51,744 bases of DNA, from NCBI GenBank assembly GCA_024710005.1, contig JANJVQ010000035.1, forward strand, positions 1-51,744, given 5' to 3'. Position numbers and translations under genes: made by a program. Origin of the DNA: Paludibacter sp. (GTDB taxonomy: Bacteria > Bacteroidota > Bacteroidia > Bacteroidales > Paludibacteraceae). Shown here in pieces: positions 1 to 51,744 of the stretch. Every line of letters starts with the position of its first letter. Positions within the stretch are counted from its first letter, which is position 1. A model generated the notes under the pieces. It was not told the DNA's origin. It saw only the letters and a list, made by a program, of their open reading frames with translations, and made no database searches.

Positions 1-1
1 T

Positions 2-436
2 CTCTTTGTCTGGACTATTGACAGATTAGGACGTGACCTTAGAGACATACTTAACACAATACATTTTTGTAGTCAAAGAAATATCTCAATTACATTTATC
101 AGTCAGGGATTGAAAACTATTGATGAAGATGGTAAGGAAAATCCAATTTCCAAACTTGTCATTTCAATTCTTGGCACCGTTGGTGAAATAGAGAGAATAC
201 GTATTAAAGAAAATCAAATTCAAGGAATTAGGCTTGCTAAACTTAAACGTAATGTTTATTTAGGACGTAAAACAGGAACTAAGGAGGATGTACACAAGTT
301 TCTCGACAAACCTAAAAATAAAAAAGCTTTGGAATATTTAAAGAAAGGTTATAAACTTTGTGAGGCAGGGAAATTGGCAAATGTACACTTAAACACCATG
401 ACCAAAATTAAAAGACTTGCATTTCCCAACCAATAG
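2..436 (+). CDS. Serine recombinase (resolvase/invertase family), 5' end outside window
   Basis: The frame is open from base 2 to the stop at 436, so this is the C-terminal 144 residues of a gene that starts before the window. The first residues contain the DRLGR motif of the resolvase catalytic domain. A long basic helix follows (EIERIRIKENQIQGIRLAK), as in the E helix of Tn3/Hin-type small serine recombinases. The end (YKLCEAGKLANVHLNTMTKIKRL) reads as a helix-turn-helix DNA-binding domain. The family cuts and rejoins DNA through a serine that would lie before the window. It stands at the edge of an accessory island and may mobilise DNA to its left or the island itself; which one cannot be told here. 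An internal ATG at 110 is not the true start, because the conserved motif lies upstream of it. Confidence 0.85.
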   Translation, partial: LFVWTIDRLGRDLRDILNTIHFCSQRNISITFISQGLKTIDEDGKENPISKLVISILGTVGEIERIRIKENQIQGIRLAKLKRNVYLGRKTGTKEDVHKFLDKPKNKKALEYLKKGYKLCEAGKLANVHLNTMTKIKRLAFPNQ

Positions 437-840
437 CTTTTCTTCACTCTGTTGACAAAACTTGCCTTCTATATCATAATCGGTAGAGGGCATTTTTTTA
501 TCATTATACTCAATTGAGTTCTTCTTTCCATCCAATTTTAAATTTGAAATATTAATATAAACTATATGTAACGCACGGTCATATATATTATCTATACTTA
601 TTGATTGTGTCTATATGTGTAGCGATATTATTATTTAATCAATTGAATTTAATTTAATTAAAGGGATCAAATCAAGAAATTGAAAATTTTCATACTATAC
701 GTTGTAATTCTTGTATTAGCTGGTGAATTACAATTGCGATAAACTGGTGAAAATCATTTGCGAAAAACTGGTGATTTTTAATTTGCTAATTACAGTATAA
801 GCGGAAAATGCTTCTATTAGCACACATTGCATCGTTAAGA
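437..840. other. AT-rich gene-free gap between recombinase and defence operon
   Basis: These 404 bases carry no convincing gene on either strand. The stretch is very AT-rich and contains only the three 24-bp repeats at 720-791 as recognisable structure. It separates the rightward recombinase from the 3' end of the leftward operon, so it should hold terminators for both, but no clear intrinsic terminator is visible. Confidence 0.6.
720..791. repeat. Three tandem 24-bp imperfect repeats, transposon-end-like
   Basis: Three head-to-tail units of exactly 24 bp start at 720, 744 and 768. Each begins CTGGTGA and carries a TTGC core at the same offset (ATTGCG, TTTGCG, TTTGCT). Several short repeats stacked at one end is the layout of IS21-family terminal repeats, so this may be an orphan IS end. 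No istA or istB gene is nearby in the window, so the assignment is an inference. Confidence 0.5.
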
Positions 841-1038
841 TTAAATAACCCTCTCCTTTTTTATCAGTTTTTTTAAAATCCGTTTTAAGGGATTGAAATA
901 TCTATTGTCAAATCCTTCTTTAAAAAGATTTATGACTTCTAACCAGTTATTGTCTGGGACATATTTATTTGTAGTTTTACGGTCAATTATATTTCTTAAT
1001 TTTTCCCACTCTTGTTTTTCCGTTAATAGTTCATTCAT
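841..1038 (-). CDS. Truncated paralogue of the R-x4-H protein (65 aa)
   Basis: This is a 65-residue protein whose middle (NWLEVINLFKEGFDNRYFNPL) aligns with residues 29-48 of the 236-aa protein encoded at 1483-2193 (NWNSAIKLFENRFRNKFINP). It has the N-terminal module only; the conserved GEGF segment and the R-x4-H motif are absent. It ends in a basic tail (LKKLIKKERVI) just before the AT-rich gap. Its ATG overlaps the stop of the preceding gene by 4 bp, so it would be translated by coupling as the last gene of the operon. It is either a decayed duplicate cut off by a rearrangement or a deliberately short partner. Function unknown. Confidence 0.5.
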   Translation of the reverse strand: MNELLTEKQEWEKLRNIIDRKTTNKYVPDNNWLEVINLFKEGFDNRYFNPLKRILKKLIKKERVI

Positions 1039-1472
1039 GTTCTATTTCGCATATTATTTACAATACTTTCAAGTCGTCTTAATGATTGAATATGATTTAA
1101 TTGTTGAAATAAATCAGGTTCGGTATGATGATAATTATTTCTGATGAAATAGGTATTTATTTTAGTAATATCATCCAAATTGGGATAATATCCATCTATT
1201 AAAAATTTTGTAATACAATCAAATCGCTCATTTTCAGCACACCATAATATTTCATTTTTAATAAAATCTGTATTTAGTCCATATCCTGTTTTATTAAGAA
1301 TAAAATCTGACCATAAATATTTCCAATGAAAAACAGCGGTTGAATATAAATAACCGATATCAGAATTATGGATTAACAATAATGAAAATCTGAAACTTTG
1401 AATTTCGGGTGTCTCATTTTCTAAATCAACCTCATCAAATGCAAGAATGAAATTTACTAAATCACTTAACAT
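1035..1472 (-). CDS. Hypothetical protein (145 aa) in defence operon
   Basis: I do not recognise this protein. It is 145 residues long, rich in aromatic residues and Asn/Ile, mostly helical in appearance, and has no signal peptide, membrane segment or obvious catalytic motif. It lies 10 bp downstream of the 236-aa gene and overlaps the 65-aa gene by 4 bp, so it is part of the same leftward transcript. Because both neighbours share an N-terminal module, this gene sits between two paralogues, which hints at a duplicated or recombined operon end. Its role in restriction or immunity is inferred only from position. Confidence 0.6.
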   Translation of the reverse strand: MLSDLVNFILAFDEVDLENETPEIQSFRFSLLLIHNSDIGYLYSTAVFHWKYLWSDFILNKTGYGLNTDFIKNEILWCAENERFDCITKFLIDGYYPNLDDITKINTYFIRNNYHHTEPDLFQQLNHIQSLRRLESIVNNMRNRT

Positions 1473-1482
1473 ACATTTTACC

Positions 1483-2193
1483 CTATTCTAAAACTTTCCA
1501 CCATTCAGCAGTTCTATCTTCAATATCATATAGTTGGTCAAATTTTCTTGCTAAATTTCGTCTTAATAAAATCCCTTCTTCTGTATCTTGTTTTAATTCA
1601 ATGATATATCTTTTAAAATAACTTATTAAATCTCTTTGTAGCAAGTCTCTATAAATAATATTGCAATTTCCGTTTCTTCGTCTTTTAGATACTATTGATT
1701 TATCATTTGTGCTATTACCAGATGTAATTTTCCAATTGCCTTTTGTTCTTGTTTCATGCATTAATCCACAACGAACTTTTTTATAAAAATCATTTGAATT
1801 AAAAGGTGTATTTGCAGTTTTGACGCCATTTGCATTTACCAAATAAAAAACGCCATTAAATTCTGGAATTTCAGTCAGAAATTTAATAAACAATTCAATG
1901 CTGTCTTTATATTCATATGGACTCAAAACATTGTCATATCTAAAATACTTACCTTCTCTGAAAGCTGCAAAAGTTTCAATCAATGCACATTGAACCATCA
2001 CAATAGTAAATCCTTCACCTGACTTGGTGTCTGCTTTAAATAATCTATTTAATGGATTGATAAACTTATTTCTAAATCTATTTTCAAATAATTTTATAGC
2101 TGAATTCCAATTGGGTGAATACAAATAATCACCATCCTTACAACAATCTCTTATAGATTGCCATTTAACTACTTCTGTATTTTGAGCTGACAT
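1483..2193 (-). CDS. HEPN-like R-x4-H protein in type III R-M operon
   Basis: This is a 236-residue soluble protein with no assigned function. It contains VRCGLMHETRT, giving R141-x4-H146, the spacing used by HEPN ribonucleases (R-x4-6-H). The preceding segment (GEGFTIVMVQCALIETFAAF, 59-78) reads as a buried helix. I recall similar proteins with an RCGLxHE segment near restriction genes, but cannot search to confirm. The N-terminal part (residues 29-53) is repeated in the 65-aa protein at the operon's end. It lies 5 bp downstream of res. If it is a true HEPN RNase it could be an RNA-cutting effector coupled to restriction; this is inference, and the motif could be coincidental. Confidence 0.7.
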   Translation of the reverse strand: MSAQNTEVVKWQSIRDCCKDGDYLYSPNWNSAIKLFENRFRNKFINPLNRLFKADTKSGEGFTIVMVQCALIETFAAFREGKYFRYDNVLSPYEYKDSIELFIKFLTEIPEFNGVFYLVNANGVKTANTPFNSNDFYKKVRCGLMHETRTKGNWKITSGNSTNDKSIVSKRRRNGNCNIIYRDLLQRDLISYFKRYIIELKQDTEEGILLRRNLARKFDQLYDIEDRTAEWWKVLE

Positions 2194-2198
2194 ATTAC

Positions 2199-5100
2199 TT
2201 ATTTTACCAATCCCATTAATTCCTGATAATTATTCACCACATCATACTTCACACCATCAGTACTGATAGTTTTAAAGTGCTCACGGGCACAATGTATTTT
2301 GGCATCTTCTATAAGCCGAAGGTCAAGGGTGCTCATGGAACCTTTGGTTTCGGCAACGAAATATACATGCTTAACAGTGCCCTTATTGAAAGCAATTGCC
2401 CAGTCTGGATTGTATTTACCCACCGGAGTGGAAATATAAAATCCCTTTGGCAGTTTTACATACACTGACACTTCTTCACTGGCATCTAACTTTTCAGCGA
2501 ATGGCTTTTCAATTGAAGGTGAATCAAAAATAATATAGTCGTACAGGTGCTTATTGGCTGGAATTGCATTCACACCTAACTTACCTTTCATGGTTGGTTC
2601 TGTAAATACTTCTGTGCCGAAACTATCTTCCAACTTATTGTAGGCAATATGTTGAACGATAACTGTTGCCTTTTCTTCGTTAATCAGATTGGCTGCTTTC
2701 AGAATAAATTCTTCCGGATTGTACTTGAACTGCTCAAATACTTCCTTTTTCATCCCAGTCAGAATTTTGACAACTGAATTTCTTGTCAATCCTGTTTCCT
2801 CAACTAATTTCCCAATTAAATCATATTTCACATTAGCATTGGCTGATGTACTGATGACTACATTCTTTGTCCCCTTTTCTTTGAAACCTTCCCCCTGCTG
2901 CAATGCTTCTTTTGACTTTATGGTCTCCATCTCACCAGTACTGACTGTGTAGAAGATTTTTGAAATGTGTAAGTGTAAATCCAGTTTGGTTATGGATTTC
3001 TGTATCAATTCGTCAGTTTCAAAATCTACCACATATGCTGTTTTGGCATTGATACTTTTCCACAAATCCTGGAATTCTTTTCGGTTGAACTTTTCGTCAT
3101 TAAACTTTAATTCCACATTGTTTGATCGGGCATTTTCCGGCTTCATTACCTGTGGATTGTAGATAGTATCCAAAATTCCTACAATAGCAGTTTTATATTC
3201 TGTCAGTTCTTCCGAAACCACCAGATTTTCGTTATCCTTATCCTGATAGTATTTGTCTGTCAATTCTCCACTTTTGTTGATATAGCCATGCATAATCAGG
3301 TCAAAATGGATATTGGTAGCCAATTCATTATCAATTACAACTTCTTCATTATTGACGGTTTTTACTACCTTGTCTTCAAATAATTCAACAGACACTTTCA
3401 ATGGTCGGTCGGCAATAACTTCGGCAAGTTCGGTTTGCAATCCTTTGGCAAACTTGTCATAACTTTCGGAAGCAATAACCGTTAATTGGTTGATATAATG
3501 CACTTCTTCACCCAAAACAGAAACATCCATGCGGTCGCCATCGTTATTGACACAAAGGCGTAATCCACGACCCACTTCCTGCCGTTTGCGTGTTTCGGCA
3601 GTGCTTTGTTTTAGGGTACATATTTGGAAAACATTGGGATTATCCCAACCTTCTTTCAATGCTGAATGCGAAAAGATAAAACGAACAGGTTCCTTGAAAT
3701 CCAATAAACGCTCTTTATCTTTCATAATCAGGTCATATGCATCCACGTCATTACTTTCCTTGGTTGCCTTTTCAATTTTACTATCTACGAACTGATTTTT
3801 CTTTTTATCAACGGAAAAATAACCTGCATGGGTAGTGTCTGTATCAATCTTTTTCAGATAATCCACATAACTTTCTTCCCCAAATTGAAGTTGAAGATTG
3901 CCAACTACATCGTTGTATTCTTCCACAAACATATCAGCATAGACTCCATTCCAAGCAGAACCCGAAGCATCGTATTGCTTGTATTTTGCCACCTCATCAA
4001 TAAAGAATAAACTTAAAACCTTGATACCTTTACTGAACAACTGCCTTTCCCTTTCAATATGCGATAGAATAGTTTCACGGATTTGTATCCGGCGAAGTTG
4101 GTCTTCATTCACCGCCCCTTTTACATCACCTGCATATATTTTCAATCCATTCTGGAAGGTTAGTGAATTATCCCGACCATCAATATAAGTGATAACAAAT
4201 CGGTCTTTGTATTCTTCCAGGTTGCCTGACTTTTCATACAGATTATCACCCTCATATACCTGACGAACAACGGTTTTCACTCCCGAAGATTGTTTTACTT
4301 CAAATCCCAGTTGCGCAGTTGGGTTTTTATCTTTGAAAAGATTGATACCTTCCAAATAAACATAACCTTCTGTGCCCGTTGAACCTGTTTGGCTTATACC
4401 TTTCACAGCAATCTTTTTTACCAACTTCTTATTGTATGCTTCCATCGCATCCAACCGGTATATCAAATTGAAGATACTATCTTTCTTATGTGTAGCAGAA
4501 TAACGAAGTGTAAATAGTGGATTGAAGTTTTTTAGATTTTCTTTGGTTTGCGCACCTTCTACCGACTGGGGTTCGTCAATTATCAAAATTGGATTAGTTT
4601 GGGCTATCACATCAATCGGTTTACGACTGCGAAAACTATCCAATTTCATATAAATACGTCTGGCATCAGCACCTTTGGCATTAAATGCCTGCGAATTGAT
4701 AATCATCACATTCAACTGACTATCGCTGGCAAAACGGTCAATTTCGGTCAATTGAGAAGAATTGTATATAAAGAAATGTATCTTCTTGCCGTAATCTTCC
4801 GAAAAGTGTTCTTGGGTAATCTGAAATGATTTATACACCCCTTCACGAATAGCGATACTTGGCACCACCACAATAAACTTGCTCCAACCATAACGTTTGT
4901 TCAATTCAAACATGGTTTTCACATAGGTATAGGTTTTCCCTGTACCGGTTTCCATTTCAATGGTCAGGTTATACCGACCTTCCAACCCTACCGAAGGCGG
5001 AATCTGGTGGCTGCGTTGGGTTAGTTTTATGTTTTCAAGGATGATTTTATCAGTCAGTTCTGGCACAATTTTATGGTTCTTGAAACCGGTAAAATCATGT

Positions 5101-5237
5101 AAATCCAACTGACCTTTTCCATCCCCCTGGTCAATCATATAATTTGTTTCAGACAGATAGGGCTGTCCCGAAAACACATCGCAAACCGACTTGGCTGCTT
5201 CTGCCTGAAACTTTTGGTGTTTGAATTTTAATTTCAT
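2199..5237 (-). CDS. res: Type III restriction endonuclease, Res subunit
   Basis: This 1012-residue protein is the ATP-dependent restriction subunit that works with Mod to translocate or slide on DNA and cut near methylation sites. Visible parts in order are a helicase Walker A motif (ETGTGKT, 96-102), the Walker B/DExx box (IIDEPQ), a motif III-like RYSAT, a C-terminal helicase lobe with GWDNPNVFQ and the arginine-finger motif (RQEVGRGLRL), and a C-terminal PD-(D/E)XK nuclease with D945, E963 and K965 (NPDWAI then ETKG). Length is normal for the family. Its ATG overlaps the stop of the 231-aa membrane gene by 4 bp. In known type III systems res usually follows mod directly; here a separate gene lies between them. 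No frameshift or missing motif is seen, so it looks functional. Confidence 0.95.
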   Translation of the reverse strand: MKLKFKHQKFQAEAAKSVCDVFSGQPYLSETNYMIDQGDGKGQLDLHDFTGFKNHKIVPELTDKIILENIKLTQRSHQIPPSVGLEGRYNLTIEMETGTGKTYTYVKTMFELNKRYGWSKFIVVVPSIAIREGVYKSFQITQEHFSEDYGKKIHFFIYNSSQLTEIDRFASDSQLNVMIINSQAFNAKGADARRIYMKLDSFRSRKPIDVIAQTNPILIIDEPQSVEGAQTKENLKNFNPLFTLRYSATHKKDSIFNLIYRLDAMEAYNKKLVKKIAVKGISQTGSTGTEGYVYLEGINLFKDKNPTAQLGFEVKQSSGVKTVVRQVYEGDNLYEKSGNLEEYKDRFVITYIDGRDNSLTFQNGLKIYAGDVKGAVNEDQLRRIQIRETILSHIERERQLFSKGIKVLSLFFIDEVAKYKQYDASGSAWNGVYADMFVEEYNDVVGNLQLQFGEESYVDYLKKIDTDTTHAGYFSVDKKKNQFVDSKIEKATKESNDVDAYDLIMKDKERLLDFKEPVRFIFSHSALKEGWDNPNVFQICTLKQSTAETRKRQEVGRGLRLCVNNDGDRMDVSVLGEEVHYINQLTVIASESYDKFAKGLQTELAEVIADRPLKVSVELFEDKVVKTVNNEEVVIDNELATNIHFDLIMHGYINKSGELTDKYYQDKDNENLVVSEELTEYKTAIVGILDTIYNPQVMKPENARSNNVELKFNDEKFNRKEFQDLWKSINAKTAYVVDFETDELIQKSITKLDLHLHISKIFYTVSTGEMETIKSKEALQQGEGFKEKGTKNVVISTSANANVKYDLIGKLVEETGLTRNSVVKILTGMKKEVFEQFKYNPEEFILKAANLINEEKATVIVQHIAYNKLEDSFGTEVFTEPTMKGKLGVNAIPANKHLYDYIIFDSPSIEKPFAEKLDASEEVSVYVKLPKGFYISTPVGKYNPDWAIAFNKGTVKHVYFVAETKGSMSTLDLRLIEDAKIHCAREHFKTISTDGVKYDVVNNYQELMGLVK

Positions 5238-5929
5238 CGTTTAGAGATTTCTATTTCAGTATACTTGGCTTCAAAAGGCATTGTTGTTTCATCAAACCAT
5301 TTATTTTCAACACAATAAACACATCGTTTAAACGGATTGCGATTCTTTTCTAAACGTAAATAATTTCTGTTTTTGAAATTATTCTTGTGAATCATTTTCA
5401 CCAAGACAACACGTTTGATTTTCCAAAATGATTTATTTTTAAACTTACAGTATATCATTGTGCCATTATATTCATCTCCCTGTAAATCAACATCAACAAT
5501 CCAATCATAAGGTATAATGCCAACATTAAATGCTTCGTACTCAATTAAGCCACTCTTTCCGTTTTTACTAAATGTTTCCTTATCTTCATCGAAATAAAGT
5601 TTTTCACTGCCCCAAAAGAATTCAACACCATCAAATCTTGTGTTCTTAATTTCTGCTTTGAAATGCGAATATCTACCAAAAGGGTTTTCATTTGAAGGAT
5701 AATATTTTTCATAAACATCTACATCGATTAAAACCACTGAATGTTTTCGGTTCTTTTTTACATATATGTTGTTTATAATTTCATCTAACTTTGGCTTAAT
5801 CTGGTTTCTATTATCTAATTTAGCTTTAAAAGAAATTTTTTTAGATAGATTGAATATGACAACGGTCAATACGATTTGTATAACCCCGAGTACTACACTA
5901 ACTATAATATTTAAACATTCAGTATCCAT
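5234..5929 (-). CDS. Membrane-anchored hypothetical protein between mod and res
   Basis: This is a 231-residue protein not recognised as a known family. Residues of about 8-30 (a run of Ile/Val/Leu beginning LNIIVSVVLGVIQIVLTVV) form one transmembrane helix, followed by a Lys/Asn-rich soluble domain with many beta-strand-like stretches and few obvious motifs. The topology suggests an anchored cytoplasmic domain, because positive residues (SKKISFKAK) follow the helix. It starts 4 bp after mod and overlaps res by 4 bp, so translation is tied to both. That strict placement argues that it is part of the system and not a passenger. A role in tethering the restriction complex or sensing phage entry at the membrane is possible but unproven. 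Confidence 0.75.
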   Translation of the reverse strand: MDTECLNIIVSVVLGVIQIVLTVVIFNLSKKISFKAKLDNRNQIKPKLDEIINNIYVKKNRKHSVVLIDVDVYEKYYPSNENPFGRYSHFKAEIKNTRFDGVEFFWGSEKLYFDEDKETFSKNGKSGLIEYEAFNVGIIPYDWIVDVDLQGDEYNGTMIYCKFKNKSFWKIKRVVLVKMIHKNNFKNRNYLRLEKNRNPFKRCVYCVENKWFDETTMPFEAKYTEIEISKR

Positions 5930-5933
5930 ACTT

Positions 5934-7793
5934 TTATATCACCTTAATCGTAGTATCACCCGACAGTGTTTTAAAAATCTCCGACACATTAATCTTTTCG
6001 GGGCTGCTGCCAAATGAACTATCACGGAAAACTACCCGTAGTGGCTTGCGTTTGGCTATTTCACGTACTACCGTTTCGGTGATATTTTCTTCAAAACATG
6101 CCACCAAATCGGTATCATTTACAAAATGCACCTGCTTGCCACCAACGATTTCGGTGATATGTGGCAATGACAAAGGCACACCCCAATCCAACATTACACC
6201 AAACAACAAATCCAAATCGGTGCGGTCTTCTTTGATATTGCTTTCCAGGTCCAACAACATTTGCTGACTGTATTCACCTGCGCTGTAATAGACATCCTTC
6301 ATATTGGTGTCGTCTAATTTCAGCACTCTGAAACCTGTATCAACCGTTTTTACATCTTCCTTTTCTGAAAATAAACCACCATCTTTGGACTTGGCTTGTA
6401 GTTTTTCTTCAATTTTCTTACCTGCCCTGCGGATACGTTCTTTTCCTATTTCACAGATAGTTTTGTAGCCCGCTTTGTATGCTTCCGATTTTTCATCAGT
6501 CTTTTCTGGCAACTGAACCATAATAAACTTTCTGTTTCCTCCATCCTCTGCATTTAATTGCATTACCGCATGTGCTGTTGTTGCTGAACCTGAATTAAAA
6601 TCAAGTATAAAATTTCCTTCGTTTTTATTTAAAATAGTTGAACCTAAAATTAATTCTTTTAGTAGGCTAACTGGTTTTGGAAAATCAAAATAATTACCCA
6701 ATCCGAGATTTGTAAGATCAATTACCCCATTCTTATTTAGATGTTTAAGAATTGTATAAAATTTGGAAGTATCTTCACTTACTTTTCTAAATCTACCAAC
6801 AATATTATAATTTTCTTTTTTTACGAGTAAATAATTTCCTTTCTTCAAACCTTCATCAATTTCATTTTTTTTATTTATTCCAAGAAATTTCTCAATTTCT
6901 TCATATGGACAAGTGCCATATTTCCCGAATTCCTTTCTAAGCCAATCTGTTTCAATCCAATAATCTTCACCATTTTTCTGCACAATTTTACCTCTAATAT
7001 CTTTTGGCTTTCCAAGAGGTTTAAATTTCTGAATATTTTTAGAGAATACTAAAACATAGTCATGCCCAATAACTGCTTGTTTTGCCAATCCACCTCCTTC
7101 TGAACGTATTACTATAAAATTTGCAATGAAATTACTTTCACCAAAAACTTCATCGCAAATCTTCCTCAGACTATCCACTTCATTATCATCTATCGAAATA
7201 AAAATTACACCATCATCTGACAATAAATTTCTTCCCAATTGCAATCTTGGATACATCATACTGCACCAATCTGAATGATAGCGTCCATTAGATTCGGTAT
7301 TTTTAAAAAGGCGGTTTTCTTCTTCATCATATACACCCAAATCACCTTCGTAATCCTCTTTGGAAACGGCAAAATTATCCCGATACACAAAGTCGTTGCC
7401 GGTATTATAAGGTGGGTCAATATAAATCATTTTAATGCTGTTCAGATACGAATTTTGAAGCAGTTTCAGCACTTCCAGGTTATCGCCTTCTATATACAGA
7501 TTTTCGGTGCTATCCCAGTTTTTGCTTTCGTCTTTGGCTGGGCGCAGGGTTTTACGTATGGGGCGGTTGCCTTCTATTATAGATTGCTTTTTGCCTACCC
7601 AGGTAAATTCGTAGCACTCATCACCATCCACCACATCGGCAGATAGCAACTGCTTCAAGGTGGTAAAGTTGATTGCCTTTTTCAGTTTGCCTTCGGCATC
7701 TTTTGTTTCGGTAATTGCCGAAGGAAACAGCTCGGCAATGCGTTCTATGTTCTGTTGGGTAATATCAGGGGTTTGTTGGGGAAGTTTGTCCAT
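5934..7793 (-). CDS. mod: Type III DNA methyltransferase, Mod subunit
   Basis: This 619-residue protein is the modification and specificity subunit of a type III restriction system, transferring a methyl group from S-adenosylmethionine to adenine in a short asymmetric site. Motif IV DPPYNTGND starts at residue 126 and the SAM-binding motif I (LDFNSGSATTAHAVM) lies much later, the beta-class order expected for Mod. The segment between them varies most among Mod proteins and is the target recognition domain, so the recognition site cannot be read from sequence. The end (about 540-619) matches the conserved Mod C-terminus that contacts Res. It lies 15 bp after the DUF4160 gene. The motif I reads DFNSGS where DFFSGS or DFFAGS is usual, a minor change. 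Confidence 0.95.
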   Translation of the reverse strand: MDKLPQQTPDITQQNIERIAELFPSAITETKDAEGKLKKAINFTTLKQLLSADVVDGDECYEFTWVGKKQSIIEGNRPIRKTLRPAKDESKNWDSTENLYIEGDNLEVLKLLQNSYLNSIKMIYIDPPYNTGNDFVYRDNFAVSKEDYEGDLGVYDEEENRLFKNTESNGRYHSDWCSMMYPRLQLGRNLLSDDGVIFISIDDNEVDSLRKICDEVFGESNFIANFIVIRSEGGGLAKQAVIGHDYVLVFSKNIQKFKPLGKPKDIRGKIVQKNGEDYWIETDWLRKEFGKYGTCPYEEIEKFLGINKKNEIDEGLKKGNYLLVKKENYNIVGRFRKVSEDTSKFYTILKHLNKNGVIDLTNLGLGNYFDFPKPVSLLKELILGSTILNKNEGNFILDFNSGSATTAHAVMQLNAEDGGNRKFIMVQLPEKTDEKSEAYKAGYKTICEIGKERIRRAGKKIEEKLQAKSKDGGLFSEKEDVKTVDTGFRVLKLDDTNMKDVYYSAGEYSQQMLLDLESNIKEDRTDLDLLFGVMLDWGVPLSLPHITEIVGGKQVHFVNDTDLVACFEENITETVVREIAKRKPLRVVFRDSSFGSSPEKINVSEIFKTLSGDTTIKVI

Positions 7794-7807
7794 ATATATT
7801 TGTCTTA

Positions 7808-8158
7808 TTATTTTAGTCGATTATCCCATATTAATTTGAATACAATTTTTCCTTTGGGACTATTAAACATTGCTTTTATTCTTTTTAAATATTTAGCGTT
7901 TATCTCTCCACTAATTAGATCACAATTTTCAATAGTAAACTTGGCGTTAATTTTATGGTCTTTTGTTTTGACATGAAAATGAGGGGGATTATGGTCATTC
8001 GAATGAATATGAAGTTCTAAATCTTTGATTACTCCAACCTTTTTTTTCGTTTCACAATAATCATCGAACTGCAAATGCTTTGCAATTAACCCATCACTCA
8101 TCGTCAAATACTCTGTCAATAGGAATTTCAATATGTTTTCAATTATGTCTTGGCTCAT
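7808..8158 (-). CDS. DUF4160 family protein
   Basis: This 116-residue protein has the hallmark of DUF4160, a His-rich motif (HSNDHNPPHFHV) near residues 52-63, followed by a short beta-rich half and an IWDNRLK end. Such proteins are widespread small accessory genes, often beside toxin-antitoxin or mobile genes, and have no established activity; the clustered histidines suggest metal or nucleotide binding. Here the protein has an extra N-terminal helical part (1-45). The start overlaps the end of the DUF4391 gene by 20 bp, and mod begins 15 bp after its stop, so it is expressed with the restriction genes. A direct role in the system is inferred from this packing. Confidence 0.8.
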   Translation of the reverse strand: MSQDIIENILKFLLTEYLTMSDGLIAKHLQFDDYCETKKKVGVIKDLELHIHSNDHNPPHFHVKTKDHKINAKFTIENCDLISGEINAKYLKRIKAMFNSPKGKIVFKLIWDNRLK

Positions 8159-8801
8159 ATTGTTCCTTTAATTTATTTTTCAACTCTTTAATTTCATTCG
8201 AAATCTTCAATTGAATATTAAATTGCTTTTCATTCAATTTTTTATTTTCTAATTCTGCTATTTTCTTTTTAATTTTTTCAATTTCCTGTGCCTGGTGTAC
8301 AGACTGTTTTAAATCAATACCTTCCTGTTTTTCAATCCTACTTCCAGCAATTTGAAACACCAAATTTTCATATACCTGATCAATATCCAATCCTTTGATT
8401 GATAAGTCAAGTACAACTTCTTTCATCCAATCAGTTGAATATGTATCAATAATTTTGAACTTCCCTTTCTGGTATTCTTCTTTGAAATTTACATATAATT
8501 GAAAATTGTCCTGATATTTAAATAAAAAAATCAGATGTCGGGGAATTGCCTTTTCAATTACATCAATAATTGCCTTTGAATACTCTTTCCTTTTCAATAC
8601 GATCATAACAACATCCACCTGATTTACTTTCTGTCCATTTGCTACGTTCAGTGTTGCCGGAGAAAGCACATTTTGCCAGATTATCTGCTCAACATCATCA
8701 ATAAATGCTTTTTTTACCGCTGTACTCAAAGATAGGTTCTTGTAAAACTCTTCTTTGGGTATTTTCTTACCAATGTAGGTTGATTCAGGCAGCTTGATCA
8801 T
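8139..8801 (-). CDS. DUF4391 family protein
   Basis: The start chosen is the ATG at 8801, which overlaps the helicase stop as TAATG; an ATG seven codons further upstream lies inside the helicase gene and is less likely. The product is about 220 residues. The first 150 (beginning MIKLPESTYIGKKIPKEEFY) resemble DUF4391, a family I know from the company of SNF2 helicases and type III-like methyltransferases. The last 60 residues are a Lys/Glu-rich coiled coil (IEKIKKKIAELENKKLNEKQ) that probably joins it to a partner. No catalytic motif is evident. Tight coupling to the helicase suggests the two proteins form a complex, which is inference. Confidence 0.8.
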   Translation of the reverse strand: MIKLPESTYIGKKIPKEEFYKNLSLSTAVKKAFIDDVEQIIWQNVLSPATLNVANGQKVNQVDVVMIVLKRKEYSKAIIDVIEKAIPRHLIFLFKYQDNFQLYVNFKEEYQKGKFKIIDTYSTDWMKEVVLDLSIKGLDIDQVYENLVFQIAGSRIEKQEGIDLKQSVHQAQEIEKIKKKIAELENKKLNEKQFNIQLKISNEIKELKNKLKEQYEPRHN

Positions 8802-11800
8802 TATCTTACAACTAAAAAGCAAATTAATTCAAAATCACTTATTCCTGATATTTTATTTATTACTGAACTTGTTTCAGAAGCAGTAAAAAAACTATGAATG
8901 TCTTTTTCTTCCTTCACGTTTATAATTGATGCAATTGCACTTTCCAATAATTGAGAATACTTACCCATCTTTCTTCCATCCTGTGTTTCTTTGTTGAAAT
9001 CACGACACAATTTAAGCATCGGTTCTGAATTTCCCTTACAAAGATAACGCATTAAATCTAAGGTTTTTTTTGGTGAGATGTGATTGCAAACAATTTCTTC
9101 CTCATTCGATATGTAAACCATATAAAAGGGATGCAATCTATTCTGGTTATCAATGTTAACTGATTTACTGATGTTTCTAAGCACATAGAATACCCCTTTG
9201 GGGGTATCATTCCCTTTTGAAGACACAACTGCATGTAGTCCAAACGGAGCACCCTGCACATCAGGATTGTCTTTCATATACTCCAATAAATCCAGTCGAA
9301 ATTCATTCAACCCCAGATCCATAATTGAAATTCCATTGGACATGTCTTCTATATCCACCACTTCATCCATCAAGCGTTGAAGTTGTTGTTTGCGATATTC
9401 CAGATCCCCTTTTTCTTCGGCACTAATCAAATTGTCATCACCCGTTGATGTCATAACCGATATTTTCATCCGGGTTTCAACCCTTCCTTTCAAGTTAATA
9501 TAGTCATCTAATGAGAGATCAGGCCAGAAATTAACCAATTGAATAACATCGTTTCTACTGCCGATTCTGTCTATTCGTCCAAAACGTTGTATTATTCTGA
9601 CAGGATTCCAATGAATATCATAATTAATCAGGAAATCACAGTCTTGTAAGTTCTGTCCCTCAGAAATACAATCAGTGGCTATCAGGATGTCAATTTCATC
9701 TTTGTTATTAATGCCTAACAAAAGGTCTTTTTGCTTTGATATTGGAGAAAAACAAGTAAGCACGGTGTTCAAATCATTTCTAAGTTTAGGGCATGTTGTT
9801 CTACCATCCACAGAGCCGGTAATTAGTGCCGTATTTAGGTTGTATTGTTGCTTAACATGCTTGCTTACATTGTCATACAGATATTCAGCTGTATCAGAAA
9901 ATGCCGTAAATATAATTACCTTTTTATTCTCATCATTGATTGGATTTTCAATCTTTTGTTCGATTGTTCTTAATAATGTTTGTAGTTTGAAATCATGTTC
10001 CGGGGTAATGTCATCAACAAAAAACATCAATTGCATCAGCGTTTCACTATCTGCACGCAGGTCTGCCAACCACGATATTGTATCCATATCGGAGAGCGAT
10101 ACTTGTAGTTTTCTACCAACGAATAAATCAGTATTTTGGTCATCTATTTCCAAGTCAACTTCACTTACCATATCATCGAGCACCACTAAATCATTGTTAT
10201 GATTTTCAACCATGCTAATGGTATTGTCAATAAGCGCCTTGATTTTATTGACCGTTTTACTAAAAGAATGTACGGAGCTTTCCAGACGTTTAAGTAAGTT
10301 GATATTCATCAACCGCTGGATGCCTCGTTCACGACCTGTTTGCATGTAAAATCCTTTACTTGAAACATCAGGATCAATTTCATATTTTTCTCTTCTACTT
10401 GGAAAAATAAAGAATGATGGAGTATAAATACTCAGGTTAAGTTGAATCAGCAATTCGTAAATCTCATCAAAATTGATGGCACCTTTCTTTTCAGTTAAAG
10501 AAGGACGGATGGAAATGGGTTTGAGTCGTTCCGGGAACTTGCCTATTGCCTCAGTATTATAATACTTTTCAATATGTTTCCGGGAACGGGCAATGGTAAT
10601 ACTATCGAGTACTTCAAAAAAATCATAGTCAAGCAGACTCAGAAGACTTTCAGTGGTTCTATCTTTACTATCAAATTTACTCCATTTGTTGAATGCTGCC
10701 TGTGCCTGTCGGAAAATATCATCAATAGTTCTATGTGTGTTTAGCAACTCATCAATCTTTTCTGATTCACCCTCATAGGCCAAAGCAATTTGATTGCGTA
10801 AGTCATTAAATCTGTTGTTTACAGGTGTTGCAGAAAGCATCAGCACCTTAGTTTTTACCCCAGTTCGAATGACTTTGTTGAGTAGCTTCAAATAACGGTT
10901 TTCTTTTCTTTCGTCATCGCCATAAGTTTGACCACCATTTCTGAAATTATGACTTTCATCAATCACCACTAAATCATAATTTCCCCAGTTGATGCGATCA
11001 AGAGGCAATCCGTTAGAAATACCATTATCCCTCGACAAGTCAGTATGATACAGCACATCATAACGCAAGCGGTCTTTTGCAATGGGATTGTTTGTCAGGT
11101 TACTCCGATAAGTTACCCAGTTATCATTTAATTTTTTAGGGCAAAGCACCAATACCGATTTATTCCTGTTTTCGTAATACTTAATAACAGCTAAGGCTGT
11201 GTAGGTTTTTCCAAGTCCAACACTATCAGCAAGAATGCAACCGTTGAATTTTTCTAATTTGTTGATGATGGCCAGAACGGCATCTTGTTGAAAATTATAA
11301 AGTTTATTCCAAATCTCAGAGGATTTAAAACCGGTGGCACTGTTGGGTAAAACATCCTCTGAAATATCTTCTAAAAACTCATTGAAGATGTTGTAAAGGG
11401 TTATGAAATAAACAAAGTCAGGAGAGTTTTCTTTATACACATTAGCGATGCTATCAATTACCTGTTCAGTTACATCAGTCAATTTTCGGTTATCTTGCCA
11501 GATTTCATTGAAAATGTGCAGGTATTTTTCACTGTGTGGTGTGTCAATTTTTGAAACAAGATTGAAGAGATTATTGCCCCTTTCGCAACCCAAATCAACA
11601 GTTGTAAAACCATTTACGGGGAAATATGTGAGTTTTTCTTTTCCTTCAACATTGATAAAACCACCCATCAATTCATTGGTGATGTTGGACTTAAATTTCA
11701 CCTTTTGCTTAATCCACTCAGCACATTCCCGTGCTATCGCTTTTTGCGATAATTCATTTCGAAGTTTAATCTCAAATTCAGTACCGTATAAACTTCTTTC

Positions 11801-12034
11801 ACGATTTAATTGAGGTATGTAAAACTCCCTTTTTTCTTTTTGTTGTTTCTCTTTGACAAAGGTGGGTGATGTGAAAATAAAACGAAGTTCGGAGATGTCT
11901 TGTAGTTGCTTTTTCAGCTCCTCGAAAGCATAAATTGAAAAACATGCGGATGCAATTGATATACGACTACCTTTTTGAATTGTAGTTGCAAGATCATCTT
12001 TTACTTTATGGTTAACGTTATCGAATATCTGCAT
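8801..12034 (-). CDS. SNF2-type helicase with N-terminal PLD-like domain
   Basis: This is a 1077-residue first gene of the operon. Residues 1-60 (RISIASACFSIYAFEELKKQ onwards) look like the N-terminal phospholipase-D-like domain found in many bacterial SNF2-type helicases; no HxKx4D catalytic motif is visible, so it may only bind DNA. The motor has Walker A (DSVGLGKT, 270-277), Walker B DESH (359-362), LSATPVNN (motif III), and a C-terminal lobe with SEGQNLQDCD and the motif VI sequence QRFGRIDRIGS. The remaining 200 residues are poorly recognisable. The motor is expected to translocate on double-stranded DNA. Type III restriction does not need this second motor, so its fusion into a mod/res operon is notable. 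It is divergent from the macro-like gene across 218 bp. Confidence 0.9.
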   Translation of the reverse strand: MQIFDNVNHKVKDDLATTIQKGSRISIASACFSIYAFEELKKQLQDISELRFIFTSPTFVKEKQQKEKREFYIPQLNRERSLYGTEFEIKLRNELSQKAIARECAEWIKQKVKFKSNITNELMGGFINVEGKEKLTYFPVNGFTTVDLGCERGNNLFNLVSKIDTPHSEKYLHIFNEIWQDNRKLTDVTEQVIDSIANVYKENSPDFVYFITLYNIFNEFLEDISEDVLPNSATGFKSSEIWNKLYNFQQDAVLAIINKLEKFNGCILADSVGLGKTYTALAVIKYYENRNKSVLVLCPKKLNDNWVTYRSNLTNNPIAKDRLRYDVLYHTDLSRDNGISNGLPLDRINWGNYDLVVIDESHNFRNGGQTYGDDERKENRYLKLLNKVIRTGVKTKVLMLSATPVNNRFNDLRNQIALAYEGESEKIDELLNTHRTIDDIFRQAQAAFNKWSKFDSKDRTTESLLSLLDYDFFEVLDSITIARSRKHIEKYYNTEAIGKFPERLKPISIRPSLTEKKGAINFDEIYELLIQLNLSIYTPSFFIFPSRREKYEIDPDVSSKGFYMQTGRERGIQRLMNINLLKRLESSVHSFSKTVNKIKALIDNTISMVENHNNDLVVLDDMVSEVDLEIDDQNTDLFVGRKLQVSLSDMDTISWLADLRADSETLMQLMFFVDDITPEHDFKLQTLLRTIEQKIENPINDENKKVIIFTAFSDTAEYLYDNVSKHVKQQYNLNTALITGSVDGRTTCPKLRNDLNTVLTCFSPISKQKDLLLGINNKDEIDILIATDCISEGQNLQDCDFLINYDIHWNPVRIIQRFGRIDRIGSRNDVIQLVNFWPDLSLDDYINLKGRVETRMKISVMTSTGDDNLISAEEKGDLEYRKQQLQRLMDEVVDIEDMSNGISIMDLGLNEFRLDLLEYMKDNPDVQGAPFGLHAVVSSKGNDTPKGVFYVLRNISKSVNIDNQNRLHPFYMVYISNEEEIVCNHISPKKTLDLMRYLCKGNSEPMLKLCRDFNKETQDGRKMGKYSQLLESAIASIINVKEEKDIHSFFTASETSSVINKISGISDFELICFLVVR

Positions 12035-12083
12035 ATGTAGAAAAGATATTCATTTGAGGATTTAACTTTTGTTTTGTAAAAGG

Positions 12084-12091
12084 CAAAGATA
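12084..12091 (-). promoter_or_regulatory. Putative -7 box for the defence operon
   Basis: Read leftward this is TATCTTTG, matching the Bacteroidota -7 consensus TAnnTTTG, and lies 50 bp before the helicase ATG. No good -33 TTTG is seen at the expected distance, so the call rests on one box. Confidence 0.45.
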
Positions 12092-12159
12092 ATAAAATAA
12101 TAATTTTAATTGATGTTTTTGATTGAATAAAGAATAATCAATTAAATTTCAAATATTCA

Positions 12160-12191
12160 TTTGCTTTTTTGTTAATTATTTTTTAGATTTG
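12160..12191 (+). promoter_or_regulatory. Bacteroidota-type promoter for the macro-like/SLOG genes
   Basis: A -33 TTTG (12160-12163) and a -7 TAGATTTG (12184-12191) are separated by 20 nt, fitting the Bacteroidota housekeeping sigma consensus. It lies about 60 bp before the ATG at 12253 and is divergent from the helicase promoter, so both units could share a regulator. Confidence 0.6.
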
Positions 12192-12252
12192 TACACTTTA
12201 AAAAATCTAATCACAAGGGGGTTCACTCTTAACTCACTTTTTAATAAACACT

Positions 12253-12636
12253 ATGAAAAACATCACTCCTGCATTTATCACACAACTACAATCCAATGAA
12301 ATATTTGTATTCGGCTCGAATTCCGAGGGGAATCATGCCGGAGGTGCAGCAAGACAGGCAATGAGGTTTGGCGCCATCCTGGGGCAGGGAAATGGGCTGC
12401 AAGGACAAACCTATGCCGTCCCAACTATGTTTGCTCATGAAAGTAGAATTGAACCATTTGTTGATGACTTCATTGGTTTTGCAAAAAGGAATCCCCAGTT
12501 AAAATTTCTTGTAACAAGAGTAGGCTGTGGAATTGCAGGGTTTAAAGAAAAACAGATTGCGCCGATGTTTCAAAGGGTTAAAACTGAGAAAATTGAAAAT
12601 GTATATTTACCCAAGGAGTTTTGGGATGTGATATAA
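12253..12636 (+). CDS. A1S_2505-like (macro-domain-like) protein
   Basis: This 127-residue protein resembles the A1S_2505 group of phage and island proteins. Key features are EIFVFGSNSEGNHAGGAARQ (residues 16-35), a Gly-rich loop GQGNGLQGQTYAVPT, and FLVTRVGCGIAGFKEKQIAP. Gly-rich loops after a GSN/GN motif and a later VGCGIAGF strand-loop recall macro domains, which bind ADP-ribose or related nucleotides; the relation is from pattern, not a search. The conserved length is normal for the group. It is followed after 38 bp by a SLOG-like protein, and the pair may act on a nucleotide signal or on NAD-derived ligands. It sits in a defence island, which fits but does not prove an immune role. Confidence 0.75.
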   Translation: MKNITPAFITQLQSNEIFVFGSNSEGNHAGGAARQAMRFGAILGQGNGLQGQTYAVPTMFAHESRIEPFVDDFIGFAKRNPQLKFLVTRVGCGIAGFKEKQIAPMFQRVKTEKIENVYLPKEFWDVI

Positions 12637-12674
12637 TGTTTGTATAGATTTCAATAACTAATCTCAATAATTAT

Positions 12675-13274
12675 ATGACCCTTCAAGAATTCATCCTAAA
12701 ATACGACCACTCAAACTCAGTCATTCTTCTTGAAGGTAAACGGAATGTCTTAGATTCTGACAAGGAAAAGCTATTTTTATTAGGAAAATTATTGGCATCA
12801 AAAACATCAAAAATGACTTTCAGAAGCGGAAATGCAGAAGGAGCTGATCAGTATTTTTCTGAGGGTGTTGCAGAAATTGATAATAAAAGATTACAAGTGA
12901 TCACACCCTACAATAATCACCGACAGAAAACAAACAAATCATATTCAACCATTTCGTTAGATGATGTGAATTTATTGAGCAATCCGGAAGTTGTTTATCA
13001 TTCAAAGAATAACAAGAAAACGGAAAGTTTAATTGATAGATATGTTTCAGGTGAAAAAAATCGTTACACAATTAAAGCTGCTTATATTATTCGAGATACA
13101 ATTAAAGTTCTGGGTGCTGATGATATTTTGCCCGCAACATTTGGGATTTTTTATGATGATTTGGGTGATCCAGGGAAAGGTGGTACCGGGCATACAATGA
13201 CTGTTTTTAGTCAAATGAATATTCCTTTTGTGGATCAGAGGGAGTGGTTTGAATGGGTAGAGGAGAGTGATTAG
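12675..13274 (+). CDS. SLOG-like Rossmann-fold protein
   Basis: This 199-residue protein has a Rossmann-like start with VILLEGKRNV, then MTFRSGNAEGADQYFSEGV (about residues 47-65), which resembles the SLOG/DprA/LOG signature where a Gly-rich loop and GAD bind a nucleotide. The last part holds DPGKGGTGHTMTVF and an acidic end, likely a second ligand-contact element. SLOG proteins bind or sense nucleotides and small nucleotide-derived signals; many lie in phage-conflict loci. It has no signal peptide or membrane segment. Together with the macro-like gene 38 bp upstream it probably forms a two-gene unit. The exact ligand cannot be inferred. Confidence 0.7.
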   Translation: MTLQEFILKYDHSNSVILLEGKRNVLDSDKEKLFLLGKLLASKTSKMTFRSGNAEGADQYFSEGVAEIDNKRLQVITPYNNHRQKTNKSYSTISLDDVNLLSNPEVVYHSKNNKKTESLIDRYVSGEKNRYTIKAAYIIRDTIKVLGADDILPATFGIFYDDLGDPGKGGTGHTMTVFSQMNIPFVDQREWFEWVEESD

Positions 13275-13329
13275 GAGCCTTGTTTGATACAATGAAATTG
13301 ATAATATGCATTTTTAACAAATAACTCAA

Positions 13330-13674
13330 ATGGAAAAACTAATTTACTGTAATGATGGTTGTTTAGCAGCAATGGTTGCTATAATCAACAAATCTAAGAA
13401 ATGGAATTTATTTGGCGTTTCAGAGATTTATGGCATGGGTAATGCGGATTATAAGAAAAAGCTTTTTGACTTCGATTTTATTGAAATCGTTCCGTTGAAT
13501 AGTTACGATGGGAAATCGTATGTATGTTTGAATAAAGATAATAAATGGGGTTTATTGGAAGTGAAGGATAGTGAAACAGCTCATTGTGAATGGAATCTTA
13601 TCGCTGATTTCAACTATGACAGTATGGATTCATTATTAAAAGAAATGAAGATTGATAGGAAAAAATATGATTAA
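13330..13674 (+). CDS. Small WG-like hypothetical protein (114 aa)
   Basis: A 114-residue protein with no firm family. It contains NKDNKWGLLEV, which resembles one WG repeat (a short beta-hairpin unit with a conserved Trp-Gly), and an acidic C-terminal helix. It starts 55 bp after the SLOG-like gene in the same direction and may belong to the same transcript, although codon use and AT content alone do not decide this. No signal peptide, no membrane segment and no catalytic residues can be named. Confidence 0.6.
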   Translation: MEKLIYCNDGCLAAMVAIINKSKKWNLFGVSEIYGMGNADYKKKLFDFDFIEIVPLNSYDGKSYVCLNKDNKWGLLEVKDSETAHCEWNLIADFNYDSMDSLLKEMKIDRKKYD

Positions 13675-13844
13675 TTAATTTTCGATATTCATTTAAATGA
13701 AAACATATAATAAATATTATCAACAGGTGTTAAATTAGGGGCTTTGAAATAGTGGTTTATCGTATTAGTATATTTCCAGATCAGTAAATAAATATATACC
13801 AACCTAATTAATTCAATCGATTATTAACTTTAAAACTATACATT

Positions 13845-14774
13845 ATGGCACGAAGAATTAGCGATGATTTTATTAATGATTTACTTCATGGTGAATTATC
13901 TGAACTTTTAGAATATGTAAAAAGTGATGATACCCTTGATTTAGAGTTTCGTAAGAAAAAAATTATCATTTATTATCGAGGTGGGAAACTGTTAGAAGTT
14001 AAAGAGAAAAGGCCAAATATTTATGAGTTTGTCTCTGGTGATAAAGGCTACAATCCCAAAATGAAAGATTTTAATAAACCTTCAATTGCAGAATTAGACC
14101 AGTATATTCCTCAATTTAAAAATATTATTGATTTATATTTTGGTGGAAGTAGACTTGATAAAAAAGAACGTGTACGATTCTCCTTTGAAAACGAAATTAG
14201 GCAACATATTGTAAGAGAAAATAACTTTGCAAATAAAGCTGATCAAACTGATTATTTTATTATTGACGTTGAATATGAAACAGAACTTCGTAAGAAATTC
14301 GATATAGTTGCAATAGAATGGGAAGCAAATCCAACATATCGTAAACTACAAAAAAAATACACTCCCAAAATTGTAATTTTTGAATTAAAATATGCAGAAG
14401 CCTCTATACAATCTAAATGTGGTTTAGAAGATCATTTAAAAGACTTTGAATCATTCAAAAAAAATGTAGATGAAGTTAATAAATTTAAAAGTGACATGTT
14501 GGACGTTTTAAAGCATAAAAGGGAACTGGGTTTAATCCCTTATTTGAACAAAACAAACAAAAATCTAGTAACTAAATTCGCAGAAGAAGTTTCATTTGTA
14601 AATATTATTGCCAATTTCAAGAAAGAATCATCAACGTTAAAAAAGGAAGTTGATAAAATGGACAAATTTGACATGATAATTGCAAATTTTATGGGATATG
14701 GACTTTATAAACATTGTATTAGAAGTAAAGATGAAGTATTGAAATTAATAGAAATTGATAAACTTAATTCATGA
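13845..14774 (+). CDS. PD-(D/E)XK-type putative nuclease, coupled to MBL gene
   Basis: This 309-residue protein is not a named family, but residues 118-200 fit the PD-(D/E)XK nuclease pattern: an early Glu in FENEIRQ (E118), D153 in RKKFDIVAIEW, then VIFELKYAE with E180 and K182, followed by a helix with GLEDHLKDF. The first 110 residues are an Ile/Lys-rich region (KKKIIIYYRGGKLLEVKEK, then KGYNP) that may bind nucleic acid or a partner. The gene is preceded by 170 bp without a gene, so it probably has its own promoter, and its stop overlaps the start of the next gene (ATGA). Two putative nucleases made in fixed ratio suggest a two-part system. The nuclease call is by motif only. Confidence 0.7.
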   Translation: MARRISDDFINDLLHGELSELLEYVKSDDTLDLEFRKKKIIIYYRGGKLLEVKEKRPNIYEFVSGDKGYNPKMKDFNKPSIAELDQYIPQFKNIIDLYFGGSRLDKKERVRFSFENEIRQHIVRENNFANKADQTDYFIIDVEYETELRKKFDIVAIEWEANPTYRKLQKKYTPKIVIFELKYAEASIQSKCGLEDHLKDFESFKKNVDEVNKFKSDMLDVLKHKRELGLIPYLNKTNKNLVTKFAEEVSFVNIIANFKKESSTLKKEVDKMDKFDMIIANFMGYGLYKHCIRSKDEVLKLIEIDKLNS

Positions 14775-16078
14775 AATTCAAAATCCATAGAGGCACAAAT
14801 GAAATAGGCGGCTCGTGTGTGGAGGTCTGGACTGCAAGCACACGAATACTACTTGACTTCGGTATGCCCTTAGTCAACAAAGATAGAAGCGAATTTGACT
14901 TCAACAAATTCAAAAACTTAACTCCTGAGGAATTAATTGAAGACGGAGTTTTGCCGGATTTAAAAGGTATTTATGATGAAACCGACAAATTAATCGATGG
15001 TGTGGTTATATCCCATCCACACCAGGACCATTATGGGTTTAGCAACTACATTCATAAAAATGTACAATATTATTTAGGCGAAGCGACGCATAAAATAATT
15101 GATATCAATAGCTTATTCACTTCCAGGAAGATAATTATTGAAAATGCTAACTATTTTGAAAAGGAAAAAACATTTCAAATTGGCGACATTTCAATTACAC
15201 CTTTTTGGGCTGATCATTCCGCTTTTGATTCGTATTCTTTTTTAGTTGAAGCTGATGGTAAAAGTCTGTTTTATTCAGGTGATTTCAGAAGCCACGGTAG
15301 AAAAGCAAATGTTTTTAAATGGTTTTTGCATAATGCTCCTCAAAATGTGGATTATTTACTGCTGGAAGGAACCACAATTGGAAGAGAAAGCAAACCGTTC
15401 AAGACAGAAACTTCAATTGAGGATGATTTTATAAAGGTTTTCCAAGAACAAAATAAAATCAATTTAATATACACATCTGGACAAAATATTGATAGAATTG
15501 TTTCAGTTTATAGGGCTTGTATAAGCACCAATAAAATTTTAGTTGTGGATGTATATGTAGCAACTGTTCTGAAAGCATTATCAAAATTTGCCAAAATTCC
15601 TTTTCCTTCAATAGGGTTTAGAAATTTGAAAGTAATGTTTCCTTATTACATATGTCAAAAATTAATGAAAGAAGGAAATGAGGATGTTTTTCTTCAATTC
15701 AAACAGTATAAAATCACCAAAGAAGAAATAAGCAAGCAATCGGACAAGATTGTCATGTTTGTAAGACCGTCCATGCAAAAACACATAGAAAACATAGACA
15801 ACATAGATGGTGGGAATTTTATATATTCAATTTGGGAAGGGTATTTGAAAAAACCTGAAACTGAAAAATTTATTGACTATTTTACAAGTCGCAATTTTAC
15901 GATACATAAAATTCATACAAGCGGCCACGCTGATACTGAAACATTAAAACAAATGGTGATAGCAATCAAACCCCAAAATATTGTTCCAATTCATACTTTC
16001 AGCAGAAGCGAATATTCAAAGATTTTTACTACTCCGGTAGTTGAAATAAATGATGGTGAAACAATTAGTATCGAATAG
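14771..16078 (+). CDS. Metallo-beta-lactamase-fold hydrolase, RNase J-like
   Basis: This 435-residue protein has the zinc site of the metallo-beta-lactamase fold: HPHQDH (residues 82-87), a later ADHSAFDSYSF, and YSGDFRSHGRK with the bridging Asp. Near the end SGHADTETLKQMV and IVPIHTFS match the C-terminal motifs A-C region of the beta-CASP/RNase J branch. The N-terminal GTNEIGGSCVEV is also typical of RNase J relatives. It is shorter than RNase J (about 550 residues), lacking the C-terminal domain, so a specialised nuclease or phosphodiesterase is likely. It is translated by coupling with the PD-(D/E)XK gene and ends 222 bp before the tRNA genes, the right edge of the island. Confidence 0.85.
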   Translation: MKFKIHRGTNEIGGSCVEVWTASTRILLDFGMPLVNKDRSEFDFNKFKNLTPEELIEDGVLPDLKGIYDETDKLIDGVVISHPHQDHYGFSNYIHKNVQYYLGEATHKIIDINSLFTSRKIIIENANYFEKEKTFQIGDISITPFWADHSAFDSYSFLVEADGKSLFYSGDFRSHGRKANVFKWFLHNAPQNVDYLLLEGTTIGRESKPFKTETSIEDDFIKVFQEQNKINLIYTSGQNIDRIVSVYRACISTNKILVVDVYVATVLKALSKFAKIPFPSIGFRNLKVMFPYYICQKLMKEGNEDVFLQFKQYKITKEEISKQSDKIVMFVRPSMQKHIENIDNIDGGNFIYSIWEGYLKKPETEKFIDYFTSRNFTIHKIHTSGHADTETLKQMVIAIKPQNIVPIHTFSRSEYSKIFTTPVVEINDGETISIE

Positions 16079-16225
16079 TTGTAATGTATGAAAAATGTAA
16101 CTAAAAAATCTTTATATACACTGTTTAGGGACTATGGGAAACAGTCAACCGTTCAATGACTACAAAAATCAAAATATTTTTTTATTTGGACTGGATTTTT
16201 CAAAATCCATCAATCTTTTCATTAT

Positions 16226-16247
16226 GTTTGGAATTTGTTTGGAATTT
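16226..16247. repeat. Tandem 11-bp repeat beside tRNA-Leu
   Basis: Two perfect copies of GTTTGGAATTT lie head to tail in the gene-free spacer (16079-16299) between the island and the tRNA-Leu terminator. Short repeats beside a tRNA 3' end are often arm-type integrase sites, but no integrase gene is seen next to them. Nothing else recognisable is in this spacer. Confidence 0.4.
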
Positions 16248-16251
16248 AGAC

Positions 16252-16289
16252 AATAAAAATCCCCTAACTGATTGAATATCAATTAGGGG
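16252..16289 (-). terminator. Intrinsic terminator of the tRNA unit
   Basis: On the minus strand CCCCTAA pairs with TTAGGGG around a partly paired loop, followed at once by ATTTTTATT. It lies 11 bp after the tRNA-Leu CCA end, as expected for the end of the leftward tRNA transcript. Confidence 0.75.
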
Positions 16290-16299
16290 ATTTACTCCG

Positions 16300-16385
16300 T
16301 GGTACCCGAAGCGGGACTTGAACCCGCACAGCCGTGAGGCCAAAGGATTTTAAGTCCTTCGTGTCTACCATTCCACCATCCGGGC
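16300..16385 (-). tRNA. tRNA-Leu (anticodon TAA)
   Basis: An 86-nt cloverleaf reads leftward from GCCCGGATGG to an encoded CCA. The anticodon stem AAGGA/TCCTT encloses CTTAAAA, giving anticodon TAA. The T arm GCGGGTTCAAGTCCCGC is perfect and a class II variable arm (TGGCCTCACGGCT) is present. Its 3' end faces the accessory island, a classic landing point for integrative elements. Confidence 0.95.
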
Positions 16386-16415
16386 AGGAATGACTCCTGT
16401 GACTCCTAAGAGTTG

Positions 16416-16488
16416 AGCGAAAAACGGGACTCGAACCCGCGACCCTAACCTTGGCAAGGTTATGCTCTACCAACTGAGCTATTTTCGC
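16416..16488 (-). tRNA. tRNA-Gly (anticodon GCC)
   Basis: A 73-nt cloverleaf reads leftward from GCGAAAA to TTTTCGC plus discriminator T; CCA is not encoded. The anticodon stem AACC/GGTT encloses TTGCCAA, giving GCC. The D arm (GCTCAGTTGGTAGAGC) and T arm (GCGGGTTCGAGTCCCGT) are intact. It lies 30 bp upstream of tRNA-Leu and is probably co-transcribed with it. Confidence 0.93.
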
Positions 16489-16928
16489 ATTATATAATCT
16501 TTTTGCTAAACTTATCTCAGTTGGTAGAGCACCATCGTGCCTATTTTCTGGCAACTGAGCTATTTTCGCATTAATGAAACTGAGCTATTTTCGCATTTTA
16601 TTTTGCCACATTAGTCGCACAAGTAGTTTTGCTGCAATAGTTCTTTGCTATTAGTTATTAGCTATTCGCTTTACTGACCTTTGTCAAAGCGGCTGCAAAT
16701 ATAGCAAGTTTTTTTTATTTATCGAAATGTTTGATCAAAAAAACCACAACAGAAATTAATCAAGCAAAATACAACAAGCCCATTCTCTTAACACCGCTGA
16801 TTATCAATGTTATCTATACAGAACATCTAAACCGGAAATATTATATAACAATTATTGTATATAAATTTAACAATATACGATGAGATTTGTCGTTAAATGT
16901 CCTAACAATTTAAAACAGCCAAAGCAGC
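16489..16928. other. Gene-free stretch with tRNA fragments before the C25-family gene
   Basis: These 440 bases contain no credible gene. They hold two broken copies of the tRNA-Gly 5' half, a plus-strand D-arm-like piece (CTCAGTTGGTAGAGCA, 16517-16532), and a TTAGCTATTCGCT phrase near 16658-16671 that recurs around the methylase gene at 40 kb. The right part must contain the promoter of the C25-family gene; no strong consensus box is seen. Confidence 0.6.
16552..16596 (-). repeat. Two partial copies of the tRNA-Gly 5' half
   Basis: The first 20 nt of tRNA-Gly (ATGCGAAAATAGCTCAGTTG on the minus strand) recur at 16552-16571 and, without the last two bases, at 16579-16596. Neither copy continues into the anticodon arm, so they are fragments and not tRNA genes. 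Confidence 0.8.
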
Positions 16929-19900
16929 ATGAAAAGAAAAATTGCCATCATTTCATTTCTTATCCCTGTCGCATATATCCTCTGCATACAGGAAGTTACA
17001 GCCACACAAGACAGTCAGATCGGGGAAACAAAATCAGCACCATTGCATTCCTACACAACCAACTCCGTTCTATCGCAGGGCACATTCCGTAAAATCAGAG
17101 TTACTGAAAGCGGAGTCTACAAACTCTCTTACGAAGATTTAACTTCGATAGGATTAAACCCGGAACATGTTCGTGTTTTTGGCTATGGCGGGGCGATGCT
17201 TGAGCAAGACTTCTCACTCCCTATTATAGATGATTTACCGGAAACTCCGGTTTGGATGGAAAAAGGTATTGATGGCATCTTTAATACCGGTGATTATATT
17301 TTATTTTACGCACAGGGAACTACCCGCTGGCAGTACAATAAAAGCAAATCGATGTTCACGCACACAAGCAATATTTATGCTGATGCCGGGTATTACTTTA
17401 TAACATCTGATGCCGGACCCGGAAAGAAGATACAGGGGAAATCCATCACATTACCATCAAACCCTACCATCAATCCGGTCAGCGATTTTACTGATTATCT
17501 GGTACACGAAAGAGATCTTATCAACTTAGTGAATGCCGGTAAGGAATTTTATGGTGAGACCTTTAATAGCGGTGCTAACCATAAATTTATATTCAGTTTT
17601 CCAAATCCGGTATTAAGTGAAAATAGCATGACTGCAAATCTGGATGTTGCAGCCACTTCCCTTTCAGCATCAACATTTACTCTTAACTTAAACAGCACCC
17701 AATATAGATCCTTAACAGTTGCCGCGCATAACTCTTACGATCCTTACGAGAGGGCAAAAAGAAACGCGGGTATTTTCAATTTCACCCCGCAGAACGACCT
17801 GTTCGAGTTTAATCTAACCTATTCCATGCCAACTCCAACCTCAAAAGGATATCTGAATTACCTGGAGGTCAACGCCCGTCGCCAGCTGATTATGAGCGGA
17901 GCGGTAATGCAATTTCAAAATATTGATTATTTAGGACAAAACACATTCAATCAGTATCTGTTGACCAACAACAATCCGAACGTACAGATATGGGACATCA
18001 CCGATCAACACAACATATACAGCATCATAACCGGGGACGAAGATGGGAAAATGAGTTTCATAGATACCGGAAATGACATCAGGCATTATCTGGCAATCGA
18101 CCCTACAGTTGCCTCAGCCTTCCCAAAACCAGAAATTATGGAAACGATACCCAATCAAAATATCCATGCCATTGAACAAGCAGACATGGTTATTATCACC
18201 CACCCCAACTTCCTGACACAGGCCGAAACGCTGGCACATGCACACCGGCAAAAGGACAATATGACGGTTACAGTTGTAACAACCGAACAGGTTTACAATG
18301 AATTCTCATCGGGCACACCGGATGCAACGGCTTATCGCCGGGTCATGAAAATGTTCTATGACCGCGCCATCACCTCGGGGAATACCATCCATCCACCTAA
18401 ATATTTATTACTCTTCGGAAAAGGGAGTTTCGACAATAGAAATATATTAGCTGATTCAGGTGACAATCTGGTACTTACTTATCAAGCCGATAATTCATTA
18501 ATTGAAACGCTCGCCTATACCACAGACGACTATTTCACCTTTCTGGAAGATACTGAAGGACTGCAAGCACATTATCACTCCATGGATATTGCCGTAGGAA
18601 GATTCCCCGTTACAACCGTTCAGCAGGCTACAGATGTGGTAAACAAAACCATCAACTACATGAACAACAGCAACAAAGGAAGATGGAAAAACGAACTTTA
18701 TTTTGTGGGAGATGATGGTGACTATAACGTTCACATGACAATGGCCGACAGCCTTGCATCTTACATGAGCAATAATTACAAATCGTATCATACCAACAAA
18801 ATCTACCTGGATGCATTCAAAAAAGACAGTCTTGAGATCGGGGGCAGGTATCCATCAGTCAAAGATAGTCTGCTTAATGCCTTAAAGAATGGGATGTTTC
18901 TTATAAATTATACGGGAAAGGGAGGTAGAGATTTTTTGGCAAATGAGCAAATCATTACAAATAACGATATTAATACCCTGACAAACCAACACTTGCCAAT
19001 CTGGATAGGAGCAACAGCAGATTTTGTTAAATTTGATTCGAGGTTTGTTTCCGCGGGAGAAAGCGTACTCCTAAACCCTAACGGAGGTGGTATAGGTGTG
19101 TTTTCTGCCGCACGACTCACCTATGCTTCACAAAATTTCAACTTAAACAATTACCTGATTCAGCATTTATTTGCCAAAGAAAACGGACAACATGTACGGG
19201 TCGGCGATGCCATCAGAAAAGCCAAAAACATGACGGGACAGGAGATTAACAAATTATCTTTTGTCTATTTGGGCGACCCAGCCATAAAACTGAACTATGC
19301 TGATAATTATCAAATCATCACAAGCAAAATCAATGAAAACGGAAGTTTTGGAGGCGACACATTAAAAGCAAACACAACAAATACGATTGATGGCTACATT
19401 GCGGATGAAAATTCCAACAAAATAACTGATTTTAACGGAACAGTATCTATTAGCTTATACGGTAAAGCACAAACTATCACCACCTTGAGAAACAGCAATT
19501 TTCAAAACGAAAAAGCTTTTGCGTACAACGACCGTCCCATTATTTTGCATACTGAAGCCATCCCTGTTGTAAACGGAGATTTCTCGTACACCCTCCAACT
19601 ACCAAAAGATATTCATGAAGAATATGGATACGGAAGAATTAACTTCTATGCGCGTGATGACGCAAATGACCACGAGGCACAAGGTTACTTTGAAGAGTTT
19701 ATGATCGGTGGCATCAGTAATACCGCAGGAATTACGCTACCGGATGCAAGTCATACCTCATCAGACATCACCGTAACAAACTACCCCAACCCGGCAAAGG
19801 AACAGACATATTTTGTCATCAACCCGGATCATGAGATTGTGAGTTGCACAATCAACATTTTCGATTTATCGGGAAGAGATGTTTGCTCCATTTCGGCTTC

Positions 19901-20042
19901 AGGACAAAATAGAATAACATGGGATTTAACAGCAAACGGTGGACAAAAATTGAATGCCGGCATTTATTTCTACCGTGCCAGCATAAAGACGACAGAAAAA
20001 GAAATCTATACAAAAGCAAACAGAATCATCATCTCCGATTAG
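16929..20042 (+). CDS. PorU/gingipain-family (C25) protein with lost catalytic dyad
   Basis: A 1037-residue exported protein with signal peptide (KIAIISFLIPVAYILC), a long N-terminal beta region (about 40-400), a peptidase C25 domain (about 415-800) and a T9SS-type C-terminal domain (YPNPAKEQTYF ... LNAGIYFYRASI, about 950-1037). In PorU, the T9SS sortase, the active His lies in NYxGHGG and the Cys in TxTCEF, 33 residues apart. Here those segments read NYTGKGG (Lys664) and GATADF (Ala697), again exactly 33 apart, so both catalytic residues are replaced. The rest, including KFDSRFVSAGE and the GGGIG strand, is kept. It is therefore likely a non-catalytic PorU paralogue, perhaps a scaffold or inhibitor. 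The neighbour gene porV of P. gingivalis porU is absent. Each change needs at least two base substitutions, so a sequencing slip is unlikely. Confidence 0.88.
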   Translation: MKRKIAIISFLIPVAYILCIQEVTATQDSQIGETKSAPLHSYTTNSVLSQGTFRKIRVTESGVYKLSYEDLTSIGLNPEHVRVFGYGGAMLEQDFSLPIIDDLPETPVWMEKGIDGIFNTGDYILFYAQGTTRWQYNKSKSMFTHTSNIYADAGYYFITSDAGPGKKIQGKSITLPSNPTINPVSDFTDYLVHERDLINLVNAGKEFYGETFNSGANHKFIFSFPNPVLSENSMTANLDVAATSLSASTFTLNLNSTQYRSLTVAAHNSYDPYERAKRNAGIFNFTPQNDLFEFNLTYSMPTPTSKGYLNYLEVNARRQLIMSGAVMQFQNIDYLGQNTFNQYLLTNNNPNVQIWDITDQHNIYSIITGDEDGKMSFIDTGNDIRHYLAIDPTVASAFPKPEIMETIPNQNIHAIEQADMVIITHPNFLTQAETLAHAHRQKDNMTVTVVTTEQVYNEFSSGTPDATAYRRVMKMFYDRAITSGNTIHPPKYLLLFGKGSFDNRNILADSGDNLVLTYQADNSLIETLAYTTDDYFTFLEDTEGLQAHYHSMDIAVGRFPVTTVQQATDVVNKTINYMNNSNKGRWKNELYFVGDDGDYNVHMTMADSLASYMSNNYKSYHTNKIYLDAFKKDSLEIGGRYPSVKDSLLNALKNGMFLINYTGKGGRDFLANEQIITNNDINTLTNQHLPIWIGATADFVKFDSRFVSAGESVLLNPNGGGIGVFSAARLTYASQNFNLNNYLIQHLFAKENGQHVRVGDAIRKAKNMTGQEINKLSFVYLGDPAIKLNYADNYQIITSKINENGSFGGDTLKANTTNTIDGYIADENSNKITDFNGTVSISLYGKAQTITTLRNSNFQNEKAFAYNDRPIILHTEAIPVVNGDFSYTLQLPKDIHEEYGYGRINFYARDDANDHEAQGYFEEFMIGGISNTAGITLPDASHTSSDITVTNYPNPAKEQTYFVINPDHEIVSCTINIFDLSGRDVCSISASGQNRITWDLTANGGQKLNAGIYFYRASIKTTEKEIYTKANRIIISD

Positions 20043-20076
20043 TCTGTTGCTCTACTATATATCAACATCCAACCAA

Positions 20077-20111
20077 AAAGAGAGCGGAAAATATGTTTTT
20101 CCGCTCTCTTT
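20077..20111. terminator. Bidirectional hairpin terminator
   Basis: AAAGAGAGCGGAAAA pairs with TTTTCCGCTCTCTTT around a short loop. It lies between the rightward C25-family gene and the leftward winged-helix gene and can serve both. Confidence 0.85.
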
Positions 20112-20129
20112 CTCAATTTCTTCTTTTCG

Positions 20130-20327
20130 TTAAGCCAGGCTAACGAATAGCTCCTTTTCAACTTCGTTGAAGTTCACTTTCCCTTCGCGTGCCAACCAAC
20201 CGAGTGCCAGGTTCAGGTCTTTCTCAGTCAGCTTAGTCGCTTTTTTCACGGCTTTTACTTCCATTTCGCCGTTTTGCAATGCCTGCCATACCAGACCTGC
20301 ATTGTTACCGATTTCTTCTTTTTTCAT
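20130..20327 (-). CDS. Small winged-helix protein (DUF2582-like)
   Basis: A 65-residue protein that folds as a compact winged helix: helix GLVWQALQNG, recognition part VKAVKKATKLTEKDLNLALGWL, and a wing GKVNFNEVEKELFVSL. This matches a small winged-helix family (DUF2582) that is common and conserved in Bacteroidales, of unknown target. It lies alone, with its own promoter and a shared terminator, so it is a monocistronic unit. A DNA-binding role is likely from fold; without data it could also be a protein-interaction module. Confidence 0.85.
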   Translation of the reverse strand: MKKEEIGNNAGLVWQALQNGEMEVKAVKKATKLTEKDLNLALGWLAREGKVNFNEVEKELFVSLA

Positions 20328-20371
20328 AAGTTGTAATTTTTATCCGGACTGTAAGTCCTTCATTTTCGGCA

Positions 20372-20403
20372 CAAAGATAATAAAATATGCTATAAAACAC
20401 AAA
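20372..20403 (-). promoter_or_regulatory. Promoter of the winged-helix gene
   Basis: Read leftward, TTTG (20403-20400), a 20-nt spacer and TATCTTTG (20379-20372) form a full Bacteroidota promoter, 45 bp before the ATG at 20327. Confidence 0.65.
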
Positions 20404-20445
20404 TCCACATTGCCAAACCTAACAACAACTCAGAAAAACATGTTA

Positions 20446-22242
20446 TTAAACATACATCTCGTCAATCTGCACCTTGTAGCGCTGTAATATAACAGCTCTT
20501 TTCAGCTTGAGGGTATTGGTAAGTTCGCCTCCCTGTATGCTGAAAGGCTTTGTAATGAGTGCAAACTTTTTAATCAACTCGTGATTTGCCATACCCGCCT
20601 GCATACGTAAAATACGCTGTTCCATGTATTTGTATATTTCGGGATGCGACAACAATGCCTCAACATCACTATATTTGATATTGTTTTTCTCCGCATACAA
20701 CTCCAAATCAGGGATTGAGGGTGCAATAATCGCAGTTACGTAAGGCTTTTCATCTCCGATAACTGCCACCTGTTCGATGCATTTATCCAGAATCAGTCGG
20801 GTTTCTATTTCCTGAGGAGCAATGTATTTTCCGTAAGATGTCTTAAATAAATCCTTGATGCGATCGGTCAATATGATACTTTCACCTCTGATGTAACCGG
20901 CATCTCCGGTTTTAAAAAAGCCATCTTCAGTAAAAGCAGCTTCATTGGCTTCCGGATTCTTATAATATCCGGGAAAAACAGTCTTACCTTTCACCATAAT
21001 TTCATTATCAGCACCGATTTTCACCTCCAAATCAGGGATAATCTTACCAACGGTGCCGAACTCGTAACCAGTATGATCGAAGAAACTTACGGAAGCCGTG
21101 GTTTCTGTCAGCCCGTAACCATACACAATGGGAATGCCCATACTACGCAGAAAGATATTGATCTCGTCGGATAATTTTGCTCCTGCCACAGGAAACAACA
21201 CCGACTGTTCAATACCAATCGTTTTCTTTACTTTCGAATAAATCAGTTTATCAGCGATGAAATATTTAAGTTTTAATGCTGCCGGAGGAACCTTACCCAA
21301 CCGTAGATAATCGATATTATATTTCTTCCCTGTAGCCAACGCCCAGGTAACGATCCCTTGCTTGAATGGAGACATCTTTGAAATGCTATCCTGCACCGCA
21401 GCATAAACCTTTTCCCAGAAACGGGGCACCGCACACATCATGGTTGGGCGCACCTGTTTAATGGCATCCGTAATTTCAATGGGACGCAGGTTGATGTAGA
21501 TTTCAACTCCCCTGGCAATACAGAGATAACACCACATCCGTTCAAAAACGTGTGATAGTGGAAGAAATGCAATAGAGGTCTGATGCTCGTTAATTTCCGG
21601 AATGCGGACAGCGTGCACCCGTACCGCTTCATTCAAACAGGAATGCGGCATCATCACACCTTTAGGATTCCCGGTTGTTCCTGAAGTATAAAGAATACAG
21701 GCCAAATCTGCATCCACAGCTTCCTGCATCCTGTTTTGAACTTCAAAATGGCGGTTCGAAGCCTTACCCTGTCTGAGCAATTCGTCAAAATACATTGAGC
21801 CATCCTCTTTCAATGCAACTTTCCGGTCGAACACAATAATTTTCTTCAGAAAACGACTCTGCTCCCTTACCTCAACCGCAATGTCGTATTGCAACTGATC
21901 TCCCACGAATAGGATGGCAATTTCAGAATCGTTAACGATAAACTCTACCTGCGGAGCAGTCGAAGTAGCATACATCGGCACCACGATAGCGCGGTTTGAG
22001 AAAAGACCATAATCAACAATCAGGTTTTCAGCCATGTTGTTAGAAAACTGCCCTACCCTGTCACCTTCATTCACACCCAGCTCATACAAAGCCTTGGAAA
22101 TAGCCATAACCTGCTCAGAGAAAGACGTCCAGGTAATCCGGCTCCATTCATCCGTCAGATTTTCCCGATGATTCAACGCGACTTTTCCACCGTATTTCTT
22201 AGCCTGAGCATGAACTAACTCCGCAAAATGTAATGTTTCCAT
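20446..22242 (-). CDS. fadD: Long-chain fatty acid-CoA ligase
   Basis: This 598-residue enzyme activates fatty acids to acyl-CoA through an acyl-adenylate. It has the AMP-binding P-loop LYTSGTTGNPKGVMMPH (184-200), the YGLTETTA motif, the TGDAGYIRGESIILTDRIKDL segment, and the C-terminal domain with catalytic Lys region (ELTNTLKLKRAVI). The length and the fusion-free form fit the bacterial long-chain (AMP-forming) ligase group of about 600 residues. No signal peptide is present, so it acts in the cytoplasm or at the inner membrane face. Upstream -7 sequence TATCTTTG supports its own transcript. The exact chain length used cannot be judged. Confidence 0.92.
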   Translation of the reverse strand: METLHFAELVHAQAKKYGGKVALNHRENLTDEWSRITWTSFSEQVMAISKALYELGVNEGDRVGQFSNNMAENLIVDYGLFSNRAIVVPMYATSTAPQVEFIVNDSEIAILFVGDQLQYDIAVEVREQSRFLKKIIVFDRKVALKEDGSMYFDELLRQGKASNRHFEVQNRMQEAVDADLACILYTSGTTGNPKGVMMPHSCLNEAVRVHAVRIPEINEHQTSIAFLPLSHVFERMWCYLCIARGVEIYINLRPIEITDAIKQVRPTMMCAVPRFWEKVYAAVQDSISKMSPFKQGIVTWALATGKKYNIDYLRLGKVPPAALKLKYFIADKLIYSKVKKTIGIEQSVLFPVAGAKLSDEINIFLRSMGIPIVYGYGLTETTASVSFFDHTGYEFGTVGKIIPDLEVKIGADNEIMVKGKTVFPGYYKNPEANEAAFTEDGFFKTGDAGYIRGESIILTDRIKDLFKTSYGKYIAPQEIETRLILDKCIEQVAVIGDEKPYVTAIIAPSIPDLELYAEKNNIKYSDVEALLSHPEIYKYMEQRILRMQAGMANHELIKKFALITKPFSIQGGELTNTLKLKRAVILQRYKVQIDEMYV

Positions 22243-22270
22243 CTGATTGTGTTTTTTGGTATAATTTCGA

Positions 22271-22278
22271 CAAAGATA
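22271..22278 (-). promoter_or_regulatory. Putative -7 box of the acyl-CoA ligase gene
   Basis: Read leftward it is TATCTTTG, 28 bp before the ATG at 22242. No clear -33 box is seen. Confidence 0.45.
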
Positions 22279-22377
22279 AAAATTTTATGGAAAAACCACC
22301 ATGAAATAAAAAAATCTGTCATCCCGGGCAAGGCGAAAAATCTAAATTTCCACTCCTGATTCGCATCATTAATATTT

Positions 22378-22425
22378 GTTTCCGGAAACAGCATCTCCGT
22401 GAGGGGGGATGCTGATTCCGGAAAC
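22378..22425. repeat. Long near-perfect palindrome
   Basis: GTTTCCGGAAACAGCATC pairs with GATGCTGATTCCGGAAAC with one mismatch around a 12-nt loop. Each arm also contains a small nested palindrome (TTTCCGGAAA or its relative). It stands between the converging ends of the FG-GAP unit and the ligase promoter. No U-run follows it, so it is not a standard terminator. Confidence 0.75.
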
Positions 22426-22517
22426 ACACATCGTTGCACTACTATTTTTTATTGTCAGGAAACAACGATTTAGCAAGCCATTTGATTGTCACATTATGCA
22501 AATTATCTATGAACAAG

Positions 22518-24374
22518 CTATTGAACAATCACCCTGGACACAACATTTCTGTATCCGTCTCTCAACACTTTAACAATATATACACCTGGTGATAGATTAA
22601 ACTCTGATTTTGCAGAGAGGACTCCGGCTGCAACAAGGTTACCACTGATTGCATACACCTGAATCTGTCCGGCTGTTGTATTATCTGATGCTTTTACAAT
22701 CAGCTTATTATCCTGACTGAAGATATTCAGACTACGATCAGCCATTTCATTCGTCGACGATCCTCCTGCAATCGTAAATGTTTTTGTTTCTGCAAAAGCA
22801 CCACCACGATAAGCTCCATTAATGGCCTGAACTGTCCATTCGTAATCACCTGAAGGCAAGTTATACAGTTCATACGATCTGTTCGTAAACACATTGCCCA
22901 TCTGACCACCAACTTTACGCTTTCCATCAGCTGCAGCCATTGGATTGTAAAGATATTTACCTGTTGTAGTATTTTTCAGCGACAGATTGTATGTTGTACC
23001 ATATTTCCCGGTTTCGCTGGCTGGTGCATTCCAGGTAAATGTCACCATCACTTCTTCTCCCTGGTCCACAACCGCATTCAACGAAGTTGGTGCTCCCGGG
23101 GCAACCGAAGCTGTTGCCGACTGATTCAGGATATAACCTGCTGCACGTTTGTTAATTGGTGCAGCACAGAAACCATTGAGCAACAAATCTATTTTGTTGT
23201 CACCATTAAGATCTGCGACCAACAATCCTTGTTCAGAGGCGCCCTGGAAGCTCAGACTGCTTTTGGTAAATGTAAATTCAGCCGGACTGTTGCCCGTATA
23301 TAATTCTGTAACCTGAGCAGTACCACTCCAGCCACCGCCAAATACGTCCAACTTCCCGTCATTATCCCAATCTACTACAATCGAACCATTTTGCATACTA
23401 CCCTGACGACCGATCTTTTGTTCCCAACCCATTTCGATGGCATTGCCACTATTATTTTTGAAGACTCGGTACATCATATCGTTGTTTTCTCCGGAATTCA
23501 GATAACCATCACCATGCAATAACATATCTGGGAATCCATCACCATTGAAATCACCCCATTGCGAATCCCCATTTGCTTTTTTGAATGGTACAACAGCACC
23601 CGAGAACTGGGTCAGTTTCCCGAATCCGTCGTTTGCAAACAAGTATGAGAAGCGTTGTGTCTGTACTCCTTCATTTACACAATTCAGGTCAGCAGCATTA
23701 ATCCACATATCGGGATAACCATCCTTGTTAAAGTCGATTACCGACACTTCAGGTTCAACAAAATTATATGCAACCGGATCGCCGATGGCAGTGGTATCAG
23801 TGGTATAACGAACGGTCGCCTGAATTGCCTCTGATGCAGCTACAAAGCTGCCGTCTGTTTGCTGATAATAAACCACACAATTCCCTTTACCGTTACCAAA
23901 GAAGTAATAGTCGAGCAAGCCGTTGAGGTCGAAATCAGCAAAACCACAGGAAGTAATTTTATCAATACCCAATACAGGATATGTTGCTGAAGGTGCCAGC
24001 GTAAACACACCCTGACCGTCATTGAGAGCTATACCAGCCTTCACAGCATTTGAAAGTCCCCAGCCGGCAAAAATAACATCCAGATCTCCATCTCCGTCAA
24101 TATCACCAAACCGGATATTGCCACCACGTCCGGCCGTGATTACCCGATCTCCCGTCTGTGGGGTAAAATTACCTGTTCCATCGTTGATCAGAATAGCACC
24201 TACCTCATTGTTACCGGGAGCATCGCCGCTGACAATCACATCCAAATCGCCATCGTTGTCGATATCCGCTGCTGCGAAAATACCTTTCCAGATTTCAAGA
24301 TTGAAATCAACAAACTGCGCATTAAGTGACCATGTTGCCACCACAAATGCTAAAAAAGTAAAGATTTTTTTCAT
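22518..24374 (-). CDS. T9SS-exported FG-GAP/VCBS repeat protein
   Basis: This 618-residue secreted protein starts with a signal peptide (MKKIFTFLAFVVATWSLNA). Seven or so FG-GAP/VCBS repeats follow (for example DIDNDGDLDVIVSGD, DIDGDGDLDVIFAGW, DFNGDGFPDMLLHGD), which form a calcium-binding beta-propeller. A fibronectin type III-like domain covers about 425-535 (APTSLNAVVDQGEEVMVTF onwards), and residues 545-618 are a T9SS C-terminal sorting domain (SLNIFSQDNKLIVKASDN ... SPGVYIVKV). It is the last gene of the SusC/D operon, 96 bp after GH43, and so is probably a cell-surface glycan-binding or adhesive protein of that locus. A direct enzymatic role is not supported. Confidence 0.9.
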   Translation of the reverse strand: MKKIFTFLAFVVATWSLNAQFVDFNLEIWKGIFAAADIDNDGDLDVIVSGDAPGNNEVGAILINDGTGNFTPQTGDRVITAGRGGNIRFGDIDGDGDLDVIFAGWGLSNAVKAGIALNDGQGVFTLAPSATYPVLGIDKITSCGFADFDLNGLLDYYFFGNGKGNCVVYYQQTDGSFVAASEAIQATVRYTTDTTAIGDPVAYNFVEPEVSVIDFNKDGYPDMWINAADLNCVNEGVQTQRFSYLFANDGFGKLTQFSGAVVPFKKANGDSQWGDFNGDGFPDMLLHGDGYLNSGENNDMMYRVFKNNSGNAIEMGWEQKIGRQGSMQNGSIVVDWDNDGKLDVFGGGWSGTAQVTELYTGNSPAEFTFTKSSLSFQGASEQGLLVADLNGDNKIDLLLNGFCAAPINKRAAGYILNQSATASVAPGAPTSLNAVVDQGEEVMVTFTWNAPASETGKYGTTYNLSLKNTTTGKYLYNPMAAADGKRKVGGQMGNVFTNRSYELYNLPSGDYEWTVQAINGAYRGGAFAETKTFTIAGGSSTNEMADRSLNIFSQDNKLIVKASDNTTAGQIQVYAISGNLVAAGVLSAKSEFNLSPGVYIVKVLRDGYRNVVSRVIVQ

Positions 24375-24399
24375 GGATAATAAAATTAAATTGTTATTG

Positions 24400-24464
24400 G
24401 TAGTTAGTAGTTAGTAGTTAGTAGCTGGCAGAAACTTATAACTTTCCACCGGTTACTAACTACT
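24400..24464. repeat. GTTAGTA tandem phrase with inverted partner
   Basis: The spacer between the FG-GAP and GH43 genes carries four near-copies of GTTAGTA (24400-24424) and, 30 bp on, an inverted ACTAACTACT (24455-24464). It resembles other low-complexity intergenic phrases of this window; role unknown. Confidence 0.6.
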
Positions 24465-24470
24465 TTTTCT

Positions 24471-25610
24471 TTAATTATTTACATCAAAATAAGGGGCTGT
24501 TTTTTTCGTACTGCTTGGCACGCCACCCTCGATGTAGGGCCAGCCATCTTCTCCCCACAACACCTCGTCCATCAGGAGCGGACGACGGGTTGCACCACCT
24601 GCATTAATCAACCAGGGTTTGGCCAACGAAACGGCATGATAGAGCATAAAGGTACGTCCGTGGTCATCTTCGATAATTTCCGCATTATGTCCGGGACCAA
24701 CCCATGTTTTCCCATCACCTTCCAGAAATTTCGTGGAACCGGCACCTGAAAAGTCGTTAATGGTTTTTATATCTACACCGTTTTTGGTTTTATAGGGACC
24801 TGTAATTTGGTCGGCACGGGCAACCGACAAATAATACTTCGTATCAGGACCTTCGCAACAACTGTTTGAAGATGCGAAATACCAGAATTTGCCACCATGC
24901 GGATAGATATATGAACCTTCAAACCCTCTACCGGCAATTTGAAATTTAGAGCCAATCAGCGTTTTCATGTCGGTTGCATTTATTTCCTGCATGTAAATAC
25001 CCTGAAAACTTCCCCAAACAAAATATGATTTCTTATTCCGTCCCGAACCTGTGGTGATAAAAAACTGGTCAATGCTATTTGCCACTCCACTCGACTGGGT
25101 ATCAAGCACCTTCCCCACATCTTCGAAAGGACCATAAGGATAGGGCGATTTTGCCACACCGATACCGGGATTTGAGTCACCCCATTTCGAATTACTGTAA
25201 TACAGATAATACAACCCACCATTTTCCGTAGTCGGGCCAGTAATTTGTGGGGCCCAGATTCCTCCGTCGTGCCACGAAGGTTTGGATGTTGATGTAAATG
25301 CATCTGCTACATATTCCCATTTCACCAAATTTTTGGAACGTACAATCGGAGTGATTCGGTTTACACCCTGGGCCCACGCATTTTGTGTCCCGTAGGCATA
25401 AAACCACCCGTCGGCAGCACGAATTACAGTGGGGTCGGCCAAATCAGGTTCAAACAAGGGATTCTGATAGATTGTGTCCGCTGATGTCGGTGGATCATTC
25501 CATATTAATTCTCCATCTTCATTTCCATTTGTGCATGCCCACGCGAACAACATAAGCGTAACAGGCAACAAACACAAGCCTGATAAAATTATTCTTTTCA
25601 TTTTTTTCAT
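24471..25610 (-). CDS. GH43 arabinan-type glycosidase, lipoprotein
   Basis: The start is taken at 25610 (MKKMKRIILSGLCLL); an ATG at 25625 is also possible. A lipobox (LFAWAC) follows the hydrophobic stretch, so the enzyme is a lipoprotein, probably at the cell surface. The five-bladed GH43 fold is supported by DLADPTVI (general base Asp), NSIDQFF (pKa-modulating Asp) and RGFEGSYIY (acid Glu), at about residues 64, 186 and 236 counted from the longer start. The motifs HDGGIWAPQI and GPGHNAEI match endo-1,5-alpha-L-arabinanases. The likely substrate is arabinan or an arabinose side chain of pectin or arabinoxylan. It follows susD by 32 bp in one operon. Confidence 0.9.
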   Translation of the reverse strand: MKKMKRIILSGLCLLPVTLMLFAWACTNGNEDGELIWNDPPTSADTIYQNPLFEPDLADPTVIRAADGWFYAYGTQNAWAQGVNRITPIVRSKNLVKWEYVADAFTSTSKPSWHDGGIWAPQITGPTTENGGLYYLYYSNSKWGDSNPGIGVAKSPYPYGPFEDVGKVLDTQSSGVANSIDQFFITTGSGRNKKSYFVWGSFQGIYMQEINATDMKTLIGSKFQIAGRGFEGSYIYPHGGKFWYFASSNSCCEGPDTKYYLSVARADQITGPYKTKNGVDIKTINDFSGAGSTKFLEGDGKTWVGPGHNAEIIEDDHGRTFMLYHAVSLAKPWLINAGGATRRPLLMDEVLWGEDGWPYIEGGVPSSTKKTAPYFDVNN

Positions 25611-25642
25611 ATATTTTGATCTCATTGATTATATTTCACCAT

Positions 25643-27169
25643 TTATTTATATCCCGGATTTTGCTCTAATCCCGGAATTAAATAGATATCTCTCAACGGT
25701 AGCGGGAAACGGTTGTTTTTCCCTATTTCGAAATTATCGAACTCACTGTCCCTGCTTTTGAGATAGGAGATATTCTCTGCTGTATCGAACATACCCCAGC
25801 GTTCCAGATCCAACCAGCGCCAACCTTCACCTGAAAGTTCACACACCCTTTCGTGCATAATCTGCCGGCGCATTTTTTCTTTATCATTTCCGATATTGGT
25901 GAAAACCGTCGAGTTTTCTAATTTGGGCAAATTAACACCCGGGCGTTCACGCACTTTATTAATCCAGACATAAGCTTCTGCCGTCCGGTCCAGTTCATTA
26001 AGCGCCTCTGCATACAGGAGATAAATATCCGCCAGCCTTACTATACGCAGATTGATGCCATTGTCTTCGTGACTTTCTGCCGTTTTAGTTTCCCAATGCG
26101 TATATTTCTTCCAGTACACTTTTGACTGATTCAAGCTCCATTGTGTCCATGTTTTACCATAAAATATTTCGTTGGGATTTACTGGATCGTAATAAAACAA
26201 GGTATTTTTCAGTCGCGGGTCTACTTTTCCATCTTTCGTAAGTTCTTTCGAGAAATCTGTTTTAACAATATTCCCGGCCGTAGCATCGTCCCACGAACAA
26301 CCCGTAGCAGGTAATCCAAAGAATTTGGCGCGCTCATGACTTAATTGTCCCACTCCATTTACCGGTCCCGACATAAACTGTACTTCGAACAACGATTCTT
26401 CATTGTTTTCATAAACATCTGTAAAATTATCCTTGTAATCATCCCGAAGATCGTAAATTCCCAGGTCAAATATATCCTCGCTTTTGTCAACTACCCTTTG
26501 CCATTCATGCAATTGCGCCGAAACCTTTACATCCATGGCCAGGGCGGCGCCTTTGGTAACGCGTCCCACATCAAGTGAACTCGCCCACTGAGCAGGCAGG
26601 AGTTTTGCGGCATCATCAAAATCCTTCTGAGCCTGCCGATAGATTTCAGGTTGTTCATGAATTTCAGGGTCTCCTTCCGCCTCTGCTGTCAGCGGAATAC
26701 CACCCCGACCATAGACTCCGGCAATATTAAACAGATGCAATCCCCGTATGAATAAAGCCTGACCAACAATATAGTCTCGTTTTGTATCATCCATCTCAAT
26801 TTTTGGCGCATTATCGAGCACCTGATTGGCCCAGAAAACACCTTTATACAAATCGAGCCAGGTAAATATAACAGCTGGTTTTGTATAATCATTGATCAAA
26901 AAATTAGAATAAGAAATCAGGGTCGGGTCGGGCGATGTACAATAACCCTCGTCCGCCCGTGAGATGTAAAGGAAGTGCAGCCAGCGACGATAGGCGCCGT
27001 TAAAACGCAACGAACGGTATGTGGCATTCAGACCAGCAGACAAATCCTCTTCTGTTTTCCAAAAATTAGTTGTATCCATTTCATTCGGATTCTTCTGTTC
27101 CAGGATATCTTCACAGGAAAACAACAGGGTAATGCAAAGTATGCCTAATATAAATTTATAGTTTTTCAT
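25643..27169 (-). CDS. susD: SusD/RagB-family outer-membrane lipoprotein
   Basis: This 508-residue protein has a lipoprotein signal with Cys19 (ITLLFSCEDILEQ) and the SusD/RagB pattern: an N-terminal domain with NFWKTEEDLSAGLNATYRSL, TPR-like helices (residues of about 90-230), and the C-terminal RWLDLERWGMF and PLPLRDIYLIPGLEQNPGY, which ends most SusD proteins. It binds the glycan at the cell surface and closes over SusC as a lid. It lies 20 bp downstream of susC and upstream of GH43, so the three are co-expressed. Confidence 0.93.
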   Translation of the reverse strand: MKNYKFILGILCITLLFSCEDILEQKNPNEMDTTNFWKTEEDLSAGLNATYRSLRFNGAYRRWLHFLYISRADEGYCTSPDPTLISYSNFLINDYTKPAVIFTWLDLYKGVFWANQVLDNAPKIEMDDTKRDYIVGQALFIRGLHLFNIAGVYGRGGIPLTAEAEGDPEIHEQPEIYRQAQKDFDDAAKLLPAQWASSLDVGRVTKGAALAMDVKVSAQLHEWQRVVDKSEDIFDLGIYDLRDDYKDNFTDVYENNEESLFEVQFMSGPVNGVGQLSHERAKFFGLPATGCSWDDATAGNIVKTDFSKELTKDGKVDPRLKNTLFYYDPVNPNEIFYGKTWTQWSLNQSKVYWKKYTHWETKTAESHEDNGINLRIVRLADIYLLYAEALNELDRTAEAYVWINKVRERPGVNLPKLENSTVFTNIGNDKEKMRRQIMHERVCELSGEGWRWLDLERWGMFDTAENISYLKSRDSEFDNFEIGKNNRFPLPLRDIYLIPGLEQNPGYK

Positions 27170-27189
27170 ATAACGTTATCTTTTTGTTG

Positions 27190-30100
27190 TTAGAAAGAAA
27201 TCTGTAATCCACAAGTGATTGTCCTCACCGGAGGATAGTGTCCGTCATCATATCCTTTAGCATAAATACTTCCGCCTGAAATTTCAGGATCAAGTCCTGA
27301 GTACCCCGTAAGCGTAAACAGGTTTTGTGCCCCCACATACACACGCAGACGTTCAATTAACTTCGTTGCCTGTAATAGATTCTGAGGTAATGTGTAACCC
27401 AACTGAATGTTTTTCAGCCGCAAATAATCACCTCTTTCAATCCACCTGTCGGATGTTGTCAGCACATTGTCAGTTGTATTCATATACGGACGTGGCGTTG
27501 TGTTCGAAGTCCCTTCACCTGTCCACGGAACCAGGCTCTTAGGCAGGTTGGCAGTTTCATCCATCCGTTCGAGCCAGTAACGGGTATTGTTGAAAATATA
27601 ATTTCCAAATACGCCAAAAAAGAATAAATTGAGATCAAATCCTTTGTATGAACAGTTGAAGTTCAACCCGGCTTCAAATTTGGGGAAAGGTGACCCTACA
27701 TATTCACGGTCGGTTTCCACCGATATCTCACCATCTCCATTGACATCTTTGTACCTGATATCTCCCGGTTGGGCATTGGGTTGAATCATTTTAGTTGTTT
27801 CAACACCGGTATCGGGATCCGTAATCGTTTTGGTATATTGATATACTTCATCCCAGTTTTGGAAAATTCCATCGGTACGCAACACGTAAAAGTCACCAAG
27901 CGACCTTCCGAGCGCCGAGTAACTTGACTCTCCGATACCAGCATAATAATAATCATCGCCGCCTAAGGCCAGCACTTTATTCCGGGTATGCGTAAAATTA
28001 AGGGCTACATCGTATTTGAAAGCATTTTGTGTTTCACGCCATCCAACCTGGAGTTCCAAACCTGAGTTGTTAATCTGTCCGTAGTTTACCCATGGATTAA
28101 CATCAACTCCTTTCATCCACGGCTGTGCTTTGGTAATCAGCAAGTCGTACAATTGTGCATTAAAATAATCCACCGAACCGTACAAATGCTGGTCAAACAA
28201 TGAAAAATCAACACCCACATTGTAAGTCTCACGGGTTTCCCACCGCAAATTACTATTTGCCAACCCATTCTGAATTAAGCCTGTATATAATTGAGGGTCG
28301 GATCCATAAATACCGACACGATCACCCGAAGCAATATAAGTAGCATACTGATATGCCGGTACAGCATTTTGATTTCCTGATTTACCATAACTCAATCTGA
28401 TTTTCAAGTCATTTATCCAATCCTGCGATTGCATAAAATCTTCGCCACTAACGCGCCAACCTGCTGATAAACCAGGAAACACTCCATACCGGTAATTTTC
28501 TCCAAACAAAGAAGAACCATCACGCCGTACATTTAATTGCAACAAATAGCGATCAGCATAATTATAGTTTATTCGTCCAATCAGTGAAGTCATAGCCACA
28601 GCATTATTACTTCCGCCGATAGCCGGACTTGAACCTGCTTCTTTCGAAACCCTGTCGAGCACCCAGAACCCTTCCTGTGTGAGGTCGTAACCTCTGACAT
28701 TATTACCCCGACGCTCTTTCAACTGCGCTGAATAACCCAGCAGCACATCAAAATTATGATCATCAATACTTTTCTTGTAGAATGCCGTATTTTCCCATAA
28801 CCATGATTGCATAGCCCCATTGGCTTCATACAACTCATCTTTGTACTGACTGGTAGACAGGTAACGTAGTTGTTTATACACAGTTTTTGACTTGTCAAAC
28901 CAGTTAAAATACTCAATCCCCACATTTGTTTTCAATTGTAAATCTTTAACCGGTTCAATCTGCAGGAAGGCAGATCCGATGATTCTCAGGTTATATTGCC
29001 TGTTGTCGCGGGTTTCCTGTAATCCGACGGGATTAGTACCGTACGTTTGATAAGAAGAACTACCAAACCCATATTCTTCCGGATTATCAGGATTACGTAC
29101 CGGAATGATGGGCGGCATGCGAGCCAGATCAATAAACGGATTACCTTCTAATGTTTTGGTTTCCGAATGTCCGATCATGATATTTTCGCCAACCGTAAAG
29201 ATTCCTTTTTTCACCTCAGTATTACTTCGCATGGTTAACCGGTTATGAAAAGGTCCGATAACGGTACCATCTTCATTATACATATCGAAAGAGAACATGT
29301 ATCTTCCGTTTTTATTCCCTCCCGAGACATTCAGGTTGTAATCTTTGGTGATACCGGTTTTATAAAACTCATCCTGCCAGTCGGTGTTGACCAGGACTTG
29401 CCCCTGAGCCGGTTCACCCGGCCACACCTTATTGGCATTCTCATACGCAATGCGATTAATCCGGAGAAACTCAAGGCTATTCATCATTTCATACCGTTTG
29501 GCAATCTGAGCAATACCAACGGTACCATTAAAACTGATTTTTGTGGCTCCGTCCTCCCCTTTCTTCGTCGTGATAAGCACCACACCATTTGCACCACGCG
29601 CTCCGTATAGTGCTGTCGCAGAAGCATCTTTCAACACCTGGATACTTTCCACATCGTTCATATTGAATTCACGCTGTGAGCCTTCGAGAATCATACCATC
29701 AATCACATACAAAGGCGATACACTGTTAAAACTACCAATACCACGAACAATGATATCAGCACTTGAACCGGGAACGCCTGAAGTGGTTACGCGTACACCG
29801 GCAGCCAAACCCTGTAACGCCTGCCCGATACCCGGCAAGGTCATTTTCTCGATTTGTTTGGTGTCTACTACCGAGATGGCACCCGTAATTTCCTTTTTCC
29901 GTTGTGTTCCATAAGCTACTGCCACCACCTCTTCCAGCATATTGACATCTTCTTCCAATACGACAGTCATCCCGGAGGCAGGTTTTCGTTCTACAGATTT
30001 ATATCCGACATAAGAAAACACAAGCATCGCATTTTCAGGTACAGTTACTGAAAATTTCCCATCGAGATCTGATATGGTTCCGACTGTCGTACCTTTTTCC

Positions 30101-30306
30101 CGGATATTTACTCCCACAAGCGGGAAACCGGTATTATCGGTAACTGTTCCCGATACCTGTACTGTCCGGCCTTGCTGCGCCCATAAATCTAACGGAAATG
30201 AGAATCCGACGATAAGCAGACACAGGAACAAGTAACCAGGTCTGATCCTGATAAAATCACAAAATGATTTACCGGACTTTGAATAATGAATCGTTCTTTC
30301 AATCAT
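27190..30306 (-). CDS. susC: SusC/RagA-family TonB-dependent transporter
   Basis: This 1038-residue outer-membrane transporter imports oligosaccharides using TonB energy. It has a signal-like N-terminus (GYLFLCLLIVGFSFPLDLWA), a carboxypeptidase-regulatory-like domain (VQVSGTVTDNTGFPLVGVNI), a plug (ITGAISVVDTKQIEKM ... DIIVRGIGSFNSVSPLYVID) and a beta-barrel ending TITCGLQISF, the aromatic C-terminus needed for insertion. It follows the epimerase by 28 bp and is the second gene of the leftward operon. Start choice rests on the first ATG giving a full signal. Substrate is probably arabinose-rich, judged from GH43. Confidence 0.95.
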   Translation of the reverse strand: MIERTIHYSKSGKSFCDFIRIRPGYLFLCLLIVGFSFPLDLWAQQGRTVQVSGTVTDNTGFPLVGVNIREKGTTVGTISDLDGKFSVTVPENAMLVFSYVGYKSVERKPASGMTVVLEEDVNMLEEVVAVAYGTQRKKEITGAISVVDTKQIEKMTLPGIGQALQGLAAGVRVTTSGVPGSSADIIVRGIGSFNSVSPLYVIDGMILEGSQREFNMNDVESIQVLKDASATALYGARGANGVVLITTKKGEDGATKISFNGTVGIAQIAKRYEMMNSLEFLRINRIAYENANKVWPGEPAQGQVLVNTDWQDEFYKTGITKDYNLNVSGGNKNGRYMFSFDMYNEDGTVIGPFHNRLTMRSNTEVKKGIFTVGENIMIGHSETKTLEGNPFIDLARMPPIIPVRNPDNPEEYGFGSSSYQTYGTNPVGLQETRDNRQYNLRIIGSAFLQIEPVKDLQLKTNVGIEYFNWFDKSKTVYKQLRYLSTSQYKDELYEANGAMQSWLWENTAFYKKSIDDHNFDVLLGYSAQLKERRGNNVRGYDLTQEGFWVLDRVSKEAGSSPAIGGSNNAVAMTSLIGRINYNYADRYLLQLNVRRDGSSLFGENYRYGVFPGLSAGWRVSGEDFMQSQDWINDLKIRLSYGKSGNQNAVPAYQYATYIASGDRVGIYGSDPQLYTGLIQNGLANSNLRWETRETYNVGVDFSLFDQHLYGSVDYFNAQLYDLLITKAQPWMKGVDVNPWVNYGQINNSGLELQVGWRETQNAFKYDVALNFTHTRNKVLALGGDDYYYAGIGESSYSALGRSLGDFYVLRTDGIFQNWDEVYQYTKTITDPDTGVETTKMIQPNAQPGDIRYKDVNGDGEISVETDREYVGSPFPKFEAGLNFNCSYKGFDLNLFFFGVFGNYIFNNTRYWLERMDETANLPKSLVPWTGEGTSNTTPRPYMNTTDNVLTTSDRWIERGDYLRLKNIQLGYTLPQNLLQATKLIERLRVYVGAQNLFTLTGYSGLDPEISGGSIYAKGYDDGHYPPVRTITCGLQISF

Positions 30307-30334
30307 ACTTTTACTAAGATTAACATTAAAAAAT

Positions 30335-31528
30335 TTATTTAACTGAGAACTTATAAATACATGTTTGTTGATATGTTTCTTCGGGATCTAAGCGGGTAGA
30401 TGGAAAATCCGGATGGTTTGGACTGTCCGGAAATTTCTGGGTTTCCAGGGCTAATCCTTCGCGGTAATTCAATGTTTTTCCATATTTCCCTTTTACTTTA
30501 CCATCAAAAAAATTACCACTGTAAAACTGCAATCCGGGCTGATCCGACCAAACCTCCATCAATCGGCCATGTTGTGGCTCATATAAAGTCGCAACCAGCC
30601 CGACTTCCCTGCGACTGGTTTTGCTGATTACCCAGTTGTGGTCGTAACCAGCACCCTGTTTTAATTGCATATCCTCCTGATCAATCCGTTTGCCGATGGC
30701 GGTTGGATTTCTAAAATCGAATGGTGTGTTTTTTACTTCCATGAAATCACCTGTAGGGATGAGTTTTTCGTCAACAGGTGTTATATAATCTGCAGGTATC
30801 GTAAGAATATGATCGGTAATGGTACCATTACCTTCCCCTTTCAGGTTAAACAGACTGTGGTGTGAAAGATTGACAACCGTTGGTTTATCGGTAGTTGCTG
30901 TATACGTTATTTTAAATTCATTTTCCGAAGTCAGTAAATAGGAAATTCTCAATCTCAGGTTACCGGGAAAACCATCTTCGCCATCGGCAGATAAATAAGA
31001 GAATACAATTTCATTGCTGCAAATCATATCCACATCCCAAACAACCATATCCAGCCCTTTTAATCCACCATGTAAGGTTTGTCCGTTATTATTCACAGGC
31101 AGCTGATAGGATTGACTGTCGAGGATAAATTTTCCACCGGCAATTCGATTTGCATAACGCCCCACTACAGGTCCTAAAAAACGTTCTCCTTCATTCTTTA
31201 TATAGCGATCTATTGTTTCATAACCCAGCACGATATCCTCGTAATTCCCATCCCTGTCGGGAGCCCAGAGCGTTACCACCCTTGCCCCGAAATTTGTAAC
31301 CTGCATATAAATTCCGTTACCCGATTCGAGGGTATACAGGGATACGTTTTTCTCATCGATAATTGTTGTAAATTTCTCCGCATCCAGCAAAACAGCTTCT
31401 TTACGGTTGACTCCCCCACATGAAAACAAACTGATACATAAAACAATAATCCACAGGTATTTTCTTCCATTTGAAAGAAAACACAACTGTAGCCCGTTTA
31501 TAATCTTGTATCGTGTTGATTGGTACAT
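30335..31528 (-). CDS. galM: Aldose 1-epimerase (mutarotase), lipoprotein
   Basis: The start at 31528 (MYQSTRYKI) is preferred because a -7 box lies at 31559-31566, inside the longer open frame that could begin at 31570. A lipobox (LFSCGG) follows a hydrophobic stretch, so this is a lipoprotein, unlike cytoplasmic GalM. The mutarotase fold shows the catalytic His in NLSHHSLFNL and the Glu in GLALETQKFPDSPNHP. It interconverts alpha and beta sugars, here probably arabinose or galactose released at the surface or in the periplasm. It is the first gene of the SusC/D operon. Confidence 0.9.
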   Translation of the reverse strand: MYQSTRYKIINGLQLCFLSNGRKYLWIIVLCISLFSCGGVNRKEAVLLDAEKFTTIIDEKNVSLYTLESGNGIYMQVTNFGARVVTLWAPDRDGNYEDIVLGYETIDRYIKNEGERFLGPVVGRYANRIAGGKFILDSQSYQLPVNNNGQTLHGGLKGLDMVVWDVDMICSNEIVFSYLSADGEDGFPGNLRLRISYLLTSENEFKITYTATTDKPTVVNLSHHSLFNLKGEGNGTITDHILTIPADYITPVDEKLIPTGDFMEVKNTPFDFRNPTAIGKRIDQEDMQLKQGAGYDHNWVISKTSRREVGLVATLYEPQHGRLMEVWSDQPGLQFYSGNFFDGKVKGKYGKTLNYREGLALETQKFPDSPNHPDFPSTRLDPEETYQQTCIYKFSVK

Positions 31529-31558
31529 ATGTATTGATTGGTTAACCCTGAGGCGAAT

Positions 31559-31566
31559 CAAAAGTA
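31559..31566 (-). promoter_or_regulatory. -7 box of the SusC/D operon
   Basis: Read leftward this is TACTTTTG, matching TAnnTTTG, 31 bp before the ATG at 31528. No matching -33 TTTG is seen, which fits a promoter that needs an activator such as the divergent hybrid regulator. Confidence 0.5.
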
Positions 31567-31619
31567 ACATTACTTACCCTAACAGAATACGACTGTAAGG
31601 CCAAAAAATGTCAATTTTT

Positions 31620-31662
31620 GGACAAAATAGTCCTCTGACCACTAAATACCACTTTATGACCA
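31620..31662. promoter_or_regulatory. Candidate operator between the operon and its regulator
   Basis: A palindrome GGAC-AAAATA-GTCC (31620-31633) is followed by a direct repeat TGACCA (31636-31641 and 31657-31662) spaced 21 bp, two helix turns. AraC-type output domains of hybrid regulators bind direct repeats of this spacing. Position 60-100 bp before the epimerase -7 box suits an activator site. This is a pattern-based suggestion. Confidence 0.35.
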
Positions 31663-31690
31663 GATATTAACATAATTCACATCAATACAA

Positions 31691-31721
31691 TTTCTGAGAT
31701 GGAAAAAGTGTTTTATTTTTG
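31691..31721 (+). promoter_or_regulatory. Promoter of the hybrid two-component gene
   Basis: A TTTC -33 element (31691-31694) and a perfect TATTTTTG -7 box (31714-31721) are 19 nt apart, ending 27 bp before the ATG at 31749. The longer open frame beginning at 31719 (TTG) would start within the -7 box, which supports the ATG. Confidence 0.6.
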
Positions 31722-31748
31722 CAGGGTAAATACTATTTGTTAACCGAC

Positions 31749-34700
31749 ATGAGAAAATTACAGTTTTATTTTCTTTTGCTGTCCTTTTGGATACCAACGC
31801 TTGGCTTTTCTCAATTTCAATTCCGAAAATATCAGGTAAACGACGGACTAACCGAGAATACCGTGAACTGCATCATGCAGGATGCCAAAGGTTTTCTGTG
31901 GTTGGGAACGAAAGATGGTCTGAACAAGTTCGACGGTGTGAATTTTACAGCCTACCGCCATAAAGACGATGACCCGAAATCCATCGGGAACAACTACATA
32001 CAAACATTAATCGAAGGAGAGAACAACACAATCTATGTAGGCACAGACGATGGATTGTTCATCATGGACCGAAACAACGAAAGTTTTGAGAAACTCGAAA
32101 CAAAGTTGAATGTGGTCGACAAAATTATCACTTCGGTCTCGACATTACTTTTTGATAAAAATGGTCTGCTCTGGATCGCCACCCGTAAAGAAGGCGTGTA
32201 TACCTTTGACCCTAAGAACACCAAACTCAGCAGGATACGCTCTTTGGATTTTGATTTGACAAAAACAAGGGTGTGGACTGTATTTGAAGATAAATCGGGA
32301 GGTATCTGGGTAGGCTCCCGTTCCGGTCTGTTCCAGTATAATCCGAATAAAAAATTACTGGAAGCTGTGCCTGGTGTTATCGATTTCGGCAATAACTCGA
32401 ATATGGAAATTCTCACCATTTTTGAGGACACAAATGGGAATTTATGGCTCGGCACCTGGTCTGATGGGATATTATTTTATAATAAGCAGCAAAAAGGGGC
32501 GGTCGCATTTTGCGGACCGACTGATAAAACTCATTATGTCACCCATATACATGCTTTTCTTCAGTACGACGCTACAAATCTGCTTGTAGGGGCCGATGAC
32601 GGATTATATTTGTTCAACACCACCACAAAAAAATCCGACAGAATTGATGTACCTTATGACAAATACAGTCTCGGCGACCAGAACGTATATAGCTTGCTGC
32701 GCGACAGGGAGGGCGGCATCTGGGTAGGAACCTATTTCGGGGGACTAAACTACCTGAATAAAAACGCACTGAGTATTAAAAGCTATTTACCAAACGACAA
32801 AGCGGGAGCTCTTTCAGGGAAGGCTGTCAGTCAGTTTTGTGAAGACGGGAAAGGTAACCTGTGGGTTGCCACCGAAGATGGAGGTCTCAATTATTTCGAT
32901 GTAAAAACCGAGAAGTTCTCGCAACCGGTCAAAACCAGCTACCACAACATACACCCGCTGATGCTGGTGGGCGACGAACTCTGGATAGGCACATTCTCCA
33001 GAGGTGTGGATGTTTACAATACAAAAACAAAAAAATTGCGGAATTACCGCAACCGTTTCAACGACATAAATTCCCTCGACGATGACTGCATTTTTTCACT
33101 GTACAGAACGACGACTGGCGATATATACGTGGGAACTACCAATGGTCTGAACAAATACAATCCAACGCATGACAATTTCACAAGGATTATTTCAGACTCC
33201 ATTTCTTTTATTTATGACATAAAAGAAGATTCGTATCAAAATCTCTGGCTGGCTATGTATAATAATAATGGTGCAGCAAAGCTCAACATGAGAACCAATA
33301 AATGGACTTATTACCAAAACACCCTGAAAGAAAACGACCCTATGGTCAACAGTAAACTGACCGGCATCCACATCGACAATCAAAAACGCCTGTGGTTTTC
33401 GAGCGAAGGTAGTGGCATTTTTCTTTATAACTATGAAGATGATCGGTTTCAACAGATTTCAGAAAAAGACGGCCTCCCTAACAATGTCGTATATGGTATT
33501 CTCGACGACCAGTTCGGGAACCTCTGGGTCAGTAGCAACAAAGGACTTGCTTCATTTCCTCCTTTCGATCTCGGTTCGCTGAAACAATTCACACAAGGCG
33601 ACGGCATGCAAAGCAATGAATTCAACTATAAATCGAGTTACAAAGCTACTGATGGTAAATTGTATTTTGGAGGAATAAACGGCTTCAACAGTTTCTATCC
33701 TCATGAACTCATCACAAATATAAACGAAATCATCCCTCCGATTGAAATCACCGGACTACAACTTCTGGGGTATAACAACAAGGAAAAAGAAGCTTATATC
33801 TTAAGTTGTATCAATAAAAAAGAACTTGTCCGGTTACCATACAACAATGCTTCTTTTACCATTTCTTTCATCAGCCTGAGTTATATTGCACCAGACAAGA
33901 ACCAGTATGCCTATAAACTCGAAGGCGTAGATGAGGACTGGAATCACATTGGTAATAACCGCAGCGTAACCTATGTAAATTTGTCTCCTGGAAAATACAC
34001 ATTCAGGGTTAAAGCGTCCAATAACAATAATATCTGGAATGAAAGCGGCGCCGTACTTCGTTTCGAGATTCTTCCTCCTTTCTGGTTCTCTTTACCTGCT
34101 AAAATTCTGTATATAATTGCAGTTATATTACTTATCTATGTGCTGTTCCGGAATTACACCAGAAAACACCAGATCAGACAACAAAGACAGCTGGAAGCCT
34201 ATAAAACTGAACAGGAAACCCTGTCTTTCAAATCGAAGATAGAGTTCTTCACCAATATAGCACACGAAATTCGAACACCGGTAAGCCTTATCAAAGCTCC
34301 ACTTGAAGAAATTATATCTTCGGGAGATGGCAACACGGAAACGAAACAGAATTTATCGATTATCAATAAAAACAGCGAACGACTGAATGTGCTCATTAAC
34401 CAACTGCTCGATTTCCGTAAAATGGATGCTGCAGAATACACCATTAATCCTTATAAATTCGATGTAACCAAACATTTATACGAGCTGTACGAAAGGTTCA
34501 AAAAAACAGCTCAGAGACAAAATATCGACTTCCAAATTATTGTCCCACAACAGAAGACCGAAATATATTTTGATCCTGATGCCCTGACAAAAATCATCGG
34601 AAACTTTCTTACCAATGCCCTGAAATATGGAAAGGACAAAATTGTACTAAAGATGCAACCCGCAGCGGACGACAGTTATACAATTTCGGTAAGTGATAAC

Positions 34701-35738
34701 GGGAAAGGCATTCCTGATACCCTCAAAGCCAAAATATTTGACCCGTTTTATCAGATAAAATCTCACGAAAACACCAAAGGGACCGGAATCGGCTTATCGT
34801 TGGCAAAACACCTTTCAGAAATGCTAAATGGAGACATCACAATCGAGGATAATCCAACAGGTGGTTCCATTTTCAGTTTTACATTCAGGGAACTTACAGC
34901 ACAGCCTGCTACCGAAAATTTCCAGGAAGAGGAAGAAAACACCATCCGGGAATCAACCTTGCTTATTCCCGGTGAAAGAACCAATATTCTGATTGTAGAA
35001 GATAATCCTGACATGCTTCACTTTATTGAAAACAGCCTGAAAGGGGAATATAATGTGAACACAGCAGAAAGTGCTGCACAGGCCATGATGTTGATTGAAG
35101 AGCACTCCTACGATCTCATCATTGCAGATGTGATGATGCCGGAAACTGATGGAATCGAGTTTACCGCGCAATTACACGACAACATTGCCTATAGTCATAT
35201 CCCGGTCATCCTCCTCTCGGCAAAAACCGACAACATCACAAAAATTGAAGGACTAAACGCAGGAGCCGATGTATATATCGAAAAGCCATTCTCCACTGCA
35301 TTCTTAAAAGCCCAAATTGCACGACTACTGGCTAACCGCAGGGCGATTCTGGACTCATTTAACCATTCTCCCCTGACACCTTATTCTGTTCTGACTTCAA
35401 ATAAAAACGACATGAGTTTTATCAACCGGTTGAATGAGGAAATCGACAAAAACATTTCCGACAGTAATTTTTCGATAGAATCCCTTACCGACAAATTATT
35501 CATCAGCCGGTCGAACCTGCAACGGAAACTGAAAAGCATCTGCGGTTATACACCCGGGGATTACTTGCGTACCTACCGGCTTAAGAAAGCTACACAGCTT
35601 TTGCTGGAAGATGGATTACGTATCAATGAAGTTGCCTATGAAGTCGGATTCAGTTCTGCTTCCTATTTCACCAAATGTTTTGTAAAACAGTATAATATGC
35701 TACCAAAGGATTTTGTAAAGCAACATGCAGCCCGATAA
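31749..35738 (+). CDS. Hybrid two-component system (HTCS) regulator
   Basis: This 1329-residue membrane sensor fuses a whole two-component pathway. After a signal (LQFYFLLLSFWIPTLGFS) come two beta-propellers of Reg_prop repeats (for example GFLWLGTKDGLNKFDG, GGIWVGSRSGLFQYN), a Y_Y_Y domain (about 707-773), one transmembrane helix (778-799), HisKA with His839 (NIAHEIRTPV), HATPase (DNGKGIP ... GTGIGLSLAKHL), a receiver with Asp1127 (IADVMMPETDG) and Lys in IEKPF, and an AraC-type HTH ending in GFSSASYFTKCFVKQYNMLP. The periplasmic part binds an oligosaccharide and the HTH activates the divergent epimerase/SusC/SusD/GH43 operon. All phospho-acceptor residues are present. Confidence 0.95.
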   Translation: MRKLQFYFLLLSFWIPTLGFSQFQFRKYQVNDGLTENTVNCIMQDAKGFLWLGTKDGLNKFDGVNFTAYRHKDDDPKSIGNNYIQTLIEGENNTIYVGTDDGLFIMDRNNESFEKLETKLNVVDKIITSVSTLLFDKNGLLWIATRKEGVYTFDPKNTKLSRIRSLDFDLTKTRVWTVFEDKSGGIWVGSRSGLFQYNPNKKLLEAVPGVIDFGNNSNMEILTIFEDTNGNLWLGTWSDGILFYNKQQKGAVAFCGPTDKTHYVTHIHAFLQYDATNLLVGADDGLYLFNTTTKKSDRIDVPYDKYSLGDQNVYSLLRDREGGIWVGTYFGGLNYLNKNALSIKSYLPNDKAGALSGKAVSQFCEDGKGNLWVATEDGGLNYFDVKTEKFSQPVKTSYHNIHPLMLVGDELWIGTFSRGVDVYNTKTKKLRNYRNRFNDINSLDDDCIFSLYRTTTGDIYVGTTNGLNKYNPTHDNFTRIISDSISFIYDIKEDSYQNLWLAMYNNNGAAKLNMRTNKWTYYQNTLKENDPMVNSKLTGIHIDNQKRLWFSSEGSGIFLYNYEDDRFQQISEKDGLPNNVVYGILDDQFGNLWVSSNKGLASFPPFDLGSLKQFTQGDGMQSNEFNYKSSYKATDGKLYFGGINGFNSFYPHELITNINEIIPPIEITGLQLLGYNNKEKEAYILSCINKKELVRLPYNNASFTISFISLSYIAPDKNQYAYKLEGVDEDWNHIGNNRSVTYVNLSPGKYTFRVKASNNNNIWNESGAVLRFEILPPFWFSLPAKILYIIAVILLIYVLFRNYTRKHQIRQQRQLEAYKTEQETLSFKSKIEFFTNIAHEIRTPVSLIKAPLEEIISSGDGNTETKQNLSIINKNSERLNVLINQLLDFRKMDAAEYTINPYKFDVTKHLYELYERFKKTAQRQNIDFQIIVPQQKTEIYFDPDALTKIIGNFLTNALKYGKDKIVLKMQPAADDSYTISVSDNGKGIPDTLKAKIFDPFYQIKSHENTKGTGIGLSLAKHLSEMLNGDITIEDNPTGGSIFSFTFRELTAQPATENFQEEEENTIRESTLLIPGERTNILIVEDNPDMLHFIENSLKGEYNVNTAESAAQAMMLIEEHSYDLIIADVMMPETDGIEFTAQLHDNIAYSHIPVILLSAKTDNITKIEGLNAGADVYIEKPFSTAFLKAQIARLLANRRAILDSFNHSPLTPYSVLTSNKNDMSFINRLNEEIDKNISDSNFSIESLTDKLFISRSNLQRKLKSICGYTPGDYLRTYRLKKATQLLLEDGLRINEVAYEVGFSSASYFTKCFVKQYNMLPKDFVKQHAAR

Positions 35739-35894
35739 TTGACCTATTTAATTCATTGTTGTCTGGTAAAAAATTGCAAAATAGACTTCTCCCTTTGGTC
35801 CAAATGACAATCAAGACTTTATCTTTTAGGGAGCCATCCGGAAAGATTATCGGGAACAATTAAAGAAATTTTTCCCTAATACAAATAATTATCG

Positions 35895-35902
35895 TATTTT
35901 TG
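35895..35902 (+). promoter_or_regulatory. -7 box of the hydrogenase gene
   Basis: A perfect TATTTTTG stands 44 bp before the hydrogenase ATG. The -33 region is T-rich without an exact TTTG. Confidence 0.5.
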
Positions 35903-35946
35903 CATCGAAAATCAAACATTAACTTACTATTAAACTAAAATAGAAA

Positions 35947-37374
35947 ATGGCGTTTGTTAACAACACAATGATTATCCGCCGGGATTTAATGGCGAAATTA
36001 ATCACCCTTTTCAATGAAAACCGGTTGGTCGAAGATATCGACAGACTGCCGGTCGACATGAAACCCAAGAACGCAAAAGCAAGGGGCAGGTGCTGTATTT
36101 ACAAAGAAAGAGCGATTCTGAAATACAAAATGCTCCCTATCCTGGGTTATGCTATTGACGAAGAAGAAGACGAATTTACACCCCTTTCAGCTTACGCAAA
36201 AGGAGCGCTGGAACGCACTGAAACCAAGAAAACCATTCTGACAGTGGTTGATGAAGCCTGTACAGCCTGCGTGAAGACCAACTATGTAGTCACCAACCTT
36301 TGCAAAGGTTGCGTGGGACGCCCCTGTTACATGAACTGCCCCAAAGATGCAATCTCCTTCCTGGAAAACGGGCAGGCATACATCGACCATGTAAAATGTG
36401 TCAATTGTGGAATATGTAAGGAAGCTTGTCCTTATCATTCTATTGTATATATACCCGTTCCATGTGAAGAATCCTGTCCGGTAAAAGCGATACAGAAAGA
36501 CGAAAACGGAATTGAACATATTGACGAAGACAAATGCATTTATTGCGGGAAATGCGTAAATGCCTGTCCTTTCGGCTCAATTTACGAAGTATCACAATTG
36601 TTCGACGTACTTTCCTCGATCAAAAGAGGAGAACAAATTGTGGCCATCATGGCTCCCTCTATCATGTCGCAATTCGATCATCCCATCCACGACATAGCCG
36701 CAGCAATCAAGAGAATCGGTTTTACCGAAGCTATAGAAGTAGCATTCGGAGCAATGGAAACAACCAAAAGAGAAGGACAGGAGCTACAGGAAAAACTGGA
36801 ATCCGGTCAGCAATTCATGACCACCTCCTGTTGCACCAGTTATGTTGAACTGGTCAACAAGCACATTCCGGAAATGAAGCCATTTGTTTCCCATACTGCT
36901 TCACCCATGTACTATACGGTAGAGCTGGTCAAATCAACCTATCCTGATGCCAAAATTGTATTCATCGGTCCCTGTGTCAGCAAACGCAAAGAAGTAATGG
37001 ATAACCCCGACATTGATTATGTGTTGACTTTTGAAGAAATCGATTGCCTGTTTACAGGCTTGGGTATTAACATCGAAACAACAGCAAGTACAGGAGAAAC
37101 AGCACCTATGGCCGGAAGAGGTTTTGCCCGTGCCGGCGGCGTTATAGCTGCTGTACAACAGCTGTATCCGAATCTGGCTGTAAAACCTGTACAGGTTTCA
37201 GACCTGCACAAAAAGAATGTAGCTTTGCTGCGCGCCTATGCCAAAGGAAAAGCTCCCGGCAATTTCATTGAAGTGATGGCCTGTGAGGGAGGTTGCATTT
37301 CGGGCCCCTGCGGTAAAATTGATTACGGCAAGGCGGCTAAGATATTCAGGAAACAGATGGGGGAGGTGGGTTGA
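35947..37374 (+). CDS. Monomeric [FeFe] hydrogenase, group B
   Basis: A 475-residue cytoplasmic enzyme that makes or uses H2. The N-terminal part carries several 4Fe-4S ferredoxin sites (CxxCGICKEACP, CIYCGKCVNACP and extra Cys around 105-130). The H-cluster domain has the three signatures in the group B form: TSCCTSY (L1), FIGPCVSKRKE (L2) and ACEGGCISGPC (L3), compared with TSCCPxW and MPCxxKxxE of group A. The maturation genes hydEFG are not in the window. It probably uses ferredoxin reduced by pyruvate metabolism to dispose of electrons. Its 3' end overlaps the converging downstream gene by 29 bp. It is preceded by a promoter and is not in an operon here. Confidence 0.93.
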   Translation: MAFVNNTMIIRRDLMAKLITLFNENRLVEDIDRLPVDMKPKNAKARGRCCIYKERAILKYKMLPILGYAIDEEEDEFTPLSAYAKGALERTETKKTILTVVDEACTACVKTNYVVTNLCKGCVGRPCYMNCPKDAISFLENGQAYIDHVKCVNCGICKEACPYHSIVYIPVPCEESCPVKAIQKDENGIEHIDEDKCIYCGKCVNACPFGSIYEVSQLFDVLSSIKRGEQIVAIMAPSIMSQFDHPIHDIAAAIKRIGFTEAIEVAFGAMETTKREGQELQEKLESGQQFMTTSCCTSYVELVNKHIPEMKPFVSHTASPMYYTVELVKSTYPDAKIVFIGPCVSKRKEVMDNPDIDYVLTFEEIDCLFTGLGINIETTASTGETAPMAGRGFARAGGVIAAVQQLYPNLAVKPVQVSDLHKKNVALLRAYAKGKAPGNFIEVMACEGGCISGPCGKIDYGKAAKIFRKQMGEVG

Positions 37375-38503
37375 TCAATTCATCCCGCAACTTGCAATCG
37401 CACTGGCATCTACCGGTATCAATCAGTCCGCTCCTGATCAACAACTCGTATTCCTTCAGGAAATTTTGCGTGAAAATTCCGGATTCCAGTTCGGCATTTA
37501 TTTGCTGAATTGTCCACCATTTCACCTGACTGTTGGTATCAACAATCCGTTTTTCTTCGGTAGGACAACAGGAAATAAAGAGATGTACATACTGGTGTTC
37601 ACAACTGTTCTCAATGCGGTAATTCGCTAAGAAAACCGGATTTAGGTCTGTCAACCCACAGGTCTCGGTTGTCGCTCTTTTTAAACACTGGTCAACCGTT
37701 TCTTTCAACCTGACATGCGTACAGATGGCATTATCCCATTGATCGGGATAGACGTCATCTTTACAGGAATTTTTCTTCAGGAAAACCCGGTTTCCTTCCA
37801 ATACGATGACCCTGACCACCGGATGCAGGTATTTTTGCCGGTCGTTGCCCATACTGGTCTGGTAGTTGGTCGAGCCAATTTCCTGACCGTATTCATTTAC
37901 TATGGGCAACCATTCTTCTTTCAGGAGATTTCCCCTGACTGCCATCACACGAATGGTTTCATACAGACTCACCACGACAATTAAGGCAGTATAAGCCTGA
38001 TAAACAAAAGTAAGTGCAGCTGACTTATGGCTGAAAATAAAAAGATACACACATACGTATGCCAGCGAAAAAAGGGCAAATAACACCGAGAAGGTATTGG
38101 TTGTTCGTATCAGTTCATTCAGGTTGTTCTCCATCGATATTTTTTTACTCGAGATGGAAACAACCAATCTGTAAATAGCTTTCCTGAAGGCCAGGAGTAG
38201 CAGCATAAAACCCAACGCGACCAGTTCACCCATCACAACATGATAGGGCAACGGGACATCATTCAACAAAATGAAAGTAACTATCACCCCGACAATAAAG
38301 TAAACGGTAACCGAAACAAGATACCAGGGCAGAATGGATTTATACAAAACGAGCACATAACCAACCATCAGGATGGTCAGCGGGAAAGAAATAATCCATG
38401 CTTTCGTAACTCCATAGAAGTCTTCTGCCAACAGAAATGCCAATATTGGCAATACGTGGAGAATAGGATTGAAAAATGACTCGTTTATATACTTCTTTAA
38501 CAT
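37346..38503 (-). CDS. Membrane protein with degenerate Nudix/IPP-isomerase-like domain
   Basis: The start at 38503 (MLKKYINESFFNP) is preferred because a perfect inverted repeat lies just upstream; ATGs at 38593 and 38536 exist. The first 200 residues hold about six transmembrane helices (ILPWYLVSVTVYFIVGVIVT and others). The C-terminal 150 residues start PVVRVIVLEGNRVFLKK and resemble the Nudix fold. QWDNAICTH matches the WxNxxCxH region of IPP isomerase. The Nudix box, usually RExxEExG, reads RATTETCG, losing two of the three catalytic Glu residues, so it is unlikely to be an active pyrophosphatase. It may bind an isoprenoid or nucleotide ligand. Its stop lies inside the convergent hydrogenase gene. 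Substrate unknown. Confidence 0.75.
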   Translation of the reverse strand: MLKKYINESFFNPILHVLPILAFLLAEDFYGVTKAWIISFPLTILMVGYVLVLYKSILPWYLVSVTVYFIVGVIVTFILLNDVPLPYHVVMGELVALGFMLLLLAFRKAIYRLVVSISSKKISMENNLNELIRTTNTFSVLFALFSLAYVCVYLFIFSHKSAALTFVYQAYTALIVVVSLYETIRVMAVRGNLLKEEWLPIVNEYGQEIGSTNYQTSMGNDRQKYLHPVVRVIVLEGNRVFLKKNSCKDDVYPDQWDNAICTHVRLKETVDQCLKRATTETCGLTDLNPVFLANYRIENSCEHQYVHLFISCCPTEEKRIVDTNSQVKWWTIQQINAELESGIFTQNFLKEYELLIRSGLIDTGRCQCDCKLRDELINPPPPSVS

Positions 38504-38517
38504 CTTCTCTAAAACAA

Positions 38518-38554
38518 CAATGTGTATTGCTTTCATTATAAACAATACACATTG
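38518..38554. repeat. Perfect 12-bp inverted repeat upstream of Nudix-like gene
   Basis: CAATGTGTATTG and CAATACACATTG are exact inverse copies separated by 13 nt, ending 15 bp from the ATG at 38503. The layout suits an operator or a 5' leader hairpin of the Nudix-like gene. Confidence 0.7.
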
Positions 38555-38606
38555 AAATAAGTTTGATCGATCCTGTTTTTTAAGAAAAAACAAGTATTTG
38601 AATTGA

Positions 38607-39209
38607 TTATTGAAATGACATCATACGACTCACATACTTCCCAATGATGTCGAACTCAAGGTTGACGACCGTTCCGGCTTTTATCTGATGGAAATTGGTA
38701 TGTTCGTAGGTGTATGGAATAATGGCTACCTGAAAGGTATTGTCGGTAGGATTGCAAACTGTCAAACTCACTCCATTCACAGTAACCGAACCTTTATCCA
38801 CAGTCATATAGCCTCTCTTTGCCATCTCTTTATCAAATTGATATTCAAAAGTAAAATACCAGCTTCCATCAGCTTCTTTTACCTCGGTGCAAATGGCAGT
38901 CTGATCGACATGTCCCTGTACAATATGGCCATCGAGCCTACCATTCATCAGCATACTACGTTCCAAATTCACTTTGCTGCCAATTTCAAGCAAACCAAGG
39001 TTAGTCCGGTCGAGTGTTTCTTTGATGGCAGTTACCGTGTAGGTTTTATCCGTTTTCTCCACCACGGTGAGACAAACACCGTTATGCGCCACACTTTGAT
39101 CGATTTTCAGTTCATCGACAAAGGTACATTCCATCGTGAGGTGCAGGTTTTCCTGCTCTTTGCGCAAAGCAATAACTTTGGCGGCTTCTTCTATGATTCC
39201 TGAGAACAT
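38607..39209 (-). CDS. ribE: Riboflavin synthase, alpha chain
   Basis: This 200-residue enzyme joins two lumazine molecules to give riboflavin plus a pyrimidine. It consists of two homologous lumazine-binding domains of about 95 residues. The start MFSGIIEEAAKV is the family signature (usually MFTGIIEE); domain one has NGVCLTVVEK and domain two VNGVSLTVCNP, with the usual GHIVQGHVD between them. Length is typical. It is transcribed leftward downstream of thrC across a 120-bp gap that holds a long palindrome, so it may be a separate unit. The rest of the riboflavin genes are not in this window. Confidence 0.95.
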   Translation of the reverse strand: MFSGIIEEAAKVIALRKEQENLHLTMECTFVDELKIDQSVAHNGVCLTVVEKTDKTYTVTAIKETLDRTNLGLLEIGSKVNLERSMLMNGRLDGHIVQGHVDQTAICTEVKEADGSWYFTFEYQFDKEMAKRGYMTVDKGSVTVNGVSLTVCNPTDNTFQVAIIPYTYEHTNFHQIKAGTVVNLEFDIIGKYVSRMMSFQ

Positions 39210-39248
39210 GGCAATTGTATTTATTGTTTTTTCAATTTTTATTTTTCA

Positions 39249-39312
39249 CCATATAAGTCACATAAGAAAACATAAGAAGAATCACTTATATTTTCTTATG
39301 TGACATATATGG
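39249..39312. repeat. 22-bp inverted repeat between thrC and ribE
   Basis: CCATATAAGTCACATAAGAAAA and its inverse TTTTCTTATGTGACATATATGG match in 21 of 22 bases around a 20-nt loop that itself repeats CATAAGAA. It lies between the thrC stop and the ribE start. No U-run follows, so termination by the classic route is doubtful. Confidence 0.75.
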
Positions 39313-39329
39313 TTTATTAATTATTAAGC

Positions 39330-40643
39330 CTACTCTTTCAATAAGAAAGATTTGAAGTCCTCAAAGTTTTTTGACATGGGTTGGCTTTGTTTTTCGCCTT
39401 TCATAAATTCCTGTAATTTCTCAGGAATTTCAATTTCTTCTCCGATGATATTTTGGACGGTATCCAGGAACTTGGCCGGATGGGCTGTTTCGAGGAAAAC
39501 ACCGGTCTCTCCGGGTTTCAAACCATCTTTCAGCGCCTGATAACCACAAGCCCCGTGAGGGTCAAGCAGATAACCGTTTTCTTTTTTACAGATTTTCACC
39601 GTTTCGGTAATTTGTTCATCGGTATACCTGAATCCGCTTATTTCGGCTGAAATTGCTTCGTGATTATGCCGGTATAAATCTAAGATACGGGCAAAATTGC
39701 TCGGGTCGCCTACGTCCATGGCATTCGCCAGTGTAGCAACTGAAGGGCGTGGGTTATATTTGCCGGTATTCAGATATTCCAGGAAAATATCGTTTTTATT
39801 ATTCGCAGCAATGAAACGTTTCACCGGCAATCCCATTTTCTTCGCGATTAAACCGGCCGTGATATTTCCAAAGTTACCACTTGGCACACAAACCACCATA
39901 TTATTAGCAGCCTCCTCCGAAATCTTTTTCAGCTGTGCATAGGCATAGAAATAATAAAAAGCCTGCGGGATAAAACGAGCCACATTAATCGAATTGGCCG
40001 AAGTCAGTTTCATCTTCGCGTTTAACTCCGCATCCATGAAAGCTGATTTCACAAGCGCCTGACAGTCATCGAAAGTCCCGTCGACTTCCAATGCAGTGAT
40101 ATTTTGTCCGAGCGTTGTAAACTGGCATTCCTGAATCGGACTGACTAATCCTTTGGGATACAATACATACACATGAATGCCTTCCACGCCCAGAAAACCA
40201 TTGGCTACAGCACTGCCCGTATCTCCGGAAGTCGCGACCAATACATTCACCTGTTTCTTATTATCTCCGTTTTGCTGAATAAAATAACTCAGCATGCGCG
40301 ACATAAATCGGGCGCCCACATCTTTAAAAGCGAGTGTCGGACCGTGAAACAACTCCAGGCTGTAAATGTCATCCGTAACCTTTACCAAAGGCACATCAAA
40401 ACTCAGCGTATCATTCACGATCATCCGCAACACATTGGCGTGTACATCCTCTCCGAAAAGCATGTAGGCTACCGAGTAGGCCATATCCTGAAACGACATC
40501 TTATCAATATTCTGATAAAACTTTTCAGGCAACACCGGAATCTCATTCGGCATAAAAAGCCCCTTATCCTCGGCCAATCCTTTGATTACCACATCACTCA
40601 GCGAAACGCCGGTTACTTTTTTGTTGGTACTGTAATATTTCAT
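39330..40643 (-). CDS. thrC: Threonine synthase
   Basis: A 437-residue PLP enzyme that turns O-phosphohomoserine into threonine. The PLP lysine is K107 in HGPTLAFKDVG, and the phosphate-binding TSGDTGSAVANG follows. The length and the YYSTNKKV start fit the bacterial class. It is the last visible gene of a threonine-linked cluster, transcribed leftward after apgM; in several Bacteroidales apgM lies directly upstream of thrC, but here a D12 methylase gene stands between them. A 111-bp repeat-rich gap separates it from that gene, so a separate promoter is possible. Confidence 0.95.
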   Translation of the reverse strand: MKYYSTNKKVTGVSLSDVVIKGLAEDKGLFMPNEIPVLPEKFYQNIDKMSFQDMAYSVAYMLFGEDVHANVLRMIVNDTLSFDVPLVKVTDDIYSLELFHGPTLAFKDVGARFMSRMLSYFIQQNGDNKKQVNVLVATSGDTGSAVANGFLGVEGIHVYVLYPKGLVSPIQECQFTTLGQNITALEVDGTFDDCQALVKSAFMDAELNAKMKLTSANSINVARFIPQAFYYFYAYAQLKKISEEAANNMVVCVPSGNFGNITAGLIAKKMGLPVKRFIAANNKNDIFLEYLNTGKYNPRPSVATLANAMDVGDPSNFARILDLYRHNHEAISAEISGFRYTDEQITETVKICKKENGYLLDPHGACGYQALKDGLKPGETGVFLETAHPAKFLDTVQNIIGEEIEIPEKLQEFMKGEKQSQPMSKNFEDFKSFLLKE

Positions 40644-40662
40644 TTTATAATTATGTAATTGA

Positions 40663-40757
40663 TAGCGAATAGCTAATAACGAATAGCTAATAGTTTTGAT
40701 TGATAAAATTTTATAACATTCGTCACTAATAGATTTTTCGCTATTAGCTATTCGCTA
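40663..40757. repeat. TAGCGAATAGCTAATA inverted repeat around methylase end
   Basis: TAGCGAATAGCTAATA (40663-40678) has a perfect inverse TATTAGCTATTCGCTA at 40742-40757, and a further partial direct copy at 40679-40692. The right arm supplies the TAG stop of the D12 methylase gene. A related phrase occurs near 16,660. Confidence 0.8.
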
Positions 40758-41855
40758 AAACCTCTTTTTCTCCATTAGGAACAAATACTCATGATACTTC
40801 CCATCGCTATTCACCCATTCGTTTGTCCAGCGCATGTTTCCCATCACGTTTTTTTTATAATCTATCTCGATGGCTTTGATAAGTTTACCCGATGAGGTGA
40901 TGATGTCCGACAATTCTGCTTTGGAGGCTTTACCTCCTGAACTGTACGACAGCAACACGTAACGCGACCGCGTTTCATCAATCAGCCTTTTCAACGCTTC
41001 CAGCGCGATAAACTTATCTTGTTCATCTTTTTTAAATTCTTCAAATACCGAAACCGCAGTCCGGTCGCGGGTATCCTCTCTCCTGTTCGCTTTTCCAAAC
41101 AGTTCGGCTTCATCATGCTGAATTACTGATGTCCAGAAATGATAATACGACTGGTATCTCACCCGGCTCGATGGCATTTTACCATTGTTAGAACCATAAG
41201 GCGGATCAAAATACACAAAATCATACGATTCCTGCCGGATGGCATCAAACACATCCCCCCGCAATACCCGGTTATTTCCTTTCAACTCATAACGCTTTGG
41301 GACTTGCAACACCAAGTCCTTATACGACCGCGGCGACCATTTCGACAAATATGCTACATAATGCCCGAGCGTACTGTCAACCTTATCCAACGCGAGCATC
41401 AGGCTTGTCAACAACACGCATTTATCATCCCATGCAAGCTGCAATTGATCAATTGCGCACCTGATCGCGTCTAATTTCCGCGTGTTCTTCAGCTGAAAAG
41501 GCTTTTTTGAGCTTGCTTCATCTCCACCGTAATGCTCGGTAAACCAACCATCGAATCCCTTCAGCGCGTTCAGTTCATCTATAATTTCCTGGTAATACGC
41601 CACCGGCTTATTCGCTTTCAGGTAACAGGTAGCAAACACCTCCGACCACACAGCCAAATCGTTGGAAGTGGTATCATAACCCATTTGGGCAAAAGCCTGC
41701 GATACCCTGGTAGTTCCGCTGAACCCGTCGAGTACGCTTTTCACTCCTTTCAAAGAAGATGCAATCTCTATGATATACGGAATAATCTTCAGCTTGGAAC
41801 CGGCATATTTGATTCCCTGTGTCGTGATTTTCCCGTTTTCATTTTTAATCGACAT
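40755..41855 (-). CDS. D12-class DNA adenine methylase
   Basis: A 366-residue alpha-class N6-adenine methyltransferase. The SAM-binding motifs are YAGSKLKIIPYI (17-28) and VLDGFSGTTRVSQAF (41-55), and the catalytic DPPYG starts at 217. The 160-residue stretch between them holds the target recognition part. No restriction endonuclease gene adjoins it, so it is an orphan or the partner is missing. It begins 2 bp after the apgM stop and would be translated with it. Its stop codon comes from a repeat copy. Position between two genes that are usually adjacent suggests insertion. Whether it controls gene expression or protects DNA cannot be said. Confidence 0.88.
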   Translation of the reverse strand: MSIKNENGKITTQGIKYAGSKLKIIPYIIEIASSLKGVKSVLDGFSGTTRVSQAFAQMGYDTTSNDLAVWSEVFATCYLKANKPVAYYQEIIDELNALKGFDGWFTEHYGGDEASSKKPFQLKNTRKLDAIRCAIDQLQLAWDDKCVLLTSLMLALDKVDSTLGHYVAYLSKWSPRSYKDLVLQVPKRYELKGNNRVLRGDVFDAIRQESYDFVYFDPPYGSNNGKMPSSRVRYQSYYHFWTSVIQHDEAELFGKANRREDTRDRTAVSVFEEFKKDEQDKFIALEALKRLIDETRSRYVLLSYSSGGKASKAELSDIITSSGKLIKAIEIDYKKNVMGNMRWTNEWVNSDGKYHEYLFLMEKKRF

Positions 41856-41857
41856 GA

Positions 41858-43069
41858 TTATTTGTCAAGCATAAAATGCTGCATAAACTCCATCTCTCTT
41901 AACTCGCCATAACTACCTTTCCGGCAAGCAAACTCATCATACACCTGTACCTCATCCCCTGTTTCACCCGGACGGTAAATGATAAACGGCACCGGATCCA
42001 TGGTATGCGTACGCAAGGCACAGGGAGTCGGATGATCGGGTAAAATGGCTATTGTCACCGGTTCATCCCATTTCGAAACCGCTTCAAAAACCGGCTTTAC
42101 AATTCGATGGTCTAAGTATTCGATGGTCTTGATTTTCAAGTCAACGTCCCCTTCATGTCCGGCTTCATCACTGGCTTCGATATGCAGATACACAAAATCG
42201 TCGGTTTTCAACGCTTCGATGGCAGCCTCAGCCTTACCTTCGTAATTCGTATTGTACAAACCTGTCGCACCTTCCACCAACACCACTTTTAATCCGGCGT
42301 AAACACCGATACCACGAATTAAATCTACCGCTGAAATTACAGTCCCGCTTTTGATACCATACAGTTCTTGCAAGGTTTTCATGGCCGGTTTATAACCCGG
42401 CGACCACGGCCAGATACTGTTGGCTTTGTCTTTTCCTTCCGCAGCACGTTTCAGGTTCACCGGATGATTTTCTAACAAAGCCTGTGACCGCAGAATCAAG
42501 TCATTCAACAAATCAGCTGTTTCATTAGCTTCAGCATCAACAGCTTTTATCATCACATCGGCTGATGGCGTACCCGGCACATCATGCGGCGGGGTACATT
42601 TCAGCTTCTTGTTGCCACCTTTTACTTTTAATAAATGGCGGTAAGAAACACCCGGATAAAAACTGACAAGCTCGTTACCCAGTTCCTGTTGCAAAAAAAG
42701 AATCAGTTCTTCGGCTTCTTCATTGCTGATATGACCGGCAGAGTGATTCTTTATTATTCCATTTTCGATACAAATGAGGTTACAACGCATGGCCATTTCG
42801 TCCTGCGCGATATCGACACCCATACTCGCCGCCTCCAGCGAACCGCGTCCCTCGAACACTTCAGGCACATTGTATCCCATCACGCTCATGTTGGCAATCT
42901 CACTTCCGGGCGCATATCCGGCCGGTATGGTATGCAGCATGCCACATCGTCCGAGGGCTGCTATTTTATCTATGTTTGGTTTGTTGGCAACCTGCAAGGG
43001 GGTTTTGTTTCCCAATGCCGGAATAGGTTCATCCGACATGCCGTCGCCAAGAATAATGATATATTTCAT
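41858..43069 (-). CDS. apgM: 2,3-bisphosphoglycerate-independent phosphoglycerate mutase (archaeal type)
   Basis: A 403-residue metal-dependent enzyme that interconverts 3- and 2-phosphoglycerate. It has the alkaline phosphatase-like start IIILGDGMSDEPIP, the PGSEIANMSVMGYN loop with the phosphorylated Ser region, a later DEAGHEGDVDLKI and ILPDHPTP. These fit the archaeal-type iPGM branch widespread in Bacteroidales, often annotated with homoserine kinase-like similarity and found with threonine genes. The start (MKYIIILGDG) is unambiguous. It sits 20 bp after nrnA and directly before the methylase, so it belongs to the leftward cluster. A link to threonine synthesis is contextual. Confidence 0.93.
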   Translation of the reverse strand: MKYIIILGDGMSDEPIPALGNKTPLQVANKPNIDKIAALGRCGMLHTIPAGYAPGSEIANMSVMGYNVPEVFEGRGSLEAASMGVDIAQDEMAMRCNLICIENGIIKNHSAGHISNEEAEELILFLQQELGNELVSFYPGVSYRHLLKVKGGNKKLKCTPPHDVPGTPSADVMIKAVDAEANETADLLNDLILRSQALLENHPVNLKRAAEGKDKANSIWPWSPGYKPAMKTLQELYGIKSGTVISAVDLIRGIGVYAGLKVVLVEGATGLYNTNYEGKAEAAIEALKTDDFVYLHIEASDEAGHEGDVDLKIKTIEYLDHRIVKPVFEAVSKWDEPVTIAILPDHPTPCALRTHTMDPVPFIIYRPGETGDEVQVYDEFACRKGSYGELREMEFMQHFMLDK

Positions 43070-43088
43070 TTGTTTTAAACTGAATATC

Positions 43089-44114
43089 TTAATTTAAAAA
43101 ATCCTTATACCCCGGCAGCGCTTCTTCAAACAACTTCACCGCATCCTCCATGGTGCCGTAATACTCTCCTCCGGAAGCATTCAGGTGACCGCCGCCGTTA
43201 AAAACATCACCTGAGAATTTGTTGGTCGGGAACGTTCCCTGCGAACGCAACGACACCTTTATTTTATCCGAATCCTCCCGCATGAAAACAGAGAAATCAA
43301 CACCGGCCATTGAAAGTGGTATATTTACAAAGCCTTCAGAATCACCGTTTACAAAATTGAACTGTTCCATTTCAGCGGCTGTCAACGTAATCAACGCGGC
43401 CTTGTATTCCGGATACACTTTCATTTTTTGGTACAAACAATACCCCATCAGTCGCAAACGATGTTCGGAATAGGTATTGAACACCTTCCGGTAAATATCG
43501 TCTTTATCCACACCCAACTTTATCAGTTCAGCAATGATGATGTAAATCTCCTCATCATTCGAGTTATAGGTAAAACCACCCGTATCCGACATCATACCCG
43601 TGTAAATACATTCGGCACAGGCGAGATTGATTTGCGAGAAATGTCCCATCCGGCATATTAACCTGAAAATGAGCTCACTTGTAGAGGATATCTTTGGATA
43701 AGAAATCACGATATCCGCGAAATCTCCCGGATGCAAATGATGATCGATGATAATTTTCTTTGCTGATGTCTCCAACACCACATCCGACATGCCACCCATG
43801 CGTTTGGGCACATTGAAATCAAGTGCCAGAATCAATTCTGCTTCCTGCAATTGCTCCGTTGCCGTTTCAATATCATTTTCAAAGACAATCACTTCAGCAG
43901 CACCGGGCATCCAGGCATAAAAATCGGGGAAGGCTGTCGGTACAATCACGACCGGCGACTTACCCTGCGTCATCAGGTAATGCCACATTCCGAGTGAGGC
44001 ACCCATGGCATCTCCATCCGGACCAACATGCACCACGATGGCTATTTTATCTGCTTCATCAATCGCTTTCTTGGCTTTGTGAACCAGTTCTTCTGCAATA
44101 ATTTTTGATATCAT
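43089..44114 (-). CDS. nrnA: DHH/DHHA1 phosphoesterase, NrnA-like
   Basis: A 341-residue enzyme of the DHH family, which removes nucleotides from short RNA (nanoRNA) and dephosphorylates pAp or hydrolyses cyclic dinucleotide products. The manganese site shows in VHVGPDGDAMG (about 28-38), ILALDFN and IDHHLHP, and the DHHA1 domain ends with GGGHLNASGGEYYG. Length and domain order match stand-alone NrnA, without added sensor domains. It has its own -7 box upstream and lies between comEC and apgM in the leftward cluster. Substrate choice (nanoRNA, pAp or pApA) cannot be told from sequence. Confidence 0.92.
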   Translation of the reverse strand: MISKIIAEELVHKAKKAIDEADKIAIVVHVGPDGDAMGASLGMWHYLMTQGKSPVVIVPTAFPDFYAWMPGAAEVIVFENDIETATEQLQEAELILALDFNVPKRMGGMSDVVLETSAKKIIIDHHLHPGDFADIVISYPKISSTSELIFRLICRMGHFSQINLACAECIYTGMMSDTGGFTYNSNDEEIYIIIAELIKLGVDKDDIYRKVFNTYSEHRLRLMGYCLYQKMKVYPEYKAALITLTAAEMEQFNFVNGDSEGFVNIPLSMAGVDFSVFMREDSDKIKVSLRSQGTFPTNKFSGDVFNGGGHLNASGGEYYGTMEDAVKLFEEALPGYKDFLN

Positions 44115-44136
44115 CGGCTTGGTTTTATAACGGGGA

Positions 44137-44144
44137 CAAAAATA
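44137..44144 (-). promoter_or_regulatory. -7 box of nrnA
   Basis: Read leftward it is TATTTTTG, 23 bp before the ATG at 44114, in the short gap after comEC. No clear -33 match is seen. Confidence 0.45.
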
Positions 44145-44165
44145 ACAAAAAAATATGATATAGAT

Positions 44166-46232
44166 TCAGGGATAATCTTGTTTAAAGTCATATATGAATG
44201 CACCTTGCTCTGCCATGGAATAAAATTCTATTCCTTTCTCCCGACAAATTGTTTTTAACTGATTAACATACCACGAAGTTATACCCTGATTTACGATGCA
44301 GATTTTGGGCAATACACAGCTCAATAATTCTGCGGCACGGGGTTTCAATCCGTTGCCGAGAATCAGAAAATCAGTCTCGATAGGGATATTTGTTGTTTTG
44401 CGGTGCAACAGATTATCGGTCAGTATCAGTATTTTCTTTCCCTGAAAAACAAAAAAACAGCTTGAGTTAAGCATCTCAAATGCCGGGTTATGCAATTTCA
44501 TGCTTTTCCAATAATTCGAGGCCGACATGGATGCCGCTGAAGAATCAGTCGTAAATACCTGATGATGATGTCGGGCAATTAAATTCACATGCGTATGTTT
44601 TCGATCGGCATAAACCACCAACTGATTCAACTGAAGCGTCTGATGATGCACAGAAACATGACTTAACACGAAAATCAGCAAGACACACAAGGTTGCCATC
44701 AAGGATAGGTATTTTTTATTTTCCAAATAAAAGGAGAAGAAAACAAGCACAGCAAAAAGTAAAATCAACTGAAAAAAGTTCAGATAACAGATTGAAATTG
44801 CATGTGGCAAATCATGTATAAAACCTACTGAAGTATTCAACAACCACAACATAGACTTCAATAGCAATCCGGGGATAAACGCCAGCCATGACACAGGAAA
44901 TAAGATGATAAATGCAACAGCCAGGTAGATAATCAGAGTAGATAATGGAATGGCGATATAGTTGGCCAACAGAAAATAATTCGGGAACTGATGGAAATAA
45001 TACAACGCGAGCGGCAATGTCGCGATCTGAGCTGCCAATGAAACAGCCGTGAGATCCCACCACCATTTCAGTCCTTTCGACTTCACATATATTAGCGAAC
45101 TGATTTTCGGCTGAAACCACACGATGCCAATCACAGCGCAATAGCTCAGTTGAAATCCTATGTCGAACAAAAGATTCGGGTCATACAGCAAAATCACGAA
45201 AGCAGAAACTGAGATTGTATTGTATATCTGGGATTTGCGTTCAAGAGCAAGCCCTACCGCAACCAGAGAGAACATCGTCGCAGCCCGTACTACCGAAGGG
45301 GGCAAGCCGGTAATAAAAGCATATACCCAAAGCGTGCAAACTGTAAAAACGGTACTGATAAACTTCCATTTTGATTTTCTGAACACCAAAGCAAAAACGG
45401 CCTGAAGAATCAGGTAAATCACCCCGACATGCAAGCCGCTTACCGCCAGGATGTGCATAGCGCCGGAATGACTGAAATCCTCCCGCAACTCCGCATCCAG
45501 GGCATCTTTATATCCAATTGTAAGCGCCGCCAGCACGGCATATTGATCCTTTGGCAAGTGCAGGGCTTCGTACATCCCCAGCACTTTACGACTGCATGTG
45601 GCAGCTAAATCAGCAAAAGAAAACTCCTCCCGGTGAGCGAACAGTCGCCATTCCTGTGTTTTGAGATAAGCAGTGGCCCGGAAACCTTTATTCGCCAAAT
45701 ACTTTGCATAATCAAAACCCTCCGGATTCATCGCACCCGACGGCCGCTGAAATACCGTTCTAAACAACAAGACATCTCCTTTTTTCAGACACAAGGAAGC
45801 ACTGTCTTTGGCCACATAAACCAATGCCGGGGAATTCATTTTTACGAATTGCGCACCTGTATACTTTCCCTCCACCTCCATTTTACAAACTATCGAGTTC
45901 TCCTTTTCGGCAGGAGATTCCTTTATACTACCCACAAAAAGGGATTGTTCATCCAGCTGCGTAAAGGTCGTTTGCTGTTGTTTTCTTTCCGATATAATAT
46001 AACCCATTAGAAAAAACAACACCATGACACCGGCGCCAAACAACCACCGCAATCTGTAAGCATGCCTCGATTGCTGAAAGAAGAAAGAAATCAACATGAG
46101 AAAAACCGCTATGATGAGTAATACCAAGCGGGTAAGGCTGAAAAGTTCCAGGTATTGAAACACGACAATGCCGCACACCAGCGAAACCAACAACCTGAAA
46201 AACGGAGTACGTTGCAGGAAGGACATAAACAA
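44166..46232 (-). CDS. comEC: ComEC/Rec2-family DNA uptake channel
   Basis: A 688-residue inner-membrane protein expected to carry single-stranded DNA into the cytoplasm. It has about ten transmembrane helices, an N-terminal DUF4131-like beta domain (about 90-210), and the Competence signature HSGAMHILAVSGLHVG. The C-terminal 170 residues occupy the place of the metallo-beta-lactamase domain but lack the HxHxDH zinc motif (the region reads YADRKHTHVNLIARHHHQ), so the nuclease part looks inactive, as in many Bacteroidales copies. It lies between rpe and nrnA in one direction; a repeat-rich 150-bp gap separates it from rpe. Confidence 0.92.
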   Translation of the reverse strand: MFMSFLQRTPFFRLLVSLVCGIVVFQYLELFSLTRLVLLIIAVFLMLISFFFQQSRHAYRLRWLFGAGVMVLFFLMGYIISERKQQQTTFTQLDEQSLFVGSIKESPAEKENSIVCKMEVEGKYTGAQFVKMNSPALVYVAKDSASLCLKKGDVLLFRTVFQRPSGAMNPEGFDYAKYLANKGFRATAYLKTQEWRLFAHREEFSFADLAATCSRKVLGMYEALHLPKDQYAVLAALTIGYKDALDAELREDFSHSGAMHILAVSGLHVGVIYLILQAVFALVFRKSKWKFISTVFTVCTLWVYAFITGLPPSVVRAATMFSLVAVGLALERKSQIYNTISVSAFVILLYDPNLLFDIGFQLSYCAVIGIVWFQPKISSLIYVKSKGLKWWWDLTAVSLAAQIATLPLALYYFHQFPNYFLLANYIAIPLSTLIIYLAVAFIILFPVSWLAFIPGLLLKSMLWLLNTSVGFIHDLPHAISICYLNFFQLILLFAVLVFFSFYLENKKYLSLMATLCVLLIFVLSHVSVHHQTLQLNQLVVYADRKHTHVNLIARHHHQVFTTDSSAASMSASNYWKSMKLHNPAFEMLNSSCFFVFQGKKILILTDNLLHRKTTNIPIETDFLILGNGLKPRAAELLSCVLPKICIVNQGITSWYVNQLKTICREKGIEFYSMAEQGAFIYDFKQDYP

Positions 46233-46248
46233 ACAGGTTTTTATTTAA

Positions 46249-46379
46249 GCGGAAAACGAAAAGCGGAAAACGAAAAGCGATTTAGGCTAAAAAAAAGACA
46301 CACAGCAGAAAATTGCTGATAAAAAAATAAGACATTAGCCTGAAAACGCTTTCCGCTTTCCGCTTTCCGTTTTCCGCTC
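46249..46379. repeat. GCGGAAAACGAAAA inverted repeat between rpe and comEC
   Basis: Two copies of GCGGAAAACGAAAA (46249-46279) face an inverse array CGCTTTCCGCTTTCCGCTTT (from 46347) that ends TTTTCCGCTC at 46379. An internal pair TTAGGCTAA/TTAGCCTGA also inverts. This forms a 130-bp imperfect palindrome of unknown role. Confidence 0.75.
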
Positions 46380-46383
46380 TATT

Positions 46384-47034
46384 CTAAACATTTAACATAG
46401 ATTGTATCATCCCCACCGGATCGGGTGCATTGAAAACGGCGCTGCCGGCAACCAGCACGTTAGCGCCATGGTCAAAAAGTTTTTTGGCATTTTGAATTGA
46501 TACACCGCCATCGACCTGAATCATACAGGCAGGGTTCAGTTCATCGATCATGTTTTTGAGTTCTTTTAGACGATCATAGCTCTCCTCGATGAATTTTTGT
46601 CCGCCGTAACCTGCAAAGACACTCATCAACAGCACCATATCCACTTTATCAATATAAGGTCGTAGTGCAGCCACCGGCACATCCGGATTGATGGTAATGC
46701 CCACTTTAATACCCTGCTGACGAATCAGTTCAATCACTTCACCCGGGTTTTCAGCTGCTTCGTAATGGAAAGTCAGCATTTCCGCACCTGCTTCAGCAAA
46801 TCGTTTCACGTATTTTTCCGGATGCACAATCATAATGTGGACATCAATCAACTTGGTGCAATGTTTCGTGATTGCCTCCAACACCGGAAACCCGAAAGAA
46901 ATATTCGGCACAAAAACGCCATCCATCACGTCAATGTGAATCCATTCGGCCTCACTGCGGTTAATCATCTCGCAGGCACTTTTTAAATCACTGAAATCGG
47001 CTGCTAATATGGAAGGAGAGATAATTTTTTGCAT
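46384..47034 (-). CDS. rpe: Ribulose-phosphate 3-epimerase
   Basis: The start is set at 47034 (MQKIISPSILAADF), because the extra eight residues of the longer frame lack family similarity and a -7 box lies at 47056-47063 inside the upstream part. The 216-residue TIM barrel interconverts ribulose 5-phosphate and xylulose 5-phosphate in the pentose phosphate path. Metal-site residues are in WIHIDVMDGVFVPNISFG (His and Asp), IDVHIMI (His) and IQVDGGVS (Asp). Length and motifs are complete. It begins the leftward cluster that continues with comEC. Confidence 0.95.
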   Translation of the reverse strand: MQKIISPSILAADFSDLKSACEMINRSEAEWIHIDVMDGVFVPNISFGFPVLEAITKHCTKLIDVHIMIVHPEKYVKRFAEAGAEMLTFHYEAAENPGEVIELIRQQGIKVGITINPDVPVAALRPYIDKVDMVLLMSVFAGYGGQKFIEESYDRLKELKNMIDELNPACMIQVDGGVSIQNAKKLFDHGANVLVAGSAVFNAPDPVGMIQSMLNV

Positions 47035-47055
47035 AATTCCTTGTTTAAAACCACA

Positions 47056-47063
47056 CAAAGTTA
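47056..47063 (-). promoter_or_regulatory. -7 box of rpe
   Basis: Read leftward it is TAACTTTG, 22 bp before the ATG at 47034. Confidence 0.5.
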
Positions 47064-47110
47064 GCTGTTTTTCGTGATTATGCGTACGAATAAATCAAAA
47101 AGTATGTTAT

Positions 47111-47164
47111 TAGTGGTTAGTGGTTAGTGGTCAGTGGTTAGTGGTCAGTGGTTAGTGGTTAGTA
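47111..47164. repeat. Heptamer tandem repeat (TAGTGGT)
   Basis: Seven head-to-tail copies of TAGTGGT, two of them with C as the first base, followed by a partial copy. It separates rpe from the small-gene terminator. The unit is too short for a CRISPR or a coding repeat. Confidence 0.9.
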
Positions 47165-47193
47165 AAAAAAAGACTCCCGATTATCCGGAAGTC
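47164..47193 (-). terminator. Intrinsic terminator of the 62-aa gene
   Basis: On the minus strand GACTTCCGG pairs with the inverse TCGGGAGTC (with two G-U pairs) around ATAA and is followed by eight U residues, 8 bp after the small gene's stop. The A-rich left and U-rich right flanks mean that it could also work rightward. Confidence 0.8.
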
Positions 47194-47200
47194 TTCTTTT

Positions 47201-47389
47201 TTAACTAAGATTCATTTCGATGTACTGATTATCACTTATTTTTTGCACCCGGTAGTTAGCAGCGAACTGCAAAATTTTCTGTAGCGTAGAATCTGAGGGT
47301 TGCATGTTGTCTGAACAGTTATTAAACTGTTGTGGCGTTTGTTTTAAATCAGTTTTGTTTAACGGAGTAATGGTTTTTTGCATAGGCAA
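47201..47389 (-). CDS. Small hypothetical protein (62 aa)
   Basis: A 62-residue open frame, polar at the start (PLNKTDLKQTPQQFNNCSDN) and with a helix and strand near the end (LQKILQFAANYRVQKISDNQ). I do not recognise a named family, though short Bacteroidales proteins with a similar LxxILxFAxxYRV segment occur to my knowledge. It is supported by a good intrinsic terminator just after its stop and by lying alone between sodB and rpe. No membrane segment or metal site is seen. Function is unknown. Confidence 0.6.
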   Translation of the reverse strand: MPMQKTITPLNKTDLKQTPQQFNNCSDNMQPSDSTLQKILQFAANYRVQKISDNQYIEMNLS

Positions 47390-47464
47390 TATAAAAGTTA
47401 TTTTAGTTTCTGATTCTAAAACGCATTTATATTTAAAATAGTATGTAAGGTGAAAAAAAAGTTT

Positions 47465-47497
47465 AGACCTGTCAGGTTAAAAAAACCTGACAGGTCT
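47465..47497. repeat. Perfect GACCTGTCAGGTT hairpin
   Basis: AGACCTGTCAGGTT and AACCTGACAGGTCT form a perfect 14-bp stem around AAAAA. The phrase resembles small dispersed palindromes I know from Bacteroidota genomes. It lies 20 bp beyond the sodB terminator. Confidence 0.85.
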
Positions 47498-47517
47498 GGT
47501 CAAATCAATACACAAAA

Positions 47518-47545
47518 TAAAAAAGGACAGGGATTACCCCTGTCC
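47518..47545 (-). terminator. Intrinsic terminator of sodB
   Basis: On the minus strand GGACAGGG pairs with CCCTGTCC (short loop), followed by TTTTTTATTTT. It begins 43 bp after the sodB stop. Confidence 0.9.
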
Positions 47546-47587
47546 ATCTAAACACACATTTATTTTCAGATAGCTAAAAAATCTCTT

Positions 47588-48163
47588 TTAATACCTGCTT
47601 TCCACCGCTTTCCAGTCGATGATATTCCACAAGGCATTCACGTGGTCGGGACGGCGATTCTGGTAATCCAGGTAATACGCATGCTCCCAAACATCAAATC
47701 CTAATAGCGGAACCAACCCTTTTACAACCGGGTTGCTGCCATTCGGTTCTTTCTCAATCGACAATTTTCCGTTGGCATCCTTAGCCAGCCATGCCCATCC
47801 CGAACCAAACACGGATACTGCAGCAGCATTGAATTCTTTTTTGAAGCTTTCAAAATCACCAAATTGACTGTTGATAGCTTCTGCTAATTTACCGGATGGA
47901 GCACCGCCCCCGTTGGGTGAAAACGAAAGGAAATAGATGTTATGATTCAGCGCCTGTCCGGCGTTGTTGAATATCGGACCATCGCTGCTCTTCACAATAT
48001 CAACCAACTCCATGTTTTCATATTTTGTCCCCGGAATCAGGTTATTCAGATTGGTGATGTATGCCTGGAAATGCTTTCCATAATGTAATTCTACGGTTTG
48101 TTTGCCAATTACAGGTTCCAATGCGCCTGTTTCGTACGGTAATGCGGGAAGTTCAAATTTCAT
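47588..48163 (-). CDS. sodB: Iron/manganese superoxide dismutase
   Basis: A 191-residue cytoplasmic enzyme that turns superoxide into O2 and H2O2. The metal ligands are His27 (ELHYGKH), His74 (ALNHNIYF), Asp157 and His161 (GFDVWEHAYYLDY). Gln70 (NNAGQ) is the residue typical of Fe forms, and residue 155 is Gly, as in the P. gingivalis enzyme that works with iron or manganese. So metal use is probably flexible. The gene is monocistronic: a terminator follows and it diverges from pflB. Proximity to oxygen-sensitive PflB is fitting for an anaerobe coping with air. Confidence 0.95.
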   Translation of the reverse strand: MKFELPALPYETGALEPVIGKQTVELHYGKHFQAYITNLNNLIPGTKYENMELVDIVKSSDGPIFNNAGQALNHNIYFLSFSPNGGGAPSGKLAEAINSQFGDFESFKKEFNAAAVSVFGSGWAWLAKDANGKLSIEKEPNGSNPVVKGLVPLLGFDVWEHAYYLDYQNRRPDHVNALWNIIDWKAVESRY

Positions 48164-48522
48164 GATGATAATATTTTAATGTTACTATAATGCTTTTATG
48201 TAACCGTAAAACATCAAATCATGCTTTTGTGTTTGGTAGAAAAAATCAATAACGTTATTGATTCTTTCAATACTACTGATTCTTAGTTCCCTCGCTGCGC
48301 TCGGGAGCTAATTTTCAAGTAAAAACGGCTTATTATAGAAAAATTTCTTTAATTCGCAATAGCATAAAATAATTATTATCGTCGTAAATTTGCACCGAAA
48401 AACTCATCATTTTATGTTATATAGCATACAAATGAGATTTATTACTTTTGCATTCGATAGAAAAGGTGTTATTTAGGTATTAGTTTTAGGTATAAATTTT
48501 ACAATTTAATTGTTTAGTTCAA
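48164..48522. promoter_or_regulatory. Divergent sodB/pflB control region
   Basis: These 359 bases hold no gene. Two -7 boxes face pflB: TAAATTTG (48385-48392) and TACTTTTG (48443-48450), suggesting tandem promoters, though -33 matches are weak. A palindromic phrase CCCTCGCTGCGCTCGGGAG lies at 48289-48307. A clear sodB promoter is not seen. Divergent oxygen-related genes may share a redox regulator, which is inference. Confidence 0.5.
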
Positions 48523-50742
48523 ATGGGTAAATTTAAGTCAGGTCTCTGGCAGGAACAAATCAACGTACGTGATTTTGTGACCAACAACATTACTCCTTAT
48601 GATGGAGATGGTTCCTTTTTATGTGGTGCTTCAGCAACAACCCAACAATTGTGGCAAATTTGCCTGGATGCGATTAAAGAAGAGCGTGCAAACAACGGGG
48701 TGCGCGCGATCGACAATCAACTGGTTTCCAGGATTACTTCTCATGCCGCGGGATACATCGACCGCGAAAAAGAAATCATCGTGGGTCTACAAACCGACAT
48801 GCTCCTCAAACGCGCCATGAAACCTTATGGTGGTATTGCCGTAGTAGAAAAAGCTTGTTCTGAAAATGGCGTGGAAATTTCACCCATCGTGAAAGAAATT
48901 TTCACCAAATACGCCAAAACACATAACGACGGGGTGTTCGATGTGTACAACAACGAAATCCGCACCTTCCGTTCGCTGGGTATCTTAACCGGGTTGCCCG
49001 ACAACTACGCCCGTGGCCGCATCATCGGCGATTACCGTCGCCTCGCGCTTTACGGAACTACCCGCTTGATTGAAGCCAAAAAGGCAGACCAACTGATTTT
49101 CAACGGCCCCATGACCGATGAGCGCATCCGCCTGCGGGAAGAAATCGCTGAACAATTAAAAGCGCTGAAAGAAGTGGAAGAACTCGGCCGTATTTATGGT
49201 CTGGATTTGACCCGTCCCGCTGAAACGGCACAGGAAGCCGTGCAATGGGTTTACATGGCTTACCTCGCGGCGGTAAAAGAACAGGACGGAGCCGCCATGT
49301 CACTGGGAAATGTTTCTTCATTCCTCGACATCTACATCGAAAGAGATATTGAAGCCGGTAAAATTACCGAAGTATATGCACAGGAACTCATCGACCAGTT
49401 CGTGATGAAACTCCGCATGGTGCGTCACCTGCGCATGGATGCCTACAACGAGATTTTCGCAGGCGACCCAACCTGGGTGACCGAATCAATCGGTGGAACG
49501 ATGACTGACGGTCGCCACAAGGTAACCAAGACATCTTTCCGTTTCCTGCAAACGCTTTACAACCTCGGTCCATCGCCCGAACCCAACATGACGGTGCTTT
49601 GGTCGCAACGTCTGCCGGAAGCATTTAAGGAATTCTGCGCGAAAGTTTCTATCGACACTTCGTCTATTCAATATGAAAACGACGATTTGATGCAAAGCAG
49701 TCGTTGCAGCGATGATTACGGAATTGCCTGCTGTGTTTCTTACCAGGAAATCGGCAAACAGATTCAGTTCTTCGGCGCCCGTTGTAACTTAGCCAAAACA
49801 TTGTTGTTAGCCATCAACGAAGGTCGCTGTGAAATCAGTGGCAAACAGGTACTGCATGGCATCCCGGCACTCAAATCGGACGTGCTGAATCTCGATGAAG
49901 TAATGGAAAACTTCAAACTGGCGATGACAGAGGTTTCGCGTGTATATGCTGATTCGATGAACATCATCCATTACATGCACGACAAATATTACTACGAAAA
50001 AGCGCAGATGGCGTTTATCGATACCAACCCGCGCATCAACCTGGCTTATGGAGCTGCCGGACTGAGCATCGTGGCTGATTCGCTTTCGGCGATTAAACAT
50101 GCCAAAGTTACTGTTGTGAGAGATGAAAACGGACTTTCGAAAGATTTCAAAATCGAAGGTGAATTCCCCTGCTATGGCAACGACGATGACCGTGTGGATG
50201 TATTTGCCCGTGAAATTCCGATTTATTTCAATTCTTTGCTGAAAGAATTGCCGACTTATAAAAACGCGGAACCAACGCTGAGTATCCTGACCATCACTTC
50301 CAACGTGGTATATGGCAATAAAACCGGCGCTACGCCTGACGGTCGTGCCAAAGGGGTACCTTTCGCGCCGGGAGCAAACCCGATGCACGGTCGCGATACC
50401 AACGGCGCGCTGGCTTCACTGAGCTCGGTATCGAAATTAGATTATACCCATTCGATGGACGGAATCTCGAATACCTTCTCGATCGTTCCGAAAACGCTCG
50501 GACCAAGTGATCAGGATCGCAGGGAAAACTTGGTGAGCATCATGGATGGCTACTTCGCGAAAAACGCGCATCACCTCAACGTGAACGTGCTGAACCGCGA
50601 GATGCTGGAAGACGCCATGGAACATCCGGAAGAATATCCGCAGCTGACCATCCGTGTCTCTGGCTATGCCGTGAACTTTGTTCGCCTCACCCGCGCACAA
50701 CAGCTTGAAGTTATTTCCCGCAGTTTCTTTGAAGCGATGTAA
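48523..50742 (+). CDS. pflB: Formate acetyltransferase (pyruvate formate-lyase)
   Basis: A 739-residue glycyl-radical enzyme that splits pyruvate plus CoA into acetyl-CoA and formate without oxygen. The catalytic Cys403-Cys404 pair stands in [10 protein letters not shown] and the radical Gly714 in RVSGYAVNF near the C-terminus. Length is close to the usual 740-760 and no domain is missing. The first part ([19 protein letters not shown]) matches the typical start. It is followed after 138 bp by pflA, which installs the radical, so the two act together even though a repeat lies between. Air inactivates the enzyme, fitting an anaerobe. Confidence 0.96.
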
Positions 50743-50765
50743 TATAAGATGCCGGACACCAGACC

Positions 50766-50834
50766 GTCATTGCGAGTGAAGCGAAGCAACCACGTCATTG
50801 CGAGGAGCTCACAAAGTGAGCGACGAAGCAACCC
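50766..50834. repeat. Two REP-like units between pflB and pflA
   Basis: Two related phrases start GTCATTGCGAG (50766 and 50794) and end GAAGCAAC. The second has an internal GCTCAC-AAA-GTGAGC hairpin. The same phrase in reverse orientation stands after pflA at 51,627, so pflA is flanked by inverted copies. Confidence 0.8.
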
Positions 50835-50880
50835 CTCGATAACATGCACTTGGCAGACAATTGGAGACTAAAACAAAAAA

Positions 50881-51609
50881 ATGATCAGAATACACTCAGT
50901 TGAATCGCTCGGGACTTTTGACGGTCCCGGTGTCCGGATGGTCTTGTTTTTACAGGGATGTAATTTCAAGTGCCTCTACTGCGCCAATCCCGACACGATT
51001 GAATTGAACGGGGAGTCAAGGCCGTATGACTACGAGGAGCTGATGAAGCTGGCCCGCAGTCAGCGACCTTTCTTTGGCAAAAGAGGAGGCATCACCGTTT
51101 CGGGAGGCGAACCGCTCATGCAGGCAAGTGCTATTACGCCTTTTTTCAGTATGCTGAAAGCGGAAGGTTTCAATACCTGTATCGACACCAACGGCAGTTA
51201 CCTCAACGATGCAGTGAAAGAGCTGTTGCAATATACCGACCTCGTACTGCTCGACATCAAGGAAATCAATGAGGAAGCGCACCGGAAAATGACCGGTATG
51301 ACAAATAAAGCGACCTTACGCATGGCAGAATACCTGCACGAAATCAACAAAACCGTGTGGGTGCGTTATGTGCTGGTTCCGGGATATACCGACGATGAAG
51401 AACATTTGCACGAGCTCGGCAGGTTCCTGCAACCCATGACGAATATTCAAAAACTGGAAATACAACCCTATCACAAATTAGGCATTCACAAATACAAATC
51501 GCTGGGATGGAAATACGAGCTGGAAGGCGTGGAGCAAAACACACCGGAACAACTCAAAAAAGCGAAGGAGATATTTGGACAGTATGTGAGGGAGGTGGTG
51601 GTTAATTAG
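50881..51609 (+). CDS. pflA: Pyruvate formate-lyase activating enzyme (radical SAM)
   Basis: A 242-residue radical-SAM enzyme that creates the glycyl radical on PflB. The 4Fe-4S site is C27, C31 and C34 in GCNFKCLYCAN, followed by the SAM-binding GGITVSGGEPLMQ and the VRYVLVPGYTDDEE segment. It is a single compact domain without extra ferredoxin clusters, which separates PflA from larger glycyl-radical activases. The start ATG at 50881 gives MIRIHSVESLGTFDGPGVR, the usual N-terminus. It is 138 bp downstream of pflB, in the same direction, and the operon may continue past the window. Confidence 0.96.
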   Translation: MIRIHSVESLGTFDGPGVRMVLFLQGCNFKCLYCANPDTIELNGESRPYDYEELMKLARSQRPFFGKRGGITVSGGEPLMQASAITPFFSMLKAEGFNTCIDTNGSYLNDAVKELLQYTDLVLLDIKEINEEAHRKMTGMTNKATLRMAEYLHEINKTVWVRYVLVPGYTDDEEHLHELGRFLQPMTNIQKLEIQPYHKLGIHKYKSLGWKYELEGVEQNTPEQLKKAKEIFGQYVREVVVN

Positions 51610-51626
51610 TGAAGGGAAGGCTTCGG

Positions 51627-51744
51627 GGGGGTTGCTTCGTCGCTTCGCTCCTCGCAATGACGGGACAACAACTTTGTGCGTACTATCAGGGGGTTGCTTC
51701 GTCGCTTCGCTCCTCGCAATGACGGGACAACAACTTTGTGCGTA
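51627..51744. repeat. 62-bp tandem repeat at window end
   Basis: Two copies of a unit (51627-51682 and 51689-51744) with a period of 62 bp carry GGTTGCTTCGTCGCTTCGCT, which is the reverse of the phrase before pflA, plus ACAACAACTTTGTGCGTA. The second copy runs off the window, so the array may be longer. Confidence 0.9.

Follow-up and report, generated by a model that had tools for sequence, protein, structure and literature searches.

The window analysed here, 51,744 nucleotides of a Paludibacter sp. genome (GenBank assembly GCA_024710005.1, contig JANJVQ010000035.1), contains nine tightly packed leftward open reading frames between positions 841 and 12,034 (Table 1). All nine lie where the first-pass annotation of the sequence had placed them. 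The successive gaps from the 3'-most to the 5'-most gene (-4, 10, 5, -4, 4, 14, -20 and -1 bp) bear out its description of genes that overlap or are separated by at most 15 bp.

Table 1. Genes of the operon, from the 5'-most to the 3'-most.
Feature	Position	Strand	Description
SNF2-family ATPase	8801..12034	-	1077 aa; N-terminal PLD-like fold without HxK/GSxN catalytic residues; core gene 1
DUF4391 protein	8139..8801	-	220 aa from ATG; alpha/beta domain and C-terminal helical hairpin; core gene 2, proposed adaptor; PF14335 6e-48; AlphaFold2 pLDDT 95.3
DUF4160 protein	7808..8158	-	116 aa; variable cargo, DUF4391/Mod slot; PF13711 2.1e-10
Mod, type III DNA adenine methyltransferase	5934..7793	-	619 aa; core gene 3; PADLOC MTase_III PDLC03634 678 bits; DPPY present
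Membrane-anchored protein (putative)	5234..5929	-	231 aa; variable cargo, Mod/Res slot; single N-terminal hydrophobic stretch, read by eye
Res, type III restriction subunit	2199..5237	-	1012 aa; SF2 motor and PD-(D/E)XK domain; core gene 4; PADLOC REase_III PDLC03647 969 bits
HEPN-like protein (candidate)	1483..2193	-	236 aa; R-x4-H motif (RCGLMH); variable cargo after Res
145-aa protein without family match	1035..1472	-	between HEPN-like gene and its truncated relative
65-aa ORF	841..1038	-	truncated relative of HEPN-like N-terminus; possibly duplication remnant

We identified the domains SNF2/Helicase_C, DUF4391, DUF4160, N6_N4_Mtase, and ResIII with RE_endonuc, and the names first given to these five proteins hold. 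The DUF4391 protein scores 164 bits against PF14335, for which the curated cut-off is 29.9. Its mechanical ORF call begins at a TTG (8822); because we take the ATG at 8801 as the start, the gene overlaps the SNF2 stop codon in a TAATG, confirming the coupling reported before. As in type III restriction-modification (R-M), Mod is an N6-adenine methylase with DPPY and a type III profile match, and Res, in which we found PD..ExK, TGTGKT and DEPQ, carries SF2 helicase motifs and a PD-(D/E)XK nuclease domain. The operon therefore encodes the two ATP motors initially described, one of SNF2 type and the SF2 motor of Res. The membrane-anchored protein between mod and res and the R-x4-H protein were also recovered, the former from a hydrophobic stretch read by eye.

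A recurrent four-gene core

Four of the nine genes, those for the SNF2 motor, DUF4391, and the type III Mod and Res, are a recurrent core. Among the 80 top-scoring SNF2 loci of a scan of 84,980 species genomes, a choice that favours nearer relatives in the counts, all 48 with enough contig carry the four genes on one strand (Mod and Res counted from at least 100 aa); 15 more do so as well, and the remaining 17 are truncated at contig ends. The order SNF2-DUF4391-Mod-Res is found in 76 complete systems among the 118 SNF2 loci examined, the remainder including many cut by contig ends and the eight loci of an Eco57I-linked group. L078, a near-copy of L077, is excluded from the 76 and from the cargo counts and included in the motif counts of 101 and 77 given below. 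Core operons complete in one run occur in 12 phylum-level groups, so the association of Mod, SNF2 and DUF4391, which the first-pass annotation described as recurrent, is confirmed across many phyla. DUF4391 adjoins SNF2 in the relatives. In two loci (L156 and L054) the halves are swapped, with SNF2-DUF4391 after Mod-Res, consistent with two modules. Motifs are retained throughout: PD..ExK in 71/71 Res, DPPY in 76/76 Mod and DExH in 77/77 SNF2 proteins.

We found no description of SNF2-DUF4391-Mod-Res as a system in the literature searched, which was mostly non-subscription. In the excerpts consulted, DUF4391 is a table entry (PMC7784981), and a type III Res, a Mod methylase and an SNF2 helicase are listed, uncommented, as cargo of a Cronobacter element (PMC12757443).

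The SNF2-DUF4391 pair is an add-on module, since Mod-Res also exists without it. Staphylococcus and Lactococcus plasmids carry Mod-Res of the same Res clade without the pair (one whole 14.3-kb record and 17.1 of 17.8 kb of another were covered), and the motor is thus not needed for Mod-Res retention. SNF2 is also absent beside Mod-Res in L206 and L207, in Mod-Res loci of a second Res clade, and in 19 Res loci of the window's phylum that have room upstream and lack this SNF2 family. On the evidence of the plasmids, L206, L207 and these 19 loci, we reject a strict dependence of Mod-Res on SNF2. Two of seven Res-side plasmid records opened (111 found, 60 listed) have SNF2 and five do not, a split that gives no rate because the records were chosen mostly for missing from the listed SNF2 matches; they were searched over the fetched stretch, sometimes less than the whole record. 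Where SNF2 is lost, DUF4391 is also lost or truncated (L168, L207 and L203-L205).

Phylogenetic analysis placed 28 of 33 SNF2-linked Res proteins in one clade (100% SH-aLRT), separate from phage P1 Res, and the other five in a second, mixed clade; these trees come from fast LG+G4 searches that gave long-branch warnings, on a chosen subset (33 of 77 SNF2-linked Res, including the window), and the second tree omits L183 and L195. The Res proteins of Enterococcus L077 and Lactococcus L205 have end branches of 0.012 and 0.014.

Cargo genes

The five non-core genes look like exchangeable add-ons, some of them toxin-like. BLAST, phmmer and HMM searches of the other core loci detected no homologue of any of the five (the DUF4160 protein, the membrane protein, the HEPN-like protein and the two small ones), although very remote homologues of the short proteins may escape such searches. 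In L081 the SNF2 and Res proteins are 74% identical to those of the window, yet the extra genes differ. The first-pass claim that nine genes are locked into one machine does not survive these comparisons. The neighbourhood comparison that it proposed, with rarity of the extra genes beside mod/res named beforehand as evidence against it, divides the operon: SNF2 and DUF4391 recur with mod/res, whereas the five other genes were not found in other core loci.

The slots of the relatives hold Fic, HEPN/Abi, zeta, RhuM, YhcG or Shedu genes. Inner-slot families, among those listed, include Fic, HEPN, Abi_C, Abi_2, AbiEii, zeta, YoeB, ParE, RhuM, YhcG, Shedu and GmrSD; the Pfam tallies cover the first 25 of 39, 36 and 60 families, and the cargo ORFs are mechanical calls of at least 70 aa that possibly include false genes. 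The largest family listed accounts for 6/36 or 4/48 inner cargo proteins, so a guard role would be a reading of a mixed set.

In the window, the DUF4160 protein has a distant match to the toxin family DhiT (NF048015; E 4.7e-5, 23.9 bits, below the cut-off of 100). The 231-aa membrane protein has no family match over a curated cut-off and no PADLOC match. The 145-aa protein matched nothing in Pfam-type, PADLOC and NCBIfam-type profile scans, and no homologues were found in core loci or viral contigs. The 65-aa ORF is 33% identical to the 236-aa HEPN-like protein over 61 aa (E 6e-8), as a duplication remnant might be. We regard the 236-aa protein as a HEPN-like RNase candidate, a call based on one motif. 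This R-x4-H is kept in all three aligned homologues, from Agrobacterium, Rhizobium and Ciceribacter (12 plasmid records found), and R-x4-6-H is present in 4/4 aligned long sequences including the window, a further aligned sequence (P0001) being too short to contain it. The protein has no Pfam match over cut-off, no ATPase family match and no notable PDB sequence match, and no recognised R-M genes adjoin the three homologues whose surroundings were inspected.

The second motor and its possible role

The SNF2 protein was initially labelled PLD-like, which is correct for the fold and not for the catalytic residues. The HxK..GSxN nuclease motif is found in 0/101 type III-linked relatives versus 8/8 members of the Eco57I-linked group, and no HxK was found in the first 230 residues of the window protein. 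We therefore reject a PLD nuclease here; given this loss, the SNF2 protein is probably a motor and Res the nuclease. Proteins shorter than 1000 aa were dropped before counting, and the 110 of 118 kept comprise the 101, the eight and L092, which is unassigned and lacks the motif. Among the eight, the partner was scanned as Eco57I-type in three (L066, L069 and L198), a large partner was unscanned or matched by DUF4391 only in four (L064, L067, L196 and L197), and L068 was assigned by similarity because its contig ends there.

For DUF4391 there were no PDB matches that indicate function. Its alignment to the N-terminus of the Eco57I-type partners is a weak link (hhalign probability 82% with one alignment and 11% with a larger one). 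We infer that DUF4391 probably couples the SNF2 motor to Mod-Res.

We propose, with a probability of roughly one half, that a DUF4391-coupled SNF2 motor drives Mod-Res, with slot cargo that serves in part as back-up growth-arrest effectors. Mod recognises the site and methylates adenine, and the nuclease comes from Res, together with an SF2 ATPase of its own. DUF4391 would probably link to this enzyme a second, SNF2-type double-stranded DNA motor which, lacking PLD catalytic residues, might push the enzyme along DNA or remove bound proteins. EcoP15I slides passively and cleaves only at inverted site pairs, according to an excerpt of PMC4490356; a driven enzyme could restrict targets that a passively sliding one handles poorly. 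Cargo between and after the core genes, here the HEPN-like RNase candidate, may be released upon defeat of the restriction enzyme, as in the guard model of PrrC with EcoprrI (PMC3710099, in part). More tentatively, these loci may form a widespread, unnamed type III subtype, in which a nuclease-dead PLD-SNF2 translocase docked via DUF4391 on Mod-Res makes a driven enzyme out of a passive slider and the operon has a toxin-like cargo bay.

Alternatively, and with perhaps half the likelihood of the driven enzyme, SNF2-DUF4391 is a second restriction or exclusion activity in its own right, reading Mod methylation and blocking unmethylated DNA alone, Mod being common to two effectors, comparable to the presumed role of SNF2/methylase pairs in DISARM-like systems. 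Related SNF2 proteins with an intact PLD motif do adjoin large Eco57I-type methyltransferases (three scanned) in loci where no full-length Res was seen, and Mod-Res is found without the pair. However, the PLD motif is gone in 101/101 type III-linked proteins, which would leave SNF2-DUF4391 as an effector without a known nuclease; moreover, Res as well as Mod lies beside SNF2-DUF4391 in 48/48 loci with room among the best 80.

We consider it unlikely that SNF2-DUF4391 aids modification instead of restriction, perhaps as a carrier that takes Mod along freshly replicated DNA. For phage and plasmid proteins, methylase-SNF2 dyads with SNF2 ATPase-dependent modification have been proposed (PMC5512222, in part), yet plasmids would have difficulty retaining Mod-Res without SNF2 if modification required it. 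Equally improbable is an ordinary type III system in which SNF2 and DUF4391 are passengers that do no joint work. Mod-Res without SNF2 in both Res clades and in the 19 loci of the window's phylum would suit passengers, and other operon genes clearly come and go; against this, in none of the same 48 loci, which span many phyla, was the pair separate from Mod-Res, and DUF4391 is missing or truncated where SNF2 is absent. A single nine-part machine, suggested by the packing, is very improbable and we reject it, five genes not having been found in the other core loci searched and the nearest relative holding different genes in the same slots.

In PADLOC 2.0.0, Mod and Res score as type III and DUF4391 has no match (window protein and one E. 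coli plasmid protein), so such a system would be listed there as plain type III R-M. If SNF2-DUF4391 works with Mod-Res, numerous restriction enzymes of gut, soil and plasmid-bearing bacteria have two motors and perhaps travel on DNA differently. Enterococcus L077 and Lactococcus L205, close enzymes of which only one has the second motor, offer a natural comparison, and the cargo slots are a search ground for new growth-arrest effectors.

Relation to known systems

As in DISARM, an SNF2 helicase adjoins an adenine methylase, and its helicase core is common with DrmD (PADLOC 132 bits; 157 bits for NCBIfam DrmD, whose cut-off is 610). It differs in that the SNF2 protein fits C3a139 far better (395 bits) and the nuclease is Res. 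No separate DrmA, DrmB or DrmC gene was found among the nine proteins by PADLOC (best 25 matches listed for SNF2 and Mod), the only DrmA match listed being the SNF2 protein itself (75 bits). Elsewhere, type III enzymes may have recruited an SNF2 motor on more than one occasion: a DrmD-like SNF2 gene immediately precedes Mod-x-Res in L170 and L172, and in L171 one lies two ORFs ahead of Mod.

Type-2 BREX-related systems combine HKD and SNF2 (PMC12839542, in part), with a DUF499 ATPase and an active HKD-SNF2 helicase. None of the nine proteins matches DUF499 or DUF3780, and the HKD motif is absent; unlike these systems and SauUSI, the window has lost the PLD catalytic residues and has type III Mod-Res as partner. 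The earlier remark that BREX, DISARM and Zorya signature genes are absent is sound, only the common helicase core having matched in the PADLOC scan, and with no signature genes seen among the nine we reject DISARM or BREX-related membership.

Toxin-like genes inside an R-M operon recall PrrC-EcoprrI and the HEPN, Fic and RhuM genes linked to R-M (PMC3710099, as excerpted). Here, in contrast, the operon is of type III and has four slots, the HEPN-like protein has no ATPase family match, and the homologues of that protein whose surroundings were inspected do not lie beside recognised R-M genes. With type III R-M (EcoP1I and EcoP15I) the window shares a DPPY Mod, a Res with SF2 ATPase and PD-(D/E)XK domain, and type III PADLOC scores for both; it differs by adding an SNF2 motor and DUF4391, and its type of Res forms a clade separate from phage P1 Res.

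Recurrence of the four-gene core

Among 395 genomes belonging to the window's phylum, 27 have a DUF4391 match; the neighbourhoods of the 20 strongest matches, the window's own left out, were examined. A SNF2 relative adjoins DUF4391 in 18 of these neighbourhoods and Mod lies on the same piece in 19; in both loci lacking SNF2 (L037 and L038) DUF4391 is interrupted by an in-frame stop. A search of 84,980 species genomes with a 16-protein SNF2 alignment recovered at least 544 relatives, and the best 80 were analysed. Within these 80, DUF4391, Mod and Res are present on the same strand in all 48 SNF2 loci with at least 9.9 kb downstream, bearing out the recurrent Mod, SNF2 and DUF4391 association noted in the first-pass annotation. 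Fifteen further loci are complete although the contig is cut, and a contig end cuts every one of the 17 incomplete loci.

The core is complete in one run in 61 operons representing 12 phylum-level groups (Bacillota 20, Bacteroidota 18, Pseudomonadota 10, Verrucomicrobiota 3, Actinomycetota 2, Thermodesulfobacteriota 2, and six others with one each). At two loci (L156 and L054) the SNF2-DUF4391 and Mod-Res pairs occur in swapped order. Six plasmid records reached through their SNF2 or DUF4391 match (E. coli, Methylotuvimicrobium, Enterococcus, Listeria, Leuconostoc and Acinetobacter) likewise contain all four genes; in the last, an IS element separates Mod from Res. SNF2 and DUF4391 relatives occur in 14 E. 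coli plasmid records each; the one opened (L075, CP057716.1) carries the core with an IncFIB replicon and, from its neighbouring genes, is presumably phage-plasmid-like.

Res phylogeny and other SNF2 relatives

A tree of 65 Res proteins places 28 of the 33 SNF2-linked sequences, together with two from cut contigs, in one clade (SH-aLRT 100), apart from phage P1 Res; the other five group with unlinked Res in a second clade. After seven plasmid sequences were added and two long rows taken out, the second clade comprised six linked and five unlinked Res, and the first included three unlinked Res, from Staphylococcus hominis, S. epidermidis and Lactococcus, for which Mod and Res were the only core genes found in the stretches searched. 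The Lactococcus Res is nearly identical to an Enterococcus Res from a locus with SNF2, and the Lactococcus mod gene is immediately preceded by an IS6 transposase; thus, loss of SNF2-DUF4391 is likely here. In two other loci (L168 and L207) SNF2 is gone and a DUF4391 remnant is left. The dependence is therefore one-sided: no SNF2-DUF4391 pair lacking Mod-Res was observed on contigs long enough to show it, but Mod-Res exists without SNF2-DUF4391.

Three Mod-x-Res operons without DUF4391 carry a different SNF2 of about 950-970 aa, directly before Mod (L170 and L172) or two ORFs before it (L171). The two scanned proteins are DrmD-like (727 bits in L170, 703 bits in L171), which suggests that type III systems perhaps recruited SNF2 a second time.

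Eight SNF2 relatives (L064, L066-L069, L196-L198) retain an intact PLD HxK..GSSN motif. Seven of them have a very large protein nearby, of roughly 1060-1360 aa and in some cases cut; the three of these proteins that were scanned are Eco57I/type IIG-like. DUF4391 itself is matched above the Pfam cut-off by one large frame (G137), and four frames of 54-88 aa (G284:C8, G229:C14, G303:C8 and G185:C56) match only its C-terminal helical hairpin.

The window operon and cargo genes

The operon comprises nine leftward ORFs (841-12034) with intergenic gaps of -20 to +14 bp.

Genes of the window operon, from 5' to 3'
Gene	Product	Length	Coordinates	Strand
1	SNF2 ATPase	1077 aa		-
2	DUF4391	220 aa, counted from ATG at 8801		-
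3	DUF4160	116 aa		-
4	Mod	619 aa		-
5	Membrane-anchored protein	231 aa		-
6	Res	1012 aa		-
7	R-x4-H protein	236 aa	1483-2193	-
8	145-aa protein	145 aa		-
9	65-aa protein	65 aa		-

This packing had been read as a single nine-gene machine. That reading is not supported, as no homologues of the DUF4160, membrane, HEPN-like, 145-aa and 65-aa proteins were found in the type III core loci searched, and the nearest relative, L081 (identity 74% for SNF2 and Res, 61% for Mod, 47% for DUF4391), has different extras: among the five scanned are one Fic protein, two members of DUF3800 and two with no family assigned. DUF4160 has a single match, to a 75-aa ORF of L198 that is not within a type III operon.

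Across 76 complete systems, extra ORFs fall between SNF2 and DUF4391 (11), DUF4391 and Mod (30), Mod and Res (31) and after Res (43); 28 have no ORF inside the core. Pfam families listed for two sets of inner cargo proteins (n=48 and n=36) include Fic, HEPN, Abi_C, Abi_2, AbiEii, zeta toxin, YoeB, ParE, RhuM, YhcG/DUF1016, Shedu, GmrSD, schlafen AlbA_2 and 23S_rRNA_IVP, the commonest of those listed reaching at most 4/48 and 6/36. The first gene 3' of Res, scanned in 38 of the 43 loci having one, matches mainly AAA or SMC-type ATPases among the families listed (up to 4/38), followed by ResIII (3/38) and Mrr, GmrSD and OLD-like families (2/38 each). Cargo seems to move across phyla, as judged from 23S_rRNA_IVP-like proteins, 76% identical, in the SNF2/DUF4391 slot of a genome of the window's phylum (L042:10195-10584) and of Desulforhopalus (L160:11513-11872). 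In L045 and L046 a three-gene opposite-strand block between DUF4391 and Mod interrupts the core; that of L045 encodes a GIY-YIG protein together with one that is DUF6884-like at a score just below cut-off.

The window's own extra genes are partly in line with this picture, given the distant likeness of the DUF4160 protein to the DhiT toxin (score below cut-off) and the HEPN-type R-x4-H motif of the 236-aa protein, kept in all four aligned long sequences. The latter also has a truncated relative in the operon, the 65-aa protein (33% over 61 aa, E 6e-8).

Five rightward genes (12253-16078) adjoin the operon and may form a further defence block; only the last (14771-16078) has a Pfam match, a metallo-beta-lactamase fold with RMMBL. 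At 16300-16600, tRNA-Leu and tRNA-Gly genes lie beside repeated short tRNA gene-end pieces (ctgagctattttcgcat, identified by eye), of a kind that integration events can leave. The C-terminal part of a serine recombinase (110-436; Resolvase, E 0.005, below cut-off) lies at the contig edge near the operon's 3' end. Elsewhere, a SusC-like/SusD pair and a Por-type sorting tail point to Bacteroidota.

Proposed mechanism and known systems

EcoP15I consumes a few ATP to switch into passive sliding and cleaves on meeting a second enzyme (PMC4490356), and SNF2 proteins translocate on double-stranded DNA without strand separation (PMC5512222). The simplest reading is that DUF4391 would dock the SNF2 motor onto Mod-Res, where it could drive the complex or let it clear obstacles. 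We propose that the cargo may, in part, be back-up effectors that the restriction complex keeps inactive, on the model of PrrC and EcoprrI (PMC3710099).

The first-pass annotation saw no BREX or DISARM signatures, and we agree: signature genes of DISARM and of BREX-related systems were not found among the nine, so the operon does not qualify as either. We did not find the four-gene set described as a system in the literature searched, and DUF4391 has no match in the PADLOC 2.0.0 models. The SNF2 family corresponds to C3a139 'HKD+Snf2' in PADLOC 2.0.0, and the window's Mod and Res satisfy the sequence definition of type III restriction-modification.
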